The notes under the pieces are model-generated. The model made no database searches, was not told the origin of the DNA, and was given only the letters and a program-made list of their open reading frames with translations. 64,000 nt of DNA from a virus. Below are positions 1-64,000 of this stretch, one piece after another; the first letter of the stretch is position 1, and every line of letters begins with the position of its first letter. The DNA lies in IMG/VR virus record IMGVR_UViG_3300033182_000769, positions 96,010 through 160,009 of that record; one strand, given 5' to 3'. The position numbers and the translations under genes are program-made.

Positions 1-2
1 AC

Positions 3-734
3 GCAACTGTTGACGAAGATTTGGTTTTTGATGTTGTTGGTACCGGTAAAGTTTCAATGCCAGACACAACTGCTTCAACAAGTACAACAACAGGTGCTTT
101 AGTAATTGGCGGCGGCTTGGGTATGGGTGGAAACCACCACGTAGGTGGAAGTACCGTAATTGCTGGCTCTGCTACAGTTAACAGTACAACAAACTCAACA
201 AACACGTCAAGCGGTGCCATAATCGTTACAGGCGGTGTAGGTGTTGGAGGTAATGGACACTTTGGCGGTTCAATAACCAGTGTAGGAATTACATCTTCGG
301 GTGCAGTAACTATTTCAAACGGTACTGCTGCGTCGAATTATACTTCGGGCGCATTGGTAGTTACAGGCGGTATTGGATGTAATAATAACTTATATGTAAA
401 CGGTGTAGGTCGTTTTTCAAATGACGTTGTTGCACACTATTCATCAGACGAAAGGCTTAAAGAAAACATTAACCCTATCGAAGATGCGCTAAATAAGATT
501 GATGCAATTAGCGGTGTAACGTTTGACTGGAACGAAACAGCATTAGAAATGTACCCAGAAAGAACAGGACGCGATGTCGGTGTTATTGCTCAACAAATTC
601 AAAGTGTTGTACCTGAATTAGTTGTTGAGAGAGAAAACGGATACTTGGCCGTTAATTACGAAAAAATCACTGCTTTATTAATTCAAGGCATCAAAGAGTT
701 AAAAGCAGAAATTGAAGAACTTAAAAAAGGTTAA
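3..734 (+). CDS. Tail fibre/spike protein, C-terminal part with S74 chaperone domain (partial)
   Basis: The reading frame is open to the left edge, so the gene begins upstream; the TTG at 21 is not a convincing start. The visible part carries repeats of the type SGALVVTGG-G-GGN, common in marine phage fibres, and then a C-terminal domain starting SSDERLKENI with a final helical segment rich in Glu and Lys. That pattern is the intramolecular chaperone (peptidase S74) which trimerises fibres and then cleaves itself off; the Ser-Asp at its start is the expected autocleavage point. Three glycine-rich adhesin genes follow within 7-20 bp, so this is a receptor-binding locus. Confidence 0.85.
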   Translation, partial: ATVDEDLVFDVVGTGKVSMPDTTASTSTTTGALVIGGGLGMGGNHHVGGSTVIAGSATVNSTTNSTNTSSGAIIVTGGVGVGGNGHFGGSITSVGITSSGAVTISNGTAASNYTSGALVVTGGIGCNNNLYVNGVGRFSNDVVAHYSSDERLKENINPIEDALNKIDAISGVTFDWNETALEMYPERTGRDVGVIAQQIQSVVPELVVERENGYLAVNYEKITALLIQGIKELKAEIEELKKG

Positions 735-740
735 TTAAAG

Positions 741-1412
741 ATGGCATTTACGTTAACTTCTACAGGAATAACTTTCCATAACGGAACCACACAGTCAACA
801 AAATTTGACAGCGATGACGATAGAGGAAAGTTAATTAGCGTTAGTACATTTGGCGGTGGCTCTTCAGGTGGCGGATCATACACTTGGAATAAGCCGGCAG
901 GATGTACTAAAGTGCGTGTTATCTGCGTAGGAGGTGGCGGTGGCGCTTCGGGACACTGCGAAGGCGGTGGCTCCGGCGGTTATGCAGAGAAATGGGTCGA
1001 TGTTTCCGGTGTTAGCTCAGTATCAGTAACAGTAGGTGGCGGTGGTTCTGGAGGTGGTTACCACTCTAATAGACCAGATGGTGGCACAAGTTCATTTGGT
1101 GGCTACTGCTCAGCATCAGGCGGATACGGAGCAAATCGTAACTGGAGACATTCAGGCGGACATGGCGGCATTGGACACGGCGGTGATATTAACCTAAGAG
1201 GCGGTGGCGGTGGCGGCCACGAAAACGAAGCGGGCGGCAAGTCTGCAGATAGTTATTGGGGAGGAGGCGGCCCTGCTACACACCATAACTATCACGGTAA
1301 CAATTCAGAAAACCATTGCGCACCTGGCGCTGGCGGACAAGGTACTTGGACAGGCCACGGTCGTGGAAGATACGGTAAAGCGGGAATGGTTGTAGTTTGG
1401 AATTTCAAGTAA
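741..1412 (+). CDS. Glycine-rich tail adhesin, paralog 1
   Basis: This 223-residue protein has a short N-terminal segment (about 45 residues, with the motif FHNGTTQSTKF) followed by a beta-type glycine-rich region. There, runs such as VGGGGG alternate with His, Asn, Ser and Tyr up to the end. The layout matches glycine-rich-domain proteins of marine phage tails and recalls the polyglycine loops of T-even gp38 adhesins. It ends in VVVWNFK, like its two neighbours (VYNYS, VYCYK). Start ATG lies 7 bp after the fibre gene. A role in receptor binding at the fibre tip is inferred from composition and position. Confidence 0.75.
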   Translation: MAFTLTSTGITFHNGTTQSTKFDSDDDRGKLISVSTFGGGSSGGGSYTWNKPAGCTKVRVICVGGGGGASGHCEGGGSGGYAEKWVDVSGVSSVSVTVGGGGSGGGYHSNRPDGGTSSFGGYCSASGGYGANRNWRHSGGHGGIGHGGDINLRGGGGGGHENEAGGKSADSYWGGGGPATHHNYHGNNSENHCAPGAGGQGTWTGHGRGRYGKAGMVVVWNFK

Positions 1413-1431
1413 TAGGAAGTAGGTAAAACAC

Positions 1432-2103
1432 ATGGCAGAAATTACTATTAATAGTTCAGGCATAGTAATGCCAGATGGCAACACACAAACAACTGCTATG
1501 AATGCCTCTCTTGATAGAGGTAAGTTAATTAGTGTAAACACATATACAGGCAACAGCACCTGGAATAGGCCATCTAATTGTAAAAAGATTTTGGTTATTT
1601 GTGTAGGTGGTGGCGGCGGTGGCTGCGGACACAATGAATCGGGCGGCGCCGGCGGCTATGTAGAAAAGTTATTAGATGTTTCATCTGGACCTACATCAGT
1701 ATCAGTAACAATTGGCGGCGGCGGAGATGGCCGTACATATCACAGAGGTTGTGGTGATGGCGGACAAACATCATTTGGTAGTTATTGTTACGCTACAGGC
1801 GGACGTGGAGCAAATCGTGACTGGAGCCACACAGGCGGACGTGGCGGACACGGCGGAAACGGTAATGTAAATTTATGGGGTGGCGGTGGCCGCTCACATG
1901 GAGACCAAGGTCAAGACGACGGTGGACAATCATTCTTTGGTGGTTCTCAAGTTGCAGGACACCACGGCGGTTATTACTACAGACACTGGTCAGAAGGACT
2001 TAATCACAATCCACCAGGATCAGGCGGAAACGGCGAATGGTCTCAACACTCACGTGGCGGGTATGGTACCAGTGGTATTTGTATCGTATATAACTATTCA
2101 TAA
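1432..2103 (+). CDS. Glycine-rich tail adhesin, paralog 2
   Basis: A second copy of the family, also 223 residues, with the same N-terminal motif (MPDGNTQTT), the same WNRPSNCKK segment before the glycine-rich body and the same hydrophobic C-terminus. A Shine-Dalgarno-like AGGAAGTAGG precedes the ATG. The glycine loops differ from those of the flanking copies mainly in His, Asp and Tyr residues, as expected if the copies recognise different surface glycans or proteins. Recognition itself is inference. Confidence 0.75.
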   Translation: MAEITINSSGIVMPDGNTQTTAMNASLDRGKLISVNTYTGNSTWNRPSNCKKILVICVGGGGGGCGHNESGGAGGYVEKLLDVSSGPTSVSVTIGGGGDGRTYHRGCGDGGQTSFGSYCYATGGRGANRDWSHTGGRGGHGGNGNVNLWGGGGRSHGDQGQDDGGQSFFGGSQVAGHHGGYYYRHWSEGLNHNPPGSGGNGEWSQHSRGGYGTSGICIVYNYS

Positions 2104-2116
2104 GGACGAGCGATAA

Positions 2117-2806
2117 ATGGCAACTACATTAAACAGTAACGGAATTAATTTTCCAGATGGCACTACACAAACCGTAAAGTTCCAAGAAGAAGATGGCGGT
2201 GGTGAATTAATTGCTATCAATACTTTTCCACCACATAATGACTTCCACAACGTAACACGTTCTGGAACATATACTTGGACTAAACCGTCTGGCTGTAAAT
2301 ATGTTAGAGTAATTGTAGTCGGAGGCGGTGGTGGCTCGTGCGCACACGGAGAGTCGGGTGCTGCTGGCGGCATGGCTGAAAAGTTTATTAATGTTGAAGG
2401 TATTAGCTCAGTATCAGTAACAGTAGGCGGACGTGGGTCGGGCGGCGGCTACTATTCAAATAGACCAGACGGTGGCACAAGCTCGTTTGGTAGTTATTGT
2501 TCGGCAGGCGGCGGCTATGGTGCAAACCGTAACTGGGGCCACTCAGGCGGTCACGGCGGTGTAGGTCACGGCGGAGACATTAATGTTTGGGGCGGCGGCG
2601 GCAATGGCCACGATAACCGTGGCGGCAAAGGTGGCGGCTCATACTTTGGCGGATCAAAATTCCCAGGGTGGGGTAACAACTCACGTGGCGCTACTGGCGA
2701 AGATCACTATATGGCTCCGGGTGCAGGCGGTTCAAGTTGTCACTCAAGCCACGGTAGAGGTGGTTACGGCGCAACTGGAGCAGTAATTGTTTACTGCTAT
2801 AAGTAG
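2117..2806 (+). CDS. Glycine-rich tail adhesin, paralog 3
   Basis: Third tandem copy, 229 residues, sharing long nearly identical stretches with paralog 1 (for example SNRPDGGTSSFG and the GYGANRNW segment), which suggests recent duplication or gene conversion. The N-terminal part is about ten residues longer than in the other copies. It is the last gene of the adhesin row; a 72-bp AT-rich gap with a late-promoter-like octamer separates it from the halogenase gene. Confidence 0.75.
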   Translation: MATTLNSNGINFPDGTTQTVKFQEEDGGGELIAINTFPPHNDFHNVTRSGTYTWTKPSGCKYVRVIVVGGGGGSCAHGESGAAGGMAEKFINVEGISSVSVTVGGRGSGGGYYSNRPDGGTSSFGSYCSAGGGYGANRNWGHSGGHGGVGHGGDINVWGGGGNGHDNRGGKGGGSYFGGSKFPGWGNNSRGATGEDHYMAPGAGGSSCHSSHGRGGYGATGAVIVYCYK

Positions 2807-2834
2807 CCACAAATATTATATTCAAACTATCTAT

Positions 2835-2841
2835 CTAAATA
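2835..2841 (+). promoter_or_regulatory. Putative T4-type late promoter before the halogenase gene
   Basis: CTAAATA, immediately followed by AGTAAG, lies 38 bp upstream of the halogenase ATG, which has its own ribosome binding site (GAGGG). It resembles the T4 late -10 element TATAAATA. Confidence 0.4.
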
Positions 2842-2878
2842 AGTAAGTTAATAATATTAAGATTTACGAGGGTAATCA

Positions 2879-4513
2879 ATGCAAATTAACAGTGTTCTTA
2901 TTGTCGGTGGCGGAAGTAGCGGATGGATGACTGCTGCTGCGTTAGTTAGACAACTTCCACAATTAAAAATAACATTAGTAGAAGCACCAGGAATTCCAAC
3001 AATCGGTGTAGGCGAATCTACCATTGGACATATTAACAGTTATATGAATGCAGTTGGTCTCAAAGACGAAGATTGGATGAAGAACTGTAATGCAACATAT
3101 AAGACATCAATTAAATTTACGAATTTTAGAGATAATCCAGGAGAGATTGGAAAACATACCTTCCACTATCCGTTTGGGGTTATAGATATCACTGACAAAG
3201 ATGAAGGCCCAATGGAGTGGTTCTTACACAATCAAATAGATCCAGATAACTGGCCAGAAGAAACAATGGCAGAGTATTATCACCCTCACGTTATTATGGC
3301 TGATCATAATAAAATGACTAATAACGACGAGTTTCAGATAAGAGGATTTAATTTCCAATATGATACGGCATATCATATGGATGCTGCATTGTTTGGGGAA
3401 TATTTAAAGAATGATGTGTGTATTCCAGAAGGCGTAACACATATTGTAGATACTGTATTAGATGCAGAAGTAGCAGAAGATGGTTCACTTGCAAATATTG
3501 TTACAGAAAATAATGGAAAGTTAACCGCAGATTTGTACATTGACTGTACTGGTTTTAAATCTATACTACTTGAAGGAAAAATGAAATCTGAATTTGTTTC
3601 TTTCAAAGATACATTGTTAAATGACAGAGCTATTGCTACTATTATCCCGTATCTTGATAGAGAAAATGAAATGACTTCTGCTACTAATTGTACAGCAATT
3701 GATGCAGGTTGGGTATGGAATATCCCATTATGGAATCGTATCGGAACTGGTTATGTATATTCGAGTGACTTTGCGACAGAAGAAGAAGCAGAAGAACAAT
3801 TTAGAAAACACTTAGCCGGTGAATATATGGACTTCCAAGGCGATAAAGAAGCACTTAAAAAACGTGCAGAGGAAGCAGAATTTAGACATATTAAGATCAA
3901 ACACGGCTGTCATAGAGAAGCATGGGTTAAAAATGTAGTTGGTATTGGTTTAGCCAATGGATTTATTGAACCGCTTGAGTCGACAGGACTTATGCTAACG
4001 CACGAAGGTATTATGAGATTAATTGATACCTTGCATAATAGAAAATGTTTTGTTACCGGCTATGATAGAGAAGCATTTAACTTTGCAGTATTTGACGAAG
4101 TTATTGGTTTTAAAGATTTCATTTCAATGCACTATACATTAACAAGACGTAACGATACACCGTACTGGAAACATATCACAGAGGGAGGCATTAAATGGTC
4201 TCCGGAAATGGCAAATAGTATTCCAAAATTACGTAATATTTACATGGATGTTGCTGGTAGGACTTTAAATTCGAGAGTTTACGATCTTGATATGGGAGGA
4301 ATGCTTTATATCGTCGCAGGTCAGGGTTACAAACCAATGAATGATCGGTATATGAAAGACAAAAATGATAGGTATAATAGACGCAAGCAGTGGAAACAGG
4401 AAGAGTCAGCACACTTATGGTTCGATTACAAAGAAAACGTTTTAATGCCAATGATTGATAGTTTACCAACCCATTATGAGTATTTGAAGATAAATATTCA
4501 TACAGAAGAGTAA
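2879..4513 (+). CDS. prnA: Flavin-dependent tryptophan halogenase (PrnA family)
   Basis: The 544-residue length fits FADH2-dependent halogenases. Visible signatures: the FAD-binding GGGSSGW near residues 10-16, the VGEST segment around 44-48, a lysine at about residue 75 where PrnA has its catalytic Lys79, the family hallmark WVWNIP near 279-284, and FIEPLESTGL where PrnA has its catalytic Glu346. All key residues appear intact. Such enzymes chlorinate or brominate indoles, usually free tryptophan, and need a flavin reductase, which I do not see here. Homologs occur in marine phages with unknown substrate. Position directly behind the adhesins raises the possibility of virion-protein or surface modification. 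GAGGG precedes the ATG. Confidence 0.85.
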   Translation: MQINSVLIVGGGSSGWMTAAALVRQLPQLKITLVEAPGIPTIGVGESTIGHINSYMNAVGLKDEDWMKNCNATYKTSIKFTNFRDNPGEIGKHTFHYPFGVIDITDKDEGPMEWFLHNQIDPDNWPEETMAEYYHPHVIMADHNKMTNNDEFQIRGFNFQYDTAYHMDAALFGEYLKNDVCIPEGVTHIVDTVLDAEVAEDGSLANIVTENNGKLTADLYIDCTGFKSILLEGKMKSEFVSFKDTLLNDRAIATIIPYLDRENEMTSATNCTAIDAGWVWNIPLWNRIGTGYVYSSDFATEEEAEEQFRKHLAGEYMDFQGDKEALKKRAEEAEFRHIKIKHGCHREAWVKNVVGIGLANGFIEPLESTGLMLTHEGIMRLIDTLHNRKCFVTGYDREAFNFAVFDEVIGFKDFISMHYTLTRRNDTPYWKHITEGGIKWSPEMANSIPKLRNIYMDVAGRTLNSRVYDLDMGGMLYIVAGQGYKPMNDRYMKDKNDRYNRRKQWKQEESAHLWFDYKENVLMPMIDSLPTHYEYLKINIHTEE

Positions 4514-4526
4514 TAAGGAGTAATTA

Positions 4527-5042
4527 ATGGCAAAATATGCATTAGTACACAATTTTATGGAAACTCGTGTTCAGGCAGTTGCAACAACCGAGGCAGAAAA
4601 ATTTGACATCCACTCAGATTTAAGTTGGATCCCTTGCAGTGATGACGTTGAGCAAGGATGGGAATATAATAAAGAAACTGGAACCTTCCAACCTTGGCAG
4701 GATCCTCCAACACACTACACAGTAGCACGTAGGGTAGGCTATGGTGATGTAGGCGCACAATTAGGTGAAATTTTTGACGCAATACAGTCAGGTAATGCAA
4801 ACGCATTAACATCGTGGGCTTCAAGAATTGAAAAGATTAAAATTTTATTACCTAAAGACAACGAAGCAGCAGTGATTGCAGTTCAAAATGAATTAAATCA
4901 GCGTAACCAAACAATGGCTGATAAGGCAGAAGCAGGTGAAATTGATTTTCAAGATGCGCCTGATGTTGTCACTCAGTTAGCAGATGAATATATTAATGGT
5001 ACTTGGATTTGTCCTGTAAGAGGTCAGTATACCGGTTCCTAA
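4527..5042 (+). CDS. Conserved-type phage protein of unknown function
   Basis: 171 residues, no domain I can name. The N-terminal part (VHNFMETRVQAVATTEAEKFDIH) and a tryptophan-rich middle (GWEYNKETGTFQPW) resemble small tail-associated proteins of marine phages; the C-terminal half is helical. An AAGGAG site precedes the ATG, 13 bp after the halogenase gene, and a terminator follows, so it probably shares the halogenase transcript. A structural or fibre-assembly role is only a guess. Confidence 0.5.
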   Translation: MAKYALVHNFMETRVQAVATTEAEKFDIHSDLSWIPCSDDVEQGWEYNKETGTFQPWQDPPTHYTVARRVGYGDVGAQLGEIFDAIQSGNANALTSWASRIEKIKILLPKDNEAAVIAVQNELNQRNQTMADKAEAGEIDFQDAPDVVTQLADEYINGTWICPVRGQYTGS

Positions 5043-5063
5043 ATTACTCTTGCTAATGCATAG

Positions 5064-5098
5064 AAAAGGTAAGTACTTAAAAGGTGCTTACCTTTTTT
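5064..5098 (+). terminator. Rho-independent terminator
   Basis: Inverted repeat GGTAAGTAC / GTGCTTACC (one G-T pair) around a 7-base loop, followed by six T; flanking A and T runs make it possibly bidirectional. It closes the fibre-halogenase transcription unit. Confidence 0.75.
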
Positions 5099-5122
5099 CA
5101 TCTATTTTAGAAAGGTATTTAA

Positions 5123-6412
5123 ATGAACGACTTTGATAAGTTATTTTCTTTTGGTTATCCATCATTTACTGAAGATCCTAACTTTTATTATAACTGTTTA
5201 AAAAATTCGCATCCTCGTTTTAGAGAAGAAATTTTTGACATTTACTTTTCTGCTCCTTTTAAATATACATGGAACGGAGTAGATCGTCAATACGGTGATG
5301 TAATGGGTGCTCCTTTAAGTGATGCACACATTGAATCGTTACTAAAAATACAAAAAGAATTTGGGATTGAAGTTAGTTTAACATTTAACGAGACCTATCC
5401 TAATAGAGAACTGGTTGAAGATCTTAATATCATGAATCAGTTTGTGGATCATATTGGTAAGTATTACGACATGGGTGTTCGTTCTTGTACCATTAGCCAT
5501 GTTCATATGATGGCAACAAGTGTACTACAACGCAATTTTCCTGAAATGAGATGGAAAAATACTGTTAATCATATTATTACAAAGCCCCAGCAAGTTGTAG
5601 ATTATCATACTATTGGCTACGATGTTATTAATCTTGATAGATCGTTGAATCGTGATATGGATATGCTTAATGCTATGCAACCGTTACGAAAAAAATATCC
5701 TAACTTAATTCTTTCGCTACTTGTTACAGAAGGTTGTATGCCTACTTGTCCATTTAAAGTAGAACATGATACAATGAATAAAGAAGTAGGATGGAACTAC
5801 TTTGCTAATCACGGTAACATGACTTGTAAACAATGGAGGCATTCTGTAATTAACGATCTTCCAAGAGTTGGAACTGAAATGATTTGGGGTGACTTAGACA
5901 CTTTTATGGAATACAGAGAAAAAGTTGATTACTTCAAGTTCTCCGGAAGAATGATGAATCTCCCATCTAACTCTACAGATCAAAAAATGTGTTGGACGAA
6001 TACAACAGACATTAAAGGCCAACGTTGGAATACTGATTACGCAGATGCTAATGTTCCTATAGAACAAGGCAATACTGTTCTTGTTGCAAATTATTTTGAA
6101 GAAATTATTAACAACAATCCGGGAGTTATTTCTAACTTTAGTCCTATACGATTTGTTGATAAGGATACACCGTCAAATTTGGAACTTGCTCCAGACGTTG
6201 ACAGCAGATCTATATGGACAACAAAGAAAGGAAAATCTCTTAATTTAGTGTTAAAGAATTGTAAAAACGAGTGTTGGGATTGCCATGCCTGCGAACGTAC
6301 TTTTAGCTCTGAGTTAGGTGATATTGATACACTTATTGAAGTAAACAGAGATACTGAAATTCTAAGAGGCCATGCTCAACATTTCCAAGGAATTAAAATT
6401 AATCAGATTTAA
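5123..6412 (+). CDS. Cys-rich protein, possibly a U32-like TIM-barrel Fe-S protein
   Basis: 429 residues. Features seen: a long helix-strand pattern with YDVINLDRSLNRD followed about 35 residues later by EGCMPTCPF (C-x3-C), and near the C-terminus NCKNECWDCHACE, a C-x3-C-x2-C-x2-C cluster. The 'LDRSL ... GC-x2-TC' arrangement is reminiscent of U32 peptidase-like proteins (UbiU/UbiV, YhbU), which bind a 4Fe-4S cluster in a TIM barrel, but the match is by eye and weak. A radical-SAM motif C-x3-C-x2-C is present only near the C-terminus, an unusual place. AAAGG precedes the ATG. The end overlaps the convergent oxygenase gene by 14 bp. Confidence 0.4.
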   Translation: MNDFDKLFSFGYPSFTEDPNFYYNCLKNSHPRFREEIFDIYFSAPFKYTWNGVDRQYGDVMGAPLSDAHIESLLKIQKEFGIEVSLTFNETYPNRELVEDLNIMNQFVDHIGKYYDMGVRSCTISHVHMMATSVLQRNFPEMRWKNTVNHIITKPQQVVDYHTIGYDVINLDRSLNRDMDMLNAMQPLRKKYPNLILSLLVTEGCMPTCPFKVEHDTMNKEVGWNYFANHGNMTCKQWRHSVINDLPRVGTEMIWGDLDTFMEYREKVDYFKFSGRMMNLPSNSTDQKMCWTNTTDIKGQRWNTDYADANVPIEQGNTVLVANYFEEIINNNPGVISNFSPIRFVDKDTPSNLELAPDVDSRSIWTTKKGKSLNLVLKNCKNECWDCHACERTFSSELGDIDTLIEVNRDTEILRGHAQHFQGIKINQI

Positions 6413-7028
6413 TATTTCTTTGCCAGTTTATATTTAAATTGTATCTGGCTTTTTGTTTACAAGGTCTGGAACCTGAATGGTAATATTCTCCAGGGAATAC
6501 TAATAATCTATTACGTTTAGGAGGTATAGTTGTTAGTAGTTCGCACTTATTTTTATTTTCTTTATAATATTCCAATGCTTCGTCAGTAGTCTTTCCAATA
6601 GGGCATTTCATATCATATATGTATGTAGGGCCGTCGCTATCATTAAGATACAGTATAGCAGTTGTTGACGCCATGTCTGGTGTATCGACGTGCGGTTCGA
6701 ACGGGTCTGAATTAATTGATGTTGTATTTAAATTGGCTTTAAATCGAATTAACTCGTCCATCTTGGTGCCAATTGTATACTCGCAGTGCAACAAAAACGG
6801 AACAAACTCGTCATAATTTGGACAGGTAAACTTTGGCTCTGCATCTTCTACGTGTCTATAATAAATTAAAGACGAAAACCCTTCGTCCCACAATGCTAAA
6901 TCATCAGAGTACTTTGATCTGTATGTAGTGTCTTTTAAAAAAAACCACGGATAACTATCATCGAGCACCACAGAAGAAACTTGATCAAGTATAATTTTAG
7001 GTAAAAAGTCGTCTATAATTTTAATCAT
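6399..7028 (-). CDS. 2OG-Fe(II) oxygenase, array member 1
   Basis: 209 residues. The double-stranded beta-helix signature is clear: HVD (His113, Asp115) within EPHVDTPDMAST, strands AILYLNDSDG, then the distal His184 in FPGEYYHSG and Arg195, which binds the 2-oxoglutarate carboxylate. The start at 7028 is chosen because it overlaps the upstream stop (ATGA); an ATG 18 bp further out is also open. The family hydroxylates proteins, nucleic acids or small molecules; the substrate here is unknown. It is the last gene of a translationally coupled minus-strand row of eight. Confidence 0.8.
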   Translation of the reverse strand: MIKIIDDFLPKIILDQVSSVVLDDSYPWFFLKDTTYRSKYSDDLALWDEGFSSLIYYRHVEDAEPKFTCPNYDEFVPFLLHCEYTIGTKMDELIRFKANLNTTSINSDPFEPHVDTPDMASTTAILYLNDSDGPTYIYDMKCPIGKTTDEALEYYKENKNKCELLTTIPPKRNRLLVFPGEYYHSGSRPCKQKARYNLNINWQRNIKSD

Positions 7029-7615
7029 TTTATTATTGCTGCCCATGTCGCTATTACGTATTTGTCATTTGAAAGTGGAGAGTTTCCTCTATGTGTATGT
7101 GTAAACTCTGCAGGAAACATTAATAATCTTCCTTTCTTTGCTGCTACACGTCTTGGATAATAATGGAATTCTGTTTCACCGCCTTCGTCTACATCATTAA
7201 GATAAAGTATGAATGCTAAAAAACGATTACTATGTTCAATGTCTCCACGCTCGTGGTGCCATACATGATAGCCGCCTCCGACTGGTGTTTTTTGCAATCT
7301 ATATGAATATATTCCATAATTGTGTGCGTGTAATATATCGTATTCATTAAAATATAAATTAACGCAATCAACAACTGCACGGTTAACCTCACCTAAAATT
7401 CGGCTGTTCATTAACTGTATGCTATCGTCCATTTCATCTTGAAAGAAGTAAGTATCATCTTTTTTCTTAAGACGCTCTACTCCTTCTAACTCTTGTCTGG
7501 AACTTGTTAATGTTGATGCTTTTACGTAATCAAAATGTTTAACAACATCATCACAGAAATCAAGAGGAACTGCATCGTCAAATACACCAATAAAATCTTT
7601 TATATCTACTTTCAT
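7025..7615 (-). CDS. 2OG-Fe(II) oxygenase, array member 2 (prolyl-4-hydroxylase-like)
   Basis: 196 residues. More divergent than its neighbours: GGGYHVWHHERGD, then FILYLNDVDEGGETEFHYYPRRV, KGRLLMFPAEFTHTHRG. This is the pattern of the prolyl-4-hydroxylase-like subgroup, with Glu (HxE near residues 120-122) in place of the usual Asp, and a distal His at 173 or 175. The GGETEF strand is typical of P4H enzymes. A late-promoter octamer sits exactly 5 nt before the ATG, inside the end of the upstream gene. Confidence 0.8.
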   Translation of the reverse strand: MKVDIKDFIGVFDDAVPLDFCDDVVKHFDYVKASTLTSSRQELEGVERLKKKDDTYFFQDEMDDSIQLMNSRILGEVNRAVVDCVNLYFNEYDILHAHNYGIYSYRLQKTPVGGGYHVWHHERGDIEHSNRFLAFILYLNDVDEGGETEFHYYPRRVAAKKGRLLMFPAEFTHTHRGNSPLSNDKYVIATWAAIIK

Positions 7616-7620
7616 ATTAA

Positions 7621-7628
7621 TACTTACA
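7621..7628 (-). promoter_or_regulatory. Late-promoter octamer, 5 nt before the start of array member 2
   Basis: TGTAAGTA on the minus strand, then TTAAT, then ATG. It overlaps the stop codon of the upstream gene and would restart transcription inside the array. Confidence 0.45.
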
Positions 7629-8241
7629 CAAAATTGATGTTCATAATGTATCGTCTTGGATGGAACATAGGGTTGCTTGGTGCGTGAAACCGAAGCCCGT
7701 TAAATGCAACCATTCTACCTAACTTTGGCGTAACACGCTGTTCTACCTTTACATCATACTCAAACTGTTCGGAATTCCAAATCTTATCGAATAAAAATGT
7801 ATCCCCATCACTATCATTGAGATAGTAAATTATTGTTTTATGTTCTTCAAAATTGTCAACATGAATTTCGTTGCAGCAGTTATCGTGCCATCCTGGCAAA
7901 TGATTCTTGGTTTGATTATTAACTTTGACACGCATTACTGCTTCGACTGTATCGCCTGACAATCGTTGATATTCGTCTAATACTGACAACGCTAATTGAT
8001 AAAATGTATCATCAAAAATTTTAGATTCTTTAAAATTATTATAGTATACTAATTTAATTAATGAGTCTGATGGGACCTGCACGGTATCTAACGGATTAAC
8101 AGTTAACCCTTTAAAGTATGCCCCAGACGTTGCAACATGATTATAATCAACCCATCCAAAGTTTCCACCTTTTGTATACTCTGAAAACCGTTGCTCTGTT
8201 TGCTTAGGTAAAATGTTATCGTAAATTTGTGTTTCAATCAT
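7624..8241 (-). CDS. 2OG-Fe(II) oxygenase, array member 3
   Basis: 205 residues. Iron ligands His127 and Asp129 (EIHVDNFEEH), strand IIYYLNDSDGDTFLFDK, distal His186 (GLRFHAP), and Arg197 near the end (RRYIMNINF). The N-terminus IETQIYDNILPKQ matches the 'I-DNLLP' start of most array members. The start overlaps the end of the upstream gene by 8 bp, implying coupled translation. Confidence 0.8.
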   Translation of the reverse strand: MIETQIYDNILPKQTEQRFSEYTKGGNFGWVDYNHVATSGAYFKGLTVNPLDTVQVPSDSLIKLVYYNNFKESKIFDDTFYQLALSVLDEYQRLSGDTVEAVMRVKVNNQTKNHLPGWHDNCCNEIHVDNFEEHKTIIYYLNDSDGDTFLFDKIWNSEQFEYDVKVEQRVTPKLGRMVAFNGLRFHAPSNPMFHPRRYIMNINFV

Positions 8242-8716
8242 GGAATTTAAACTCTACTGTTAGTGTTTTAAAAGACTGTACAGGATTTGTGATAGCATAC
8301 AGTCTGTTATCTACATGAATTATAGATCCTTTTTTAGTTTTTATTCTTTCAACTTCGTTGCAACAGTCGTCAAAGAAAATTACTTCACTATCATTATCAT
8401 TAATGATATACAATACTCCATTTAATTTAGTTGGCCGGTTACAGTTAACACTTGTAATATTTGGATTTTGATATTGTAATTTAAATTTTACATTTTGTAA
8501 TTCAAAAGGACCGATCTCAGTTTTATCCATAACATTATCTAATATATGCCAAACCCATGCAGCAAATATTTGGTCATCTTTGTCAAAAGTTAATTCATTA
8601 ACAAACTCAACACTAACTTCTCCTTTAGTGTAGACCCATTTAAATTCTCTCCCGTTTACAGTGTTTTCTAAACGATCCTGTGAGTACGGATTAATAATGC
8701 TATTAAAAATTTTCAT
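8234..8716 (-). CDS. Degenerate 2OG-oxygenase paralog lacking iron ligands, array member 4
   Basis: 160 residues, about 40 shorter than its neighbours. It keeps the family frame: MKIFNSIINPYSQDRLE at the N-terminus, the strand GVLYIINDNDSEVIFFDD that aligns with 'YYLNDSDGDTIIF', and KKGSIIHVDNRLYAITNP aligning with the 'KKGRIVLFDGLHFHTS' segment. The HxD before the central strand is replaced by NRPTKLN, and the distal His and the Arg are missing or displaced. It probably cannot bind Fe(II) in the usual way. The reading frame is intact and coupled on both sides, so it may be a non-catalytic partner and not a decayed gene. Confidence 0.65.
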   Translation of the reverse strand: MKIFNSIINPYSQDRLENTVNGREFKWVYTKGEVSVEFVNELTFDKDDQIFAAWVWHILDNVMDKTEIGPFELQNVKFKLQYQNPNITSVNCNRPTKLNGVLYIINDNDSEVIFFDDCCNEVERIKTKKGSIIHVDNRLYAITNPVQSFKTLTVEFKFHD

Positions 8717-9321
8717 ACTATATTGATATTCAAAATTATACGTTTGTCGTTTTCTTTAGGACTTTGAGAAGTGTGAAAGTGTAGTCCGTCAAACAGTACA
8801 ATTCTGCCTTTCTTTGGTTTAATTCGTTGTTTAATAGTTAAAGGTACCGGCTGCTCAGCATCTTCGCTCCAACGCTCATTAAAAATAACGGTATCACCGT
8901 CTGAATCGTTTACATAATACACCATTACTAAATGTTCATTATACACATCGAGGTGCGGATAATGAATAGCATTATCGTGTGTTGCTCCAGATGCAGGATT
9001 AGGTGTCAGCATATTTGCTTTAACTCTAATAATACCGTGTAAATCTATATTTTCTTCCTCACAAACATAATCTATAATCATTCGAGACATCATGTATGCA
9101 TCATGAGGATCGTACCATAAACTGTCCATAAACAACGGCTTTGTCATTCCTGACGACTCTATATGTTTATAATTGTCTGGAAATGTGAATTCGTTTTTAG
9201 GTGTTTGTGTACCTAATGATAAATTATCCATTGCAAACCAATAGAAGTTATCAGAAGTTAATCTTTCTTCTAATCTGTCCACTAATGCAGGAGGTAGTAA
9301 ATTATCAAAGACCTTAATCAT
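8713..9321 (-). CDS. 2OG-Fe(II) oxygenase, array member 5
   Basis: 202 residues. His123-Leu-Asp125 (HYPHLDVYNEH), central strand VYYVNDSDGDTVIFNERW, KPKKGRIVLFDG then distal His183 and Arg194 (KRIILNINIV). All ligands of a working enzyme are present. It is coupled to member 4 (4-bp overlap) and begins one base inside the stop of member 6 (TAATG). Confidence 0.82.
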   Translation of the reverse strand: MIKVFDNLLPPALVDRLEERLTSDNFYWFAMDNLSLGTQTPKNEFTFPDNYKHIESSGMTKPLFMDSLWYDPHDAYMMSRMIIDYVCEEENIDLHGIIRVKANMLTPNPASGATHDNAIHYPHLDVYNEHLVMVYYVNDSDGDTVIFNERWSEDAEQPVPLTIKQRIKPKKGRIVLFDGLHFHTSQSPKENDKRIILNINIV

Positions 9322-9959
9322 TAATCATCCCATTCTATAGCAAACGAAACAGAAATACGATCTTCTTCGCTGGTTTTATTTACACCAATTTCGTGATCCA
9401 TCCAACCCGGCCAAATTAATAAGTCTCCTTCTCCTGGAGCAAATGTATACGACGATAGTAACAGACTCTTTGAAGATTCTGTTTGATTTAGGTAGTACGC
9501 AAATTGATTTGGGTCAGTGAATGTTATATTTCCTGAATATTTAGGCACTGAAATATAATATGTTCCGGCTAATAAATCCGGAGCATGGTGGTGTCTGCCT
9601 TGAAAACCACCAGGAGGATTAATATTAAACCACATTGTTCTTAATCTAATATTACTATGTGAACGGGTCCACGGAGCATTGAGCTCTCTCATCTTTTCTA
9701 TAATATTATTAACATACTCTGTTGATCTTTCTAAAATTAAGTCTTTAAGATGTTTAAAAACATCAACTTCAAATAACTGAGATGTAAAGTCATCATAAAA
9801 ATAAGTTGTAAAGCCAGTATTATAAAAGTTTCCTTGTCCTTTTACCGGAGATTCATTGTAGATGGATTTAATCCAAGTTAGTATCTCATCGTGGTTAGAA
9901 ACTTTACTTTCTGTATCCAACAGTATTTTTGGAGAAAACGGTGTAAAATATTCTTTCAT
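9321..9959 (-). CDS. 2OG-Fe(II) oxygenase of the TIGR02466 type, array member 6
   Basis: 212 residues and of a different subfamily from the flanking genes. QGRHHHAPDLLAGTYYISVPKYSGNITFTDP followed by GDLLIWPGWMDHEIGVN and RISVSFAIEW is the pattern of the 'putative 2OG-Fe(II) oxygenase' family TIGR02466 (also PF13759), where the first motif is HxH-like. Three more members of this subfamily lie at 49.2, 51.2 and 59.8 kb in this window. GGAAGA precedes the ATG, 1 bp after the upstream stop. Confidence 0.75.
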   Translation of the reverse strand: MKEYFTPFSPKILLDTESKVSNHDEILTWIKSIYNESPVKGQGNFYNTGFTTYFYDDFTSQLFEVDVFKHLKDLILERSTEYVNNIIEKMRELNAPWTRSHSNIRLRTMWFNINPPGGFQGRHHHAPDLLAGTYYISVPKYSGNITFTDPNQFAYYLNQTESSKSLLLSSYTFAPGEGDLLIWPGWMDHEIGVNKTSEEDRISVSFAIEWDD

Positions 9960-9960
9960 G

Positions 9961-10551
9961 TTATAATCTTCCTACTGATTCCTTTGTTATTAAATCTACA
10001 TTTAATATAGTTCTAACGCCGTTAGTTGGCCGACTGCTACTATGATAGTGTTTTCCATTAAAAATTACACATCTTCCTTTTTTAGGTTTGATTGTTTTTT
10101 TAATTGTATAATTATCTGATTTTTCTGTTTCGTTATAAATGATAGTATCTCCGTCAGTATCTGTTAGATAATATAAAACAACAGTGTGTCCAATAGGCAA
10201 ATCTACGTGAGGATTGTTAACTCTATCATCGTCACTTCCTCTAACTGGAAACTGCAAAAATGCTCGCATCCGTAACATTGTTTCAACTTCGTCGTCAATA
10301 TGTTCTAATGCTCTGTACACTATTGGTAAGATATTAAAAAAATCAGGGTGTACACTATCAGGCTTATTTTGTCTATCAAAAATTAACTTAGCGAACCCGT
10401 AGTGATTAACTCTTTTTTCACTTTCCTGTCCGTCGTCAAATGTAATATCTTTTTGAAAATACCATTCGGTATCTCCTCTCATAAAATACCAAGTAATAAA
10501 ATCTTGATGCTGCTTAGGTAATAAATCGTCAATAATTACAATATCATCCAT
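9961..10551 (-). CDS. 2OG-Fe(II) oxygenase, array member 7
   Basis: 196 residues from the ATG at 10551 (a GTG at 10563 is an alternative). His115 and Asp117 in NNPHVDLPIGH, strand VVLYYLTDTDGDTIIYNE, KPKKGRCVIFNGKHYH with distal His170, and Arg180. It starts in the last codons of member 8 (ATGGATGA), so it is coupled to it. It is close in sequence to members 3, 5 and 8, showing serial duplication. Confidence 0.82.
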   Translation of the reverse strand: MDDIVIIDDLLPKQHQDFITWYFMRGDTEWYFQKDITFDDGQESEKRVNHYGFAKLIFDRQNKPDSVHPDFFNILPIVYRALEHIDDEVETMLRMRAFLQFPVRGSDDDRVNNPHVDLPIGHTVVLYYLTDTDGDTIIYNETEKSDNYTIKKTIKPKKGRCVIFNGKHYHSSSRPTNGVRTILNVDLITKESVGRL

Positions 10552-11143
10552 CGACAAATTCACCTAAAAGATTAAAATTGATAATACATCGTAACCCATC
10601 TTGTGGCTGCTCTGCTGTATGATAAACATCTCCATCAAACACTACACATTTATTTTTTTGTGGAGTAACTCGGATCATTTCTTCAAAATCTTCAGCCTCT
10701 AAATCAAACCGTGCTTCGCCTTCTCTTATATGATCAACTAAAATAGTATCACCGTCCGAGTCCATTACGTAATATAACACAACTAAATGTGTGTATGGTT
10801 GATCTGTGTGTAACGCATCAACTTTGGTATTTGTAAAGTTTTCGTGTAATGGCATCTGTAAAAAAGACCGTGCTTTTTGAATATTATGGTATTTGTAATT
10901 TATCTTCTTACAGGCCTCATCAATAATAGGTCTTACTAACTCTAAAAAATCGTCATCATTTTTGTTCCACTCGGTATTCACAAAAACGTGCCCGACTGCC
11001 GGTGTGGCTCTTTCATTAGACCCTGTTCCGTAAGTAATGTCCGTGATCAAGTGCCATGGCGCATTATGGAGTAAAACGTCCTCGATTTCATCGGCAACGT
11101 TTTGATCCAGCAAGTTTTCAATAATCGTTGGTTTTATAATCAT
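10544..11143 (-). CDS. 2OG-Fe(II) oxygenase, array member 8 (first of the operon)
   Basis: 199 residues from ATG 11143, chosen because IIKPTIIENLLDQ matches the N-termini of its paralogs; an ATG at 11182 would add 13 residues. His112-Thr-Asp114 (ALHTDQPYTH), VVLYYVMDSDGDTILVDH, distal His175 (GDVYHTAEQP), Arg185. It is promoter-proximal and divergent from the 693-residue virion protein gene. Confidence 0.8.
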   Translation of the reverse strand: MIIKPTIIENLLDQNVADEIEDVLLHNAPWHLITDITYGTGSNERATPAVGHVFVNTEWNKNDDDFLELVRPIIDEACKKINYKYHNIQKARSFLQMPLHENFTNTKVDALHTDQPYTHLVVLYYVMDSDGDTILVDHIREGEARFDLEAEDFEEMIRVTPQKNKCVVFDGDVYHTAEQPQDGLRCIINFNLLGEFVDG

Positions 11144-11168
11144 TATTTTACACGTACTCTTAACAAGG

Positions 11169-11176
11169 TATTTAGT
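11169..11176 (-). promoter_or_regulatory. Putative late promoter for the oxygenase array
   Basis: ACTAAATA on the minus strand, 25 nt before ATG 11143; with a start about 6 nt downstream the leader would be about 20 nt. Divergent from the plus-strand octamer at 11205. Confidence 0.35.
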
Positions 11177-11204
11177 GAGCATTTTTGCAGGTCTAAGAAA
11201 TATT

Positions 11205-11212
11205 GATAAATA
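11205..11212 (+). promoter_or_regulatory. Putative late promoter for the 693-residue virion protein
   Basis: GATAAATA, 26 nt before ATG 11239. The leader also holds a weak TAGGA ribosome site. Confidence 0.45.
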
Positions 11213-11238
11213 TAAAAAAGAATTTAGGATTTAAATCT

Positions 11239-13320
11239 ATGGCACTTCCACAGACGTTAACAAATTTACGAATTATCCCAAGAGAGGGTAGTTTTCTTGA
11301 TCGAAAAGTAGGATCACGAGGCGAGATTTTTTACGATCAAGATACAAATACATTAAGACTTTACGATAGCATTGTTAAAGGCGGATTTCCTATTGTTACG
11401 AAATCAAACCTTATTAGAGATCTTGAAAGTGAGAACGTTGCTAACGTAAAATATACTGTAGTAATTGTTAACAATGGTGAAGGAAACAAATATGTTCTTA
11501 ATAACGAATATTGGCCAGAATTAACATTTGTTGTAGGCTATACTTACACATTTATTCAAGACAATCCTACAAACGTTTATTATCCTAATCCTAATGGAAC
11601 TACTAATAATCAACATCCTTTAAACTTTAGTGCTGACCAGTTAAATGGTGAATTAGAGGATGGTACAAGTTATCTTGACGGAGTTACATATAGATTAGAC
11701 GGACTTGAAGTAACACAAGCGGATTATTTTAACGGGTTTGAAATTGCAACACAAAGAAGCGTAAGTATTCATGTTACATCATCAACTCCTACTACTCTTT
11801 ATTACTGGTGTCAAAAGCACCTAAATATGGGTCGGCCTATTACTGTTTCAAATCCCGGAACAGGCGGCGGTGTATTGGATTATAACGAACTTGAAAACTT
11901 ACCTACGTTGTTTGATGGAGATTATAACAGTTTAACTAATCTGCCTTCTATTCCAACAAGTATTTTAAACCTTGGAATTAGTGACGGAAGTAACAATCAA
12001 GTATTAACAACAAACGGAAACGGTGTATTTACATTTAAAACCGTAGCCGGTGGCGGTGGTGGTGATATCACTGTTGTTTCAGACGATGGCCAATTTACTA
12101 TATCTGGCGGGACAATGACTGTTGTCGGTGGCACAAACATCGACACTGAAGTCGTAACAGGAAGCGGACAATTAACAATTAATCTAACTCCGTTTGGAAT
12201 AAACTACTTAACTGATGTTGACACTTCAACAACAGCCCCCGAAGCAGGGCAAGTATTAAAATGGGATGGTGCCAAGTGGGCTCCTGCTACTGATGCTACT
12301 GAAGGCGGTGCAGGTCTCGATGCTCAATTCTTAAACGGTCAGCCGGGCCCATATTATTTAAATTATAATAATTTAACAAATACTCCTTCTACATTAACAC
12401 TTGCAAATTTAAGTGTTGGCAATGAACGTGCAGCAGCAGGCGACGGCGGCATTGAGTACGACAACACAACAGGCGTATTTCGATACACTCCGCCGGATCT
12501 GACAAGTTTTGTAACATCGGGCGAATTAGCGCCAGTTGCTTATACTGGGGACTATGCTAATATATCTAACACTCCTACATACGCAACAGTAGCAACATCG
12601 GGTGCTTACGGTGACTTATCCGGCACTCCTACAATTCCAAGTGCGTTAACTGATTTGGGCATTACTGACGGTACTAACGGTCAAGTATTAACAACTAATG
12701 GTGCTGGCGGATTTACATTTACAAGTGTATCATCCGGAGGAAACGCATTTACTACTATTAGCATTTCGGGTGCCGACAGCATTTTAGCAGATTCAAGTTC
12801 AGACACACTAACATTTGCAGCAGGAAGCGGAATTACATTAAGTACTGATGCTAATAACGACACTATTACTATTTCAAGTTCGTCTACCGGCGCTTCAAAC
12901 TTTAGTGGGTTGAGTGATGTTACAACAGCAAACACAACTATTGATAAAGTTTACCTACCGGCAATTACACAATTAGTTGTTGTAAACAATGGTGCTACAT
13001 CTTATAGATTTGATCAATACGGGTCCGCTAACAATCCGTCAATTTATGCTCTAAGTGGAACTACTATTGCGTTTGATATTGACGGCATTGGAGCACACCC
13101 ATTCTTAATTCAAGATGCAATGGGTACTAATTACGATACTGGATTGGTACACGTTACTTCAAACGGTAATGTATCTACTGCGTCAAATGCTCAAGGTAAA
13201 ACATCCGGCACGTTGTATTGGAAGATTCCGGGTGATGTATCGGGAACATACAGATACCAGTGTTCACTGCATCCGGCAATGGTTGGATCTATTTACGTTA
13301 AGAACTTTGGATCTATTTAA
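11239..13320 (+). CDS. Large virion/tail appendage protein with two cupredoxin-like segments
   Basis: 693 residues from ATG 11239; a TTG 36 bp upstream is open but less likely. The N-terminal part (LTNLRIIPREGSFLDRK) is typical of marine phage fibre-like proteins. Two segments resemble cupredoxins: the first has QHPLNFS and then YYWCQKHLNMGRP, the second AHPFLIQDAMG and YRYQCSLHPAMVG at the C-terminus. Each supplies His ... Cys-x2-His-x2-Met, close to a type-1 copper site. Between them lie repeats such as LGISDGSNNQVLTTNGNGVFTF and LGITDGTNGQVLTTNGAGGFTF, common in tail fibres. Metal binding is inferred. Confidence 0.65.
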   Translation: MALPQTLTNLRIIPREGSFLDRKVGSRGEIFYDQDTNTLRLYDSIVKGGFPIVTKSNLIRDLESENVANVKYTVVIVNNGEGNKYVLNNEYWPELTFVVGYTYTFIQDNPTNVYYPNPNGTTNNQHPLNFSADQLNGELEDGTSYLDGVTYRLDGLEVTQADYFNGFEIATQRSVSIHVTSSTPTTLYYWCQKHLNMGRPITVSNPGTGGGVLDYNELENLPTLFDGDYNSLTNLPSIPTSILNLGISDGSNNQVLTTNGNGVFTFKTVAGGGGGDITVVSDDGQFTISGGTMTVVGGTNIDTEVVTGSGQLTINLTPFGINYLTDVDTSTTAPEAGQVLKWDGAKWAPATDATEGGAGLDAQFLNGQPGPYYLNYNNLTNTPSTLTLANLSVGNERAAAGDGGIEYDNTTGVFRYTPPDLTSFVTSGELAPVAYTGDYANISNTPTYATVATSGAYGDLSGTPTIPSALTDLGITDGTNGQVLTTNGAGGFTFTSVSSGGNAFTTISISGADSILADSSSDTLTFAAGSGITLSTDANNDTITISSSSTGASNFSGLSDVTTANTTIDKVYLPAITQLVVVNNGATSYRFDQYGSANNPSIYALSGTTIAFDIDGIGAHPFLIQDAMGTNYDTGLVHVTSNGNVSTASNAQGKTSGTLYWKIPGDVSGTYRYQCSLHPAMVGSIYVKNFGSI

Positions 13321-13574
13321 AGGTAACTGTGAAGTTTTTCTTCTAAGGATTTTCTTGTATCTAAGATGTCATCCTTTAAATCTGCACCGGCAGTAGGTAG
13401 TTTCTTTTCATAAGCCATTTCAACAATTGATTCGTCCAAACGTTTTACTAAAGCAACTAACTTGCCTAACAGCATTTGTGCATCTTCCTGTTTCTTTCCT
13501 TCCATTTTAGCGATAGCAGCATTAAAGCGATCGTAATCTGCCTGGAACCGTGACGACTTAAATAATTTTTGCAT
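13317..13574 (-). CDS. Small helical protein of unknown function
   Basis: 85 residues, rich in Lys, Glu and Asp, almost entirely helical by composition (DYDRFNAAIAKMEGKKQEDAQ). No domain recognised. It overlaps the upstream gene by 17 bp and its stop overlaps the end of the convergent virion gene. Probably co-expressed with the neck genes upstream on the minus strand. Confidence 0.55.
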   Translation of the reverse strand: MQKLFKSSRFQADYDRFNAAIAKMEGKKQEDAQMLLGKLVALVKRLDESIVEMAYEKKLPTAGADLKDDILDTRKSLEEKLHSYL

Positions 13575-13944
13575 TTTCTAACTCCAAAATAGTTTCAATC
13601 TTTGTTCTAATTAGATTGTTATTTAACGTAATTCTTAAACCGGTATGTAAATTTCGTGGAAGATTATTTAGCGTACTCCAGCATATTGTGTCTGATGTAG
13701 TAGTTAAGAATTCGTTATTAACCAAACACACGTATGTTCCGTATTCAAACCCCTCATCATCTGATTTATAAAGCTCAATAGGAACAATTCTTCCTTTTGC
13801 GTAATCGTTAAGTAGTTGTTCTGCATCGTCTAACAAGTTACTTGAACGCTCAAACGTTGGAACTGTCCATTTTTGTTCTTCAAGGACCAATAATACTCGA
13901 GATGTATTTAAAGATAAGAAAAGTAATCCGGCACGTTTTTGCAT
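13558..13944 (-). CDS. Nudix-fold-like protein without the Nudix box
   Basis: 128 residues. RAGLLFLSLNTSRVLLVLEEQKWTVP at the N-terminus, GTYVCLVNNEFL in the middle, and TICWSTLNNLPRNLHTGLR resemble the beta strands and the 'W-x5-LP--LH' ending of phage Nudix proteins. The catalytic box GX5EX7REUXEEXGU is not present, so hydrolase activity is unlikely. A late octamer (AATAAGTA) is exactly 5 nt before the ATG. Confidence 0.5.
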   Translation of the reverse strand: MQKRAGLLFLSLNTSRVLLVLEEQKWTVPTFERSSNLLDDAEQLLNDYAKGRIVPIELYKSDDEGFEYGTYVCLVNNEFLTTTSDTICWSTLNNLPRNLHTGLRITLNNNLIRTKIETILELENAKII

Positions 13945-13949
13945 AAACG

Positions 13950-13957
13950 TACTTATT
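13950..13957 (-). promoter_or_regulatory. Late-promoter octamer, 5 nt before ATG 13944
   Basis: AATAAGTA then CGTTT then ATG on the minus strand; it overlaps the end of gp15. Confidence 0.5.
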
Positions 13958-15422
13958 ATCCGTTCAAGTCAAAGCGCCACGAACCGGCTGCGTATTCCCC
14001 TTCAAATGACTTGAGCCATTGGACACCGTCCCATTTATATTGTATTCCTGTTCTTAGGTTTTTAATATATGTAGGAGTAGCAATTGGATCTGCAGGATCA
14101 AACACCTCTGACCAGACAGTGCCAGTCCATTCAACTATTGAATTAGCATAGATCACTGTATCATCGCCGTTAGCATCTTTCCACGCATCCGGACCGTCGT
14201 AACCAGTTTCGCCAACGTTTTTACTAACGTTAACATCATCAAGCATAAGATAGCGTGTTCCTGCGGGTATATTATTAATGCCGTTCCATAAATTTATTGG
14301 ATCAAACTTATAAGGATCTATAATAGCATCAATTGTTGTCAGTGACGATGCAGATCTGTAAATAGAAGGTATTGACGTATTAGTTGGAATAGTATCCTGG
14401 TCAAACGTAACAACCATAACAGACTCGTCTAATGGATTAATAGCAAACGTTCCTACCATTTCAGTTCCATTTGGCTGCATGAAGTAAATCTTACTACTTG
14501 GAGTGTTAGCACCGTACTTCTCAATAACAACATTCCAGTCATGTGGCTTGCCTGTTTTAGCAGGAACTTCTTCGAGATCTACGTCTAAACCTGCATCTGT
14601 ATCGCCAATAATGGTTACATCGTAATCGTATGGCTGACCGTTGTTTGATTTGAATATTAGTACGGGAACACGAGGAGAAATAATCTCTTGTGCTTCGCCA
14701 TCTGCTTCATTATAAATGATCTGATCTATTTCTTTAATATTGCCTTCTTCTGTAAAAATATTAGCAATAATAGTTTGAATAATACCAAGTTTCTTAACTT
14801 TAGCAGGCGGTGATAACCATACAGGCATTTCAAATTCTACAGATGCAATGTCAATGTCTGTGTCTGTTCCTGCAGGTATAGTACGAGAACTAAACTGTAA
14901 GTTTTGTAGATATACTGCACTTAAACTGGTCCAATCGATGTAATTGTCAGTAGTTTGAATTTCCAGTGCTGGATTAAACAATACCAGTATTTGTTCTAAC
15001 AACTGTAATTTTTGATCTGTGTTTGAAGTCCAAATGTCTGCCTTCATACGCATTTTAAATGGAGTAGGCATTAAGCGTTCTACAGTATATCCTGCGCCTT
15101 GTGCACCTGTATATGCAGGGTCGCCTGTTGAGTCAAACTCATAATTTCTTTCACGTATATGCATTTTACTTGTAAAGGTTGCATCGCTTAAACGTGATGC
15201 ATCCAACTCTAAATTAGTAATATAACAAGCAATGCGCGGAACATTAGGAAGTTTGTTTTCGCTGTTTTCACGAATAATGTTTGCAACCTGTCTGGTCATG
15301 TCGCCATACATAACAGGAACACTCGTTTGTGTACCGTCACCCGCTTCGTATTTAAAACCGATAAAGATACGCATAAACTGAGTAACGTACCTTCTTACTT
15401 GACCGTCGTAAAAGAAATCCAT
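13956..15422 (-). CDS. gp15: gp15-like tail sheath stabiliser / tail terminator
   Basis: 488 residues, against 272 in T4. The N-terminus FFYDGQVRRYVTQFMRIFIGFKYE with VPVMYGDMTRQV matches T4 gp15 (FYNSSFRRY ... VPITY), and PTPFKMRMKADIWTSNTDQKLQLLEQILVLFNP matches its PSPIKM ... EQILPYFQP region. gp15 caps the tail sheath and tube and joins tail to neck. The C-terminal 200 residues are an extension that includes a YIKNLRTGIQYKWDGVQWLKSF segment, a Trp-containing module also seen in gp14 and gp18. The gene is on the opposite strand from gp13 and gp18. Confidence 0.85.
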   Translation of the reverse strand: MDFFYDGQVRRYVTQFMRIFIGFKYEAGDGTQTSVPVMYGDMTRQVANIIRENSENKLPNVPRIACYITNLELDASRLSDATFTSKMHIRERNYEFDSTGDPAYTGAQGAGYTVERLMPTPFKMRMKADIWTSNTDQKLQLLEQILVLFNPALEIQTTDNYIDWTSLSAVYLQNLQFSSRTIPAGTDTDIDIASVEFEMPVWLSPPAKVKKLGIIQTIIANIFTEEGNIKEIDQIIYNEADGEAQEIISPRVPVLIFKSNNGQPYDYDVTIIGDTDAGLDVDLEEVPAKTGKPHDWNVVIEKYGANTPSSKIYFMQPNGTEMVGTFAINPLDESVMVVTFDQDTIPTNTSIPSIYRSASSLTTIDAIIDPYKFDPINLWNGINNIPAGTRYLMLDDVNVSKNVGETGYDGPDAWKDANGDDTVIYANSIVEWTGTVWSEVFDPADPIATPTYIKNLRTGIQYKWDGVQWLKSFEGEYAAGSWRFDLNG

Positions 15423-15574
15423 TATTTTTCCTGCTTGCTCGCTGTTCTATATTGTTTTAACTTATCCTGCACCTTTTGATTTAAATTCTTATCATCTTTT
15501 GCAGGAGGACGCTTCTTAACTGTATGCGTCTTAGGACGCTTGGTAGCAAAACCAAATATCTCATCTATACGCAT
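15422..15574 (-). CDS. 50-residue basic protein between gp14 and gp15
   Basis: Short frame joined at both ends by TAATG overlaps: its ATG overlaps the gp14 stop and its stop overlaps the gp15 ATG. It begins MRIDEIFGFATKRPK and is strongly basic (Lys and Arg rich, KKRPPAKDDKN). The start resembles the M-R-F-D-E-F start of the gene after gp13 and, more loosely, the capsid-targeting leaders of T4 internal proteins. Tight coupling argues for a real gene; function unknown. Confidence 0.6.
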   Translation of the reverse strand: MRIDEIFGFATKRPKTHTVKKRPPAKDDKNLNQKVQDKLKQYRTASKQEK

Positions 15575-16953
15575 TACTCGTCTGCCTCTGGACGCAATGC
15601 CTTATGTAAACTTTGCTTCTCTTTAACTTGCTTACCGTTAATATTATTAACCTTGTCGTTATTAATAAATGAAGTTTTCTGAGTTTGTCTTTCGTCCTTA
15701 TCTTCAAATGGTGCACCAGTTGCAACATCGTCACCGCCTAAGTTACTCATAGTCATTCTTATGTTATCTTCTATTTTAACCCATCGAGTTCCGTCAAATC
15801 TAAACAATCTATTTGGCATATAATCTGTTCTTAAACAATATTGTCCTTGTATTGCATTTAATGGATAAGCGATACCTTGCGTAAATGGAGCACCGTTTGA
15901 CGGTAGCCCATCCCCTACGATGTAGCCCGGATATGCATTACCTTCCGGAGTTTGGTATGCTGTATCTGCTGTGATAGCCATATACACTTCATTGCCTTGA
16001 TCGTCATATAGTGTATTGCCATCTTCATCTGTTGACGGAATTAATAAATCGTCGCTATCTGCTGTAACAAGTTGTGCTTTACCGTTTTCATCTGGTTGTA
16101 ATGTGTAGAACATTGTTGTATCAAAACCAGACTTAGGAGCATCTTCCTCTGCTTGATCAAGAACTGCTTGTGTAATCTGCATTTCTTTTTCGTATGTTGA
16201 CATTATATCGCGTAACGAATCAGCAATACGATAGTATTCGTCATTGGGCGGAGTAATACCTGTAACTTGTTTTATAACAGTATATTTGATGCCATCATAC
16301 TCAATAACATCATTAGGGAAGTATGTACTTTGTACGTTCCACGCACCTTTATAATTCTCTGTATCTGCAATCCCATCAAGTATTTGTTTGAACTCTTGAG
16401 AGTCTACTAAAGGAACACATTTAGCACGATACAGATGCGGGTACCAAGTTACACTAAAACCTTCTGCTGCACGATTTACTTCTTCTACAACATAGAATCG
16501 TTTTAATGCAAACTGTAAATCATTAAGAGCATATTCGTCTTTTAAGTGAGGCAATTCAATTACATCTCCTGACATAATTTTTCTGCCTAATTTTTCTACT
16601 GTATCGTTGATGTGGAAAGTAATAAAAATAGTGTCGTTTTGTAAAAACAGGCCAAATTGACTAAGATTAAAGTCAATGTCTTGTATATGGTACACACCTC
16701 TCAATATGTACACGTCAGGATCATATTTTCGATCTCTGTTTTCTAAAAACAGCATATCTTGAATATTAAATGGGTTATCACCGCCGGTATATTCTGGTGT
16801 GCTTGGAGTATTTCCCTGCGCAGCAGAATCCGGCCCAATATACTTGTGAACTAACACATCGACACCACCGACCTGGAACATTTCCCAGGCAGTTCTGTCC
16901 ATAAATTTAAAATCGTTGCCCTTTTCAGGACGGTATAAACTCAGTCTCGGCAT
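15574..16953 (-). CDS. gp14: gp14-like neck protein
   Basis: 459 residues from ATG 16953 (MPRLSLYRPEKGNDFKFMDR, the usual start in marine T4-like phages); a TTG nine codons upstream is less likely. FNLSQFGLFLQNDTIFITFHIND followed by GDVIELPHL corresponds to the FSNFGMQVQDEVTLSIN ... GDLIYFPM region of T4 gp14. Internal additions include a carbohydrate-binding-like segment (KGAWNVQSTYFPNDVIEYDGIKY, similar to CBM5/12 folds) and a Trp module (LFRFDGTRWVKIE). The protein connects head portal and tail with gp13. Confidence 0.85.
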   Translation of the reverse strand: MPRLSLYRPEKGNDFKFMDRTAWEMFQVGGVDVLVHKYIGPDSAAQGNTPSTPEYTGGDNPFNIQDMLFLENRDRKYDPDVYILRGVYHIQDIDFNLSQFGLFLQNDTIFITFHINDTVEKLGRKIMSGDVIELPHLKDEYALNDLQFALKRFYVVEEVNRAAEGFSVTWYPHLYRAKCVPLVDSQEFKQILDGIADTENYKGAWNVQSTYFPNDVIEYDGIKYTVIKQVTGITPPNDEYYRIADSLRDIMSTYEKEMQITQAVLDQAEEDAPKSGFDTTMFYTLQPDENGKAQLVTADSDDLLIPSTDEDGNTLYDDQGNEVYMAITADTAYQTPEGNAYPGYIVGDGLPSNGAPFTQGIAYPLNAIQGQYCLRTDYMPNRLFRFDGTRWVKIEDNIRMTMSNLGGDDVATGAPFEDKDERQTQKTSFINNDKVNNINGKQVKEKQSLHKALRPEADE

Positions 16954-16961
16954 AGTACTTG

Positions 16962-16969
16962 TATTTACC
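16962..16969 (-). promoter_or_regulatory. Putative late promoter for the gp14-gp15 unit
   Basis: GGTAAATA on the minus strand, 8 nt before ATG 16953, divergent from the gp13 promoter 16 bp away. Confidence 0.35.
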
Positions 16970-16984
16970 GTTTCTTGCACAAGG

Positions 16985-16992
16985 CATAAATA
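16985..16992 (+). promoter_or_regulatory. Late-promoter octamer, 5 nt before gp13 ATG
   Basis: CATAAATA then GTTAT then ATG. Confidence 0.55.
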
Positions 16993-16997
16993 GTTAT

Positions 16998-17756
16998 ATG
17001 AGTAATATTGATACTGCCAAGCAAGAAGTTTTTGATTACTGTCGCACTATGTTAGGCGACGGAATGATCGATGTTGAGCTTGATCCTGAACATTACGAAG
17101 CAGCATTAAAACGCTCTTTAGGAGTATTCCGTCAAAGATCAGAAAATTCTGTAGAAGAGAGTTTTGCGTTTTTAACATTAGAACCTGATCGTAATGAATA
17201 TATCATGCCTAAAGAAATTCAAACCGTTAGACAAGTTTTCCGTCGTAGCGTTGGATCAAGAACAGGTGGAGGCCAGGGCGGCACAGTATTTGAACCTTTC
17301 AACTTAGCATATACAAATACGTACCTATTAAGTTCAACTAATATGGGCGGTCTTGCTACATACGAACTATTTGCTCAATATCAAGAACTTGTAGGAAAGA
17401 TGTTTGGTTCGTTTATTAATTTTGTGTGGAACCCACAAAGTAAAAAATTAGTTATTCAACAACGTCCAAGAGCAACGGAACAAGTTATGCTTCATGTTTA
17501 TAATGAAAAGCCTGATTTTGCTATTCTTGATGATGTGTATTCCGGACAGTGGATTAGAGATTATACCCTTGCAAATTGCAAAGTAATGTTAGGTCAAGCA
17601 CGTGAAAAGTTTGCAAGTATCGCAGGCCCACAAGGTGGTACTGCTCTAAACGGTACAAGCATGAAACAAGAAGGTCAAGCAGACATCGAAAGACTCACTA
17701 TAGAATTAACCACGCAAGTTCCGGGCGGCAGCGGCTATGGATGGTTAATAGGCTAA
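16998..17756 (+). CDS. gp13: gp13-like neck protein
   Basis: 252 residues from ATG 16998; the longer open frame to 16959 is unsupported because the late octamer lies 5 nt before 16998. The sequence (AKQEVFDYCRTMLGDGMIDVELDPEHYEAAL at the N-terminus, GSFINFVWNPQSKKLVIQQRP, a final GGSGYGWLIG) follows the neck protein gp13 of marine T4-like phages in length and order. gp13 and gp14 form the collar that seals the filled head and binds the tail. The next gene starts in its stop codon (TAATG). Confidence 0.8.
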   Translation: MSNIDTAKQEVFDYCRTMLGDGMIDVELDPEHYEAALKRSLGVFRQRSENSVEESFAFLTLEPDRNEYIMPKEIQTVRQVFRRSVGSRTGGGQGGTVFEPFNLAYTNTYLLSSTNMGGLATYELFAQYQELVGKMFGSFINFVWNPQSKKLVIQQRPRATEQVMLHVYNEKPDFAILDDVYSGQWIRDYTLANCKVMLGQAREKFASIAGPQGGTALNGTSMKQEGQADIERLTIELTTQVPGGSGYGWLIG

Positions 17757-18235
17757 TGAGATTTGACGAATTTAAAATTGACGAAGTGGTTACTCGTGTT
17801 GAGTTTGCAGATGGCCAGAAGAAATTCTTGCGCACATACGGCAAAATGAGCAACGACGAAATTATCGCTTACTTTAAAAAGATGGGCAAGGAAGTAGTTT
17901 GTATTCAAGGTGATTGCGATCTAAATGATGAATACTACAACGAAACTGCTAAAATGGTTTGGGGTGTAGGCAAGCATAATGCTCGTAGCGGCCAAACAAA
18001 ACTCCGCTTCCGTTGCTCAGCAGGACCACGCAGCGGCAGACAGGTGAGCCATCCTTCAAAATGTGTTCAACAGTATGACTTCGCTAAGTCACAACAAATG
18101 AAACGCACCCGTGCAAGAACAGCACCTACACAAGCAAGACGCCAAAAGCGTACCAAAGCAATCAATACAGCAAGCACACTTGCTCGTAAAATGAATAATC
18201 CAGGAAAGGTTATTCGTCCAAAACCTTGGTATTAA
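17756..18235 (+). CDS. Basic phage protein, possible internal head or DNA-binding protein
   Basis: 159 residues from ATG 17756, coupled to gp13. N-terminus MRFDEFKIDEVVTRVEFADGQ, centre TKLRFRCSAGPRSGRQVSHP with two Cys, and a C-terminal third full of Arg and Lys (MKRTRARTAPTQARRQKRTK). The composition suggests nucleic-acid binding. The first 8-10 residues resemble capsid-targeting leaders. Conserved neighbours of gp13 like this are known in marine T4-like phages, but I know of no function. Confidence 0.55.
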   Translation: MRFDEFKIDEVVTRVEFADGQKKFLRTYGKMSNDEIIAYFKKMGKEVVCIQGDCDLNDEYYNETAKMVWGVGKHNARSGQTKLRFRCSAGPRSGRQVSHPSKCVQQYDFAKSQQMKRTRARTAPTQARRQKRTKAINTASTLARKMNNPGKVIRPKPWY

Positions 18236-18238
18236 AGG

Positions 18239-18266
18239 TTGACTTTCAAAATCAATATGTTATAAT
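18239..18266 (+). promoter_or_regulatory. Sigma-70 promoter
   Basis: TTGACT, 16 bp, then TATAAT preceded by TGT (extended -10). It drives the small gene at 18290, which has an AAGGAG site in the leader. Confidence 0.75.
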
Positions 18267-18289
18267 ATAGTTCTATTAAGGAGTATATT

Positions 18290-18529
18290 GTGGCAAAGAA
18301 AGAAGTAAGCGACGGCTCAACCGCTAACTATTATGAATTACCTAAAGATGCTAAAGAACTACAGCATCTAATTTCCTATAAAAACATGAACGGACAGATG
18401 GCCGAGATCTTTCGTGCTGTTTATCGTTACGGACAAGTAGAGCATTCACCAAGATTGCGTGATGCTAAAAAGATCAAATACTATATTGACGCAGAGATTG
18501 AGCGTTTAGAAAAATATGGAGACTGTTAA
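18290..18529 (+). CDS. Small protein, DUF3310-like
   Basis: 79 residues from a GTG start (AAGGAG 8-9 bp upstream). SDGSTANYYELPKDAKELQHLI and FRAVYRYGQ with a final IKYYIDAEIERLEKY follow the short T4-like phage proteins related to DUF3310, which have the same 'YY-LP--A-ELQ-LI ... IFKA-YR-G ... KI-Y---E--RL' outline. Function unknown. It has its own sigma-70 promoter inside a late-gene region, so it is probably made early. It converges with the next gene, overlapping by 4 bp. Confidence 0.6.
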   Translation: MAKKEVSDGSTANYYELPKDAKELQHLISYKNMNGQMAEIFRAVYRYGQVEHSPRLRDAKKIKYYIDAEIERLEKYGDC

Positions 18530-18864
18530 AAGTCCGGAAGCAGATCTCCCTGTTTCCAGGTAGTCTCAGTAGTTGATAGAATAACAGCACAATTAGAGCA
18601 TAACGTTTTTAGATTTGACGGCCGGCAGTTATTAAGATTACCGTCAACATGGAACACTTTAAAGACTCCTTTGTGTTGCGATTTATATCCGCACTTGTCA
18701 CAAACATTCTTCTTTTTATAACCTGCACGTTTCCATCTTGGTATACCGTGGTTAGGACCTTTAGTTAAACACGACTCGCACTGACTTCTATAGTAGACTT
18801 TCTTTCCTTTTTTATAGTTCACTGCTCGCGGGCGTTCATTACAGGTCTTACAAAGCGGTCTCAT
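18526..18864 (-). CDS. Zinc-ribbon / HNH-like protein
   Basis: 112 residues with four Cys pairs: CKTC, CESC (spacing C-x2-C), CDKC, and CSNC at the end of FHVDGNLNNCRPSNLKTLCSNC. The last block has the shape of an HNH motif (H-x-D-G-x2-N-N ... L-x-L-C-x2-C). Conserved in T4-like marine phages, where it is sometimes called an HNH endonuclease. Whether it cuts DNA is uncertain since the first catalytic His is not obvious. A late octamer is exactly 5 nt before its ATG. Confidence 0.6.
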   Translation of the reverse strand: MRPLCKTCNERPRAVNYKKGKKVYYRSQCESCLTKGPNHGIPRWKRAGYKKKNVCDKCGYKSQHKGVFKVFHVDGNLNNCRPSNLKTLCSNCAVILSTTETTWKQGDLLPDF

Positions 18865-18869
18865 ATTAT

Positions 18870-18877
18870 TATTTACA
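18870..18877 (-). promoter_or_regulatory. Late-promoter octamer, 5 nt before ATG 18864
   Basis: TGTAAATA then ATAAT then ATG on the minus strand. Confidence 0.5.
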
Positions 18878-18929
18878 CCTTTTCTGCCCCTTTTTCGTAT
18901 GCTATAACGCCTACTTTTTTGTCTTAACC

Positions 18930-18937
18930 GCTAAATA
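18930..18937 (+). promoter_or_regulatory. Putative late promoter for gp18
   Basis: GCTAAATA, 40 nt before the gp18 ATG; here the leader carries a good ribosome site (AGGAG). Confidence 0.45.
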
Positions 18938-18977
18938 CACATAGTAACAAAACTACTATTACCAGGAGATTAAAGGT

Positions 18978-21900
18978 ATGGCACTAACATCACCAGGCGT
19001 AGAAGTTACAGTAATTGACGAGAGCTTTTACACACCGGCTGCACCCGGAACAGTTCCGTTAATCGTTGTAGCAACAGCCGAGAATAAAATGAACGGCGCT
19101 GGCACTGGCACAGCGGCTGCAACTACAGCAGCAAATGTAGGCAACGCCTATAAAGTAACAAGTCAGAAAGAATTAATTGATCTTTTCGGAGTACCATTCT
19201 TTGAGAAGACAGCAAGTAGCACACCAATTCATGGATCAGAAAGAAACGAATATGGACTTTTAGCAGCATACAGTTTGTTAGGTGTTTCAAACTCAGCATT
19301 TATTGTTCGTGCAAACGTAGACCTTGCAGAATTAGAAGGAAAATCAGAGGCTCCAGGAGCGAATCCGGACGATGGCACATGGTGGGTAGACACAAGAGCT
19401 ACAGCATGGGGCATCCAAGAGTGGAATGGCGCAGCCATTAGCACCACAGGCGGTCAAAAATTTGCCGCAAAAACCCCAATTGTTTTAACAGACGACGATA
19501 CAACTAAGATTGACAACGGTATGCCTGTAATGGCAGTAGGTGCTATTGGTGATTACGCAGTTGTATTCCAAACTGTAGGAACAGATGGCACGTTCTCAGC
19601 AACAAAAGAGAATGCAAAAGTTTACTATAAGTCAGCAGGTAACACTCAAGCAGGCGTTGCAGCAGGACAGTGGACATTAGTTGGAAGTCAAGCATGGGCT
19701 TCAAGTCATCCAACTGTAATGGGAGGGGTTGTTACAGTAGCAACCTTAACAGCAGGTAACTTTACACTAAATGGAACCACTATTACTATCTCAGGCGGCG
19801 ACGTACTTGACGACTTAGTAGCCACAATTAACGGCTTAACAGAAACACAAGGTATTACTGCTAAAAATGTAAACAGTAAATTATACTTGTTCACTGATGG
19901 CGGTTTAGACGACAATGTAGGTGATAGTTCTTTAGCAAATGCTATTGTTGTTGGTGCAGGTACAGCAGACTTAAATGAAATTGGCATTATTGCTAAAACA
20001 TACTATGGTCCAGAACTTTATCAGGCTCCACATACACAAGTGCCAGAGTGGAAAGCCAATGATACAGCACCACGCCCAACAGGCAGTGTATGGATCAAAA
20101 CTACAGAACCAAACAACGGAGCACGTTGGAGAGTTAAGCGTTGGGACAGCAACATTTTAAGTTGGGTTTCATACGAGGCTCCGATTTATGCTTCAACAAA
20201 CGCAGCGTTATACTATTTAGATAGAGCAGGCGCAGGCGCAAACATTGCAACAGACAGTTTATTTGTTCAGTCAAATGCAACTGAAAACTCTGGATTTGAC
20301 GACAGTCCGGCTACTGCTGCATTCCGTGTATGGCGCAGAGCAGCAACTGGTGCAACTACAATTACATCAGCAATTATTGCTTCTGGATCATTTACAGCGG
20401 GTGCTAACTCATTCACAATTGAAGAGAGTTTAAAAGGACGTATTGATTTAGGTACGTCAGACGAAGCAGCAACTCCTACTTATGCAGGTATTGAAGTTTC
20501 ATTCACAGCAGCAGGCAATACATCTGCAGATGCATTTACTATTGCTGGAGCAATTAACTCAGCAGGATTTACTAACATTGAAGCAACAGTTAGTGATGAC
20601 AACGAAGTTGTTATTTCTCACAGATTAGGCGGCGATTTCCGTATTACGGACGGAACTAACACTCCTATTTCAGCAGTATTCACAACTTATAACATTGACA
20701 CACAAGGCGGAACAAGCAACTTGTACGCATTACCAGCAGGTGCAAGCCAAGACATGGTTGCTACTAACTGGATGCCTTTAGCAGCAAGCGACTTCCATGC
20801 TGGTGCTAATGACCCAACTAACGAACCTACTGATGGTACACTTTGGTATAACCCAGAGTTTAGTGACGTAGATATGATGATTCATAACGGTAGTGATTGG
20901 GTAGGATACCAAAACTACAGTGCAGCATATCAGAGTACTGATCCGGCAGGCCCGCAAGTTACTGCAAGTAAACCAAGATTACAAAGTAACGGTGATCCAT
21001 TAGTTGATGGAGATCTTTGGATTAGCACCGCTGATTTAGAGAACTTCCCAACTATCTACAGATACAACGGCGATTTGTTAGAATGGATCATGCTTGATAA
21101 AGCAGACCAAGTAACTGAAGAAGGTGTGTTGTTTGCAGATGCACGTTACGGTACTTCAGGCGCAACAGGCGACACTGCGGCATCTATTGTAGACTTGTTA
21201 ACAAGTAACTACTTAGACCCAGACGCACCAGATCCAGCACTATATCCAAAAGGTATGTTGTTATGGAATACACGTAGAAGCGGCGGCAACGTTAAGCGTT
21301 ACGTTAACAATTATATTGACGTAAATAGTGACAATCCACGCTTTGGTGACCAAGCAATGAGTGGTTACGCAACTGACCGTTGGGTTACTGCTTCTCCAAA
21401 TGCTGAAGATGGTTCAGGACAGTTTGGTCGTAAGGCACAACGTTCTGTTGTTATCCAAGCAATGAAGAGCATTGTTGATACAAGTGATCAAGCACGTGAT
21501 GAAGAGCGTCGCAACTTTAACTTAATTGCTGCTCCTGGTTATCCGGAACTAATGAGCAACTTGGTTAACTTAAACATTGACAGAGGCTTAACAGCATTTG
21601 TTATTGGTGACACTCCATTCCGCTTACCAGCAGACGCAACAAGTTTAACTACTTGGGGTACTAACGCTAACTTAGTAACTGATAACGGCGACGACGGTAT
21701 TGTTACATACGACGAATACATGGCTTGTTTCTATCCAAACGGTTTCACAACTGATTTGGGCGGTAGCAACGCAGTTGTTCCTGCTTCGCACATGATGCTA
21801 AGAACTATTGCACTAAGCGATAATGTCTCTTACCCATGGTTTGCTCCAGCAGGCACAAGACGTGGTGGTATTACTAACGCAACAGCAGTTGGATATCTTG

Positions 21901-22361
21901 ATTCACTAAGCGGTGAATTCCAAACTGTAGCACTTAACGAAGGACAACGTGATACACTTTATGACTTAAAAGTTAACCCAATTACATTCTTTAATGGTGT
22001 TGGTCTTGTTAACTACGGTCAAAAGACTCGCGCAAGAAACGCAAGTGCATTAGATAGAATTAACGTGGCACGTTTAGTAGTTTACTTGCGTACACAGTTA
22101 AACAGATTAGCTCGTCCTTATATCTTTGAACCAAATGATAAGATTACAAGAGATGAAGTTAAGCAGGCTGTCGAGAGCTTACTACTTGAACTGGTAGGCT
22201 TAAGAGCACTATACGACTTCGCAGTTGTTTGTGATGAATCTAACAACACGCCAAGCAGAATTGATCGTAACGAACTTTGGGTAGACATTGCGATTGAACC
22301 TGTTAAAGCAGTTGAATTCATTTACATTCCACTAAGAGTTAAGAACACAGGAGAAATTTAA
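18978..22361 (+). CDS. gp18: gp18-like tail sheath protein, enlarged
   Basis: 1127 residues against 659 in T4. The first 20 residues (SPGVEVTVIDESFYTPA) and the C-terminal 350 residues (for example QRSVVIQAMKSIVDTSDQARDEERRNFNLIAAPGYPEL, and FAPAGTRRGGI) are the conserved sheath core that contracts and interlocks. The middle, about residues 130-720, is expanded and holds at least four Trp-containing modules: GTWWVDT, GSVWIKT, GTLWYNP and GDLWIST, each followed by a second Trp strand. These would lie on the sheath surface. AGGAG precedes the ATG; gp19 starts 1 bp after the stop. Confidence 0.9.
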   Translation: MALTSPGVEVTVIDESFYTPAAPGTVPLIVVATAENKMNGAGTGTAAATTAANVGNAYKVTSQKELIDLFGVPFFEKTASSTPIHGSERNEYGLLAAYSLLGVSNSAFIVRANVDLAELEGKSEAPGANPDDGTWWVDTRATAWGIQEWNGAAISTTGGQKFAAKTPIVLTDDDTTKIDNGMPVMAVGAIGDYAVVFQTVGTDGTFSATKENAKVYYKSAGNTQAGVAAGQWTLVGSQAWASSHPTVMGGVVTVATLTAGNFTLNGTTITISGGDVLDDLVATINGLTETQGITAKNVNSKLYLFTDGGLDDNVGDSSLANAIVVGAGTADLNEIGIIAKTYYGPELYQAPHTQVPEWKANDTAPRPTGSVWIKTTEPNNGARWRVKRWDSNILSWVSYEAPIYASTNAALYYLDRAGAGANIATDSLFVQSNATENSGFDDSPATAAFRVWRRAATGATTITSAIIASGSFTAGANSFTIEESLKGRIDLGTSDEAATPTYAGIEVSFTAAGNTSADAFTIAGAINSAGFTNIEATVSDDNEVVISHRLGGDFRITDGTNTPISAVFTTYNIDTQGGTSNLYALPAGASQDMVATNWMPLAASDFHAGANDPTNEPTDGTLWYNPEFSDVDMMIHNGSDWVGYQNYSAAYQSTDPAGPQVTASKPRLQSNGDPLVDGDLWISTADLENFPTIYRYNGDLLEWIMLDKADQVTEEGVLFADARYGTSGATGDTAASIVDLLTSNYLDPDAPDPALYPKGMLLWNTRRSGGNVKRYVNNYIDVNSDNPRFGDQAMSGYATDRWVTASPNAEDGSGQFGRKAQRSVVIQAMKSIVDTSDQARDEERRNFNLIAAPGYPELMSNLVNLNIDRGLTAFVIGDTPFRLPADATSLTTWGTNANLVTDNGDDGIVTYDEYMACFYPNGFTTDLGGSNAVVPASHMMLRTIALSDNVSYPWFAPAGTRRGGITNATAVGYLDSLSGEFQTVALNEGQRDTLYDLKVNPITFFNGVGLVNYGQKTRARNASALDRINVARLVVYLRTQLNRLARPYIFEPNDKITRDEVKQAVESLLLELVGLRALYDFAVVCDESNNTPSRIDRNELWVDIAIEPVKAVEFIYIPLRVKNTGEI

Positions 22362-22362
22362 A

Positions 22363-22992
22363 ATGCCTATTACTTCACTTAACAACTTTGGAGTTCCATT
22401 AGACGGCGGCAACCAAGTATTGTTAATGCCAAAACTCAAGTATCGTTTTAGGGTAACACTCCTGAACTTTGGTGCTGAGTCAGCAACAGAATTAACAAAA
22501 CAAGTGGTTGACGTAACTCGTCCTAAAGTGGGCTTTGAAGAAATTCAATTAGATGTTTACAACTCAAAGGTATTCTTAGCAGGTAAGTATAACTTAGAGG
22601 CTGTAACATTGAACCTACGTGATGATGCAAGCGGTTTCGTACAGAAACTGGTTGGTCAACAGATTCAGAAACAATTCGATTTCATTGAGCAGGCATCTGC
22701 AAGATCAGGTATTGACTACAAGTTCACTACAAGAATCGAAGTATTAGACGGTGGAAACGCAGGTCATACGCCAAACATTTTAGAGACATTTAATATGTAT
22801 GGTTGTTTCTTATCAAACACTGATTACGGTGACATGAACTATGCTACTAACGAAGCAGCAACAGTTGCACTAACTATCCGTTACGATAACTTAGAGCAAT
22901 GGGCTGCTGGTGAAGCGCAAACAAGTATTGCAGGCGGTATTGGTGCAGCAGTTGCACGTACACTTGGCGAAACTACAACAGGCGCAAGTTAA
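22363..22992 (+). CDS. gp19: gp19-like tail tube protein
   Basis: 209 residues, a usual size for gp19 in marine T4-like phages (163 in T4). It follows the sheath gene directly, as in T4, with AGGAG upstream. KYRFRVTLLNFG near the N-terminus, VDVTRPKVGFEEIQLDVYNSKVFLAGKY, and the late ILETFNMYGCFLSNTDYGDMNY segment match the tube-protein pattern. It polymerises as hexameric rings into the DNA channel. A strong terminator follows. Confidence 0.88.
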   Translation: MPITSLNNFGVPLDGGNQVLLMPKLKYRFRVTLLNFGAESATELTKQVVDVTRPKVGFEEIQLDVYNSKVFLAGKYNLEAVTLNLRDDASGFVQKLVGQQIQKQFDFIEQASARSGIDYKFTTRIEVLDGGNAGHTPNILETFNMYGCFLSNTDYGDMNYATNEAATVALTIRYDNLEQWAAGEAQTSIAGGIGAAVARTLGETTTGAS

Positions 22993-23020
22993 CAGTAAAT
23001 TGTTTCATTTACTTCAAAAG

Positions 23021-23048
23021 GCCCGGACTAATAATCCGGGCTTTTTTT
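23021..23048 (+). terminator. Rho-independent terminator after gp19
   Basis: Perfect 7-bp stem GCCCGGA / TCCGGGC, 7-base loop, then seven T. The next late octamer begins 4 bp later, so the following gene is transcribed independently. Confidence 0.9.
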
Positions 23049-23051
23049 ATA

Positions 23052-23059
23052 GATAAATA
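23052..23059 (+). promoter_or_regulatory. Late-promoter octamer, 5 nt before ATG 23065
   Basis: GATAAATA then TTATT then ATG, directly behind a terminator, which makes an independent promoter likely. Confidence 0.65.
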
Positions 23060-23064
23060 TTATT

Positions 23065-24183
23065 ATGGCAAACAAATTCACAAGGTATCTCACAGACTTT
23101 GCATCCGGTTTTATTAGCGGAGCAACTAATCCTAAAGGCCAAATGTCTAACTGGCGCCACGCCACACGATTGTTCGTAGACGATACGTTTAGATTAGCAC
23201 CTAAGCATAAGTTTAATTATTATGTTAGGTTTGAAATTGACAAAACCGCAGTAAAAGCACCGTCATTTAATGATAAGCATATTGAAGAAGTTGGGCTTTT
23301 GGTTAAAAGTTGCGATTTGCCTAAATTTAGTTTTGAAACTTCTACTCTTAACCAGTATAACAGAAAGAAAATTGTTTATACAAATTACGGTTACGATCCT
23401 TTAAACTTCACAATGCACGACGACAATAATGCAGTCATTAACTCGTTATGGGCAATATATTGGGGACATTATGTAAAGGATAGACACAATCCTGTAACTG
23501 CATTTGACAATAATATGTATAGAGCAGCAGATGCAGATACTTTAAACTTTAGATATGGTTTAGACAATAATCGAAGTGCTGATATGTTTAAATCTATTTC
23601 AATTTATACTATGGGGCGTAGAAGGTTTGTAGGTTATACATTAATCAATCCAAAGATTACAACCTGGCAACACGGTATACGAGATCACTCAGATTCACAA
23701 GGCATGGGTGAAAGTTCAATGACTGTACAATTTGAAAACGTAGTGTATAGTGCTGGTATGGTTGAGCCTGGCCAACCTAAAGGGTTTGCAAATTTACACT
23801 ACGACACCTCTCCAAGTCCGCTAAGTGTTGCAGGTGGTGGCATTGCATCTTTAACAGGTAGTGGCGGTGTACTTGACGGACTTGAACAAGTCTTTGGTGC
23901 AGTCGGCGACGGTTCTGCATTTAGTAGTCCTGGAAACTTTTTATCAACAGTTGCTAAAGGAATCAATACTTATAAAAATGCATCAAATCTAACTGCAAGT
24001 AGTTTAATGTCTGAAGGCATGAATATATTATCCACGCCCGGCGCATTATCACAAATCAGCGGCGGCGTTACAAGTGTTGTTGGTGCAGTATTTCCTAAAA
24101 GCGATACTAACAACACAGTAACACAAGCAACGGCGAAATCAATGGTTTCAAATAGCAATTGGGTTAATCCAAACGGTCCATAA
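23065..24183 (+). CDS. Tail-tube-like virion protein (gp54 tube initiator candidate)
   Basis: 372 residues. The first 230 residues carry the tube-fold pattern of marine phages: RHATRLFVDDTFRLAPKHKFNYYVRFEI, GLLVKSCDLPKFSFETSTLNQYNRK, YDPLNFTMHDDN, and a strand pattern shared with gp19. The last 130 residues are Gly/Ser/Thr-rich and flexible. T4 gp54, which starts the tube on the baseplate, shares the tube fold, so a gp54-like role is the best guess; a second tube protein or another baseplate hub protein is possible. The next gene is coupled by TAATG. Confidence 0.6.
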   Translation: MANKFTRYLTDFASGFISGATNPKGQMSNWRHATRLFVDDTFRLAPKHKFNYYVRFEIDKTAVKAPSFNDKHIEEVGLLVKSCDLPKFSFETSTLNQYNRKKIVYTNYGYDPLNFTMHDDNNAVINSLWAIYWGHYVKDRHNPVTAFDNNMYRAADADTLNFRYGLDNNRSADMFKSISIYTMGRRRFVGYTLINPKITTWQHGIRDHSDSQGMGESSMTVQFENVVYSAGMVEPGQPKGFANLHYDTSPSPLSVAGGGIASLTGSGGVLDGLEQVFGAVGDGSAFSSPGNFLSTVAKGINTYKNASNLTASSLMSEGMNILSTPGALSQISGGVTSVVGAVFPKSDTNNTVTQATAKSMVSNSNWVNPNGP

Positions 24184-24548
24184 TGAAAACTAATTTACCT
24201 CCCCAGATAGAAACAGACAGTGCTGCGGCAACTAAGTTATACTTTGGTACCTATGGCCAGGTTCCACTTTCGTTTAATGCTACCGATGTTGCAGTTGCCG
24301 TTAACTTTTTTGAAAAAAGAGGGTTTGACAGTTTAGCAGCCCAAGTTACTGCTATGGCTCTTTTACGCCAGGCTAAGATGGAAGATGTTAGTATCAGTTC
24401 TGTCTTAGATCAACTTAAAGGTTATGACGACCTTCAGGTTACTGGAATTGTTGCTCAAATACTTAATAATAGTAGAACAGCAACATCTACATTAGGCTAT
24501 AAAAAAGAAGCACAAGACCTTACTAAATCAAGGAACATCTATCCATAA
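24183..24548 (+). CDS. Conserved T4-like phage protein of unknown function
   Basis: 121 residues, mainly helical: AVNFFEKRGFDSLAAQVTAMALLRQAKMEDVSISSVLDQLKGYD, ending in RNIYP. The sequence type is recurrent in marine T4-like phages beside tail tube and packaging genes, but I know of no role. It is coupled both upstream and downstream (TAATG), so it is probably needed in stoichiometry with the virion proteins. Confidence 0.55.
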   Translation: MKTNLPPQIETDSAAATKLYFGTYGQVPLSFNATDVAVAVNFFEKRGFDSLAAQVTAMALLRQAKMEDVSISSVLDQLKGYDDLQVTGIVAQILNNSRTATSTLGYKKEAQDLTKSRNIYP

Positions 24549-24988
24549 TGCCTAAGTTTGCTCAGGGAAAGTTTGAAATGAAAAACCCTGACAAGTATGT
24601 CGGGAAGAAAACTCCACATTCGAGAAGTAGTTGGGAGTTTGTCTTTATGCGTATGCTCGACGAACATCAGGGTGTGCAGCATTGGGCAAGTGAAAGTATT
24701 CAGATACCGTACAGAGATCCGTTAACAGGCAAGCATACAATTTACGTTCCTGACTTTTTTATTGTATATCAAGATAAGAATGGTCAAAAACGTGCAGAAG
24801 TAGTAGAAGTTAAACCACTGAATCAAACACTAAGAGAGAACGTCGGAAAAAGCAGATACAACCAAGAACAATATATCAAAAATTTAGCCAAATGGGAAGC
24901 CGCAACTGCATGGTGTAAACAACAAGGAGTTAAATTTCGTGTTGTTACTGAAGATGATATTTTTCACAGCGGCGGCAAGAGAAAATAA
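24548..24988 (+). CDS. gp4: gp4-like head completion protein (PD-(D/E)xK fold)
   Basis: 146 residues, equal to T4 gp4 in size. KFEMKNPDKYVGKKTPHSRSSWEF, the VQHWASESIQIPYRDP strand, and VPDFFIVY followed by VVEVKP give the nuclease-fold signature PD ... E-x-K. The C-terminal YIKNLAKWEAATAWCKQQGVKFRVVTEDD is also typical. In T4 gp4 acts after packaging, before tail joining. The catalytic residues appear complete, so nuclease activity such as trimming at the portal is conceivable. Confidence 0.85.
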   Translation: MPKFAQGKFEMKNPDKYVGKKTPHSRSSWEFVFMRMLDEHQGVQHWASESIQIPYRDPLTGKHTIYVPDFFIVYQDKNGQKRAEVVEVKPLNQTLRENVGKSRYNQEQYIKNLAKWEAATAWCKQQGVKFRVVTEDDIFHSGGKRK

Positions 24989-24991
24989 ATA
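24984..24991 (+). promoter_or_regulatory. Putative late promoter before gp16
   Basis: AATAAATA overlapping the gp4 stop, 24 nt before ATG 25016. The leader is AT-rich without a clear ribosome site. Confidence 0.35.
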
Positions 24992-25015
24992 TTAATAATA
25001 TAGTTTGGTATTATT

Positions 25016-25495
25016 ATGACTAAAAAATTAGAAGAGTTGTTCAATTTAGAAGAACAAGAAAAACAGCAAATTACCCCAGAGGTAATTGAAGAAAAGCATC
25101 AGCAAGTTCGCAGTGTTGATGATAGTTATGCCGCGGTAAACGAAATCACAAAGAATTTACCTCAGGTTGCAGAACTCGATGACCTGGGAGAAGGTGATCT
25201 TGATAAACTTGCTGCCAAAGCAGAGCAAGCATATGACGATCTAATGGATCTTGGTATGAATGTTGAAGTACGCTACAGCGGACGTATTTTTGAAGTTGCT
25301 GGGGGTATGCTAAAAAGTGCCATCGACGCAAAAGCAGCCAAAGTAGAAAAGAAATTAAAAGCGGTTGATCTACAACTTAAGAAATATAAGATTGACAAAG
25401 ATAACAACGAAGATCCTAACAATATCATGAATGGTGAAGGTTACGTAATTACCGACAGAAATGAACTTATGAAGAAATTAGGTCAAAAGGAATAA
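25016..25495 (+). CDS. gp16: gp16-like small terminase subunit
   Basis: 159 residues, matching T4 gp16 (164). It shows the same plan: an acidic N-terminus, VDDSYAAVNEITKNL (T4: EDDYGVVRRNM), a long coiled-coil centre with RIFEVAGGMLKSAIDAKAAKVEKKLK, and a C-terminal YVITDRNELMKKLG that aligns with VFMGSPTELMDEIG. It forms a ring that recognises viral DNA and stimulates gp17. The large subunit lies 2 kb downstream; in T4 they are adjacent, so three genes have been inserted or moved. Confidence 0.8.
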   Translation: MTKKLEELFNLEEQEKQQITPEVIEEKHQQVRSVDDSYAAVNEITKNLPQVAELDDLGEGDLDKLAAKAEQAYDDLMDLGMNVEVRYSGRIFEVAGGMLKSAIDAKAAKVEKKLKAVDLQLKKYKIDKDNNEDPNNIMNGEGYVITDRNELMKKLGQKE

Positions 25496-25498
25496 ATA
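25491..25498 (+). promoter_or_regulatory. Late-promoter octamer, 5 nt before ATG 25504
   Basis: AATAAATA then CACAT then ATG; the octamer overlaps the gp16 stop codon. Confidence 0.55.
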
Positions 25499-25503
25499 CA
25501 CAT

Positions 25504-26088
25504 ATGAAAACCTTTAGAGATTATTTAACAGAGAGTAAAAAGCCATACGCTTTTAGAGTGAAAATTGCGGGTGATGTTCCTGAAGGATTTAAGGAAAATC
25601 TTAAATCTAATTTAGAATCTTGTAATGCTACATTAACAGATGGAACAAAAACACCAGTACAAAAACTTCCTTTAGATTTTCCAGAATTATCAAATATGGA
25701 AGTTACTATTTTTGATCTTGTAACAGAGTATCCAATTACACCTGCAGCAATTACAAAACGTATTAGTGAAATGGGTTTAGACGAAAGTTATTTCCGTGTT
25801 AGAGGAGTTGATGAGCCAACTGAAGTTGAACAAGAGCAGTTCCAGGCAGAAAAAAGCGGAGAATCTCTATTAGCATCTGAGTATGCAAACGAAAAAATCA
25901 AGCACAAAGACTATTTTGGTGACGACTTTAACAAGGGATTTTTACAGCAACTTTCTAAAGATGCTAAGGCACGCAAAAAAGAGTTAGGACATAACGAATC
26001 AGCAATGAAAGATGTTGATGTATTAGGTACTAATAAAACTACTAAAGAAGATAAGGCAGGGTGTTGCAGTCCTGTAGGGAGTAAATAA
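25504..26088 (+). CDS. Conserved phage protein with capsid-targeting-like N-terminus
   Basis: 194 residues beginning MKTFRDYLTES, strikingly like the leader MKTYQEFIAEA that directs T4 internal proteins into the prohead and is removed by the gp21 protease. The body (YAFRVKIAGDVPEG, QKLPLDFPELSNMEVTIFDLVTEYPIT) is a ferredoxin-like strand pattern found in many myoviruses next to packaging genes, with no assigned function. It ends Cys-Cys-Ser-Pro. An internal head protein is my inference. Confidence 0.55.
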   Translation: MKTFRDYLTESKKPYAFRVKIAGDVPEGFKENLKSNLESCNATLTDGTKTPVQKLPLDFPELSNMEVTIFDLVTEYPITPAAITKRISEMGLDESYFRVRGVDEPTEVEQEQFQAEKSGESLLASEYANEKIKHKDYFGDDFNKGFLQQLSKDAKARKKELGHNESAMKDVDVLGTNKTTKEDKAGCCSPVGSK

Positions 26089-27095
26089 TGGATTTTAACC
26101 AACTACTATCAAGAATGCAAGAACTTGATTCACCTGCTTTAGAAGCAGATACAACTGAGTGCGGTATGAATATGCCAGCACCACCAGCAAAGCCTGATAC
26201 ACCAGAGCCAAGTATGACTGTTAATGTTAATGCACAAGGCATGGACAACATTGAGTCAATGCTATCTTTAATGGCAAAGATCAGTGGAGCGGGAAAAGCA
26301 GATATGCCGAGCATGGCTCCTATGCCAGCAATTATGCCATTAGATAAAATGATGGGTCCTGCACCAGACATGGATGCTGACAACGACGATAAAGTTGGCG
26401 GCGAAATGGACCTGCCAAAGGATCACGACAACGATCACGTTATTATCAAGACACTTGACAAAGACGGCGACAACGATCATGATATGGATGATCACGAAAA
26501 AGAAGAAGCACCAACAGGAACTGGAATGGCAGCATCTATGAAAGGTGTTGACGAGAAAGATCCAGACGCAGCAGATAAAATGAAGCCAGGTGTAGCAAAC
26601 GCACCAGATGCAGACGACGATGGCAAATTAGGAATGGGTAAGAACGTAGATCCTAAGCAAATTAAACTTGATGATATTGACATGGAAGAATTATTAAAAC
26701 TTGCAGGTCAAGAAACCGAAGGTGCAATGGATGATGCTGCAAAAGACTTTTCGGCTTATCATCAGGCACAAGCAGCATCAACAGAAAAAACTATGGCTGC
26801 TATTAGAGATGCTATCAAGGCAGCACTAACTTCCGATCCAAAAGATCAAAACAATGATGACGACGGCGAAAAAAATGCCGACGAAGCATACGCTAACGAG
26901 CCAAGCGAAAAGATGCGCGGCACAGATTACATGAACAATAAGATTGCAGGCGGCATGAACCGTCCTAAAGGTACATATCCTAAGGTTGCAGCCGCTGACA
27001 ATCCAATGCAGAAAGTTAAAGAAGGCGACGATTTAAGAACACGCATTCATAACGAACTTGCTGCTAAATTAGCAGAAATTAAAGGAGCAGAATAA
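26088..27095 (+). CDS. Acidic low-complexity protein, possible prohead core component
   Basis: 335 residues, coupled to the previous gene by TAATG. It starts MDFNQLLSRMQELD, continues with a Met/Pro-rich stretch and VNVNAQGMDNIESMLSLM, then a long Asp/Asn/His-rich acidic part (repeated DNDHD-like runs), and ends in a helical RTRIHNELAAKLAEI. Acidic, helical-tail proteins at this locus in T4-like phages often belong to the prohead core or internal head. Repeated Asp-x-Asp-x-Asp-Gly motifs suggest divalent cation binding. Function not established. Confidence 0.5.
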   Translation: MDFNQLLSRMQELDSPALEADTTECGMNMPAPPAKPDTPEPSMTVNVNAQGMDNIESMLSLMAKISGAGKADMPSMAPMPAIMPLDKMMGPAPDMDADNDDKVGGEMDLPKDHDNDHVIIKTLDKDGDNDHDMDDHEKEEAPTGTGMAASMKGVDEKDPDAADKMKPGVANAPDADDDGKLGMGKNVDPKQIKLDDIDMEELLKLAGQETEGAMDDAAKDFSAYHQAQAASTEKTMAAIRDAIKAALTSDPKDQNNDDDGEKNADEAYANEPSEKMRGTDYMNNKIAGGMNRPKGTYPKVAAADNPMQKVKEGDDLRTRIHNELAAKLAEIKGAE

Positions 27096-27096
27096 A

Positions 27097-27525
27097 ATGG
27101 CAGACTTAACGACAGCAACAATTGGCGGCGGAAGTTCAATCCTTGTTGCAGAGAATCGTTTAAGTGTTGAAGATGCAACAGTTGTTGATTACATGGGTAA
27201 CAAAGATTTAACTATGTTTACAGTTGATTTTGATTCTGCTGCAAATGCAGAAACAGGTGCTAACGAAGCAATCCAAGCAGTAGTTGATATTATTGGTAAG
27301 TATGCTACTATTGTTATTCGTGGTGCTTTATTTGACTCAAACACTCAAATGTGTTTTGCAGTAGAAACTCCAAACGATTCATTAGATTGGGACGGCGCTG
27401 GCGCAGAAACTTTAGTTGAGCAAATTGAAGATGAAATTATTGCATTAGGTGCTTCATATGGTAACAACAACTTTGATATGACTGCTGTTACTTGTACTGT
27501 TAAAACAACTTTCCAATTAGCATAA
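27097..27525 (+). CDS. Small probable virion protein
   Basis: 142 residues, beta-rich, neutral to acidic: TTATIGGGSSILVAENRLSVEDATVV at the start and IIGKYATIVIRGALFD in the middle. No family recognised. The composition, the position among packaging genes and the strong terminator behind it fit an abundant head or tail decoration protein, but this is inference. GGAG lies upstream of the ATG. Confidence 0.5.
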   Translation: MADLTTATIGGGSSILVAENRLSVEDATVVDYMGNKDLTMFTVDFDSAANAETGANEAIQAVVDIIGKYATIVIRGALFDSNTQMCFAVETPNDSLDWDGAGAETLVEQIEDEIIALGASYGNNNFDMTAVTCTVKTTFQLA

Positions 27526-27550
27526 AATCTACCGGCTGAGCAAAAAAATC

Positions 27551-27577
27551 AATAGCGCCGCAAGGCGCTATTTTTTT
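27551..27577 (+). terminator. Rho-independent terminator with GCAA tetraloop
   Basis: TAGCGCC, loop GCAA (a stable GNRA loop), GGCGCTA, then seven T; flanking A and T extend the stem. The gp17 late octamer begins 2 bp later. Confidence 0.92.
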
Positions 27578-27578
27578 G

Positions 27579-27586
27579 ATTAAATA
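27579..27586 (+). promoter_or_regulatory. Late-promoter octamer, 5 nt before gp17 ATG
   Basis: ATTAAATA then GTGTT then ATG, directly after a terminator. Confidence 0.6.
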
Positions 27587-27591
27587 GTGTT

Positions 27592-29187
27592 ATGGCAAAG
27601 AGTTTAGATGGCAATCTTGTTAAGAAAGCCCACGCACAACAAAAATATACTTTAGAACAAGTAAAGCACCTTGAAAAGTGTATGGATCCTGTTGACGGTC
27701 CGTTATACTTTGCTAAGAACTTTATTCAAATCCAACACCCAACTCGTGGTAGTATACCGTTTGATATGTATGAATATCAGGAAAGATTAATACATGCATA
27801 CCACGATCATAAGCAATCTATTGCTATGCTACCAAGACAGATGGGTAAAACAACTTGTGCCGTAGCATACTTGTTATGGTACACAATGTTTGTTCCTGAC
27901 AGTCAAGTGTTAATTGCAGCACACAAATATGAAGGTGCTAAAGACATTATGGATCGTTATCGCTTTGGTTATGAAAACTTACCTGACTTTATCAGAGCAG
28001 GAGTGTATAGTTATAACCGTAACACTATTGAATATGATAATGGTTCAAGAATACAAGCAACTACTACAACAGAAAACACCGGACGTGGTAAGTCGCTTTC
28101 ATTGATATACTGTGACGAGTTTGCGTTCGTGCAACCTCCTGAAAAAGCCAAAGAGTTCTGGACTGCACTATCACCAACATTAGCAACAGGCGGTAAGTGT
28201 ATGATTACAAGTACACCAAACTCGGACGAAGACCAGTTTGCACTTATCTGGACAGAAGCACAGAAAAAGTTTGACGAGCACGGTAATGAGTATGAAAACG
28301 GCGAAGGCATAAATGGATTTTTCAGTTACTTTGCACATTGGAGCGAACACCCAGACAGAGACGATGAGTGGGCACGACTTGAAATGGCAAAAATTGGCGA
28401 GCAACGCTTCCGTCGTGAGTTTGAGTGTGAGTTCTTAATCTTTGAAGAGACACTTATTAATTCGGTTAAACTCGCTGAACTTGAAGGCATTGATCCTAAA
28501 TTTAATATGGGGCAAACACGCTGGTATAATGACATTGACGGATCGTCAACATACTTAATAAGCCTTGATCCAAGTTTAGGAACCGGAGGAGACTATGCTG
28601 CTATTCAAGTGTTTGCTATGCCCGAAATGAAACAAATTGCAGAATGGCGGCACAATACAACACCTGTACAACAACAAGTAAGACACCTACGAGAAATTTT
28701 AAAATATATTTACGAAGAAGCAACAGCGAAAGGAAATCCTAATCCGCAAATTTATTACTCTGTTGAAAATAATACATTAGGCGAAGCAGCACTGATTGTA
28801 ATTGGAGATATAGGGGAAGAAAACTTTCATGGATTGTTCTTAAGTGAACCAATTAGAAAAGGGCACGTAAGACGATTCCGTAAAGGGTTTAATACTACGC
28901 ATAAAGCAAAAATTACTGCTTGTAGTAAATTTAAAAATCTATTAGAAACTAAGCAAATGGATATATTCTCCAAACCGCTTATTTCTGAATTAAAAACTTT
29001 CATCGCAAGTGGCGTGAGCTTTAAAGCAAAGCCGGGTGAACACGACGATTTAGTATCTGCACTTCTACTGGTAATTAGAATGGCAGACGTATTGGCGGAC
29101 TGGGATCCAAAAATATACGATAAAATGACAGAAAAGATAGCAGAAGAAGCGATGCCAATGCCTATCTTTGTAAGTACGGGATTTTGA
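27592..29187 (+). CDS. gp17: gp17-like large terminase subunit
   Basis: 531 residues, somewhat shorter than T4 gp17 (610). ATPase domain: Walker A LPRQMGKTT near residues 81-89 and Walker B LIYCDEF near 173-179. Nuclease domain: the RNase H-like strand LISLDPSLGTGGDY near 324, and HDDLVSALLL near 484 with the third acidic pair. It powers DNA packaging at the portal and cuts the concatemer. It is alone on its transcript by promoter and terminator position. Confidence 0.93.
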   Translation: MAKSLDGNLVKKAHAQQKYTLEQVKHLEKCMDPVDGPLYFAKNFIQIQHPTRGSIPFDMYEYQERLIHAYHDHKQSIAMLPRQMGKTTCAVAYLLWYTMFVPDSQVLIAAHKYEGAKDIMDRYRFGYENLPDFIRAGVYSYNRNTIEYDNGSRIQATTTTENTGRGKSLSLIYCDEFAFVQPPEKAKEFWTALSPTLATGGKCMITSTPNSDEDQFALIWTEAQKKFDEHGNEYENGEGINGFFSYFAHWSEHPDRDDEWARLEMAKIGEQRFRREFECEFLIFEETLINSVKLAELEGIDPKFNMGQTRWYNDIDGSSTYLISLDPSLGTGGDYAAIQVFAMPEMKQIAEWRHNTTPVQQQVRHLREILKYIYEEATAKGNPNPQIYYSVENNTLGEAALIVIGDIGEENFHGLFLSEPIRKGHVRRFRKGFNTTHKAKITACSKFKNLLETKQMDIFSKPLISELKTFIASGVSFKAKPGEHDDLVSALLLVIRMADVLADWDPKIYDKMTEKIAEEAMPMPIFVSTGF

Positions 29188-29193
29188 TAAATA
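29186..29193 (+). promoter_or_regulatory. Late-promoter octamer, 5 nt before ATG 29199
   Basis: GATAAATA then TAGTT then ATG; the octamer overlaps the gp17 stop codon. Confidence 0.6.
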
Positions 29194-29198
29194 TAGTT

Positions 29199-31280
29199 AT
29201 GGACGCAGCGAACAATATTGCAACAGATTTATTCTACAAGGTACGTAGCAGATTTCAAGGATTAAAATTAGGTGAAGCCACTGGGCAGATCACAATAAAT
29301 CCTGAAAGCGCACGATTCTTTGATTTTGACTATACAGAAGGTGACAATGCTATTGGCCATGTCAGCATTAGTTTAGCAGAACCAAATAGTATGAAAGTTT
29401 ACTTTTCAACAGGCATCACTGAAGGTATGGATGACGGGCAAAAAGAAAACTGGTATAAATTTTTAAAAGAATTAAGAGAATTTGCAAAGAGACGTTTATT
29501 AGCATTTGATACACGTGATATCGCAAAGGACAATTTAGACAAAAGAGACTATACATTTTTAAGTCAAAACGCATTACAAAATAATCAAAAAACTGAGGTC
29601 GGAGAGAGTATGATGAACGAAAGTAACTTATACGGTACAAAAACAATGAGTTACCAAAAATTAGAGGATACACGTCTTATTATTAAGCATAGTAAAGCAG
29701 TAATGGACGATACAACACCTGGTGCAAGAAGTAGAAATATTTCAGCACTGTTTGTTGAAAACCAAGACGGTGAAAGATTTAAGTATCCTTTTGTACATTT
29801 AGCAGGTGCTCGTGCAATGCAACGTCACGTTGCTAATGGCGGTTTGCCATACGATGCAGTAGGCGAAAGTATTATTAAAATGAGCGAAGAGATTGCTCAG
29901 TTAAAAAGTTTTTCAAACTACGTTGTACGTAACGACTTAATGAACTCCGACACTAATGAAGTTGTTATGCGTGGTCAAATAAAACTTGATAGTTTAAGAG
30001 AAACAATTTCTAAAATTGCAAAACAAGCACATTATGAGGCTTATGTAGAAAACTTCCAGTCAGCAGATGCATATGAAATGTCAGACGAAATGATGGAAGA
30101 TTTTAAAAACAAATTCACAGTTAGATCTTTCAATGAAGAAATGACTGATGTTTTCCCGGTATTAGCGAGGCTTATGGCTGAAGAAACTACAGTAGGCTAT
30201 GACGACATAGTCGGAGAAACAAAAGAAGAGGATATTGAAGAAAAAGCAGATAAAGATCATATGGCAAACTTTGAAAATTGGGTTATGGGCTTAGGCGAAG
30301 ATAGTCCTATTCAAAGTTCAGACGATGATGAAAGACAAACTGCTATTAAGAGTTTAAATGCTCTTGTTGGCGAAGTATTTCCTGCAGGCATAGATGGTAT
30401 GAATGCGTTGGAAAGTTTGCACGGCATCATCGATGATCCAAGACTCGAACAAGACATTAAAAGACAAGCAAAGGAAAGTGCAGAATCGGATGTACGTCCG
30501 TTAGTTAAGGCATGGATTGAAGAAAACGCACCAGAAGCATTAGACCAACTCGACTTTGGTGATATGTCAGACGAACCAGCGGTAGGTGCAGATCAAATTG
30601 AACCGCCAACCGAAAGTACTGAGGAAGGTTTTGATCCAGACGAGTTCGATGGTGAGTTTGAAATGGAAGTCGGGGGAGACGACGGAGAAGAAGAAACTAT
30701 CTACGTAAGTTACATGGCAAAGGTAGAAGACGGTCGCCCAGTAGTTGATCCAGAATCGTTAAAGGCTTCATCTGCAGAAAGTAACCCAAGTGCAAGAGTT
30801 GATGACAGTTGGGCAAGTGAAATGGTATCACCTAACGGTGATGAACACGAACAAGCATTAGAGATTGCTCAACAAGATGCAGAAGAGCAGTGGGCAGAAC
30901 GTGATAACAAATACGATCAAGGCGAAAGCGCAGACGACCAAGAAGGCATGACAACTTCTAAATTGGCAGAATTTATTTTCAGTTTTTATGACAGAGAGTC
31001 AGGCACATTTCCTAAAGGACCAGAAGGTGTTGCTACTATGGTAGGCAAGAAGTTTGGCGAACAGGCCGAAGCGGCTGCTCGCAAAATGGTAGAGCGTATG
31101 GCACCAGTACAAGACCAAGGTGCCGAGTACGTCGAAGCACAGGCTGAACAAGAAGCAGACGATGAAAACGATAGCATCGCTAAGAAGATCAACTGGGGCG
31201 GCCAATACGATAAAGGCAACGATAACGATGATAATGATTCAGGTATGTTAGATCGACTTAAAAAACTTGCTGGTTTTTAA
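29199..31280 (+). CDS. Large acidic phage protein of unknown function
   Basis: 693 residues from ATG 29199, chosen over the TTG at 29184 because the late octamer is 5 nt before it. The N-terminal half is mixed alpha/beta (VRSRFQGLKLGEATGQITINPESARFFDF, then VYFSTGITEGMDDGQKENWYKFLKELREFAKRRLLAFD); the C-terminal half is very acidic and helical, ending NDDNDSGMLDRLKKLAGF. Large proteins of this kind follow terminase in marine T4-like phages. Possible roles are internal head or prohead core protein; nothing in the sequence proves one. Confidence 0.5.
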   Translation: MDAANNIATDLFYKVRSRFQGLKLGEATGQITINPESARFFDFDYTEGDNAIGHVSISLAEPNSMKVYFSTGITEGMDDGQKENWYKFLKELREFAKRRLLAFDTRDIAKDNLDKRDYTFLSQNALQNNQKTEVGESMMNESNLYGTKTMSYQKLEDTRLIIKHSKAVMDDTTPGARSRNISALFVENQDGERFKYPFVHLAGARAMQRHVANGGLPYDAVGESIIKMSEEIAQLKSFSNYVVRNDLMNSDTNEVVMRGQIKLDSLRETISKIAKQAHYEAYVENFQSADAYEMSDEMMEDFKNKFTVRSFNEEMTDVFPVLARLMAEETTVGYDDIVGETKEEDIEEKADKDHMANFENWVMGLGEDSPIQSSDDDERQTAIKSLNALVGEVFPAGIDGMNALESLHGIIDDPRLEQDIKRQAKESAESDVRPLVKAWIEENAPEALDQLDFGDMSDEPAVGADQIEPPTESTEEGFDPDEFDGEFEMEVGGDDGEEETIYVSYMAKVEDGRPVVDPESLKASSAESNPSARVDDSWASEMVSPNGDEHEQALEIAQQDAEEQWAERDNKYDQGESADDQEGMTTSKLAEFIFSFYDRESGTFPKGPEGVATMVGKKFGEQAEAAARKMVERMAPVQDQGAEYVEAQAEQEADDENDSIAKKINWGGQYDKGNDNDDNDSGMLDRLKKLAGF

Positions 31281-31292
31281 GTAAACCCAACG

Positions 31293-31321
31293 TCCCCGCT
31301 CACAATGCGGGGATTTTTTTT
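31293..31321 (+). terminator. Rho-independent terminator
   Basis: 7-bp stem TCCCCGC / GCGGGGA with loop TCACAAT, followed by eight T. It ends the packaging region. Confidence 0.92.
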
Positions 31322-31328
31322 GGCTAAA

Positions 31329-31336
31329 AATAAGTA
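31329..31336 (+). promoter_or_regulatory. Late-promoter octamer, 5 nt before ATG 31342
   Basis: AATAAGTA then TTAGC then ATG, directly behind a terminator. Confidence 0.55.
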
Positions 31337-31341
31337 TTAGC

Positions 31342-32010
31342 ATGATTATACCGTTCATAGGACAAGACTTATTTGAAGTTAATCCAAACTATACAATTGT
31401 AGAGCAATCAAACACATTCTTAGTTATAGATAACTTCTATAAGAACTATGACGAAATTTTTAATGTTCTTAATAACATTCCTGCACCTGCGTGGAAGTAC
31501 ACTTCCAGAGATACAAAAAACTTTGTAGACTATTATGATTGTAGACCTACTATCGATATACGATTTTCTAACGGCTATCAACATATAGATGAAATACATC
31601 GTTTAATTTTTGGCAAATGGAATAGCGACACTGCTCAAATAGAAACAAAACCATATGAGTTCAACTATTTCAAAGTGATTAACAGTAATGTAAACGAAAC
31701 ACATCAAATGTTCCCACACGTTGATTACGATTACACTGCTATCATTTATCTTGATAAAATAGGAAATGGCGGCACAGCATTTTATGATATAGATGAGATA
31801 CCAAATAACGAAAATGAAAACTTATTAGTTGATGTATCAAGTTACACTAAGACAATCATAGAATCTAAACCAAACAGAATGTTGATTTTTAAAGGAGAAA
31901 CTCCACATGGAGGGTACATTCGTAACTACGATGCGTACTCTACAGATTGGAGAATTAATCAGGCGATCTTCTTCAAAAAATCGTTATTTACTATTGACAA
32001 TGATAAATAA
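31342..32010 (+). CDS. 2OG-Fe(II) oxygenase-like protein (DUF6445 type)
   Basis: 222 residues. NTFLVIDNFYKNYDEI, then FPHVDYDYTAIIYLDKIGNGGTAFYD with His126 and Asp128, PNRMLIFKGETPHGGYI with distal His189, and Arg204. This is the oxygenase fold with complete iron ligands, of a subgroup different from the 6-11 kb array (closer to DUF6445 proteins). It stands between a terminator and the gp32 promoter as a single-gene unit. Confidence 0.7.
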   Translation: MIIPFIGQDLFEVNPNYTIVEQSNTFLVIDNFYKNYDEIFNVLNNIPAPAWKYTSRDTKNFVDYYDCRPTIDIRFSNGYQHIDEIHRLIFGKWNSDTAQIETKPYEFNYFKVINSNVNETHQMFPHVDYDYTAIIYLDKIGNGGTAFYDIDEIPNNENENLLVDVSSYTKTIIESKPNRMLIFKGETPHGGYIRNYDAYSTDWRINQAIFFKKSLFTIDNDK

Positions 32011-32022
32011 CGATAGCATAAT
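31994..32022 (+). promoter_or_regulatory. Sigma-70 promoter of gene 32
   Basis: TTGACA, 17 bp, CATAAT (one mismatch in the -10). It overlaps the end of the oxygenase gene. A late-like GATAAATA (32002-32009) lies inside the spacer. Confidence 0.65.
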
Positions 32023-32053
32023 ATGTATTATGCTTTAAAGGCATACATTTTTT
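32023..32053 (+). promoter_or_regulatory. Hairpin plus T-run in the gp32 leader
   Basis: ATGTA ... TGC / GCA-TACAT with a 3-base bulge and a 7-base loop, then five to six T. It may terminate transcripts from upstream, or, if the promoter at 31994 is used, form the 5' end of the gp32 mRNA. Confidence 0.5.
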
Positions 32054-32078
32054 ATAAGGCAATAAGGAGGCTACAAAA

Positions 32079-33059
32079 ATGGCAACATTAGCAGAAATCC
32101 GTGCAAAACTTCAAGAAGCACAAAACAACGGCGGCAATAACCGCTCATTTACAGGCGGCGACAACGCCATTTACCCACACTGGAATATGCAAGAAGGCAA
32201 GGAAGCAGTAATTCGTTTCTTACCCGATGGCGATCCTAATAATACGTTCTTTTGGGTAGAACGTGCAATGATTAAACTCCCATTCGCAGGTATTAAAGGC
32301 GAAACCGATTCACGTAACACTATTGTTCAGGTACCGTGTGTTGAAATGTACAATGACGGCACTACTTGTCCAATCCTTTCAGAAGTGCGTGGATGGTTTA
32401 AAGATCCTGCACTTGAAGAAATGGGTCGTAAGTATTGGAAGAAGCGTTCGTATATCTTCCAAGGTTTTGTAGTTGAGGATCCACTTAACGAAGAAACCAC
32501 TCCAGAGAATCCTATCCGTAGATTTATCATCGGTCCACAAATTTTCCAGACTATCAAGTCTGCATTAATGGACCCAGAGTTGGACGAGTTGCCAACTGAT
32601 TACCTACGTGGTGTAGATTTCCGCATTGCTAAGACAAGCAAAGGCGGCTTTGCAGATTATTCAACTTCTAAATGGTCACGTCGTGAACGTGCTCTTAGTG
32701 AAGAAGAACAGGCTGCTATCGAAAAGCATGGTCTATTTAACTTGTCAGACTACTTACCTAAGAAGCCTACTGACGTTGAACTTCAAGTAATGAAGGAAAT
32801 GTTTGAAGCATCTGTAGATGGTGAGGCATACGATCCAGATCGTTGGTCACAATACTTCCGTCCAGCAGGTATGGCACAACGTACAGGTGATCCTAATGTA
32901 GCACCTGCACCAGCAGCGGCTCCAGCAGCAACTACTGCACCTGAGGCAGCACCAGTAGCAGAAACAGCACCGGTGGCTGAAGCAGCACCTGCAGAAGGTG
33001 GCGACAATGCAAGTCGTGCGCAAGATATTCTTGCAATGATTCGCAATCGTCAGCAGTAA
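32079..33059 (+). CDS. gp32: gp32-like single-stranded DNA-binding protein
   Basis: 326 residues (T4: 301). LAEIRAKLQEAQ at the N-terminus (cooperativity domain), then the OB-fold core with YPHWNMQEGKEAVIRFLPDGDPNNTFFWVER, a Cys pair in QVPCVEMYNDGTTCP that may be part of the zinc site, and YWKKRSYIFQGFVVEDP. The C-terminal tail is Ala/Pro-rich with acidic residues, where T4 gp32 binds other replication proteins. It coats ssDNA in replication and recombination. Very strong ribosome site (AAGGAGG) before the ATG. Confidence 0.92.
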   Translation: MATLAEIRAKLQEAQNNGGNNRSFTGGDNAIYPHWNMQEGKEAVIRFLPDGDPNNTFFWVERAMIKLPFAGIKGETDSRNTIVQVPCVEMYNDGTTCPILSEVRGWFKDPALEEMGRKYWKKRSYIFQGFVVEDPLNEETTPENPIRRFIIGPQIFQTIKSALMDPELDELPTDYLRGVDFRIAKTSKGGFADYSTSKWSRRERALSEEEQAAIEKHGLFNLSDYLPKKPTDVELQVMKEMFEASVDGEAYDPDRWSQYFRPAGMAQRTGDPNVAPAPAAAPAATTAPEAAPVAETAPVAEAAPAEGGDNASRAQDILAMIRNRQQ

Positions 33060-33066
33060 AAGGTTT

Positions 33067-33118
33067 AGTGGGAGTTCCGGCAAAAACCTCCATCCGGTAA
33101 TCAGCGAGGTCTCCCACT
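33067..33118 (+). ncRNA. Structured RNA element, possible pseudoknot, between gp32 and uvsX
   Basis: Outer 8-bp stem AGTGGGAG (33067-33074) with CTCCCACT (33111-33118); inside, ACCTC (33086-33090) pairs with GAGGT (33106-33110) stacked on it, and CCGG (33077-33080) can pair with CCGG (33094-33097), crossing the second stem. Four T follow. It can act as attenuator, terminator or regulatory leader of uvsX. Confidence 0.55.
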
Positions 33119-33138
33119 TTTAATTAGAGGAAGGTATT

Positions 33139-34209
33139 ATGGCAAAACCATTTGATATTTCAAAATTTAGAAAAACCCTTACCAAATCTATCGACGGTGT
33201 TGGTATTGGTTTCAATGATCCTACTGATTGGGTAGGTACAGGTAACTATGCACTGAATTACCTTATAAGCGGCGATTTTCATAGAGGAGTTCCGCTTGGC
33301 AAAGTAACGGTATTTGCAGGTGAATCAGGAGCAGGTAAATCTTATTTCGCTTCGGGAAATATTGTTAAAGCAGCACAGGAGCAAGGTATCTTTGTAGTAC
33401 TAATTGACTCTGAGAATGCTCTTGATGAGAAGTGGCTACACGCTCTTGGTGTAGATACTTCGGAAGAAAAATTACTAAAACTTAATATGGCAATGATTGA
33501 TGATGTTGCTAAAACAGTTTCAGAGTTTATGAAAGAATACAAGGATATGCCCGAAGAGGAACGTCCTAAAGTATTGTTTGTAATTGACTCGTTAGGTATG
33601 TTACTGACTCCAACAGATGTTGACCAGTTTGGCAAAGGCGACTTAAAAGGTGATATGGGCCGTAAGCCTAAAGCACTTACAGCACTTGTACGTAACTGTG
33701 TTAATATGTTTGGTAACTATAACGTTGGTATGGTAGCAACTAACCACACTTATGCATCGCAAGATATGTTTGACCCAGACGACAAGATTTCAGGCGGTCA
33801 AGGCTTTATCTACGCATCATCTATTGTAGTTGCAATGAAGAAGTTGAAACTTAAAGAAGATGAAGATGGTAATAAGACTTCAACTGTACAGGGTATTAGA
33901 GCGGCGTGTAAAGTAATGAAAACACGTTATGCTAAACCATTCGAAGGTGTACAGGTTAAAATTCCGTACGAAACAGGAATGGATCCGTATTCAGGATTAG
34001 TAGATCTGTTTGAGGCAAAGGGATTACTTAAAAAAGAAGGTAATCGACTTAAATACACAGACCTTAACGGCGAGGTACATTTAGAGTATCGCAAAAACTG
34101 GACTGGAGATAAACTTGATTTGATTATGCAAGATCTACTCAAGAACCCAGAACCAGATCAAGTCGAAGAGGTAAGTAACGAAGAACCTCAAGCGGAGACT
34201 ATTAAATGA
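33139..34209 (+). CDS. uvsX: UvsX, RecA-like recombinase
   Basis: 356 residues (T4: 391). Walker A GESGAGKS near residues 61-68, Walker B VLFVIDSLGML near 147-157, and the loop-2 region ISGGQGFIYASS. It forms filaments on ssDNA coated by gp32 and carries out strand exchange, needed for recombination-dependent replication. The acidic C-terminus (EPDQVEEVSNEEPQAE) fits the family. It overlaps the next gene by 4 bp (ATGA). AGAGGAAGG precedes the start. Confidence 0.93.
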   Translation: MAKPFDISKFRKTLTKSIDGVGIGFNDPTDWVGTGNYALNYLISGDFHRGVPLGKVTVFAGESGAGKSYFASGNIVKAAQEQGIFVVLIDSENALDEKWLHALGVDTSEEKLLKLNMAMIDDVAKTVSEFMKEYKDMPEEERPKVLFVIDSLGMLLTPTDVDQFGKGDLKGDMGRKPKALTALVRNCVNMFGNYNVGMVATNHTYASQDMFDPDDKISGGQGFIYASSIVVAMKKLKLKEDEDGNKTSTVQGIRAACKVMKTRYAKPFEGVQVKIPYETGMDPYSGLVDLFEAKGLLKKEGNRLKYTDLNGEVHLEYRKNWTGDKLDLIMQDLLKNPEPDQVEEVSNEEPQAETIK

Positions 34210-34442
34210 ATGAAGATTTGATTGCTGACCTCTGGGCAACATTTGTTGATCATATCCCAGAAAAACAACGTAAAGATACTGCTTACGAATTTATCAACAC
34301 ATTACTTGATTATGGTGTTAAAGAAACTGTAATTGAAGGACTTATAGGTATAGATCCGTGGCTTGATGGCGCGGTTGAATACGCAATCGACGATGAAGAT
34401 TATTCATCAGATGTTGATCCAGATGATGACGACTGGGACTAA
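34206..34442 (+). CDS. Small acidic protein downstream of uvsX
   Basis: 78 residues, coupled to uvsX. LWATFVDHIPEKQRKDTAYEFINTLLDYGVKE followed by a very acidic end (DVDPDDDDWD). A protein of this outline sits after uvsX in many marine T4-like phages. A recombination accessory role is plausible from position alone. Confidence 0.55.
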   Translation: MNEDLIADLWATFVDHIPEKQRKDTAYEFINTLLDYGVKETVIEGLIGIDPWLDGAVEYAIDDEDYSSDVDPDDDDWD

Positions 34443-34451
34443 TTGTAATTT

Positions 34452-34910
34452 ATGACAAACTGGTACGACAAGGTTTCAAAAGATATTTCTGCAATTCCTG
34501 ACGCTGTTGAATACTTTAATACAGAGTTATTAGCAGCAAAGGCAGACCAGAAGGTATCTGGAAGAATTGAACGAATTGCAGCAGAAATGCCTGCTGTGGT
34601 CGAAACCAGATTTTCTCAATTACAAGAAATTGAAGCGATCTTAGAATATCTAAACATTGAACTTCGTCGTTTACGTTCTTCTCACTTCAGAAAGTATGTT
34701 GAAAATTATCAACGTGCTCTTAGTTCGCGAGATGCTGAAAAGTTTGTAGACGGCGAAGCCGATGTTGTAGATTTCGAAAAAATTATTAACGAGTTTGCAC
34801 TAATTCGTAACAAGTGGTTAGGTGTAATTAAAGGTTTAGATATTAAACAATGGCAGGTTAGTAACATTGTTAAATTAAGGACCGCAGGATTAGACGACGC
34901 AACCCTCTAA
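34452..34910 (+). CDS. Helical protein of unknown function in the recombination operon
   Basis: 152 residues, almost fully helical: VSGRIERIAAEMPAVVETRFSQLQEIEAILEYLNIELRRLRSSHFRKYVENYQRALSSRDAEKFVDG. It shares size, helical plan and locus with UvsY-type mediators (T4 UvsY 137 residues), but the sequence match is too weak for me to call it. It converges with the sulfotransferase gene, overlapping by 4 bp. Confidence 0.5.
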   Translation: MTNWYDKVSKDISAIPDAVEYFNTELLAAKADQKVSGRIERIAAEMPAVVETRFSQLQEIEAILEYLNIELRRLRSSHFRKYVENYQRALSSRDAEKFVDGEADVVDFEKIINEFALIRNKWLGVIKGLDIKQWQVSNIVKLRTAGLDDATL

Positions 34911-35521
34911 TATTTAAAATTAAAAAAGTTAATAGGCTTTTCGTAATATTTTCTTACGATATCTACTGTTTCAGTATTATACATATCTTGATAGTGTTTG
35001 TTGTCTCTAAGATTTCCTTTTAACTTAATTTTATTTTTTAACTCATCATTGTAAACAATACCTAATACATTACACACATCTTTCATGTCATCATTTAAAG
35101 AATCGTGTATCATAACTTTATCTACAACTAAATTATCATTCTCATCAGTATAAAGACTCCAGTCGTCTTTGAAGCAATGTTGCTTATTAGATTTAACAAA
35201 TCCATCAAAACCGTTTTTGACTTTTTTAGGTTTGTAACTTTTTATGTAGTAATATAAACTTACAACCTTATCCCATGAATTTCTTTCAACTGTAAATTTA
35301 TAGTAGTCGTTCCACTCTTGTGGGAACTGTTCTTCTATAAATCGCCATCCTTCATGTTCGCAGTCTCCTTCCATGCCAACCGGTGGCATTCCTTCAGGAG
35401 GCATTCCTGCAAATACATAATCGGTACCTGCTATACTATCTAATAAAAATTTTTCAACACTTGATCCGGCAGTTTTTCGAGTTTTAATAAAAATAAATTT
35501 GTACTTGTGTGAGATGATCAT
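34907..35521 (-). CDS. Sulfotransferase family protein
   Basis: 204 residues. FIFIKTRKTAGSSVEKFL near the N-terminus is the 5'-phosphosulfate-binding loop (K-T-x-G-[ST]-S), and TVERNSWDKVVSLYYY around residues 77-92 fits the 3'-phosphate-binding R-N-P-W-D-R-x-V-S-x-Y motif (Pro is Ser here). These mark a PAPS-dependent sulfotransferase, usually acting on carbohydrates. Its neighbours are glycan genes, and an APS-kinase-like protein that could help make PAPS is at 50.2 kb. A late octamer lies exactly 5 nt before the ATG. Confidence 0.75.
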   Translation of the reverse strand: MIISHKYKFIFIKTRKTAGSSVEKFLLDSIAGTDYVFAGMPPEGMPPVGMEGDCEHEGWRFIEEQFPQEWNDYYKFTVERNSWDKVVSLYYYIKSYKPKKVKNGFDGFVKSNKQHCFKDDWSLYTDENDNLVVDKVMIHDSLNDDMKDVCNVLGIVYNDELKNKIKLKGNLRDNKHYQDMYNTETVDIVRKYYEKPINFFNFKY

Positions 35522-35526
35522 AAAAC

Positions 35527-35534
35527 TATTTATT
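35527..35534 (-). promoter_or_regulatory. Late-promoter octamer, 5 nt before sulfotransferase ATG
   Basis: AATAAATA then GTTTT then ATG on the minus strand; divergent from the promoter at 35548. Confidence 0.6.
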
Positions 35535-35547
35535 CATAAACTGCGCA

Positions 35548-35555
35548 TATAAATA
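35548..35555 (+). promoter_or_regulatory. Perfect T4 late promoter, 5 nt before ATG 35561
   Basis: TATAAATA, identical to the T4 late consensus, then TGTGC then ATG. Confidence 0.7.
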
Positions 35556-35560
35556 TGTGC

Positions 35561-36319
35561 ATGAAAGTAGTTATTGTTACAGGTGGTTTTGACCCCATTC
35601 ACTCAGGTCATATTTCGTATATTAAAGCAGCAAAACAATTAGGCGATAAACTAATTGTTGGGCTTAATTCAGATGCTTGGTTAGAACGTAAAAAGGGTAG
35701 AAGTTTTATGCCTTGGGAGGAACGTGCTACAATTTTAGAAGCACTTGCTGATGTCGATCGTGTTATTGTATTTGATGATAGTGATAATACAGCCAAGGGT
35801 GCTATTATTAAAATTAGAAACATTTATCCAGAAGCACACATTGTATTCGCCAACGGAGGTGATAGAACATCTGACAATATTCCTGAAATGGATATTAACG
35901 ACGGCAACACTTCGTTTGAATTTAGTGTTGGCGGCGATGACAAAAAGAACTCAAGCAGTTGGATCCTTACAGAATGGAAAGCACCAAAGACAGAACGTGT
36001 TTGGGGTTACTATCGTGTACTGCATGAAGTAGAAGGCTGTAAAGTAAAAGAACTTACAGTTGATCCTGGTAAAAGTTTGTCAATGCAAAAGCACAGATGG
36101 CGGAACGAGTATTGGCTTGTTAGCGAAGGTAAATGTGTTGTTAATAGTAAGTTAGCGAGCGGGTACACCATTCCTCCTAAGCAACTTGAAAAGCACGACG
36201 AGTATACAATACTATGCGGCGATTGGCATCAACTAACTAATCCGTTTGACGAGCCATGCAGAGTTGTAGAAATACAGTACGGAAAACTCTGCGAAGAAGA
36301 GGATATTGAGAGAGAATGA
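35561..36319 (+). CDS. Cytidylyltransferase-cupin fusion (RfaE/TagD-like plus mannose-6-P isomerase-type cupin)
   Basis: 252 residues from the second ATG (35561); the first, at 35555, lies on the promoter. N-terminal half: VTGGFDPIHSGHISYIKAAKQLGD, the HxGH signature of nucleotidyltransferases that make CDP- or ADP-sugars or CDP-glycerol. C-terminal half (after about residue 145): VWGYYRVLHEVEGCKVKELTV, PGKSLSMQKHRWRNEYWLVSEG, and WHQLTNPFDEPCRVVEIQYG, the pattern of type-II phosphomannose isomerase cupins. The fusion suggests activated-sugar synthesis for the neighbouring glycosyltransferases. The second NTase motif (ISSTxxR) is not obvious. Confidence 0.75.
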   Translation: MKVVIVTGGFDPIHSGHISYIKAAKQLGDKLIVGLNSDAWLERKKGRSFMPWEERATILEALADVDRVIVFDDSDNTAKGAIIKIRNIYPEAHIVFANGGDRTSDNIPEMDINDGNTSFEFSVGGDDKKNSSSWILTEWKAPKTERVWGYYRVLHEVEGCKVKELTVDPGKSLSMQKHRWRNEYWLVSEGKCVVNSKLASGYTIPPKQLEKHDEYTILCGDWHQLTNPFDEPCRVVEIQYGKLCEEEDIERE

Positions 36320-37116
36320 CCCGCTGGACATTTATTAGTAAAGGCGGAGAGGATCCTTACATAAATGCGTTCTGTAAAGGAACAAATGGTCGCTTGGTAG
36401 ATTCTGATAGTTTCAATTATGACGATTCAAGTGAACCAATTGTATTAAGAGGAATACTAAAGAAGAAAATTATTAAACAATGTTGGGAAAACAATCGTGA
36501 TTTTTACTATATGGATACTGGCTACTTTGGAAATGAAACAAATGTTAGAAATCCAAACGGATGGAAATATTGGCATCGAATTGTAAAAAATAATCTACAG
36601 CATAATGAAATTGTTGATCGCCCGTCAGACAGATTTGAAAGATTAGGAAAACAGTTCTCGCCTTGGAGAACATCAGGCCGTAATATTCTAATTGCCGCAC
36701 CAGACGAAAAACCTATGAAGTTTTATGGTTTAGACTTAGATACATGGATTGACGAAACTGTTACAACAATTAAAAAATATACAGATAGGCCTGTCATTGT
36801 TCGCCGTCGCGACAAGAATCGTATTAATAGAATACAAAATGATACACTGGAAGAAGCATTAAAAGATACATTCGCATTGGTAACATTTAATAGTAATGCT
36901 GCAACTGAAAGTATTTTTTACGGTGTTCCTGTTTTTACATTAGCACCAGTTCATGCTGCAAGACCAGTTGCGTCAACAGATTTAAGCCAAATAGAACGTC
37001 CTTACTACCCGAGTGAAGATAAATTATTTAAGTGGGGATGCCACTTGGCATACGGCCAGTTTCACATGAGCGAACTCAAATCAGGAAAAGCAAAAGAAAT
37101 GTTGGAGGAGCAATGA
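36316..37116 (+). CDS. KpsC/capsule-synthesis-like glycosyltransferase, paralog A
   Basis: 266 residues, coupled to the upstream gene (4-bp overlap). The conserved C-terminal half has FALVTFNSNAATESIFYGVPVFTLAP then VASTDLSQIERP and GQFHMSELKSGKAKEML. The 'NS-N-A-x5-I-x-G-[VI]-P' core and the trailing 'DLS-IE-P' are those of capsule polysaccharide biosynthesis proteins (KpsC/KpsS type, PF05159), retaining Kdo-transferase-like enzymes. First of five family members within 6.5 kb. Confidence 0.65.
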   Translation: MTRWTFISKGGEDPYINAFCKGTNGRLVDSDSFNYDDSSEPIVLRGILKKKIIKQCWENNRDFYYMDTGYFGNETNVRNPNGWKYWHRIVKNNLQHNEIVDRPSDRFERLGKQFSPWRTSGRNILIAAPDEKPMKFYGLDLDTWIDETVTTIKKYTDRPVIVRRRDKNRINRIQNDTLEEALKDTFALVTFNSNAATESIFYGVPVFTLAPVHAARPVASTDLSQIERPYYPSEDKLFKWGCHLAYGQFHMSELKSGKAKEMLEEQ

Positions 37117-37832
37117 TTAGAATTTTTATTGGCTACGACTCAAATGAAGTAGTAGCATATCACACACTATGTCACAGTATTTTAAGACACAGTTCGCAGC
37201 CGGTGTCATTTACACCAATTGCAAGAAATACCATCGAAAATTTATATAAAAAACCTAAAGGCGAAAAAGAGTCAACTGAGTTTTCGTTGACACGTTTCCT
37301 TGTACCTTACCTATCTGACTTCCACGGTTGGTCTATCTTTATGGACTGCGATATGCTTGTTACAGAAGATATTGCAAATTTATGGAACTTAAGAAATGCC
37401 GACAATGCAGTTATGTGTGTGCAACACGACTATTCTCCAACTACGACACGTAAGTTTTTGAATCAAGAACAAACAGTCTATCCTAAGAAAAATTGGTCAA
37501 GTGTAATGATGTTTAACAACAATTTATGCAGAGCATTGACACCGACATACGTTGAAGAAGCAAGTGGTTTAGAACTACATCAATTTAAGTGGTTAGAAGA
37601 TGCTGACGGTTTGGTAGGAGCACTTCCACCTAAATGGAACTTCTTAGTAGGCGAAGAACAAATGTATGACGAAGGAGTTCCAAGTCTTATACATTACACA
37701 CTTGGCGGACCGTACTTTAACGACCACAGAGATGTTGATTATGCAGACTTGTGGTACGAAGAAAATCGTTTAGCAAATCATGCAACACAGATTACTACGG
37801 AATACACAGAACAAATGATCAAGGGTAAGTAA
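37113..37832 (+). CDS. Glycosyltransferase, GT8-like
   Basis: 239 residues from ATG 37113, overlapping the upstream stop (ATGA) with GGAGGAG before it; the longer open frame to 37032 is not needed. RIFIGYDSNEVVAYHTLCHSIL at the start and WSIFMDCDMLVTEDIANLW with a DxD-like motif (DCD) in the middle are typical of nucleotide-sugar GT-A enzymes of family 8. HYTLGGPYF near the end supplies the usual His. Acceptor and sugar unknown. Confidence 0.72.
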   Translation: MIRIFIGYDSNEVVAYHTLCHSILRHSSQPVSFTPIARNTIENLYKKPKGEKESTEFSLTRFLVPYLSDFHGWSIFMDCDMLVTEDIANLWNLRNADNAVMCVQHDYSPTTTRKFLNQEQTVYPKKNWSSVMMFNNNLCRALTPTYVEEASGLELHQFKWLEDADGLVGALPPKWNFLVGEEQMYDEGVPSLIHYTLGGPYFNDHRDVDYADLWYEENRLANHATQITTEYTEQMIKGK

Positions 37833-38614
37833 TGCCAAAGGATCCAGATAAAATTTCAATAGAAGAGAAGTTTGTAGCAAGTACAAATGGGGCTCTTACA
37901 ACTGACATCAACAGCGACAAGCCGTTAGTTGTTAGAGGTGTTACTTCTAAAACTGAAATGGATATTTGTGAAGAACAAGGCAGAGACTATTATTACATCG
38001 ATACTGGATATGTAGGGAATTTTCCAAGTATAGGTAACCCTAAAGGTGCAAAAATTTGGCATCGTATTGTAAAAAATAAAATGCAGCATGACGTTATAGA
38101 ATCTGCTCCTGATGATCGTTGGAACAATTTAATTTCGCAAGATCCTAACCTTAAGTTTAAAGGTTGGAAGAAACATGAAAATAAAATTCTATTTGTTCCA
38201 CCAAATCCTAAGGCGTGTAAAGCATTTAACATTGATTATCAAGAATGGATGGAAACAACAAAGCATACTATTGAACAAACGACTGATATTCCCATAGAAG
38301 TTCGTATAAAAGGATCTCGTTCAGAAAGAAATCATGCAAATACAATTTATGATGCATTACAAGGAACTTATGCAGTAGTGACTTTTAATAGCATAGCAGC
38401 ACTTGAAGCAATACTATTTGGAGTACCGGCTTTTGTCGCTGTTCCGTGCGCGGCAAGTCCATTAGCATCAAATAACTTAAACGATTTAACGAAACCGTTT
38501 TACCCGTCAGCAGGAAAAATAATCCAACAATGTAAAAATATCGCATACGGTCAGTTTACTGTTGATGAAATTGAAAATGGTACTGCTTGGAATATTTTGC
38601 AGGAACGATCATGA
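37832..38614 (+). CDS. KpsC/capsule-synthesis-like glycosyltransferase, paralog B
   Basis: 260 residues, starting in the stop of the GT8 gene (TAATG). It parallels paralog A over the whole length: DYYYIDTGYVGNF, WHRIVKNKMQHD, DDRWNNL, then VVTFNSIAALEAILFGVPAFVAVP, NNLNDLTKPFYPS and GQFTVDEIENGTAWNIL. Clear product of duplication. Confidence 0.65.
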   Translation: MPKDPDKISIEEKFVASTNGALTTDINSDKPLVVRGVTSKTEMDICEEQGRDYYYIDTGYVGNFPSIGNPKGAKIWHRIVKNKMQHDVIESAPDDRWNNLISQDPNLKFKGWKKHENKILFVPPNPKACKAFNIDYQEWMETTKHTIEQTTDIPIEVRIKGSRSERNHANTIYDALQGTYAVVTFNSIAALEAILFGVPAFVAVPCAASPLASNNLNDLTKPFYPSAGKIIQQCKNIAYGQFTVDEIENGTAWNILQERS

Positions 38615-39720
38615 AATTATTACTTAACGATAAAGAAATTGCGCACTATCTAACTTCGTTAATAGACCTTACGCCTGATGTTAAGTCCGGGGTTGAGTTT
38701 AATAATCTTGAAATTGCAGAAGTTGTAGTTGTTTTTAAAAGTCAACAAAGAAACAAACCTCATAAGCAAAGAAAGTTAAATCTTAAAGGTAAACAAAAGA
38801 TATATCATAAAATTAAACGTGCTACTGAAAAAGATGTCAAACAATATTTTAAAGATATTAAAGAACGAATTGTAGTTTGTAAAAATTTAAAGTTTCATGA
38901 GATACATAACAACATAGAATATTTTATTGAAACTCTCGGAAAAGAAAAAATCTTTGATCTTTACAAAAAAGACAAACATCAAGTCGACTTTGTTAAAGGT
39001 ACAGGTTTATCTCTTGATAAATCTGGAGAGTTTATTAGACGTAAAGAATTTAAAGACTACACCAACGACTGCTTAATTAGAAATACTGTCGGAAATGAAG
39101 AATTATTGGTCACTAAGATTGATAACAACTATCCTATGTGGTTTATTGATAGTGGTTATACAAATTTCTTAGAAACAAATAAAAAGTGGCATAGATTAGT
39201 TCGTAATCATTTACACTTTGGCAAATATTTTGATGCTCCGTCGGATAGGTTAGGTAATATCAAAGAATTTCCTAAACCATGGCGAAATGATGGAGAAATT
39301 ATCTATATTATTGAGCCGGGACCGTTTGCAGCGGCAATATTTCATGCAGATTTAAAAACTTGGAAGTACGAAGTTGCAAAAGAACTTAGAAAATACACAG
39401 ACAAGCGGATTGTTTTCCGTAAAAAAGCACCAAAGCGTAATAGACCAAGTCTAATAGAACAATTACAGAACGAAGACTATCATTGTATCGTTAGTTTAAA
39501 CAGTAATGCCGCTACAGAGGCAATTTGGCAAGGAATTCCTGTAATTACACTTGGAACACACATTACAAATCCAGTTAGTAGAAATAACTTAGCGGATATT
39601 GACAATTTATACAAAGGACCTTTAGGTAACTGGCTGGCGTATCTAAGTTATAGTCAGTTTTCAAAGGAAGAATTACTAAATGGTACCGCACAAGAGATTG
39701 TAAGGAAGTATCATGTCTAA
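38611..39720 (+). CDS. KpsC-like glycosyltransferase, paralog C with N-terminal extension
   Basis: 369 residues from ATG 38611 (ATGA overlap with B). The first 110 or so residues are extra, Lys-rich and helical, and unlike the other copies. From there it follows the family: WFIDSGYTNFLETNKKWHRLVRNHLHFG, APSDRLGN, VSLNSNAATEAIWQGIPVITLG, RNNLADIDN, SQFSKEELLNGTAQEI. The extension may bind acceptor or partner. Confidence 0.62.
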   Translation: MKLLLNDKEIAHYLTSLIDLTPDVKSGVEFNNLEIAEVVVVFKSQQRNKPHKQRKLNLKGKQKIYHKIKRATEKDVKQYFKDIKERIVVCKNLKFHEIHNNIEYFIETLGKEKIFDLYKKDKHQVDFVKGTGLSLDKSGEFIRRKEFKDYTNDCLIRNTVGNEELLVTKIDNNYPMWFIDSGYTNFLETNKKWHRLVRNHLHFGKYFDAPSDRLGNIKEFPKPWRNDGEIIYIIEPGPFAAAIFHADLKTWKYEVAKELRKYTDKRIVFRKKAPKRNRPSLIEQLQNEDYHCIVSLNSNAATEAIWQGIPVITLGTHITNPVSRNNLADIDNLYKGPLGNWLAYLSYSQFSKEELLNGTAQEIVRKYHV

Positions 39721-40636
39721 ATTAACAGCAGTTGCTTACTATAAAGGCATTCCACCTAACAATAAGAACATAGAGAAGCCTGCAATTCTCGATAATTTTA
39801 TTGCAGGCGTTAATGCAGTTGGCGATAATGGTGTTAAGCACAATGGCATGGGTGCAATTCCGTGTGATGTTGCATTGATACAAGGGTTTGTACACGAACA
39901 TGGAAAAAATGCGCCGCATCTTGCTCTAAGAAGGTCTGCTGTTGAGATGCAAAAACAAAATAATAAAAGATCTTTAATAGTTGATAGCAACTTATTTCTT
40001 TATGCTACTCCCGGTAACCCCAAGCATTACCTAAGATACAGTTTTGACGGAGTTTTTCCAACAACGGGTTTTTACTTTGACAAAAATGTTGACCCGACGC
40101 GGTGGCAACAGATAAGTCAAGATCTAAACATCAAATTAAAGCCATGGAGAACCGAAGGAAACCATATTTTAATTTGTTTACAAAGAAATGGTGGTTGGTC
40201 AATGCGTGGCCTTGACGTAATGCAATGGTTAAATCAAACTATAGCAACTATTAGACAGTTTTCTGGAAGACCTATTGTTGTTAGAGCACACCCTGGCGAT
40301 AAAAAAGCAAAAGCATACTTGAGAATATCGCAACCTAACGTTAGAATCAGCACAAAATTAAATTTATTGGAAGACTTGCGTGGTGCGTGGGCAACAATTG
40401 TCTATAATTCAAGCCCGGCAGTAGCAAGTTCTATAGAAGGTATTCCTGTTTTCTTAACAGATCCACAACCAGAACATAGTCAAGCATACGAAGTATCAAA
40501 TACTGACCTTTCAAAGATAGAAAATCCACTGTTGCCTGAACGACAAGGCTGGATTGAAAAATTATCCATGTGCCATTGGAACTTTGACGAACTAAGATCA
40601 GGTAAGGCTTGGAATTTTATGAGGAAATACGTTTAA
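39713..40636 (+). CDS. KpsC-like glycosyltransferase, paralog D
   Basis: 307 residues, overlapping C by 8 bp. Family core: GRPIVVRAHPGDKKAKAY, AWATIVYNSSPAVASSIEGIPVFL, SNTDLSKIENPLLPE, CHWNFDELRSGKAWNFM. The NS-core is altered (NSSPAVASS), closer to paralog E. The N-terminal domain is different from A-C, suggesting another donor or acceptor. Confidence 0.62.
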   Translation: MSKLTAVAYYKGIPPNNKNIEKPAILDNFIAGVNAVGDNGVKHNGMGAIPCDVALIQGFVHEHGKNAPHLALRRSAVEMQKQNNKRSLIVDSNLFLYATPGNPKHYLRYSFDGVFPTTGFYFDKNVDPTRWQQISQDLNIKLKPWRTEGNHILICLQRNGGWSMRGLDVMQWLNQTIATIRQFSGRPIVVRAHPGDKKAKAYLRISQPNVRISTKLNLLEDLRGAWATIVYNSSPAVASSIEGIPVFLTDPQPEHSQAYEVSNTDLSKIENPLLPERQGWIEKLSMCHWNFDELRSGKAWNFMRKYV

Positions 40637-41478
40637 CGTTTAAATTGTTGCCAGTAAGGTTCAGTTCTTGGAACCTTTAAATCATCTCTATGACTCATTC
40701 CGGTGTTCTTCCTACCACCTTTTAAGTGATCTAACCAAGCACCCCATTGGCTATTAATCAAAGGATGACCTTCACCGGTACTCATTCCCGGTCTTGGACG
40801 AAGATCGTGTAAATTTGCAGCCCAGTCATGCTGCTTTAAACCAGGAATTGTCTTTTTAACTTCGTCAAACACAAAACTATCGTGCCATTCAGCCATTTGA
40901 AAAATGCCTTGTTCGGCCTGATCATAAACACGTTGAAATTCTTTTAAAAAGTTTAATGTAGCAGGGCTGGAAAGTTTCATAGCATATAATCCGCACTCAC
41001 TATATTTGCCTCTCCTGCCTAAATAACACAAATCTTGGTTATTAGGTAACATATATTTTAAGTTTTCTTCGTTAATTGGACTATGACAAATGGTGTCAGC
41101 ATCCATCCACATTAGCCATTCACTATCACACATATTAGCACAGGCAAAAATTGAGTAAACTTTATGGGCAAACCGAATAGCGTTCCATTTGAACCCTTTT
41201 CCGCTGTCTTTTCGTCGACTTCTAATCGGGTCATTAGATACATCGCCGTTAGCCTTTGGCGCATCTCTCCACTTTTCTTTAAATCTAACAAGCTCGGGGC
41301 TTGCTTGATGGAGATTAAATACTTTAAGGTTAGGTGCCTGCTCATCAACACAACAATTTTCAGCAAAAACGTACAAATTTACACTTGATGGCCAATTTTC
41401 TAAGAATGTCTGTATCATCCTCTTACCGTATAAATCGTATCCTGCTTTATGAAATGTTGTAACTACTGATAAATTCAT
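40633..41478 (-). CDS. Glycosyltransferase-like protein (GT-A fold)
   Basis: 281 residues from ATG 41478 (ATGA overlap with the upstream gene). NLSVVTTFHKAGYDLYGKRMIQTFLENWP at the start and CDSEWLMWMDADTICHSPI with a DxD motif around residue 130 suggest a nucleotide-diphospho-sugar transferase. KHDWAANLHDLRPRP near the end is characteristic of a group of phage proteins without assigned family. It faces paralog D tail to tail. Confidence 0.6.
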   Translation of the reverse strand: MNLSVVTTFHKAGYDLYGKRMIQTFLENWPSSVNLYVFAENCCVDEQAPNLKVFNLHQASPELVRFKEKWRDAPKANGDVSNDPIRSRRKDSGKGFKWNAIRFAHKVYSIFACANMCDSEWLMWMDADTICHSPINEENLKYMLPNNQDLCYLGRRGKYSECGLYAMKLSSPATLNFLKEFQRVYDQAEQGIFQMAEWHDSFVFDEVKKTIPGLKQHDWAANLHDLRPRPGMSTGEGHPLINSQWGAWLDHLKGGRKNTGMSHRDDLKVPRTEPYWQQFKR

Positions 41479-41873
41479 TTTAATTTCTTCCACGTATGGT
41501 AATAACCTTGTTGCTCAACTGCTCCGTACCCGGTTCGGTACAATGTTTGTGATAAATCTCGGCCAATGACCTCATCGCCTTCAATTACAACTAACGAATG
41601 CCACTTATTAAGTATAATAACAATATCATCTATCTTTTTTGTTTTGTCTCTATCGACAAATACTACAGAAATATCGTTTAGAAAATCCTTACCAGCACCG
41701 TGTTCTCTAAAAATTAAATTTTTGGCTTTAATTTTAGGAGCAGTTGGTGCAAATACAAACACAGATTTAAATACTTCAAGTATATCTTCTAAATGACCAA
41801 ACCCTTCTCCCAGAACAATGGCGTTCTGTGGATTCTTTTTTGTTTTTAAGAGTCTCTTTTGAAATTTTTCCAT
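41475..41873 (-). CDS. Protein of unknown function in the glycan block
   Basis: 132 residues, beginning MEKFQKRLLKTKKNPQNAIVLGEGFGHLEDILEVF. The pattern (strand, GEGFG turn, helix, then SVFVFAP and ISVVFVDRD) suggests a small Rossmann-like fold, perhaps a reduced methyltransferase, but no catalytic motif is identifiable. It is coupled to the glycosyltransferase behind it. Confidence 0.45.
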   Translation of the reverse strand: MEKFQKRLLKTKKNPQNAIVLGEGFGHLEDILEVFKSVFVFAPTAPKIKAKNLIFREHGAGKDFLNDISVVFVDRDKTKKIDDIVIILNKWHSLVVIEGDEVIGRDLSQTLYRTGYGAVEQQGYYHTWKKLK

Positions 41874-41899
41874 TGTTTTTCATTAACTGCGCTGTTATT

Positions 41900-41907
41900 T
41901 ATAAGTA
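41900..41907 (+). promoter_or_regulatory. Late-promoter-like octamer, 4 nt before ATG 41912
   Basis: TATAAGTA then TAGT then ATG. The start is chosen accordingly. Confidence 0.45.
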
Positions 41908-41911
41908 TAGT

Positions 41912-42766
41912 ATGCGGTTTAAAATTTTTAGAGAGTTTGGTTCACTAAACAGTCCACCGGTATTTGATGCATTTGAGCAAGGACTAAAAAACATCGGCCA
42001 CGAAGTAGTAACTACTAACGAAGATGTTGGTGTAATATGGAGTGTCCTTTGGAACGGCCGCATGATGCGTAATCAATCTATATATAACGAGTACCGATCA
42101 AAAAACAAACCTATTATAATTATTGAAGTTGGTAATCTACTACGCAACAAAACCTGGAGAGTATGCCTTAATCATATAAACGGCGAAGGCCTATTTGGCA
42201 ATAATAACGACTTAGATGTTAACAGACCAAGTAAACTTAACGTTAGATTACAACATATTAAAAATCATAGACGCCCTGAGATCTTAATAGCGACACAACA
42301 TAACAGAAGCCTTCAATGGGAAGGTATGCCTCCTATGAGTAGTTGGGTTGATAATATTTTGGAAAAAATTCGAGCCTTTTCGGACAGAAAAGTTATAGTT
42401 AGACCACATCCACGCTCTCCTTTGAGATTAAATAAAAGTGACCCATCTGTTACTTTGCAAGTTCCTGCAAAAGTAGCAGGAAGTTACGATGACTTTGATA
42501 TTAATTACGGTTATCATTGTGTTATTAACCATAACAGTGGCCCTCCGGTTCAAGCAGCAATACACGGAGTGCCGGTAATTTGTCACAAAACCAGTCTGGC
42601 ATATCCTGTTTCTTCAACTTATGAAGATATAGAAAATATTGCACTTCCTGATAGAGAAGAATGGTTTTTAAAATTGACACACACCGAATGGACTGTTGAT
42701 GAGATCGCACAAGGGATACCGTTGAAACGAATAGAAAACTTAATACGAAGTCAAATTAGCCGTTGA
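41912..42766 (+). CDS. KpsC-like glycosyltransferase, paralog E
   Basis: 284 residues from ATG 41912; a longer open frame to 41828 overlaps the divergent gene and is unsupported. RFKIFREFGSLNSPPVFDAFEQG at the N-terminus, DRKVIVRPHPRSPLRL (the HPR-type segment of PF05159), YHCVINHNSGPPVQAAIHGVPVICHK, YEDIENIALPDREEWFLKLTHTEWTVDEI. The core is the family's, though only distantly like A-C. The end overlaps the next promoter. Confidence 0.62.
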   Translation: MRFKIFREFGSLNSPPVFDAFEQGLKNIGHEVVTTNEDVGVIWSVLWNGRMMRNQSIYNEYRSKNKPIIIIEVGNLLRNKTWRVCLNHINGEGLFGNNNDLDVNRPSKLNVRLQHIKNHRRPEILIATQHNRSLQWEGMPPMSSWVDNILEKIRAFSDRKVIVRPHPRSPLRLNKSDPSVTLQVPAKVAGSYDDFDINYGYHCVINHNSGPPVQAAIHGVPVICHKTSLAYPVSSTYEDIENIALPDREEWFLKLTHTEWTVDEIAQGIPLKRIENLIRSQISR

Positions 42767-42791
42767 CAAGGCTATAAAACAAATGTATAAT
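42763..42791 (+). promoter_or_regulatory. Perfect sigma-70 promoter before the gene upstream of uvsW
   Basis: TTGACA, 17 bp, TATAAT, all consensus. Only 7 nt separate the -10 from ATG 42799, so transcription would begin on or next to the start codon. Confidence 0.85.
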
Positions 42792-42798
42792 AGGTATT

Positions 42799-43992
42799 AT
42801 GACAAGTACAGTCTTCATAGAAGATATTTTTATTCAATTATGCGATACATTAGATTTCGCTCCTGTTTCGTTTCAGAAGCAAGACCGCTCTGCTATTGTT
42901 AGTTTCTATAGTACTCTTATAACAAATCAGAGACTAACTCAAAATCAAGGAAATTATATTTTACGGTTGTTAGGCAAGTACCGTAATCTATCAAAAATGC
43001 ACGGGTTTGATTACGAAGAGCACCTTGCTGACCCTAAATGGAGAAATCCATTTAGAACTCTCGATATGTCCAGAAAAGTATGGTTGGAACAAGATAGCGA
43101 AGGATGTCCTTGGATATGTTTAAAATTTCCGTACTTACTTAAAAAGGAATTTGAAGAAGCAATTCTTATTGCTGATTCATTCGAAGGTAGAGATTTTGGC
43201 AACGTATGGGATAAAGAAAGACGTGTTCGAATGCTATCCTTATATGAGTTTAACATTGTTCAGGTATATGATTTTATAAAAGATAACCATTTCGAAATAG
43301 ATGAATCGTTTTATGATGCACTTGCTTCAGTCGAAGAAATTTGGCAAAAGCAGGACGATGTTATAAAGACTTGTACAATTTCTAACAGTAAAGTACAACT
43401 AAACAATGCCAATGAAGATGCATTAACATACTTTAAGAATAATTCTATCAATAACATAACAAATGATTTATTGTTAGCAAAGTCTATGGGATACTATTTT
43501 GCGCAACAACCGTCAAATAAGGCGCAAAAAATAGCCGGTACAAAAACCACCCAGTTTTACGTGTCAAATTACAAAGATTTGTTTGAAATTGCGTCACAAA
43601 TACAAGGAAATATTGTATTTGTAATAGATAGAACTGTAGATGCCTTAGAATGGCTTAAAACATTAAAGACGAACATTGACCTTAACAATATTAATAGAGA
43701 AGAATTTAAGGTTTGTTTTAGAGAATCCAATAAAGATAACCCGGAATTTAATAATTGGGTTAAAGAAAACGGCTTTGGCGGTAAAGTTGATACAGGAAAG
43801 TATTTAATTTTTAAACATAAACCAGCAAAGTGGTTGTTCTCTAACAATATTGATGTTAAAATAATAGTTACTAATAATGTTTATCCGTCAACTAATCCGT
43901 TGACTAAACAATGGATAGCAACACATCCGTGTGTAATTTATTTTGATGAAGTTAAACCTTCATATGGGAGTAATACTATTGTCGAGTTGTAA
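42799..43992 (+). CDS. Conserved-position phage protein of unknown function before uvsW
   Basis: 397 residues. No domain recognised. FIQLCDTLDFAPVSFQKQDRSAIVSFYSTLITNQRLTQNQGNYILRLLG at the N-terminus is helical; later VFVIDRTVDALEWL and IKIIVTNNVYPST look like alternating strands of an alpha/beta domain. It overlaps uvsW by 14 bp and has a consensus early promoter, so a replication or recombination role is likely by association. Confidence 0.5.
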   Translation: MTSTVFIEDIFIQLCDTLDFAPVSFQKQDRSAIVSFYSTLITNQRLTQNQGNYILRLLGKYRNLSKMHGFDYEEHLADPKWRNPFRTLDMSRKVWLEQDSEGCPWICLKFPYLLKKEFEEAILIADSFEGRDFGNVWDKERRVRMLSLYEFNIVQVYDFIKDNHFEIDESFYDALASVEEIWQKQDDVIKTCTISNSKVQLNNANEDALTYFKNNSINNITNDLLLAKSMGYYFAQQPSNKAQKIAGTKTTQFYVSNYKDLFEIASQIQGNIVFVIDRTVDALEWLKTLKTNIDLNNINREEFKVCFRESNKDNPEFNNWVKENGFGGKVDTGKYLIFKHKPAKWLFSNNIDVKIIVTNNVYPSTNPLTKQWIATHPCVIYFDEVKPSYGSNTIVEL

Positions 43993-45433
43993 ACTTGTAA
44001 TTAAAGATGAAGTTAATATTAAACTTGAAGGCTTAGCGATCGAAACAAGACGTAAGATTGCTAACAAGCTCAAGTTTGAATTGCCTTACGCTCGTCATAT
44101 GCCTGCATTTAAGTTAGGTCGATGGGATGGTACCATAAGTTTCTTTGGCATTGGAGGTACGGGGTACCTTGCACATTTAGATACTATATTACCTATTATT
44201 GAAAATGACGGATATGATATTGAAGTAGAAGATAATAGACATCATCATACATTTGATTTTAAGAAAGTTAATGAAAATTACTGGGCAGACCAAGGAAAGA
44301 CATGGCCCGAAGGACATCCTGCTGAAGGATGTCCTATTGTGCTACGCGACTATCAGTATGATGTTGTTAACAAATTTTTAGAAAATCCACAGTCATTACA
44401 GGAGGTTGCGACAGGTGCAGGTAAAACTATTACTACTGCTACCCTTAGCCATTTATGCGAGCCATATGGTCGTACAATGGTTATTGTACCCAATAAAAGT
44501 CTTGTTGTACAAACGGAAGAAGACTACAGAAACTTGGGTCTCGATGTAGGAGTATACTTTGGTGATCGTAAAGAATTAAATCATACACATACTATTTGTA
44601 CATGGCAAAGTCTTAATGTTCTCGATAAGAAAAGTTATGATAGCGACACATTAACACTTGCAGAATTTACAGAAGGCGTACAAGCAATTATTATTGATGA
44701 AGTACACCAAGCAAAAGCAGAAGTACTTAAAAAACTGCTTACACAAAATTTCCGTAATGCTCCAATACGTTGGGGACTTACAGGAACAGTACCTAAGGAA
44801 CAACACGAGTTTCAAGGTATTTTAGCAGGCATTGGTCCTGTTATCAATCAAGTTAGTGCGCATGACTTACAACAAAAAGGTGTGTTGGCTAATTTAGAAA
44901 TTAACATTTTACAAACTAAAGATGTTGAAGTATTTAGAAACTTTCAAGAAGAGTATCAGTGGTTAGTTACAGACAGTAAGCGTCTTGACTGGATGGCTGA
45001 CATGATTAAAGAGTTTCAAAAATCAGGTAATACGCTTGTATTGATTAATAGAATTGATACAGGTAAAAAACTCATGGAACGATTACCTGATGCTTCTTTC
45101 GTTAAAGGGGATGTAAAGTTAGATGAAAGAAAAGAACAGTACGACGAAGTCAGAGATGCTCACGATAAGATTATCATTGCTACTTACGGTGTTGCCGCCG
45201 TTGGCATTAATATTCCTCGTATATTCAATTTGGTTCTCATAGAGCCAGGTAAAAGTTTTGTACGAGTAATACAATCGATAGGACGTGGTATTCGTAAAGC
45301 AGAAGATAAGGATTTTGTACAAATATGGGATGTCACTTCAACTTGTAAGTATGCAAAGCGGCACTTAACAGAACGTAAAAAATATTACAAAGAAGCAAAC
45401 TATCCATTTAAAATAACAAAGGTAGATGTATGA
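43979..45433 (+). CDS. uvsW: UvsW, ATP-dependent DNA helicase
   Basis: 484 residues (T4: 503). The start is taken as TTG 43979 (SSCKLVIKDEVNIKLEG), with GGGAG 8 nt upstream; ATGs further up are open. Motif I ATGAGKT near residues 144-150, motif II DEVH near 239-242, SAHDLQQKGVLA, and motif VI SIGRGIRK near 432-439 define an SF2 helicase. UvsW unwinds branched recombination intermediates and R-loops and switches T4 from origin- to recombination-dependent replication. Confidence 0.9.
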   Translation: MSSCKLVIKDEVNIKLEGLAIETRRKIANKLKFELPYARHMPAFKLGRWDGTISFFGIGGTGYLAHLDTILPIIENDGYDIEVEDNRHHHTFDFKKVNENYWADQGKTWPEGHPAEGCPIVLRDYQYDVVNKFLENPQSLQEVATGAGKTITTATLSHLCEPYGRTMVIVPNKSLVVQTEEDYRNLGLDVGVYFGDRKELNHTHTICTWQSLNVLDKKSYDSDTLTLAEFTEGVQAIIIDEVHQAKAEVLKKLLTQNFRNAPIRWGLTGTVPKEQHEFQGILAGIGPVINQVSAHDLQQKGVLANLEINILQTKDVEVFRNFQEEYQWLVTDSKRLDWMADMIKEFQKSGNTLVLINRIDTGKKLMERLPDASFVKGDVKLDERKEQYDEVRDAHDKIIIATYGVAAVGINIPRIFNLVLIEPGKSFVRVIQSIGRGIRKAEDKDFVQIWDVTSTCKYAKRHLTERKKYYKEANYPFKITKVDV

Positions 45434-45933
45434 GAATATTAACATTAGATAACGAGCCGTTTGATCTAAACGAGCTCCCAGAAGAAGTTGAAGACACAAG
45501 ATTTAGCGTTTTAGATAATTCGGATACAAACGATCCTGATTTTTATTTTATGCCGTTAATCTTTTTAGAAAGTTTTAACAGTCCGGCAATTTTGCTAAGT
45601 ATTGGCGGATATGAGGTAGAAATGCCCTTAGACTGGTGTATGCTTGTTGGCGATAGCGAATGCGGGTCGGATCCGGAAATTTTACCGTTAACATCAATCA
45701 ATGAACGTGGGTTTGAAGCATTTGTTATGAACCCAATCACAGGGTTTAGATGCGAATATCTTCCTGTTGAGATTATAAACATTTATCAAGATGTTAAATG
45801 GTACTTTCCAAAGATGCGTAACGGACAATTGTTAACGGTACCGTTAGGTGATGGTCCAGAACCACTTTGTGCATATTTTGTAAAAGAAGTGAGCAGACAG
45901 TGTGAAATATTACAATTAACGAACTTAATGTAA
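45430..45933 (+). CDS. Conserved phage protein downstream of uvsW
   Basis: 167 residues, overlapping uvsW by 4 bp. Typical segments: LSIGGYEVEMPLDWCMLVGD, ILPLTSINERGFEAFVMNPITGFRCEYLPVEI, KWYFPKMRNGQLLTVPL, and CAYFVKEVSRQCEIL at the end. This protein type is common in marine T4-like phages. No enzymatic motif visible; function unknown. Confidence 0.55.
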   Translation: MRILTLDNEPFDLNELPEEVEDTRFSVLDNSDTNDPDFYFMPLIFLESFNSPAILLSIGGYEVEMPLDWCMLVGDSECGSDPEILPLTSINERGFEAFVMNPITGFRCEYLPVEIINIYQDVKWYFPKMRNGQLLTVPLGDGPEPLCAYFVKEVSRQCEILQLTNLM

Positions 45934-45943
45934 GGAGAAAGGA

Positions 45944-46303
45944 ATGACAATGAAAGCAGGCAAGGTATGGGGTCAAACAGAATTGATCCACGCAAACGGT
46001 GTACTTGAGTTTCATCGTATTGAATACAAAAAAGGCTACAAGTGTAGTGAACACGAACACAAGTACAAGTGGAATGGCTTCTTTGTAGAGTCAGGTAAGA
46101 TGATTGTTCGTGTATGGCAAGACGCAGATCAAGAAGGATTAGTTGATGAAACAATTTTAGGTCCAGGAGAGTTTACACAAGTTAAGCCAGGCAAGGTACA
46201 TCAGTTTGAAGGCGTAGAAGACGGTGTAGCATTTGAGCTTTACTGGGCTGAGTTTAATCATGATGATATTGTGCGTAGAACTGTAGGTAGTAAGTCTAAA
46301 TGA
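45944..46303 (+). CDS. Cupin-domain protein
   Basis: 119 residues. CSEHEHKYKWNGFFVESGKMIVRV is cupin motif 1 (H-x-H-x3-4-E-like with His-Glu-His), and ETILGPGEFTQVKPGKVHQFEG is motif 2 with the fourth ligand His. One small beta-barrel, metal binding likely. Related in type to the cupin half of the 35.6-kb protein, so a sugar isomerase, epimerase or sensor role is possible. Ribosome site AAGGAGAAAGGA precedes it; it starts 10 bp after the previous gene. Confidence 0.7.
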   Translation: MTMKAGKVWGQTELIHANGVLEFHRIEYKKGYKCSEHEHKYKWNGFFVESGKMIVRVWQDADQEGLVDETILGPGEFTQVKPGKVHQFEGVEDGVAFELYWAEFNHDDIVRRTVGSKSK

Positions 46304-46989
46304 TTAAAGGCTTTGTTATTGTAAAAGAAGGCGACGAAACGTCAAACCAATTAGCAGAAGAATGTATTGCTTCTGGTGCTGATCATGGGTTTAATATTGA
46401 AAAGTTTTCTGGAGTTTACGATAACATCGATCAATTATTTGAAACCAATAAACTTTTTGTTAACCCAGATGGAAACAAAAAAGTACGAACAAATGGTGTG
46501 AAGGGTTGTTTCCTTTCACACTTTTCTTTATGGAAAAAGTGTGTCGAACTAAACGAAACTATTGCTGTATTCGAATACGATGCATTAGTTATAAACACAC
46601 TGCCAAAGAATATCGTTAAGAAGTTTGATGATTATTTGAATTTAGATTATGCAAGACATTTATATCTTAACGAAGATGTAGAAAAATATAAATCTGAATT
46701 AATATCGTCAGATGAAATACTAACTTATAAATTTAGTGAAAATATAGATTCTGATAAACGAAGTTTTAAGTATATTAACAGAAATCATATTAGAGGAGCA
46801 TACGGTTATTTAATTACTCCTAATGGCGCATCTAAACTCATCAACGCTGCAAGAACAGAAGGTATGCTTCCTGCAGATGTATTGCCGAATATGAAGTATA
46901 TTAATTTACATTATACAACACCAAGTGTTGTAAGACTAAATCCAAAGATGTTAGAAAATTTAACAACTTGGTCACACACCAAGAGGTAA
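46300..46989 (+). CDS. Glycosyltransferase family 25 protein
   Basis: 229 residues, coupled to the cupin gene. GVKGCFLSHFSLWKKCVELNETIAVFEYDALV around residues 67-98 is the family 25 (LPS biosynthesis) signature, with E-Y-D where the nucleotide-sugar-binding E-D-D is usual. AYGYLITPNGASKLI is the other typical motif. Such enzymes add hexoses to lipo-oligosaccharide or collagen-like hydroxylysine. The latter is notable in a phage with many hydroxylase-like genes. Confidence 0.78.
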   Translation: MIKGFVIVKEGDETSNQLAEECIASGADHGFNIEKFSGVYDNIDQLFETNKLFVNPDGNKKVRTNGVKGCFLSHFSLWKKCVELNETIAVFEYDALVINTLPKNIVKKFDDYLNLDYARHLYLNEDVEKYKSELISSDEILTYKFSENIDSDKRSFKYINRNHIRGAYGYLITPNGASKLINAARTEGMLPADVLPNMKYINLHYTTPSVVRLNPKMLENLTTWSHTKR

Positions 46990-46991
46990 TA

Positions 46992-47624
46992 ATGGAACAT
47001 TTAGTTGAAAAGAGAAAAGGCTGGTGGTGGCCAAAGTACGATGTTGCTTGTTGGAAGTTTTTAATAAGACGTCGAAACTTACCCGCAAAAGTAAGTGAAT
47101 TTTGTGATAGTAAACGTGTAGTTATTCAAGCAGGAGGAAATGCAGGTATGTATCCTGCAATGTATGGAGACTTGTTTGAAACAGTTTATACGTTTGAACC
47201 TGATCCTCTTAATTTCTATTGCTTAACTAAGAATGTAAAAGATAATGTTGTTAAATTTCAAGGTTGTGTTGGCAATAATAGAAATTTAGTTGACATCAGT
47301 TTGCTACCTGCGGTAGGCCATTCGCCAAACTCTGGCGCATTTCAAGTTGCTGGCAGCGGAAGCATCCCAACATTTATTATTGATGATTTTAATTTTAAAA
47401 ACGTTGATTTAATACATCTTGATATTGAAGGGTTTGAACTATTTGCTCTTAAAGGTGCAGTTAAAACAATTCAACAATGGCATCCAACAATTGCATTAGA
47501 GTTAAATGGACTTGCAGAACGATACGACCATTCAGACCATGATGTTGTGCAGTTTTTAAAAGAACACGGGTATGAGCGTGTAGACACCGCAGACGATGAC
47601 GTGATTTTCAAATGGGTACATTAA
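46992..47624 (+). CDS. FkbM-family methyltransferase
   Basis: 210 residues from ATG 46992, preceded by AGAGG; upstream ATG 46968 is open but overlaps the GT25 gene. RVVIQAGGNAGMYPAMYGDLFETVYTFEPDPLNFYCL is the SAM-binding motif I and post-I, IDDFNFKNVDLIHLDIEGFELFALKGA is motif II typical of FkbM O-methyltransferases, which often methylate sugars. It overlaps the next gene by 13 bp. Confidence 0.82.
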   Translation: MEHLVEKRKGWWWPKYDVACWKFLIRRRNLPAKVSEFCDSKRVVIQAGGNAGMYPAMYGDLFETVYTFEPDPLNFYCLTKNVKDNVVKFQGCVGNNRNLVDISLLPAVGHSPNSGAFQVAGSGSIPTFIIDDFNFKNVDLIHLDIEGFELFALKGAVKTIQQWHPTIALELNGLAERYDHSDHDVVQFLKEHGYERVDTADDDVIFKWVH

Positions 47625-47866
47625 AGCCAGGCGAAGCATTAATTTATGAACGTGCAAATGGAGTGACCTATGCAAGGTATAGAGATCCTCCATATAACAC
47701 TATTCCAAGATGGGAAATTGGGCGAACACAAGAAGCCGACTTGCATCTTGAATTAAGATTGTGGGAAGATATCATGCGAGCCTCTTGGAATAATAAACAG
47801 TTGCAAGATGCAATTGAACGTGTTAAAATAATATATGCATTGAGTAAGAAGGACGATAATGGGTAA
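47612..47866 (+). CDS. Small conserved T4-like phage protein
   Basis: 84 residues: LKPGEALIYERANGVTYARYRDPP, W-x-I at WEIGRT, then a helical end (LWEDIMRASWNNKQLQDAIERVKIIYALSKKDDNG). The 'LKPGE-LIYERA-GVTYAR' start is a recurrent protein type in marine T4-like phages. Function unknown. It overlaps both neighbours. Confidence 0.55.
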   Translation: MGTLKPGEALIYERANGVTYARYRDPPYNTIPRWEIGRTQEADLHLELRLWEDIMRASWNNKQLQDAIERVKIIYALSKKDDNG

Positions 47867-48338
47867 GAACAAGTACGTTGATTTGTTTAAGGATATGATT
47901 CCTGCTGTAGATCAAAATATAAAGGAATTATGGGATGCTGCTGACGAAGCAGGACAAAAAGAAATTAAGGGCGACCTATGGACTCTTAACCGTTATATTA
48001 GTAGTTGCAAATCCAGTAATCGAGAATTAAAAGAGCATTACTGCTTAACAGTGAACGAGTTCTACAATAAAAATTGGAATGAGATAGCCAAGCATCCAAA
48101 ACTCCAATGGCAAAGTTTATGTGTTTGCGGACACGAGAGTAAGAAATCTCAATTTCATGAATGGATTGCTTTAAAGAAAACAAAAAATAAGAAAGAAGAT
48201 TTTTTATCAACATTATTTCCAGACATGAAAAGGGCAGACATTGAAACACTTGCTAAAATCACAACAGACAAAGAAATCAAAGAATATTGCAAAAATCTTG
48301 GCTGGGATAAAAAAGAGATCGATGGAATTAAACTATAA
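47859..48338 (+). CDS. Conserved phage protein of unknown function
   Basis: 159 residues, helical, with VDLFKDMIPAVDQNIKELWDAADEAGQKEIKGDLWTLNRYISSCK and HYCLTVNEFYNKNW, and a Cys pair in SLCVCGHES. The type is recurrent in marine T4-like phages near replication genes. It is coupled to the zinc-finger gene after it (17-bp overlap). Confidence 0.55.
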   Translation: MGKNKYVDLFKDMIPAVDQNIKELWDAADEAGQKEIKGDLWTLNRYISSCKSSNRELKEHYCLTVNEFYNKNWNEIAKHPKLQWQSLCVCGHESKKSQFHEWIALKKTKNKKEDFLSTLFPDMKRADIETLAKITTDKEIKEYCKNLGWDKKEIDGIKL

Positions 48339-49005
48339 GTGCGAATATTGTGGCAAACCGTTTGCTAAAGAAAAAACACTTGCTGTTCATGTATGTGAGC
48401 AGAAGCGTAGACATCTTGCGAAAAATGAAAAGCACGTACAATTAGCACTTTTAACTTATAACAGATTTTATGAATTAGCACAGGGAGGTAAAGGAAATAA
48501 AACCTTTACTGAGTTTGCAAAGAGTCCTTATTATAATGCATTTGTTAAGTTTGGAAGTTTTGTTAGTAACGTAAATCCTATATATCCTAACAAATTTATA
48601 GACTATGTAATTAAGAGCGGAGTTAAACTTGACCATTGGTGTAGAGATGCGTTATATGATACTTACTTAATGGAGCTCATTAAGAACGAACCAGCAGACG
48701 GTGCCATCCAGCGAACAATTAAAACTATGATGGACTGGGCAGATAAAAGTGAAGCACCGTGGGAACATTATTTCAAATACGTTAATTTAAATCGAGCAAC
48801 ACACGACATCAAAGAAGGCCTTATTAGTCCTTGGCTATTGTTAAATACTCGAGCAGGCAAAGAAATGCTACAGAATATGAACGACGAACAATTAGATATA
48901 ATTAGCCCTCTAATTGATCCGCAACACTGGATGAGAAGATTTAAAAAAATTCCAGGCGATGTAGCATTAGTCAAGGACGTTATTAAGGAAGCAAAAATAT
49001 TATGA
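48322..49005 (+). CDS. Zinc-finger protein of unknown function
   Basis: 227 residues from ATG 48322. N-terminal YKCEYCGKPFAKEKTLAVHVCEQKRRH is a C2H2-like finger (Cys-x2-Cys ... His-x-Cys/His). The rest is helical, with FTEFAKSPYYNAFVKFGSFV and WEHYFKYVNLNRATHDIKEGLISPWLLL. Nucleic-acid binding is likely; the presence among replication genes suggests a DNA transaction. The much longer open frame from 48241 would overlap the upstream gene by 98 bp and is rejected. Confidence 0.6.
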   Translation: MELNYKCEYCGKPFAKEKTLAVHVCEQKRRHLAKNEKHVQLALLTYNRFYELAQGGKGNKTFTEFAKSPYYNAFVKFGSFVSNVNPIYPNKFIDYVIKSGVKLDHWCRDALYDTYLMELIKNEPADGAIQRTIKTMMDWADKSEAPWEHYFKYVNLNRATHDIKEGLISPWLLLNTRAGKEMLQNMNDEQLDIISPLIDPQHWMRRFKKIPGDVALVKDVIKEAKIL

Positions 49006-49187
49006 GCGAAGAATACATTACTCAAGCGGATTTAGATATCCAAGTTATGACAGGTGAAGACGAAACAGAACCTTGTGTTTATGTAAAATTTACAGGATTT
49101 GAGAGCCTCGAAGAAGCAGATGCATACGCAGATGATTTAATCGAAACACTTCCTTTATTGTTGTTTGAAAGTACAAGGATACACTAA
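49002..49187 (+). CDS. Small acidic protein
   Basis: 61 residues, coupled by 4-bp overlap to the zinc-finger gene and by 1 bp to the following oxygenase. VKFTGFESLEEADAYADDLIETLPLLLF; no known domain. Coupling on both sides supports it as a gene. Confidence 0.5.
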   Translation: MSEEYITQADLDIQVMTGEDETEPCVYVKFTGFESLEEADAYADDLIETLPLLLFESTRIH

Positions 49188-49804
49188 TGGCCAATGTAGT
49201 ACCACTTTTTGCTGTTCCGTTGTTTGTTGATAACATAGGTACAGATTTTGATTTAGATTTTCTTAAAGATGATTCGATGTACGATCGAATGCATTCAAAT
49301 AATGGATACTACACTAAAGATAAAAAAATATTAAACAATCCAAACTTAGAAAAATTAAAACTTGCAATAGCATCAGCCGTTGGAGAATATATAAACTTTC
49401 TTAAAATTTCTGGTGATATTGAATTCTTCTTTACAACATCGTGGGTTGTAAAGCACGACATGGGAGACTTTGGTGGTAGCCATCACCATGCAAATTCGTT
49501 GTTTTCAGGAGTTTATTATTTTGATGTGCATCCTGATAGCGGCGACATTATTTTTGAAAACGGACAAGAGAACATTATAGGTAACACATTAAAGTTTGAA
49601 TATAGCGAATGGAACATTTTTAATTCTATGGAATGGAACATTACACCGGAGAATGGAATGCTGGTTATGTTTCCTTCGCACTTGTCGCACAGGATTAATC
49701 CAAACCAAAATAAACTTCCAAGGTATGTGTTAGCGTTTAACCTATTTGCTAAAGGAGCGTTTGGAAGAGATAATACAGGATTAATGGAGTTAGATATAGC
49801 ATGA
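49187..49804 (+). CDS. 2OG-Fe(II) oxygenase, TIGR02466 type
   Basis: 205 residues. VVPLFAVPLFVDNIG at the N-terminus, GGSHHHANSLFSGVYYFDVHPDSGDIIFEN with the first ligand cluster, and GMLVMFPSHLSHRINPN with the distal His, then RYVLAFNLF. The 'H-x-H ... SGVYY ... MFPS-L-H-V' plan is TIGR02466. Its closest relative here is the gene at 51220. Substrate unknown. Confidence 0.78.
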   Translation: MANVVPLFAVPLFVDNIGTDFDLDFLKDDSMYDRMHSNNGYYTKDKKILNNPNLEKLKLAIASAVGEYINFLKISGDIEFFFTTSWVVKHDMGDFGGSHHHANSLFSGVYYFDVHPDSGDIIFENGQENIIGNTLKFEYSEWNIFNSMEWNITPENGMLVMFPSHLSHRINPNQNKLPRYVLAFNLFAKGAFGRDNTGLMELDIA

Positions 49805-49989
49805 CAAAGTTAAGAAAATTATTAGACGACAGCGAAGTTGAGTGCCTCGATAAACCTGTTAATTTAACAATCCTAACCAAGTGCCCGAAGAAATGGAAAC
49901 TCACTGATATGGAAACTGGACAGACTTATATAGCGAGCGGTGACTACGAAATTTATAAGCAATGGAAATTAATTAGAGAGGATGAATAA
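49801..49989 (+). CDS. Small protein of unknown function
   Basis: 62 residues, overlapping the oxygenase by 4 bp: VNLTILTKCPKKWKLTDMETGQTYIASGDYEIYKQWKLI. It looks like a small beta barrel (ligand- or nucleic-acid-binding size). Followed without gap by the next small gene. Confidence 0.45.
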   Translation: MTKLRKLLDDSEVECLDKPVNLTILTKCPKKWKLTDMETGQTYIASGDYEIYKQWKLIREDE

Positions 49990-50190
49990 ATGCAACACTT
50001 AGGTGGAATTAAACATTTAAACAGACGTTGGGAATCGTTAGGAGCACTATTGCATTGTATCAACACACAATGCAAAGATGAAGATATTTTGTTTTACGAT
50101 GGTAAAGTAATTCAAACTAACAAAGGTGAGTATTCATTTGATAGTGATGGAAACCTAACTTATGTTCCTAAAGAAGGTATCGATGAATGA
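49990..50190 (+). CDS. Small protein, 'KHLNR-W' family, copy 1
   Basis: 66 residues: KHLNRRWESLGALLHCI, DILFYDGKVIQTNKGEYSF. A second copy lies at 51054 with the same KHLNR-W start and TNKG-Y strand. Each copy precedes or flanks the nucleotide-kinase pair. Function unknown. Confidence 0.5.
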   Translation: MQHLGGIKHLNRRWESLGALLHCINTQCKDEDILFYDGKVIQTNKGEYSFDSDGNLTYVPKEGIDE

Positions 50191-50654
50191 AAATACTAAT
50201 CTGTGGTCTACCAGGATCAGGTAAGACTACGCTTGCAGAACCATTTGCAAAATTAATTGGCGCAGTATGGATTAATGCTGACTCTGTAAGAAGAGAGTAT
50301 GACGACTGGGATTTTACTACAGAAGGTCGTATTAGACAAGCACAACGTATGCGCTACTTGGCAGATGGCATTGTTAAAGCGGGTAAGGTGTGTGTAGCAG
50401 ACTTTGTTGCGCCTACTAAAAAAGCACGTGATGAGTTTGAAGCAGATTACGTTGTATGGATGGACACTGTTAAGAAATCACGAAGTGTGAATGGACCAGC
50501 AGCAGAAGGAAGTACATACGCACAGACTGATGCAATGTATGAGCCGTTAAATAAAGATGAGTACAATTATCATGTATCCGAGTGGTTTGACGATACACAT
50601 CAACAACTTGTAAAAGTTGTTTCTGAATATATAGTGAAGGAAGATAATGTTTGA
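50187..50654 (+). CDS. APS-kinase-like P-loop kinase
   Basis: 155 residues. Walker A GLPGSGKTT at residues 7-15, then WINADSVRREYDDWDFTTEGRIRQAQRMRYLADGIVKAGKVCVADFVAPTKKARDEF follows adenylylsulfate kinase (CysC: D-x2-R, 'FT-E-R--QA-R', 'V-DFV-PT-KAR'). The final residues are compatible with a short kinase. If true, it makes PAPS, the sulfate donor for the sulfotransferase at 34.9 kb. Other small P-loop kinases (for example nucleotide kinases) cannot be excluded. Confidence 0.65.
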   Translation: MKILICGLPGSGKTTLAEPFAKLIGAVWINADSVRREYDDWDFTTEGRIRQAQRMRYLADGIVKAGKVCVADFVAPTKKARDEFEADYVVWMDTVKKSRSVNGPAAEGSTYAQTDAMYEPLNKDEYNYHVSEWFDDTHQQLVKVVSEYIVKEDNV

Positions 50655-51057
50655 TTGGAAAAAGCCCACTACACAAATATTAGGTAGATGGCAACCGTGG
50701 CATGATGGCCACACTGCATTGTTTAAAAAAGCACTTGCTGAAACCGGCCAAGTGTGTATTATGGTTCGTGATGTAGGCGGAATCGTAGGTGAAGATGCCG
50801 GCGCAGGTCGTACCGTAGCTCAAGATGATAACCCGTTCCATTGGCAGCAAGTAAAAGCAAATATTACTCAGGCGCTTTGGGATGAAGGATTTTTAGAAAA
50901 CGAAGACTACGTTATTATGCAGGTGCCTAATATCGTTGATATTAGTTACGGACGTGGCGTTGGTTATACCTTTACTCAACATGATTTAGGTGAAGAGATT
51001 CACAGCATTAGTGCTACTAAAATTAGAGCACAATTAAGGGAAGAAGGCAAACTTTGA
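50647..51057 (+). CDS. Nucleotidyltransferase with HxGH motif
   Basis: 136 residues, overlapping the kinase by 8 bp. ILGRWQPWHDGHTALFKKAL carries the HxGH motif (His-Asp-Gly-His), and ISATKIRAQL at the end is the ISSTxxR motif; together they give a complete nucleotidyltransferase active site. NMN adenylyltransferases (NadM) and ATP-sulfurylase-like enzymes both fit; pairing with a CysC-like kinase favours the sulfate route but NAD salvage is possible. Confidence 0.7.
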   Translation: MFDWKKPTTQILGRWQPWHDGHTALFKKALAETGQVCIMVRDVGGIVGEDAGAGRTVAQDDNPFHWQQVKANITQALWDEGFLENEDYVIMQVPNIVDISYGRGVGYTFTQHDLGEEIHSISATKIRAQLREEGKL

Positions 51058-51227
51058 AACACTTAAACCGTAAATGGAATAGTTTATCAGATCTAAAAGA
51101 TTACTTTGAAAAGAATAAAGAAGAAACAGTTCTTGACTTTGACGGATTATCTTTGACGACAAACAAAGGCGTTTACGGTTTATTTAATAGCCACTTATCG
51201 TTTATGAAGAGGGGACGAGATGCCTGA
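51054..51227 (+). CDS. Small protein, 'KHLNR-W' family, copy 2
   Basis: 57 residues from a TTG start that overlaps the previous stop (TTGA). KHLNRKWNSLSDLKDYF, FDGLSLTTNKGVYGLF; parallels the protein at 49990. The stop overlaps the next gene's start by 8 bp. The coupling at both ends and the similarity support it as real. Confidence 0.55.
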   Translation: MKHLNRKWNSLSDLKDYFEKNKEETVLDFDGLSLTTNKGVYGLFNSHLSFMKRGRDA

Positions 51228-51855
51228 TTTCAATGTAATTCCACTATGGGTAACTCCGTTATATGTAGGAACAATACCTACAGCACATTCCTTTGTAGAT
51301 AAACTAAAAAATGTAGATTGGAAACGTCCAGATACAGATAATGGGTTTGTAACTACCAATACTTACCTTTTAGATCAGACTGAGTTTAAAAATTTAAAAA
51401 CAGCAGTAACTGATCATATTGAGACTTATGTTAGGGAGGTTTGTAATTTTGATCATAATATTAAATTTTATATTACAAACAGTTGGGGAACTAAACATAC
51501 TAAAGGTGACTGGGCAATAAAGCACTTCCATCCTAACTCATTATTTTCGGGTGTGTTATATTTGCAATGCGATCCAAACTCAGGAGAAATTGTTTTTTAT
51601 CAAAATTCAGGTTTCTCGACATTGGTTCCACAAACTTTTGAGTTTGACTTTTCACAACAAAATATGTATAATAGTACTAAGTATTCGGTTAACCCAAAGG
51701 ATGATATGATAGTGTTATTTCCTTCACACCTTGAACATAGTGTGAACATTTCACAGAGTGATCATACAAGGTTAGCCATCGCTTTTAACGTTTTTGTTAA
51801 TGGAACACTTGGAAAGAACAATCCAGAGAACATTTCAGATTTAAGGTTATACTGA
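51220..51855 (+). CDS. 2OG-Fe(II) oxygenase, TIGR02466 type
   Basis: 211 residues, similar to the protein at 49187. VIPLWVTPLYVG at the N-terminus, AIKHFHPNSLFSGVLYLQCDPNSGEIVFYQ (HFH-type first motif), DDMIVLFPSHLEHSVNISQSDHTRLAIAFNVF with the distal His and Arg. GAGGGG upstream. The last base of its stop is the first base of the next ATG. Confidence 0.78.
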   Translation: MPDFNVIPLWVTPLYVGTIPTAHSFVDKLKNVDWKRPDTDNGFVTTNTYLLDQTEFKNLKTAVTDHIETYVREVCNFDHNIKFYITNSWGTKHTKGDWAIKHFHPNSLFSGVLYLQCDPNSGEIVFYQNSGFSTLVPQTFEFDFSQQNMYNSTKYSVNPKDDMIVLFPSHLEHSVNISQSDHTRLAIAFNVFVNGTLGKNNPENISDLRLY

Positions 51856-52436
51856 TGCCAGATATTGATATTGACTTTGTAAATAGAGAAAAAGCATTAA
51901 AATTGTTTAAGCATACTCGTGCATCTCGCATCGACGACGGAAAATTAGTTAAGCATAACACAGGTGTGTATATGCATCCTGTTCCTGTAAATGCAGAGAC
52001 AAATTTATGTGCTGTTCCATATAATGAAGCAGAAGAACAAGGATATTTTAAATTAGATTTTCTTAACGTAAATCTATACAACGGTGTTCGCGATGAAGAA
52101 CATCTTATACAACTTATGGAAAGGGAACCAGAATGGCAACTACTGGAGCACGACGATTTCACAAACTTGCTCTTTCACGTCAACGGTCATGGAGACATCT
52201 TGCGCAAGTTGCAGCCAAAGTCAGTGGAGCAACTGGCAGCAGTCTTAGCCATGATACGGCCAGCGAAGAGACATCTACTGGAAGAGAGTTGGACGACGAT
52301 AATGAACGAAGTGTGGACAAAGCCCGACGGGGATGAATATTATTTTAAGAAGTCACACGCCACTGCGTATGCTGTAGGTATTGTAGTTCAGATGAATTTA
52401 ATTTGCGAAACTGCTACGTCTTCTTTACAAGAGTAA
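51855..52436 (+). CDS. Miniature DNA polymerase III alpha-like (DnaE-like) protein
   Basis: 193 residues, against about 1,160 for DnaE. Four PolC/DnaE motifs remain in order: MPDIDIDF at residues 1-8 (DnaE PDFDVDF, catalytic Asp401 and Asp403), GYFKLDFL around 63-70 (KFDFLGL, catalytic Asp555), LQPKSVEQLAAVLAMIRPAKR around 119-139 ([20 protein letters not shown]), and FKKSHATAYA around 164-173 (FNKSHSAAYAL). The regions between are drastically cut. Whether a protein this small polymerises DNA is doubtful; nuclease, nucleotidyltransferase or decoy roles are possible. Confidence 0.65.
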   Translation: MPDIDIDFVNREKALKLFKHTRASRIDDGKLVKHNTGVYMHPVPVNAETNLCAVPYNEAEEQGYFKLDFLNVNLYNGVRDEEHLIQLMEREPEWQLLEHDDFTNLLFHVNGHGDILRKLQPKSVEQLAAVLAMIRPAKRHLLEESWTTIMNEVWTKPDGDEYYFKKSHATAYAVGIVVQMNLICETATSSLQE

Positions 52437-52782
52437 TTGATTTACGCTTAATTCTTTTTACGATAATATCATTTAGACTTGTACACGGTCCTAACAATAC
52501 TTTTACATCTTTCGTTGTGAAGTTCTTTATTGCGTATCTAAAACCACTAATTTCTTTTGATAGGAAAATGTTAATTGGGATTTGCCTGTTTGATTCCCAC
52601 CACCATGCTTCTCCTAACTCTAAGAATCGTGCTTTTTCTTCTTCTGTACGGATTGATTGGTAATCGTAAAGACTCGTGACATTAGCATCCTGGTTGATGA
52701 TAATGCCAACATATTCTTGATCGGTGTGATTAATTACACTGATAAATGGAAAGTTTTCTTGTAGGTTCTCTGTTATTCTCAT
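52414..52782 (-). CDS. Conserved T4-like phage protein of unknown function
   Basis: 122 residues: RITENLQENFPFISVINHTDQEYVGIIINQDANVTSLYDYQSI, then FLELGEAWWWESNRQIPINIFL, and VKVLLGPCTSLNDIIVKRIKRKSITLVKK. The type is widespread in marine T4-like phages, with no known role; a basic C-terminus hints at nucleic-acid contact. It converges with the DnaE-like gene, overlapping by 23 bp. Confidence 0.6.
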   Translation of the reverse strand: MRITENLQENFPFISVINHTDQEYVGIIINQDANVTSLYDYQSIRTEEEKARFLELGEAWWWESNRQIPINIFLSKEISGFRYAIKNFTTKDVKVLLGPCTSLNDIIVKRIKRKSITLVKKT

Positions 52783-52784
52783 TC

Positions 52785-52792
52785 GATAAATA
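52785..52792 (+). promoter_or_regulatory. Putative late promoter before ATG 52814
   Basis: GATAAATA, 21 nt before the ATG, with a short leader containing AAAGGT. Confidence 0.45.
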
Positions 52793-52813
52793 TATTGTAA
52801 AAGGTAACTATCT

Positions 52814-53689
52814 ATGCAAAGTAGCTCTGTTTATTTATATCCAAATATTTTAGACGTATATCGTTTGGATGCGTCATGGACCAACGAGAGGTATCGTAAA
52901 GTGTACAATCGCAATCTTAAAATTTTCCGTAGTGTTGATAACAGGATCGACCTTCAGGTAAGAAATCCTGATCAAAAAACAAGAAACGTTGTTGGTACAA
53001 CGTTAGTATTTAATCTTTTGAGCAAAGAACGAGATTTAATTATTCAGAAAGACTGTTCAATTGATGATGCTTCAATTGGGCGTTTATACGTTACGCTCGA
53101 TCGCACAGAAGTACTCGATTTAGAAGAAGGATTTTACGATTACAACATTGTACAGGAAACAAGAGACGTTAACGGTGTAGTTCTAACAAAAACGCCATTG
53201 TACGTTGATACATGGTTTGGTGCTATTGGAACTATTGAAGTAGCAGGCGATTTACAAGGTACGTTAGATGATACCGTAGTAGTTGATACGTTTGCTCGTG
53301 TTGTTGATTTTGATAAAAATTTAGCAACAGATGGATCTACTCCTCCTCTTAATTTACCAAGACCAAACTACGCAAGAAACACCTCATCTGATAGATTTGC
53401 AGAATTTTACACAAGCGAAGTTATTGACGCTAAACCACACATGGGGACTTCGTCATCGTTACACACATTTCAATTTTATTTTACAAACTACTTAGGTGAT
53501 GTTAAAATACAAGGTAGTATTAATCCGCAAGGCGCTTCTCCACAAGCCGGCGACTGGCAAGACTTAGCAACAATTGATCCGTCCACAGAAAATTATAAAA
53601 ACATTACCGGAAAATGGAATTGGTTTAGAATTAAACACACGCCAGACGAATTGAACACAGGATCGGTTGACAAAATACTGTATAGATAA
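52814..53689 (+). CDS. Probable virion structural protein
   Basis: 291 residues, beta-rich. YLYPNILDVYRLDASWTNERYRKVYNRNLKIFRSVDNRIDLQVRNPDQK resembles virion proteins of marine T4-like phages; the C-terminal HTFQFYFTNYLGDVKIQGSINPQG and GDWQDLATI have a carbohydrate-binding or fibre-like pattern. A late octamer lies upstream, consistent with a virion role even though the neighbours are replication genes. Confidence 0.6.
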   Translation: MQSSSVYLYPNILDVYRLDASWTNERYRKVYNRNLKIFRSVDNRIDLQVRNPDQKTRNVVGTTLVFNLLSKERDLIIQKDCSIDDASIGRLYVTLDRTEVLDLEEGFYDYNIVQETRDVNGVVLTKTPLYVDTWFGAIGTIEVAGDLQGTLDDTVVVDTFARVVDFDKNLATDGSTPPLNLPRPNYARNTSSDRFAEFYTSEVIDAKPHMGTSSSLHTFQFYFTNYLGDVKIQGSINPQGASPQAGDWQDLATIDPSTENYKNITGKWNWFRIKHTPDELNTGSVDKILYR

Positions 53690-53701
53690 TATACTTACAG
53701 T

Positions 53702-54727
53702 ATGGCATTCGTTTTAGATAAATTCAAATCGTTACTTCCCGCACGAGCAAAATCGAGCCCAAGTGGTTGGACAAGTTTTAATGCTCCGTGCTGCCAACAT
53801 CGAGGACACGCAGCAGATAAACGTAAGAGAGGCGGAGTTCGATTTGACACTGGCGTAGTTTATAATTGTTTTAACTGCAAATACACTGCAAGTTGGCAAC
53901 CCGGAAGACCACTTAGCAACAAGTTTAAAAATCTTTGTAAGTGGCTTGGTGCAAGCGATGATGATATTAAAGTTATGGTATTTGAAGCACTAAAGACCGA
54001 ATCGCCAGAATATGAAATAAAACAATTTGAAGAAAAGATAACGTTTACCGAAAAAGAACTTCCGCAAGGATCATTACCAATTGCAGAATGGTTAGATGTA
54101 GAGTTAGAGAACGATCAAGCAATACAGTTAGCAGCAGTTGTAGAGTACATCTTAGAGCGTGGATTTAACCCTACAAGCGGAGATTTTTATTGGAGTCCGC
54201 TTAATGGTTACGAGTATAGAGTTATTGTTCCTTTTAAATATCACGGAAAGATTGTAGGAAACACTGCTCGTAAGGTTAAGTCAGGAAATCCAAAATATCT
54301 TTCAGATCAACATCCGCATTTTGTGTTTAATGTTGACAATCAAAAAGAAGATCAAAAATATGTGTTTGTTGTTGAAGGTCCGTTTGATGCTATGAGTATT
54401 GGCGGAGTCGCACTGCTCACCAACGATATTCACGAACAACAACAGAAGATAATTAATAGTTTAGAAAGCAAAGTGATTGTTATACCTGATCAAGATTTAG
54501 CAGGAATAAATCTTATAAACAAGGCTGCTGAATTAGGATGGAGTGTAGCATTTCCAAATTGGGAAGATGATGTAAAAGACGTTGCAGATGCTATACAAAA
54601 GTATGGAAAACTATTTGTAATGGTAGATGCTATTGAATCTGCACAGCATCATATAGCCAGTATAAACATTGAAAAGAATAAGCACCAACAGAAGTTAGAA
54701 AGGTTAGAAGATGAAAAGAATAATTGA
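53702..54727 (+). CDS. gp61: gp61-like DNA primase
   Basis: 341 residues (T4: 342). N-terminal zinc ribbon: PCCQHRGHA ... YNCFNCKYT around residues 28-63. The TOPRIM catalytic region has VFVVEGPFDAMSIG around 222-235 and VIPDQDLAGI around 263-272 with the acidic residues. It makes RNA primers with helicase gp41, encoded 0.6 kb downstream. The C-terminal helix is Lys/Glu-rich and overlaps the next small gene by 17 bp. Confidence 0.9.
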   Translation: MAFVLDKFKSLLPARAKSSPSGWTSFNAPCCQHRGHAADKRKRGGVRFDTGVVYNCFNCKYTASWQPGRPLSNKFKNLCKWLGASDDDIKVMVFEALKTESPEYEIKQFEEKITFTEKELPQGSLPIAEWLDVELENDQAIQLAAVVEYILERGFNPTSGDFYWSPLNGYEYRVIVPFKYHGKIVGNTARKVKSGNPKYLSDQHPHFVFNVDNQKEDQKYVFVVEGPFDAMSIGGVALLTNDIHEQQQKIINSLESKVIVIPDQDLAGINLINKAAELGWSVAFPNWEDDVKDVADAIQKYGKLFVMVDAIESAQHHIASINIEKNKHQQKLERLEDEKNN

Positions 54728-54824
54728 ATGGTTACTCACTCCGTATCGTAAATGGAAAGAGTCTCGAGAATTTAAAAAGCGTGTAGAAGAAATGCGCAAA
54801 AAGGATCCGTTCATTTACAAATGA
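54711..54824 (+). CDS. 37-residue basic peptide in the primase-helicase operon
   Basis: Begins MKRIIEWLLTPYRKWKESRE and ends KKDPFIYK; amphipathic and basic. It overlaps the primase gene by 17 bp and the next gene by 4 bp (ATGA). I recognise closely similar short peptides between primase and helicase genes of marine T4-like phages. Membrane-surface or helicase-partner function is guesswork. Confidence 0.6.
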   Translation: MKRIIEWLLTPYRKWKESREFKKRVEEMRKKDPFIYK

Positions 54825-55291
54825 TCACTTGGGGTATTTCAGCAAACAGTCACGACGCAGCACTGGCAGTATTTGTAGATAACGAGTTAGTATTTGCAAG
54901 CCACTCTGAGCGATTTAGTGGTATCAAAAACGATCCCGACTTGCATAAAGATTTAGTCGAGTATGCAAGACAGTGGGGCTATCCAAATAAAGTAGTATGG
55001 TATGAAAACCCATACAAAAAGACATTAAGACAATTTTTAGCAGGACAAGGATTTAATTATGAGAGAAACAATATCAAACATTATCTTAGCACTTGGGGCA
55101 TACATTGTCCTATCGTTTATGTTAATCACCATGATAGTCATGTTGCCGGTGGCTATTTTACTTCTAATTTTACTTCTGCCGCTTGCGTTAGTATTGATGC
55201 AATTGGAGAATTCGAAACCCTTACTATATGGAAGGCAAGATCGAAAAAATTAAAAAGAGTATATAGTCAAAGGTATGCCAATAGTGAATAA
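54821..55291 (+). CDS. Carbamoyltransferase (NodU/CmcH) N-terminal fragment
   Basis: 156 residues, against about 500-600 for the full enzymes. WGISANSHDAALAVFVDNELVFASHSERFSGIKND at the start and VNHHDSHVAGGYFTSNFTSAACVSIDAIGEFETL (with the metal-binding H-H-D-S-H) match the N-terminal half of the family. The ATP-grasp-like half and the carbamoyl phosphate site are absent. Either a remnant of a complete phage carbamoyltransferase or a retained standalone domain. It is coupled to the 37-residue peptide. Confidence 0.6.
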   Translation: MITWGISANSHDAALAVFVDNELVFASHSERFSGIKNDPDLHKDLVEYARQWGYPNKVVWYENPYKKTLRQFLAGQGFNYERNNIKHYLSTWGIHCPIVYVNHHDSHVAGGYFTSNFTSAACVSIDAIGEFETLTIWKARSKKLKRVYSQRYANSE

Positions 55292-55355
55292 TGAGCAAGA
55301 TGCGGAAGAATTTTCTAAATTATACAATGTTAGAGTATTGACAGGAAGCAAGTAA
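55275..55355 (+). CDS. Possible 26-residue peptide before gp41
   Basis: Open frame MPIVNNEQDAEEFSKLYNVR... ending just inside the gp41 promoter, overlapping the carbamoyltransferase fragment by 17 bp with AAAGGT immediately before. Coding status unsure. Confidence 0.3.
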   Translation: MPIVNNEQDAEEFSKLYNVRVLTGSK

Positions 55356-55366
55356 GAGCATATAAT
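55338..55366 (+). promoter_or_regulatory. Perfect sigma-70 promoter of gp41
   Basis: TTGACA, 17 bp, TATAAT, all consensus; 6 nt lie between the -10 and the gp41 ATG, so the predicted transcription start is the A of the start codon. Confidence 0.85.
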
Positions 55367-55372
55367 AGTATC

Positions 55373-56818
55373 ATGAGCATAAAGAATTACGATTACGAAG
55401 TACAAAAATTATATTTAGAAATGATGCTAAGTGACGCAGAAACATTTGTGCGTTGCCAGGGCATTTTCGACAGCCAACTATTTGATAGAAAACTACAAGA
55501 GGCTGCAGAGTTCATTAACGTCTATGCAAAAGAATATTCAACACTGCCCGAATATGATATGGTCAATGCAAGTTGCAGAGTAGATTTAAAAAGACCAGAA
55601 GAAGTTAAAGAAGGACACCTCGACTGGCTCATGGACGACTTTGAGCAGTTTACACGTCATAAAGCACTTGAGAAAGCAATTGTAAACAGTGCAGATCTAC
55701 TCGACAAAGGTGACTACGGCGAAGTAGAAAATATGGTAAAAGCGGCAGTACAGATTGGTCTTGCTAAAGACATGGGTACTGATTATTTTGCTGATCCTAA
55801 AGGTCGATTAATGGGACTAAAGGATAAGAACGGACAAATTAGCACAGGCTGGCCAACACTTGATAAAAGATTGTTTGGTGGTTTTAACAGAGGTGAACTA
55901 AACATCTTTGCAGGTGGATCTGGTGCAGGTAAGTCGTTATTCTTAGCAAATCTCGGTGTTAACTGGGCACTACAAGGGTTAAATGTTTGTTACTTAACAC
56001 TTGAACTTTCAGAAGCACTTGTTAGTATGCGTGTTGATAGTATGCTTACAGGAATTAACACACGAAACATTTTTAAAGATCTTGACGAGGTTGAAATGAA
56101 AGTTAAGATGATTGGCAAGAAGTCGGGCGCATTCCAAGTTAAGTATATGCCAAGTGGTAAGAACGCAAACGACATTCGTGCGTACTTAAAAGAATATGAA
56201 ATTAAAATGGGTCGTAAGGTAGACGTATTACTTGTAGACTATCTTGATTTGCTTATGCCTATTTCAAGACGTGTTGCACCAAGTGACTTGTTTATTAAAG
56301 ACAAATTTGTATCTGAAGAACTGCGTAACCTTGCAATGGAACTGCAATGTGTATTTGTAACAGCATCGCAGTTAAACAGAGCAGCAGTTGAAGAAGTTGA
56401 ATTTGATCATTCACACATTTCAGGCGGTTTAAGTAAGATTCAAACAGCAGATAACGTTATTGGTATCTTTACATCGAGAGCAATGCGTGAACGTGGACGC
56501 TATCAAATCCAGTTAATGAAAACACGTTCGTCAAGCGGCGTGGGCATGAAAGTAGATCTTGAGTTTGATATTGAAACTCTACGTATTACAGATTTGCCAG
56601 AAGATGAACAAGAAAGTACAAGCGGCGCAAACAGAGGCACAAGTTCAATTATTGACAACATTAAACGCAAAACAGAAGTATCAAGTTCAGATACCGACGA
56701 GCGGTCAAGTGATCCTACTGAAGGATCTCCTATAGGCAAAGTTAGAGGCAAAGTCGAAAGCACTAAGTTACGAGAGTTACTTGGTAATCTAAGTGGTGAT
56801 GACGATGAAGACTTCTAA
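55373..56818 (+). CDS. gp41: gp41-like replicative DNA helicase (DnaB type)
   Basis: 481 residues (T4: 475). Helical N-domain (KNYDYEVQKLYLEMMLSDAETFVRC), Walker A GGSGAGKS near 182-189, Walker B VDVLLVDYLDLLMP near 284-297, and FVTASQLNRAA with the arginine-finger region. The C-terminal 70 residues are Ser/Asp-rich. It is the 5'-3' hexameric fork helicase that partners primase gp61. No ribosome site; the promoter position implies leaderless mRNA. Confidence 0.93.
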   Translation: MSIKNYDYEVQKLYLEMMLSDAETFVRCQGIFDSQLFDRKLQEAAEFINVYAKEYSTLPEYDMVNASCRVDLKRPEEVKEGHLDWLMDDFEQFTRHKALEKAIVNSADLLDKGDYGEVENMVKAAVQIGLAKDMGTDYFADPKGRLMGLKDKNGQISTGWPTLDKRLFGGFNRGELNIFAGGSGAGKSLFLANLGVNWALQGLNVCYLTLELSEALVSMRVDSMLTGINTRNIFKDLDEVEMKVKMIGKKSGAFQVKYMPSGKNANDIRAYLKEYEIKMGRKVDVLLVDYLDLLMPISRRVAPSDLFIKDKFVSEELRNLAMELQCVFVTASQLNRAAVEEVEFDHSHISGGLSKIQTADNVIGIFTSRAMRERGRYQIQLMKTRSSSGVGMKVDLEFDIETLRITDLPEDEQESTSGANRGTSSIIDNIKRKTEVSSSDTDERSSDPTEGSPIGKVRGKVESTKLRELLGNLSGDDDEDF

Positions 56819-57065
56819 GACTATATTATACCGTTGGCCAAATCCATCCGGGCTTGCTGAAATTTTAAACGATGGTGGTCTTGATATTGACTGGCCTTTA
56901 GTAAAAAGAGAATGTGGTGAAGATTGTGTAGAGTGGCTACTAAAACAAGATAACGCAAAGTGCCAACTCAGTTTAGAATTTTCTCAAAGCGGATACAAAC
57001 AATTAATTGCTGAATTTTTTGATGAAAAGGTTGCTGTTTCGTACCACATGATGTGGGCTAAATAG
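56805..57065 (+). CDS. Small phage protein of unknown function
   Basis: 86 residues from ATG 56805; ATG 56799 and GTG 56793 are also possible. KTSKTILYRWPNPSGLAEILNDGGLDIDWPLVKRECGEDCVEWLLKQ; two Cys and many aromatic residues. It overlaps gp41 by 14 bp. No family recognised. Confidence 0.5.
   Translation: MKTSKTILYRWPNPSGLAEILNDGGLDIDWPLVKRECGEDCVEWLLKQDNAKCQLSLEFSQSGYKQLIAEFFDEKVAVSYHMMWAK
57057..57064 (+). promoter_or_regulatory. Late-promoter-like octamer, 4 nt before ATG 57069
   Basis: GCTAAATA then GTAT then ATG. Confidence 0.45.
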
Positions 57066-57068
57066 TAT

Positions 57069-57788
57069 ATGCACATTAAAGAAGTACTTCTCGAAAGACG
57101 TTTACAAACAGTCAAAGTAAGAAAAAACCTAAACCCGTTAATTTGGGAAGGTGGCGATCTCAAACCTGAAGTTCACGATAAACTATTAAAAATTGCAGAA
57201 GCATTTGAAGAATTTGTTGGTGTTGATCTTAACGTGATAGATCTAACACTTACAGGGTCAAATGCAAATTTCACATGGAACAAACACAGTGACATTGACT
57301 TACATTTAATTGTGCCAGGCGTACCGTCGGATGCAGAACGTGAACTGTATACAGCAAAGAAAGCCCTATGGGCAGAGCAACACGACATTACTATTAAAGG
57401 GTTACCAGTTGAATGCTATGTACAAGGAGAAGACGAACCGCATCACAGTACAGGCGTATACAGTCTCGAAAAGCAAGATTGGATTGACCAGCCTGAAAAA
57501 GTAAAACCAGATGTTAGCGATTCAAGTGTAAGTGCTAAACTTGATCATTTAAGTAGATTAGCAAACACAGCACTTGTTAATCGTGATCTCGAACAATTAA
57601 AACTGGTTAAAGATAAGATCACACAAATGCGCAAGGCAGGTCTTGAGCGTGGGGGCGAGTGGTCAGTAGAGAACCTTGTATTCAAAGCATTACGTAATAC
57701 AGGTATTATTGATAAACTTGCCGAAGTTATTCGTGAACTTGAAGATGAAGAATTAAGTCTCGAACAAATGGCCCAGCCCTTAGACTGA
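57069..57788 (+). CDS. Nucleotidyltransferase-fold protein (Pol beta superfamily)
   Basis: 239 residues. DLTLTGSNANFTWNKHSDIDLHLIV around residues 58-82 is the minimal NTase motif (G-S-x9-S-D-x-D-[LV]-x), with a further acidic residue in VECYV. Such domains transfer nucleotides to proteins, RNA or small molecules. The start MHIKEVLLERR is another leader of the M-x-[IF]-x-E type. The C-terminal part is helical and acidic. Similar proteins are frequent in marine T4-like phages; function unknown. Confidence 0.7.
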   Translation: MHIKEVLLERRLQTVKVRKNLNPLIWEGGDLKPEVHDKLLKIAEAFEEFVGVDLNVIDLTLTGSNANFTWNKHSDIDLHLIVPGVPSDAERELYTAKKALWAEQHDITIKGLPVECYVQGEDEPHHSTGVYSLEKQDWIDQPEKVKPDVSDSSVSAKLDHLSRLANTALVNRDLEQLKLVKDKITQMRKAGLERGGEWSVENLVFKALRNTGIIDKLAEVIRELEDEELSLEQMAQPLD

Positions 57789-57789
57789 T

Positions 57790-57945
57790 ATGGACATACT
57801 CACAGGATTAACTTTCCCACTCATTGATACAGAAGACAAATCAGACTATCCTACAACAGGCGAGCCGTTGCTTGACTGGCTTTTATTTGTGGGGATTTGT
57901 CTATTAGGAATTACAATCCTAATATTAACAAAAGATGATGATTAA
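57790..57945 (+). CDS. 51-residue single-pass membrane protein
   Basis: Starts MDILTGLTFPLIDTEDKSDY, then one hydrophobic segment (WLLFVGICLLGITILIL) and a charged tail TKDDD. It begins 1 bp after the previous stop and ends against the next minus-strand gene (4-bp overlap). Topology suggests N-terminus outside. Function unknown. Confidence 0.5.
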   Translation: MDILTGLTFPLIDTEDKSDYPTTGEPLLDWLLFVGICLLGITILILTKDDD

Positions 57946-58163
57946 CGTCCGCGCTGTTTAATTAAACGCTTAGTTTCAGTATACTCTTCAACAAAACCAT
58001 TCCACGCTTGACCAGTAGTAATAGACATTTTTCTTGCTAAGTCGTCTGCTGCTTTTTGGCAGTCTTTAACTTGATCGAGACGAAAACGTGTACCATAAAG
58101 ATTTTGTGTCTTTACAGTTTGTCTTGTTGCAGCGTTACGTGCTTTCGGGATTAAGTAATTCAT
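57942..58163 (-). CDS. Small basic protein
   Basis: 73 residues from ATG 58163, set by the late octamer 5 nt upstream; the frame is open further out to 58226. MNYLIPKARNAATRQTVKTQNLYGTRFRLDQVKDCQKAADDLARKMS ... TKRLIKQRGR: basic, helical, perhaps DNA- or RNA-binding. No family recognised. Confidence 0.55.
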   Translation of the reverse strand: MNYLIPKARNAATRQTVKTQNLYGTRFRLDQVKDCQKAADDLARKMSITTGQAWNGFVEEYTETKRLIKQRGR

Positions 58164-58168
58164 AATAC

Positions 58169-58176
58169 TATTTATC
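58169..58176 (-). promoter_or_regulatory. Late-promoter octamer, 5 nt before ATG 58163
   Basis: GATAAATA then GTATT then ATG on the minus strand. Confidence 0.6.
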
Positions 58177-58193
58177 CCCGTAGGTGGGAGTTT

Positions 58194-58295
58194 GCAATTG
58201 TGCAGTGGATCAGTAAGTCGCTTCACTATATTAGCAAGTCTATAACCAAGCGCATTCTGACAATTGTTCGCCTATGATTCGCACTGCACAATTGC
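58194..58295. repeat. 14-bp perfect inverted repeat, arms 74 bp apart
   Basis: GCAATTGTGCAGTG at 58194-58207 and its exact complement at 58282-58295, in a 196-bp gap without genes. The arms lie beside divergent late-type octamers (58169 minus, 58298 plus). As RNA the arms would close a 74-base loop; as DNA they could be paired binding sites. Confidence 0.7.
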
Positions 58296-58297
58296 TG

Positions 58298-58305
58298 TAT
58301 AAGTA
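58298..58305 (+). promoter_or_regulatory. Putative late promoter upstream of ATG 58360
   Basis: TATAAGTA directly next to the right arm of the inverted repeat; the leader would be about 50 nt. Confidence 0.35.
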
Positions 58306-58359
58306 TTTACAACGATAACAAAATTCACGGTTAAAATAGGCTTTTTTTGTAAAACTATT

Positions 58360-58575
58360 ATGCTTACACTTGAAACATCACAAACAGAATCAAACGGATT
58401 AATTACTGCTGTTATTGCGGGTCCGCAAGGCCGCATACGGTTTAACGACCTCGTTTGGATAGTTGATAGGGATGATATTCTTGATATTTACTATTGGGAA
58501 GCGTGGGGTGTTATGCAAGGAGCATATCACTGTTGTTTTTCAATTCCGGGTAAAATTGCGCTTCTGCCGCCATAA
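58360..58575 (+). CDS. Small protein of unknown function
   Basis: 71 residues: SNGLITAVIAGPQGRIRFNDLVWIVDRDDILDIYYWEAWG ... CCFSIPGKIALLPP. Beta-rich, a Cys pair near the end. No clear ribosome site (AT-rich leader). It overlaps the convergent membrane-protein gene by 36 bp, which lowers confidence that both are translated at full length. Confidence 0.4.
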   Translation: MLTLETSQTESNGLITAVIAGPQGRIRFNDLVWIVDRDDILDIYYWEAWGVMQGAYHCCFSIPGKIALLPP

Positions 58576-58746
58576 GAACCACGGTGTTAAATGTGCAAGA
58601 AACATTATAAACCACATTGCAGGCATTTCCCAAAATGACCCACCGCACATAGTTGCTTGCATACCCTGCGAGTTTAAAATACTCCAAAAGAACCCGATAA
58701 GAAACAACGGACTTGGTGCAAGTGTTAATAACGTGTACATATTCAT
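58540..58746 (-). CDS. Small membrane protein
   Basis: 68 residues with two hydrophobic stretches (LLTLAPSPLFLIGFFWSIL and PAMWFIMFLAHLTPWFLW) and a basic tail RQKRNFTRN. ATG overlaps the upstream stop (ATGA), a good sign of a true coupled gene. Could be a holin-like or host-membrane-acting protein; no family recognised. Confidence 0.5.
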   Translation of the reverse strand: MNMYTLLTLAPSPLFLIGFFWSILNSQGMQATMCGGSFWEMPAMWFIMFLAHLTPWFLWRQKRNFTRN

Positions 58747-59534
58747 TTTCGTTGTGCGTCCTTAAAGAAAAACTTACGAGCCCCGGCAAATTTCAGTAAG
58801 AAATCACGTTGCTGTAACGAACAATCATATTCAAGTTTGTGTTTGTTATTAAACCAAATATACGCAAGTGGCGTTCCTGCAGGAATAAAATAGTCCATTT
58901 GCTTGTTTGGATTAATGTGCCAAAATGTATTAACGTTTAGTTGCTGACACAGGGTTTCCGCACGGCTAACAGTGCCGTTTAACACGTTGTAAGGCGCTCT
59001 CCAGTGATATTGCGGCTGTAGGAACATATAAGTATCATAATTGCTATTCAGCAGCAACGGAAGCTCAAATTTCAAATTTACACAGTCACGAAACACGTTA
59101 TCAACATCTGACTCGTATTGTCGTTTTGGATGACTTGTAATATTGAGCAATGACGTAGAAGCAGCATTCCAAAGGAAATCCCCATCCTTGTTTATGCTTA
59201 TATGTACGTCCACAGGACACATAACCATAATAGAAGTATCAAGTATATGCTGTATGGCAGGACACGATTTAGCAGTGCTTTCTACAGGGCGTAGTCCATC
59301 TGTTAGTTCACCGGGCGCCATGCCTGAATTCCAATAGCGATACTTAATAGAGCTATAATAATTTTTTATATTAGTTACACCCCGTGTTAGAGTGCTAAGA
59401 GAGTTGTACCATGGGCAACCAGAACGTCCACGGCTTTGCAAGAACAAGCCAATGTATTTTTTTGGATCGCTGTTTAATTCTTCTGTGTCTTTGTTGTCTT
59501 TACAACGATACACATAACGCAGTTTTTTCATCAT
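58743..59534 (-). CDS. Phage protein of unknown function
   Basis: 263 residues: KKLRYVYRCKDNKDTEELNSDPKKYIGLFLQSRGRSGCPWYNS at the N-terminus, SIMVMCPVDVHISINKDGDFLWNAAS in the middle, HINPNKQMDYFIPAGTPLAYIWFNNKH near the end. The late 'HI ... IPAGTPL' strand pattern suggests a cupin-like or oxygenase-like barrel, but no metal-ligand set is complete. ATG 59534 or 59531 overlaps the upstream stop. Confidence 0.5.
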   Translation of the reverse strand: MMKKLRYVYRCKDNKDTEELNSDPKKYIGLFLQSRGRSGCPWYNSLSTLTRGVTNIKNYYSSIKYRYWNSGMAPGELTDGLRPVESTAKSCPAIQHILDTSIMVMCPVDVHISINKDGDFLWNAASTSLLNITSHPKRQYESDVDNVFRDCVNLKFELPLLLNSNYDTYMFLQPQYHWRAPYNVLNGTVSRAETLCQQLNVNTFWHINPNKQMDYFIPAGTPLAYIWFNNKHKLEYDCSLQQRDFLLKFAGARKFFFKDAQRK

Positions 59535-59725
59535 CTCGACATTTGTAAGTATTGGATCATACTCTGTAGATCTCGTATCAATCTTCCCTGTCGCTCCACT
59601 GCTTCTTCAAGAACACGCACTCGCTTATCCACACTGTCACTTACTGACGTATCCGCAGCAAACGAATCAATACGTGCTTGAGTTTCTTCTGTTATTGTTA
59701 TGTCAACGTGTTTATATTGTTCCAT
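59531..59725 (-). CDS. Small coiled-coil protein
   Basis: 64 residues: an Ile/Thr-rich start (KHVDITITEETQARIDSF), then a heptad-patterned helix (VDKRVRVLEEAVERQGRLIRDLQSMIQYLQ). Likely forms a dimer or trimer. A late octamer lies 4 nt before the ATG, so it heads the operon with the two genes behind it. Confidence 0.5.
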   Translation of the reverse strand: MEQYKHVDITITEETQARIDSFAADTSVSDSVDKRVRVLEEAVERQGRLIRDLQSMIQYLQMSR

Positions 59726-59729
59726 ACTG

Positions 59730-59737
59730 TACTTATC
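59730..59737 (-). promoter_or_regulatory. Late-promoter-like octamer, 4 nt before ATG 59725
   Basis: GATAAGTA then CAGT then ATG on the minus strand. Confidence 0.45.
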
Positions 59738-59785
59738 CGCACCCGCATCATCTCAGCCACGAAGTGGTACGCGGTTTTTCCGAAG

Positions 59786-59821
59786 GCGCGAAGCGCAAGC
59801 GGCAGCGTAGCGATTTTGCGC
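59786..59821. repeat. GC-rich palindromic patch between minus-strand genes
   Basis: GCGC-GAA-GCGC hairpin at 59786-59796 and GCGCAA (59793-59798) pairing with TTGCGC (59816-59821). It is much richer in GC than its surroundings and lies downstream of the oxygenase gene; it may act as a terminator or be imported sequence. Confidence 0.45.
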
Positions 59822-59827
59822 AGATTT

Positions 59828-60403
59828 TTAATACCGTTCAAACACACAATTAAACGATATACTTACTCGTGTATCATCACTGTCATTAGTTTGTACACCG
59901 TGATACAAGTATCCAGGAAACAGTATAATCATCCCCGGCTTGGGCACATACTCTACACGATCCGGAGGCATAACCCACCAACCGTGTGCAGCAAGATTAG
60001 GATTCTCAAAAAAGATATTTCCCGCCTTACTTCCTACACTGTGATAGTAAACCCCACTAATATCAGAGTATCCATGGTTGTGTATTTGTGCATATTCCCC
60101 ACGATCGTAGCGTGTAATCCATGACCGTCTACTGTATGTTTCTGGCATTTCAAACCCAAGATCTTGACAGTATAACGCTACAGCCGCTCGTATCTGGCTG
60201 TCAACTTTTATTAAGTTATACTCCGTTAGTGCATCTTCTTCAAATGAGTTCGTGCTTAGTTTATGTGTAGTACCCCATTCTGGCTTAATTTTCCAGTCTA
60301 TTGTAGGTAGTATACTGTCTACTTCCGCCAAGCAGGGTGCGATGTCTTCGACTTGCCCCACAAATAACGGAGTGGGGTATAAAGGGCGCATAGAATGTTT
60401 CAT
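59828..60403 (-). CDS. 2OG-Fe(II) oxygenase, TIGR02466 type
   Basis: 191 residues from ATG 60403 (late octamer 5 nt upstream; the frame is open to 60439). HSMRPLYPTPLFVGQV at the start, YAQIHNHGYSDISGVYYHSVGSKAGNIFFENP (H-x-H first motif), PGMIILFPGYLYHGVQTNDSDDTRVSISFNCVF with the distal His and Arg. Fourth TIGR02466-type gene of the window. Confidence 0.78.
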   Translation of the reverse strand: MKHSMRPLYPTPLFVGQVEDIAPCLAEVDSILPTIDWKIKPEWGTTHKLSTNSFEEDALTEYNLIKVDSQIRAAVALYCQDLGFEMPETYSRRSWITRYDRGEYAQIHNHGYSDISGVYYHSVGSKAGNIFFENPNLAAHGWWVMPPDRVEYVPKPGMIILFPGYLYHGVQTNDSDDTRVSISFNCVFERY

Positions 60404-60408
60404 ATGCT

Positions 60409-60416
60409 TACTTATT
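60409..60416 (-). promoter_or_regulatory. Late-promoter octamer, 5 nt before ATG 60403
   Basis: AATAAGTA then AGCAT then ATG on the minus strand. Confidence 0.5.
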
Positions 60417-60448
60417 GTTATACACAGTGTAGAACACACATTTTTGGA

Positions 60449-60658
60449 TTATATACCAAGTGCGTGGTTAGTTTCGTGGTCTATACAGTGTATGCAGTGG
60501 GAGTGTTTTAAGTATAACGCAGTGTGTAGACTGTTCTCTGGATCGAGCCAAAAACGTGTACGCTGTAAGTGAACTTCGTATGTTACACAGTGAAAGCGGA
60601 GATCTTGTAGTACTTTAGCGAATTGTGGATCTGTATTGTATATGCAATAGTGAGTCAT
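60449..60658 (-). CDS. Small His/Cys-rich protein
   Basis: 69 residues: CIYNTDPQFAKVLQDLRFHCVTYEVHLQRTRFWLDPENS, ending with HSHCIHCIDHETNHALGI. The closely spaced His and Cys could bind zinc. Its start is supported by a late octamer 4 nt upstream. No family recognised. Confidence 0.45.
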   Translation of the reverse strand: MTHYCIYNTDPQFAKVLQDLRFHCVTYEVHLQRTRFWLDPENSLHTALYLKHSHCIHCIDHETNHALGI

Positions 60659-60662
60659 ACAG

Positions 60663-60670
60663 TACTTACC
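60663..60670 (-). promoter_or_regulatory. Late-promoter-like octamer, 4 nt before ATG 60658
   Basis: GGTAAGTA then CTGT then ATG on the minus strand. Confidence 0.4.
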
Positions 60671-60749
60671 AAATGGGGTCTGTGTGGAAAAAAATTTGGT
60701 CGCGCAGTTTTTTCAAAATGGGTCTACAGAGAAAAAATCTTGCCGCGCA
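60671..60749. repeat. Two imperfect direct repeats of about 35 bp
   Basis: Unit 1 (60671-60706) and unit 2 (60716-60749) both read AAATGGG-TCT, five variable bases, GAAAAAA, then a GCGCA end. They lie in the gene-poor stretch 60659-60874 that separates the late-promoter genes from the early-type block. Function unknown; binding sites for a phage or host protein are one option. Confidence 0.5.
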
Positions 60750-60874
60750 AAAAATTATATTAGTAACTTTTTCTTTTCAGGGTGGTGATTTATGACCATT
60801 AGCGCAAAAAGTAGCAGTTGTGCGTATGTATATAAAGCCCCCCAGTACCACCATAGACCCACCATAGACCCACC

Positions 60875-61177
60875 TCAACACCTTGTGGTGTGCCATGCCT
60901 TCAACTCTCGTCTTGGTAAGTGACCACCACACACCTTGTCGGCTTCGTTGGTCCAATGAGGTATCTGATCTGCAAGGTTCGCACCCGGCTCAGGATCCCA
61001 TGGTGCTTGCGTAGGGTATAACAGTTCTCGTACTGTACACATAATGCGGCCTGTGTGCTTGTCTACCCATGCATCATTACACACATACTCATAGCGAGGA
61101 GTAACATCAGCATGTGCTGTTATACTGTACACTCCGCCTGCTATAAAGCCTACTGCTATTGCTAATGCTAATCTCAT
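60875..61177 (-). CDS. Small secreted protein with signal peptide
   Basis: 100 residues. RLALAIAVGFIAGGVYSITAHA is a signal peptide with an A-x-A cleavage site near residue 23; the mature part has four Cys (CNDAW, MCTVREL, VCGGH, final RC), probably two disulfides. It overlaps the upstream membrane-protein gene by 4 bp. Exported phage proteins of this size can block superinfection or adjust the envelope; this is inference. Confidence 0.6.
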   Translation of the reverse strand: MRLALAIAVGFIAGGVYSITAHADVTPRYEYVCNDAWVDKHTGRIMCTVRELLYPTQAPWDPEPGANLADQIPHWTNEADKVCGGHLPRRELKAWHTTRC

Positions 61178-61374
61178 AGATCTCTCTGTGCTACTACAAT
61201 AAGAAGTGTGCCGCCCAGTAAGCCTGAAAGGCCAATACCAATAGACATTAGCATAGTAGGAATGTCATTCGCGTGTTCCATACACTTACCATCACAGTCA
61301 CCTGCTGAACCAGCCATAACCATAAAGCCAAGCATTCCTAATACTACGCCAAGTGTTGTTAAAATGTTTTTCAT
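61174..61374 (-). CDS. Small two-pass membrane protein
   Basis: 66 residues: KNILTTLGVVLGMLGFMVMAG, a short loop with DCDGKCMEHAND, then LMSIGIGLSGLLGGTLLIVV. Two transmembrane helices with a Cys pair in the loop. First gene after a perfect sigma-70 promoter, ribosome site GGAG. Confidence 0.6.
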   Translation of the reverse strand: MKNILTTLGVVLGMLGFMVMAGSAGDCDGKCMEHANDIPTMLMSIGIGLSGLLGGTLLIVVAQRDL

Positions 61375-61399
61375 GTCGCTCTCCTAACTTGTTTAATAT

Positions 61400-61428
61400 A
61401 TTATAGGACATCCTTGTCCATTTGTCAA
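61400..61428 (-). promoter_or_regulatory. Perfect sigma-70 promoter (early)
   Basis: TTGACA, 17 bp, TATAAT on the minus strand, followed by a leader with GGAG and AGCGACATG. Confidence 0.9.
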
Positions 61429-61431
61429 CCC

Positions 61432-61806
61432 TTAATCTAAACGTGATCCTGCGTATGCTTCAAAGCCATAGCGTTTGAACACTTCAGCGGCTGCTCGTGC
61501 ACCTGCTTCCAGAGTGTCAATGTTCTGTACTGGATAGCCCGATGGGTTCCAGATCTGGAAACTTCTATCCCAGCTCTGCCCAACACCAGCGGCTTTCAGG
61601 TTCTTGCCCAGTTTGGTGTTGCCCTTCACGCCGTGTATGCTGACCCACGCAAAGCCACAAGCGTATTGATCTTGTCCGCCAAGTACATCATTGAAGTAGG
61701 TTTGGGCTGCTGCGTAGGCTGCTGTACGAGCTTGGCTTACGATATCCTTGATGTCCTCTACGGTGTAGAGTTTAGGATCTTGTTTGATTGCTGCAAATGA
61801 GTTCAT
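61432..61806 (-). CDS. Conserved-type early protein of unknown function
   Basis: 124 residues from ATG 61806 (AAGGAG upstream; the frame is open to 61851). DIVSQARTAAYAAAQTYFNDVLGGQDQYACGFAWVSIHGVKGNTKLGKNLKAAGVG, WNPSG-P-QNIDTLEAGARAAAEVF and final AYAGSRLD. I recognise this outline from marine phages, where it is uncharacterised. One Cys, compact alpha/beta. Confidence 0.6.
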   Translation of the reverse strand: MNSFAAIKQDPKLYTVEDIKDIVSQARTAAYAAAQTYFNDVLGGQDQYACGFAWVSIHGVKGNTKLGKNLKAAGVGQSWDRSFQIWNPSGYPVQNIDTLEAGARAAAEVFKRYGFEAYAGSRLD

Positions 61807-61838
61807 GTTTCGCTCCTTTTGTTTAACAGTGTCTATAT

Positions 61839-61867
61839 AGTATATGGTCAAGCCAATTCTTTGTCAA
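61839..61867 (-). promoter_or_regulatory. Sigma-70 promoter (early)
   Basis: TTGACA, 17 bp, TATACT on the minus strand, overlapping the end of the 59-residue gene. Confidence 0.85.
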
Positions 61868-62027
61868 GCTCTTTTTGGACCAGTTCGTGTGCGAGATTCC
61901 ACGCCATTCCGGCTGCTGTCATAGCCATTGCTCGCTCAGGACCATTGAGCTTGCCAATCCATGTTTGGAGTGCTTCTATACTCTCTGGGGTGGCAAATAT
62001 GTTGCTTGGGGTTATTGGATTATTCAT
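61848..62027 (-). CDS. 59-residue early protein
   Basis: Starts MNNPITPSNIFATPESIEAL, helical, with AMTAAGMAWNLAHELVQKELDKELA at the end. ATG overlaps the upstream stop (ATGA). Unknown function. Confidence 0.55.
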   Translation of the reverse strand: MNNPITPSNIFATPESIEALQTWIGKLNGPERAMAMTAAGMAWNLAHELVQKELDKELA

Positions 62028-62131
62028 TTGCCCATCTCCTCAAAACGCTTGCGGGCTTCGTACATCTGCCCGAACATGAATCCCATGAAGCCTGTGTAGG
62101 CGATGAGTGCGAAGTTTAGAATGATATCCAT
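62024..62131 (-). CDS. 35-residue membrane peptide
   Basis: One hydrophobic helix (IILNFALIAYTGFMGFMFG) followed by a charged helix (MYEARKRFEEMGK). AAGGAG 6 bp before the ATG. Operon with the genes on both sides. Confidence 0.55.
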   Translation of the reverse strand: MDIILNFALIAYTGFMGFMFGQMYEARKRFEEMGK

Positions 62132-62141
62132 GTGTTTCTCC

Positions 62142-62264
62142 TTATAGAATGACTGGAAATGTTGCGAGCATCGCAATGAATGTTGCCAGGGTGAGCAAGG
62201 CCATTTGGGCGATACCTGTTGCGAATAGGAAGCCAATGCCTGCGATCCAAAGTAGTGTTTTCAT
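62142..62264 (-). CDS. 40-residue hydrophobic peptide
   Basis: Nearly all hydrophobic (KTLLWIAGIGFLFATGIAQ, then a second segment), probably two transmembrane passes or a signal anchor. It is first after the promoter at 62295 and has GGAG upstream. Confidence 0.5.
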   Translation of the reverse strand: MKTLLWIAGIGFLFATGIAQMALLTLATFIAMLATFPVIL

Positions 62265-62294
62265 CGTTCGCTCCGTTTGTTTAACTATATCTAT

Positions 62295-62323
62295 ATTATA
62301 GGGTCACTTTGGGTTGATGTCAA
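62295..62323 (-). promoter_or_regulatory. Perfect sigma-70 promoter (early)
   Basis: TTGACA, 17 bp, TATAAT on the minus strand; the leader ends GGAGCGAACGATG. Confidence 0.9.
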
Positions 62324-62326
62324 CCC

Positions 62327-62476
62327 CTAAAAGAGGATATATGCAAGAAATCCCAAACCCAAAATCCAGGCCCAATACTGCCATCCTGCTCGGATACTTG
62401 CTGTGATCACTGTTACCGTTAGGGCTATTACAAAGCCACCAGCCAGTGCTCCAAGCAATACTTCGAACTCGTTCAT
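62327..62476 (-). CDS. 49-residue two-pass membrane protein
   Basis: Two hydrophobic segments (LLGALAGGFVIALTVTVI and YWAWILGLGFLAYILF) around a short basic loop SIRAGWQ. The start overlaps the upstream stop (TAATG). Confidence 0.55.
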   Translation of the reverse strand: MNEFEVLLGALAGGFVIALTVTVITASIRAGWQYWAWILGLGFLAYILF

Positions 62477-62805
62477 TACACTGCCTCCAATTTGGTTACG
62501 AACTCATCGTGCGGATTAACCCGCTTGACGTGCTCCATCTTGAATGCGCGATACTCTGCATCGTCATCTTCCAGCCACTCTTCAACGGTCATTACCGCTG
62601 ATGGAAACTCCTTCCAACCGATACCGTTCTCCATGCCGATCGCGGCAACGAACGCCATAGCATCTTGTGGGCGGTCCAAGCCCTCGACCATATAGTCCGT
62701 ACCGAACTTGAACTTCCAGTAAGCCTCGCCGTCCTTGAACTTGCCAGTGCCTGCGTGGGCGCCGTAGTTTTCCAATGCTTGAGTTGTTACGATGAAAGTT
62801 GACAT
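62476..62805 (-). CDS. Early protein of unknown function
   Basis: 109 residues: TFIVTTQALENYGAHAGTGKFKDGEAYWKFKFGTDYMVEG, then DAMAFVAAIGMENGIGWKEFP and MTVEEWLEDDDAEYRAFKMEHV. Alpha/beta, acidic. Ribosome site AGGAG; directly under a perfect early promoter. No family recognised. Confidence 0.6.
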   Translation of the reverse strand: MSTFIVTTQALENYGAHAGTGKFKDGEAYWKFKFGTDYMVEGLDRPQDAMAFVAAIGMENGIGWKEFPSAVMTVEEWLEDDDAEYRAFKMEHVKRVNPHDEFVTKLEAV

Positions 62806-62836
62806 AGTTCGCTCCTATTTCCTAACTGTTATATAC

Positions 62837-62865
62837 ATTATACCATCGGTTGTCCAATCTGTCAA
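62837..62865 (-). promoter_or_regulatory. Perfect sigma-70 promoter (early)
   Basis: TTGACA, 17 bp, TATAAT on the minus strand; -35 overlaps the end of the endonuclease gene. Confidence 0.9.
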
Positions 62866-63476
62866 CCATTTTCTGTAATAAATTCCGGATTGTGAATGTA
62901 GGCAGTGTGCTTCTTCTTTTCGTATGTGAGAACCAGTTGTTTGGTTACATCAGCGCCATTGTGGACGTGGCCTTTCTTGTAGGTGTCCTCTGGCTTTACC
63001 TGTACAGGATATTCGCCGATCCACCCGTCGATGCCCTGTGACTCCTCTTCTGCTGTTGAGAAGCGATATGGCATTTTGAAATACTCTGCGGCCGCTTGAA
63101 TCGCAGCACTCTCACCGCCCATACCAAAGTGAGTTTTGTTGAAGATCACTTCTTCAACATAGTCACGGCATAGTTCAGGAGTGATCCAAGAGATGCCCAT
63201 GTCATCGTGTGCCTTTGAGTAGAGTTTGTCTGCGGCCCACTGAAGATTCTCTTCACCAATACGTGGGCGTTGAAATGCCTCCCAATTCTCAAGAGTATCA
63301 GGAACACCAGTTGCTACAAACTCAAGCCAGGATTCCTTCATGCTACCAACCTTCTTTGCTGTGAAGCACTGAGCGTTCTGCCCCGCGATGTTCAACAATT
63401 GGGTTGCGTATCGTGGCCACTCACGACGGCTTCGTGTGTCGTTGGCCTTGTAGAATTTTGCTGTTAGTTTGATCAT
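62862..63476 (-). CDS. MjaI-family type II restriction endonuclease
   Basis: 204 residues, the length of the family. WPRYATQLLNIAGQNAQ with KKVGSM near the N-terminus, then YVEEVIFNKTHFG, and RFSTAEEESQGIDGWIGEYPVQVKPE around residues 142-167. The last block carries the PD-(D/E)xK centre: acidic residues before GIDG and V-x-V-K. I recall the same order (YATQ-x-L-A-QNAQ ... EEES-GIDG-IG--P-x-IKP) in MjaI (PF09568), which recognises CTAG. No methyltransferase gene is in the window. It lies directly under an early promoter. The CTAG tetranucleotide seems missing from the whole window. Confidence 0.72.
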   Translation of the reverse strand: MIKLTAKFYKANDTRSRREWPRYATQLLNIAGQNAQCFTAKKVGSMKESWLEFVATGVPDTLENWEAFQRPRIGEENLQWAADKLYSKAHDDMGISWITPELCRDYVEEVIFNKTHFGMGGESAAIQAAAEYFKMPYRFSTAEEESQGIDGWIGEYPVQVKPEDTYKKGHVHNGADVTKQLVLTYEKKKHTAYIHNPEFITENG

Positions 63477-63507
63477 TTGGTGCTCCCGTCAATCTCTTAT
63501 TATGTCT

Positions 63508-63536
63508 ATTATAAGATCGTTTGGACGAAATGTCAA
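63508..63536 (-). promoter_or_regulatory. Perfect sigma-70 promoter of the endonuclease gene
   Basis: TTGACA, 17 bp, TATAAT on the minus strand; leader with GGGAGC before ATG 63476. Confidence 0.9.
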
Positions 63537-63539
63537 CCA

Positions 63540-63746
63540 TTATTGGAGGGTGACTACACCCGGAACCGTCTGCTTACTTGCAGCGATATGGTCAAACAGC
63601 AGGTCCTGCGCCGCCTCAATCTCCTCCAGCGTCATCCAATCTGCATCGTCCATAATGCCCTGCACGATGTTGCCCATCTCATCATCGCTACGCTCGAAGC
63701 GTAGCGGATGGATCATAAGTTCCGGATCAACATAGGTAATGCTCAT
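63540..63746 (-). CDS. Small acidic early protein
   Basis: 68 residues from ATG 63746 (SITYVDPELMIHPLRFERSDDEMGNIVQGIMDDADWMTLEEIEAAQDLLFDHI). The frame is open to 63794, but the inner ATG lies just after the upstream stop. Acidic and helical; could mimic DNA or bind a host protein, without proof. Confidence 0.5.
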   Translation of the reverse strand: MSITYVDPELMIHPLRFERSDDEMGNIVQGIMDDADWMTLEEIEAAQDLLFDHIAASKQTVPGVVTLQ

Positions 63747-63747
63747 A

Positions 63748-63990
63748 TCACACCTCGTAGCCCGCAGCACGCAGGCGAGCAAGTTCATCTTCAACTACTG
63801 GACCGAGCAAGTCAAAAATCGGAAAGTTGTTTTCGTCATAGTTGCCCGCACGCCAAACCAGCCACTCCTTGCCGTTCCACAAGTAAGCATAGTCGCTCCA
63901 GCTGTAATGATCAAGCCATTCCTGGATAGTTGCAAACTCCTTGCAATCAACATCCTTCTCGCCGCGATCACGTCCGTAGAACACAGTCAT
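63748..63990 (-). CDS. Small acidic early protein at the window edge
   Basis: 80 residues: FYGRDRGEKDVDCKEFATIQEWLDHYSWSDYAYLWNGKEWLVWRAGNYDENNFP, ending in a helix DELARLRAAGYEV. Rich in Trp, Tyr and acidic residues. Ten bases of upstream sequence are visible, too few to judge the promoter. Confidence 0.5.
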   Translation of the reverse strand: MTVFYGRDRGEKDVDCKEFATIQEWLDHYSWSDYAYLWNGKEWLVWRAGNYDENNFPIFDLLGPVVEDELARLRAAGYEV

Positions 63991-64000
63991 GTTGCCGTAA

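Follow-up and report, generated by a model that had tools for sequence, protein, structure and literature searches.

In a large aquatic phage, we find a glycan cassette with five divergent paralogs, A to E, whose predicted fold is that of the retaining beta-Kdo transferases and all of which lack the Asp nucleophile of these enzymes. Our preferred reading, to which we give about even confidence, is that the cassette is expressed late and glycosylates virion proteins by means of KpsC-fold enzymes of altered mechanism or donor. Jointly with this reading, and at the same even level, A–E would descend from the beta-Kdo transferase superfamily and be unable to use double displacement through an Asp nucleophile. 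The DNA is IMG/VR record IMGVR_UViG_3300033182_000769 (160,009 bp); the window is the whole 64,000-nt stretch analysed here, positions 96,010 to 160,009 of the record, and coordinates refer to it. Two relatives have 195–199 kb compared to ~160 kb in this record, and gene absences are provisional because the record may be incomplete.

The cassette between uvsX and uvsW

The carriers, large aquatic phages that have T4-type genes, form a clade; in them the cassette is an insertion between the neighbourhoods of uvsX and uvsW. This UvsX-to-UvsW arrangement is syntenic in more than 50 aquatic phage contigs (more than 50 non-identical architectures). The first cassette gene, conserved in almost all relatives, encodes a HIGH-type nucleotidyltransferase (HldE-C/RfaE domain II-like) fused to a mannose-6-P-isomerase-type cupin (35561..36319, plus strand; PF01467 4e-16, PF01050 4e-18); its reading frame was listed from 35555, and 35561 is the probable true start. 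Next on the plus strand are paralog A (36316..37116, 266 aa), a GT8 glycosyltransferase (37113..37832; PF01501 5e-7) that in some relatives is fused to an A-like domain (L119:1555-3288, L011:5315-6967), and paralogs B (37832..38614, 260 aa), C (38611..39720, 369 aa) and D (39713..40636, 307 aa). The minus strand carries a GT-A-type glycosyltransferase with a WMDADT motif (40633..41478; GT2 match, E 0.005) and, overlapping it, P9, a common cassette member of 132 aa with no family match (41475..41873). Paralog E follows on the plus strand (41912..42766, 284 aa). D, E and the GT-A gene are core genes. A sulfotransferase (34907..35521, minus strand; PF03567 E 1.1e-5, phrog_3347) belongs to the variable members, together with methyltransferases and with pyruvyltransferases seen in relatives. 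After UvsW, all on the plus strand, come a single cupin-domain protein (45944..46303; PF07883 1.5e-7), probably a satellite of the glycan genes, a GT25 glycosyltransferase (46300..46989; PF01755 2e-22) and an FkbM-type methyltransferase (46992..47624; PF05050 1e-14). Pfam matches bear out the accompanying genes as first described (a cytidylyltransferase-like and cupin fusion, GT8, GT-A-like, sulfotransferase, GT25 and FkbM), and the gene content of the cassette is consistent with the complete decorated glycan that had been proposed.

A flippase, polymerase, exporter, acyltransferase and initiating transferase were looked for in the cassettes and none was found; among their 1398 ORFs, at least two predicted TM segments occur only in one of 69 aa. 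The cassette does not resemble a group 2 capsule system, in which KpsC/KpsS act with a membrane exporter: that ORF is its only multi-TM protein, and PF05159 is absent from the record.

Predicted fold and altered active sites of the paralogs

All five paralogs are intact ORFs. Paralog A, used as a query against the whole 160,009-bp record, retrieves exactly five proteins and no further paralog, with E-values well beyond chance (9e-57 for B, 5e-34 for C, 6e-20 for D and 3e-5 for E), in agreement with the original prediction of five divergent copies; single paralogs, not a five-way alignment, served as search queries. The motif by which they had been grouped, N-S-x6-I-x-G-[VI]-P, is found literally in none, and as N-S-x9-G-[VI]-P in all five. 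The C-terminal motif is present with a small correction, as [QHE][FW]-x3-E-[LI]-x2-G-x-[AP] in all five, and the N-terminal parts are indeed unlike, C having an extension of ~110 residues.

The KpsC-type fold is not obvious from sequence. Even at E ≤ 1, the PF05159 (Capsule_synth) profile matches nothing in the record; it matches 2 of 56 relatives of D and E (best E 1e-3), and PDB sequence searches with both profiles found no link to Kdo transferases. AlphaFold models of D and A (pLDDT 95), compared to the PDB with Foldseek, give a different picture: ranks 1–19 for D are all Kdo transferases (KpsC 8fuw, E 3.7e-8), as are the top ten for A (KrkA 9yfx, 6.9e-6; KpsC 8fux, 5e-5), and the best matches are the retaining beta-Kdo transferases KpsC (GT107), WbbB (GT99) and KrkA (GT140). 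Because both models match Kdo transferases first, the KpsC-fold claim holds: the predicted fold is the reduced GT-B fold of the KpsC/WbbB/KrkA type, for D and A by model and for B, C and E by homology. PF05159 had been set beforehand as the test of this claim, and its outcome was split, since the proteins fall outside the family by sequence profile and inside by fold; the relation is visible only from folds. A–E also share the N-S...G-P block with KpsC and the N-modules of WbbB and KrkA, but are single modules of 260–370 aa with ~10–15% identity to them in structural alignments. The profile alignment of D and E with KpsC-N is colinear over 265 columns and places Gly161 of D on the nucleophile Asp.

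In the literature (PMC10148158, PMC12887879), the beta-Kdo transferases are described as the sole well-characterised retaining glycosyltransferases that use double displacement via an adduct covalently bound to Asp, and their evolutionary origin is regarded as unclear. The adduct is formed by the Asp of QXXXD, a motif described as absolutely conserved in KpsC, WbbB and KrkA (PMC10148158, PMC12887879), and bacterial PF05159 frames reading cleanly through the site, used as a control, show QXXXD. In contrast, the Asp is missing in all five paralogs. Its position is taken by Gly161 in D (QRNGGWSM) and Ser133 in E (QHNRS), with Gly in 34/34 close D orthologs and Ser in 15/15 E orthologs; the carboxylate-binding Gln is kept in these orthologs without exception. 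The CMP-binding motif (K/R)XHP is likewise kept, as RAHP in D and RPHP in E, its H and P being invariant among orthologs. A, B and C lack the Gln as well, having PDEK, PNPK and EPGxF at the QXXXD site, and VRRRDK, VRIKG and FRKKA in place of (K/R)XHP.

These losses leave the KpsC-type Kdo transfer that had been suggested for A–E unsupported, as does the lack of a detectable CMP-Kdo synthetase or NeuB in the record. It is improbable that the paralogs are still true beta-Kdo transferases, with a relocated nucleophile or another catalytic residue and a virion or host acceptor. The invariably kept Gln and HP motif of D and E would suit such an activity, CMP-Kdo is available from Gram-negative hosts, and active sites shift within the group, the general base of KrkA differing from that of KpsC/WbbB (PMC12887879). 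However, the Asp is described as invariant throughout the three characterised families, KpsC D160A is inactive (PMC10148158), and both motifs are missing in A, B and C. We regard it as similarly improbable that the paralogs lacking the nucleophile serve the GT8 and GT-A enzymes as non-catalytic subunits or lectin-like scaffolds. The loss of Asp in all five would agree with this, and the GT8 fusions in relatives would fit a binding module, but D and E keep donor-binding residues. Moreover, near the site each class has invariant residues of its own (D GWSM, E SxQW, A/B PxxK), a pattern that looks more like a remodelled active site than relaxed decay. Some paralogs could still be inactive partners now that the nucleophile is gone, a point that counts against our preferred reading.

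Related phages carry additional paralogs with QXXXD intact, an example being L079:4580-5515. In a tree, these form two clades (SH-aLRT 99), D and E form one clade each (99), and A/B/C stand apart. KdsA (Kdo-8-P synthase) is encoded in 11 of 18 QXXXD-bearing contigs compared to 1 of 46 others (p = 5e-7), with a KdsB-like (CMP-Kdo synthetase) neighbour beside it in the contigs inspected. Neither KdsA nor a CMP-Kdo synthetase (CTP_transf_3, KdsB type) was found in the record of the window's phage, and the two 195–199 kb relatives yielded no KdsA, CTP_transf_3, TET or thymidylate-synthase-type genes. NeuB was looked for in the record as a sign of a sialic/legionaminic-acid pathway and was not found. 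One tentative possibility is a natural gradation of catalysis, canonical at one end and altered at the other, in which D (QXXXG) and E (QXXXS) would use CMP-ulosonates in an inverting reaction without a covalent intermediate, A/B/C would use another donor, and QXXXD sister phages would often encode Kdo-8-P synthase, and probably CMP-Kdo synthetase, themselves, all for serotype-like glycans on phage particles. The hundreds of phage relatives with the Asp kept, swapped for Gly or Ser, or the whole motif lost would then show a mechanism abandoned and a fold retained.

Timing of expression and the candidate acceptor

A late-promoter-like box, TATAAATA, lies at the head of the main glycan operon (35548..35555, plus strand), 5 nt ahead of the likely start at 35561, and again at the P9/GT-A operon (41896..41903, minus strand), 22 nt before the ATG. 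The sulfotransferase gene has an ATAAATA box (35527-35534, minus strand) exactly 5 nt before its ATG. The exact T4 box TATAAATA shows no enrichment in the window (3 found, 7 expected), the informative box being the shorter ATAAATA, judged by position: genome-wide, 24 such boxes lie at most 80 nt upstream of genes, including the tail tube and other structural genes, compared to 5.4 expected. Among distinct upstream sequences of relatives, TAAATA precedes the first cassette gene in 75/84, P9 in 60/61, E in 81/87 and gp32 in 34/39, and flanking or replication genes in none (UvsX 0/53, UvsW 0/85, p152 0/75, p167 0/62). In the window itself, E has an off-consensus box, TATAAGTA. Sigma-70 promoters are no commoner in the cassette than by chance. 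Most likely, then, judging from these boxes, the main operon heads are expressed late, together with the virion genes.

Since expression appears to coincide with that of virion genes, the most likely acceptor would be a virion protein, e.g. a tail fibre or capsid decoration. The nucleotidyltransferase-cupin fusion would make or channel an activated sugar, the GT8, GT-A and five KpsC-fold enzymes would add sugars sequentially in the cytoplasm, and the product would be capped by methyl-, sulfo- and, in relatives, pyruvyltransferases. With the Gln and HP residues for holding a CMP-ulosonate still in place, D and E probably bind CMP-Kdo or a similar host-supplied donor and may transfer it in a different way, perhaps by direct displacement with inversion; for A, B and C, which have lost both sites, another donor is probable. 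Collagen-like Gly-X-Y proteins were searched for in the genome as acceptors and none was found.

Of the two functions originally proposed, the late-promoter boxes favour virion glycosylation. The other, remodelling of the host surface, is possible at a distinctly lower probability: host LPS or capsule precursors would be extended or capped, which would keep rival phages from adsorbing or progeny from being trapped on debris. Folds such as GT8, GT25 and KpsC-like ones are characteristic of surface-glycan synthesis, and a bacterial relative of the nucleotidyltransferase-cupin protein is located in a gmd-fcl polysaccharide locus (L210). The cassettes, however, encode no membrane-bound polymerase, flippase, acyltransferase or initiating transferase, and late promoters on the main operon heads come late for superinfection exclusion. 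Late promoters would also suit enzymes modifying the host surface just before lysis, which weighs against virion glycosylation. Hypermodification of DNA bases by the glycosyltransferases is very unlikely. In T4-like phages, glucosyltransferase genes lie near uvsX, and the uvsX-adjacent position of the cassette recalls T4 beta-gt. Some phage glycosyltransferases are known to assemble glycans on DNA (Pyle et al. 2024, as cited in PMC12619734). In contrast, the record and 9 of 10 large relatives yielded no thymidylate-synthase-fold hydroxymethylase (PF00303), and the possibly incomplete record no Tet_JBP above cut-off; the best fold matches are Kdo transferases rather than DNA glucosyltransferases, and late boxes are found instead of signs of replication-time expression.

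With its conserved core and variable decorating genes, the cassette resembles a bacterial serotype locus borne by a virus. Should the glycan sit on the virion, variation of the particle surface in aquatic phages would parallel capsule variation in bacteria.

Comparison with other phages and viruses

Virion glycosylation has a precedent in mycobacteriophages, where capsid and tail-tube proteins are glycosylated (Freeman et al. 2023, as cited in PMC12619734), although hosts and phages differ and, for the window's phage, a virion glycan is a prediction. GT8-rich glycan gene sets are also found in other T4-type aquatic phages, the pelagimyophages (the HTVC008M group and Pelagibacter phage Mosig EXVC030M). 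In Mosig, two A/B relatives adjoin glycosyltransferase, methyltransferase and sulfotransferase genes, but their neighbourhood is that of the ribonucleotide reductase genes, not the interval from uvsX to uvsW. The published pelagimyophage island is likewise elsewhere, in the tail-fibre region; the relevant part of that account proposes host remodelling for its glycosyltransferases and does not mention a KpsC-type fold (PMC7029224). A moraphage lineage with four core glycosyltransferases, whose hosts are predicted to be Bacteroidota (PMC12619734), was not equated with the window's phage. Hypothetical proteins of the Caulobacter phages CcrColossus/CcrSC (Dolichocephalovirinae) are homologs with ~30% identity, with motifs QRGIGS and QTSTW; they are clustered with glycosyltransferase and FkbM genes directly after the tail genes and before the lysis genes. 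Among predicted viral structures, the closest named matches are the "capsule polysaccharide biosynthesis proteins" of Tetraselmis virus 1 (TM ~0.7, E down to 8e-18), which, unlike the window's phage, is a giant virus of an alga.

Fold and catalytic motifs of the five paralogs

The five proteins A (36316-37116), B (37832-38614), C (38611-39720), D (39713-40636) and E (41912-42766) are the only members of their family in the whole 160,009-bp record, of which the window forms the final 64 kb. The original prediction that they share a motif holds, with its form corrected from N-S-x6-I-x-G-[VI]-P to N-S-x9-G-[VI]-P. Models built from alignments of 51 A/B and 56 D/E sequences reached a mean pLDDT of 95.3 (A) and 95.6 (D), and in Foldseek searches of the PDB both had KpsC, WbbB and KrkA at the top ranks. 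A KpsC-like fold, as originally proposed, is established for A–E at the level of prediction. The relation is distant, because TM-scores to these enzymes are only about 0.36-0.59. At the profile level, D/E aligned colinearly with bacterial KpsC-N domains over 265 columns (probability low, 25%; pairwise E 1.5e-4) and matched a mixed KpsS/KpsC set with a probability of 82% (E 1e-6). The A profile gave no profile-profile alignment to either set, and Pfam returned just a weak match of A/B to DUF6716, a ‘putative glycosyltransferase’.

In KpsC, WbbB and KrkA, QXXXD supplies both the Asp that attacks the donor and the Gln that holds the carboxylate of Kdo, and CMP is bound by (K/R)XHP; the KpsC D160A variant is dead (PMC10148158, PMC12887879). 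Control bacterial PF05159 proteins showed both motifs wherever the frame was clean across the site. D has QR-x-x-G-W-S-M and E has QH-x-x-S-x-Q-W, both with HP, and A and B (P-x-x-K) and C (EPGxF) have no HP. None of the five carries the QXXXD Asp, so the KpsC-type function originally proposed is contradicted with respect to mechanism, and only for D and E is a CMP-ulosonate donor plausible. Among non-redundant family proteins there were 101 with QXXXG, 97 with QXXXS, 25 with QXXXD, 249 without either motif or HP, and a further 7 unclassified with HP. In a tree computed without the motif columns and not rooted with the characterised enzymes, D forms one clade and E one clade (99), A/B/C lie on the opposite side, and the QXXXD proteins make up two clades (99 each) and one long-branch phage row. 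From the characterised enzymes, we infer QXXXD to be the ancestral state. Phage glycosyltransferase islands and KpsC-fold enzymes are each already known; a limited literature search found no phage family that keeps the fold and loses the nucleophile in several ways within a late, serotype-like cassette.

A probable glycan cassette between UvsX and UvsW

The record has T4-type genes for UvsX, UvsW, tail sheath, tube and baseplate proteins, and its closest UvsX matches are in Sinorhizobium/Agrobacterium and Salmonella jumbo phages. UvsX is followed by conserved proteins of 78 and 152 aa, a sulfotransferase (-), a nucleotidyltransferase-cupin fusion, A, GT8, B, C, D, GT-A and a 132-aa protein (-), E, and, directly before UvsW, a conserved 397-aa protein (42799-43992, +) found in 157 loci and without a Pfam or PHROG match. 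From the fusion to D, neighbouring genes share a few bases, and the run is read as one putative operon. Two adjacent NMN-adenylyltransferase-like paralogs lie at 50187-51057 (+); in some relatives this family is also located within the cassette.

Scans of viral contigs returned at least 80 loci each for D and E, 25 for C, 7 for A and 6 for B. Among the matches listed, the position is kept in 92 loci with both UvsX and UvsW, a count that includes some contigs more than once. The core in these loci is made up of the nucleotidyltransferase-cupin, D, GT-A and E, often joined by A, B, C, GT8 and the 132-aa protein. The variable members include several methyltransferases, sulfotransferases and epimerases, as well as a polysaccharide pyruvyltransferase and a UDP-sugar dehydrogenase. 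GT8 is fused to an A-like domain in some relatives (L119:1555-3288 and L011:5315-6967), a hint that they may work one after the other. The nucleotidyltransferase-cupin fusion has bacterial relatives in contigs L210 (8001-8813, in a gmd-fcl-WecA-like polysaccharide locus) and L211. These match the query equally, yet are binned to Gammaproteobacteria and Flavobacteriales, and one phylum assignment may be wrong.

Kdo genes in relatives with QXXXD paralogs

Three contigs with a QXXXD paralog have a Kdo-8-P synthase (KdsA) homolog directly adjoining a CTP_transf_3 gene for a KdsB-like CMP-Kdo synthetase (L239 5889-7317, L240 9042-10470 and L241 11310-12735), the pair in L239 lying less than 1 kb beyond the gene after UvsW. 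The synthase homologs pass the equivalog cut-off of NF003543 in 3/3 cases and that of TIGR01362 in 2/3; the CTP_transf_3 genes match CMP-Kdo synthetase models with scores below the model cut-offs. Across 64 contigs, a KdsA match occurs in 11 of 18 with a QXXXD paralog versus 1 of 46 without (Fisher p 4.5e-7, which overstates independence since the contigs are related). For three of the seven QXXXD contigs without KdsA (G108, G113 and G142), the place of the pair is unseen because the fetched stretch ends before UvsW. KdsA and CTP_transf_3 are absent from the record studied here and from two relatives of 195-199 kb. Both kdsA and kdsB had earlier been listed among viral genes.

Late-promoter-like boxes and the likely acceptor

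The record contains 33 copies of ATAAATA, counting both strands, and 24 boxes fall no more than 80 nt upstream of a gene (5.4 expected); these genes include those for the tail tube, the baseplate and further structural proteins. Across relatives, the nucleotidyltransferase-cupin has the core TAAATA upstream in 75/84 (shuffle mean 18) and gp32 in 34/39, as do the 132-aa gene in 60/61 (shuffle mean 12) and E in 81/87 (shuffle mean 11), the last two counts not being independent, as these divergent genes share a short AT-rich spacer. The box of E in the window itself is TATAAGTA. No TAAATA was found upstream of UvsX (0/53), UvsW (0/85), the 152-aa gene (0/75) or the next gene after UvsW (0/62). 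This pattern is similar to that of the T4 late promoter and would put the cassette with the virion genes in timing. At 16998, 23065, 25504, 29199, 34907-35521 (-) and 35561, and at 11060 (-) in L205, ATAAATA stands 4-5 nt before ATG with no ribosome-binding site between, suggesting that late mRNAs of this phage clade may be leaderless; the remaining box-bearing genes have the box 15-30 nt off, mostly with a ribosome-binding site.

On the best-supported reading, the cassette assembles a glycan in the cytoplasm late in infection. Of the 1398 proteins encoded between UvsX and UvsW, the only one with two predicted membrane segments is a 69-aa ORF (seen in two overlapping loci), so this prediction revealed no exporter, flippase or polymerase; searches for DNA base-modification genes likewise found no such enzymes. 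Late-looking expression together with these two absences makes a virion protein the likeliest acceptor, and in Caulobacter phages family homologs stand directly behind tail genes. Late remodelling of the host lipopolysaccharide by the cassette would share the timing, and we regard it as less likely but plausible.

Beside tail-fibre and baseplate genes lie eight adjacent genes of ~200 aa (6399-11182, -), seven with matches to 2OG-Fe(II) oxygenases (PF13640/PF13759; some slightly below cut-off), possibly hydroxylases of virion proteins. Between this run and glycine-rich tail-fibre-like paralogs (57-2806) is a tryptophan halogenase (2879-4513, +; phrog_2928, E 4e-149), a setting that suggests unusual virion protein chemistry. 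A radical SAM protein is encoded elsewhere in the same record (L204:14749-16074, -; phrog_14086, E 1e-12).
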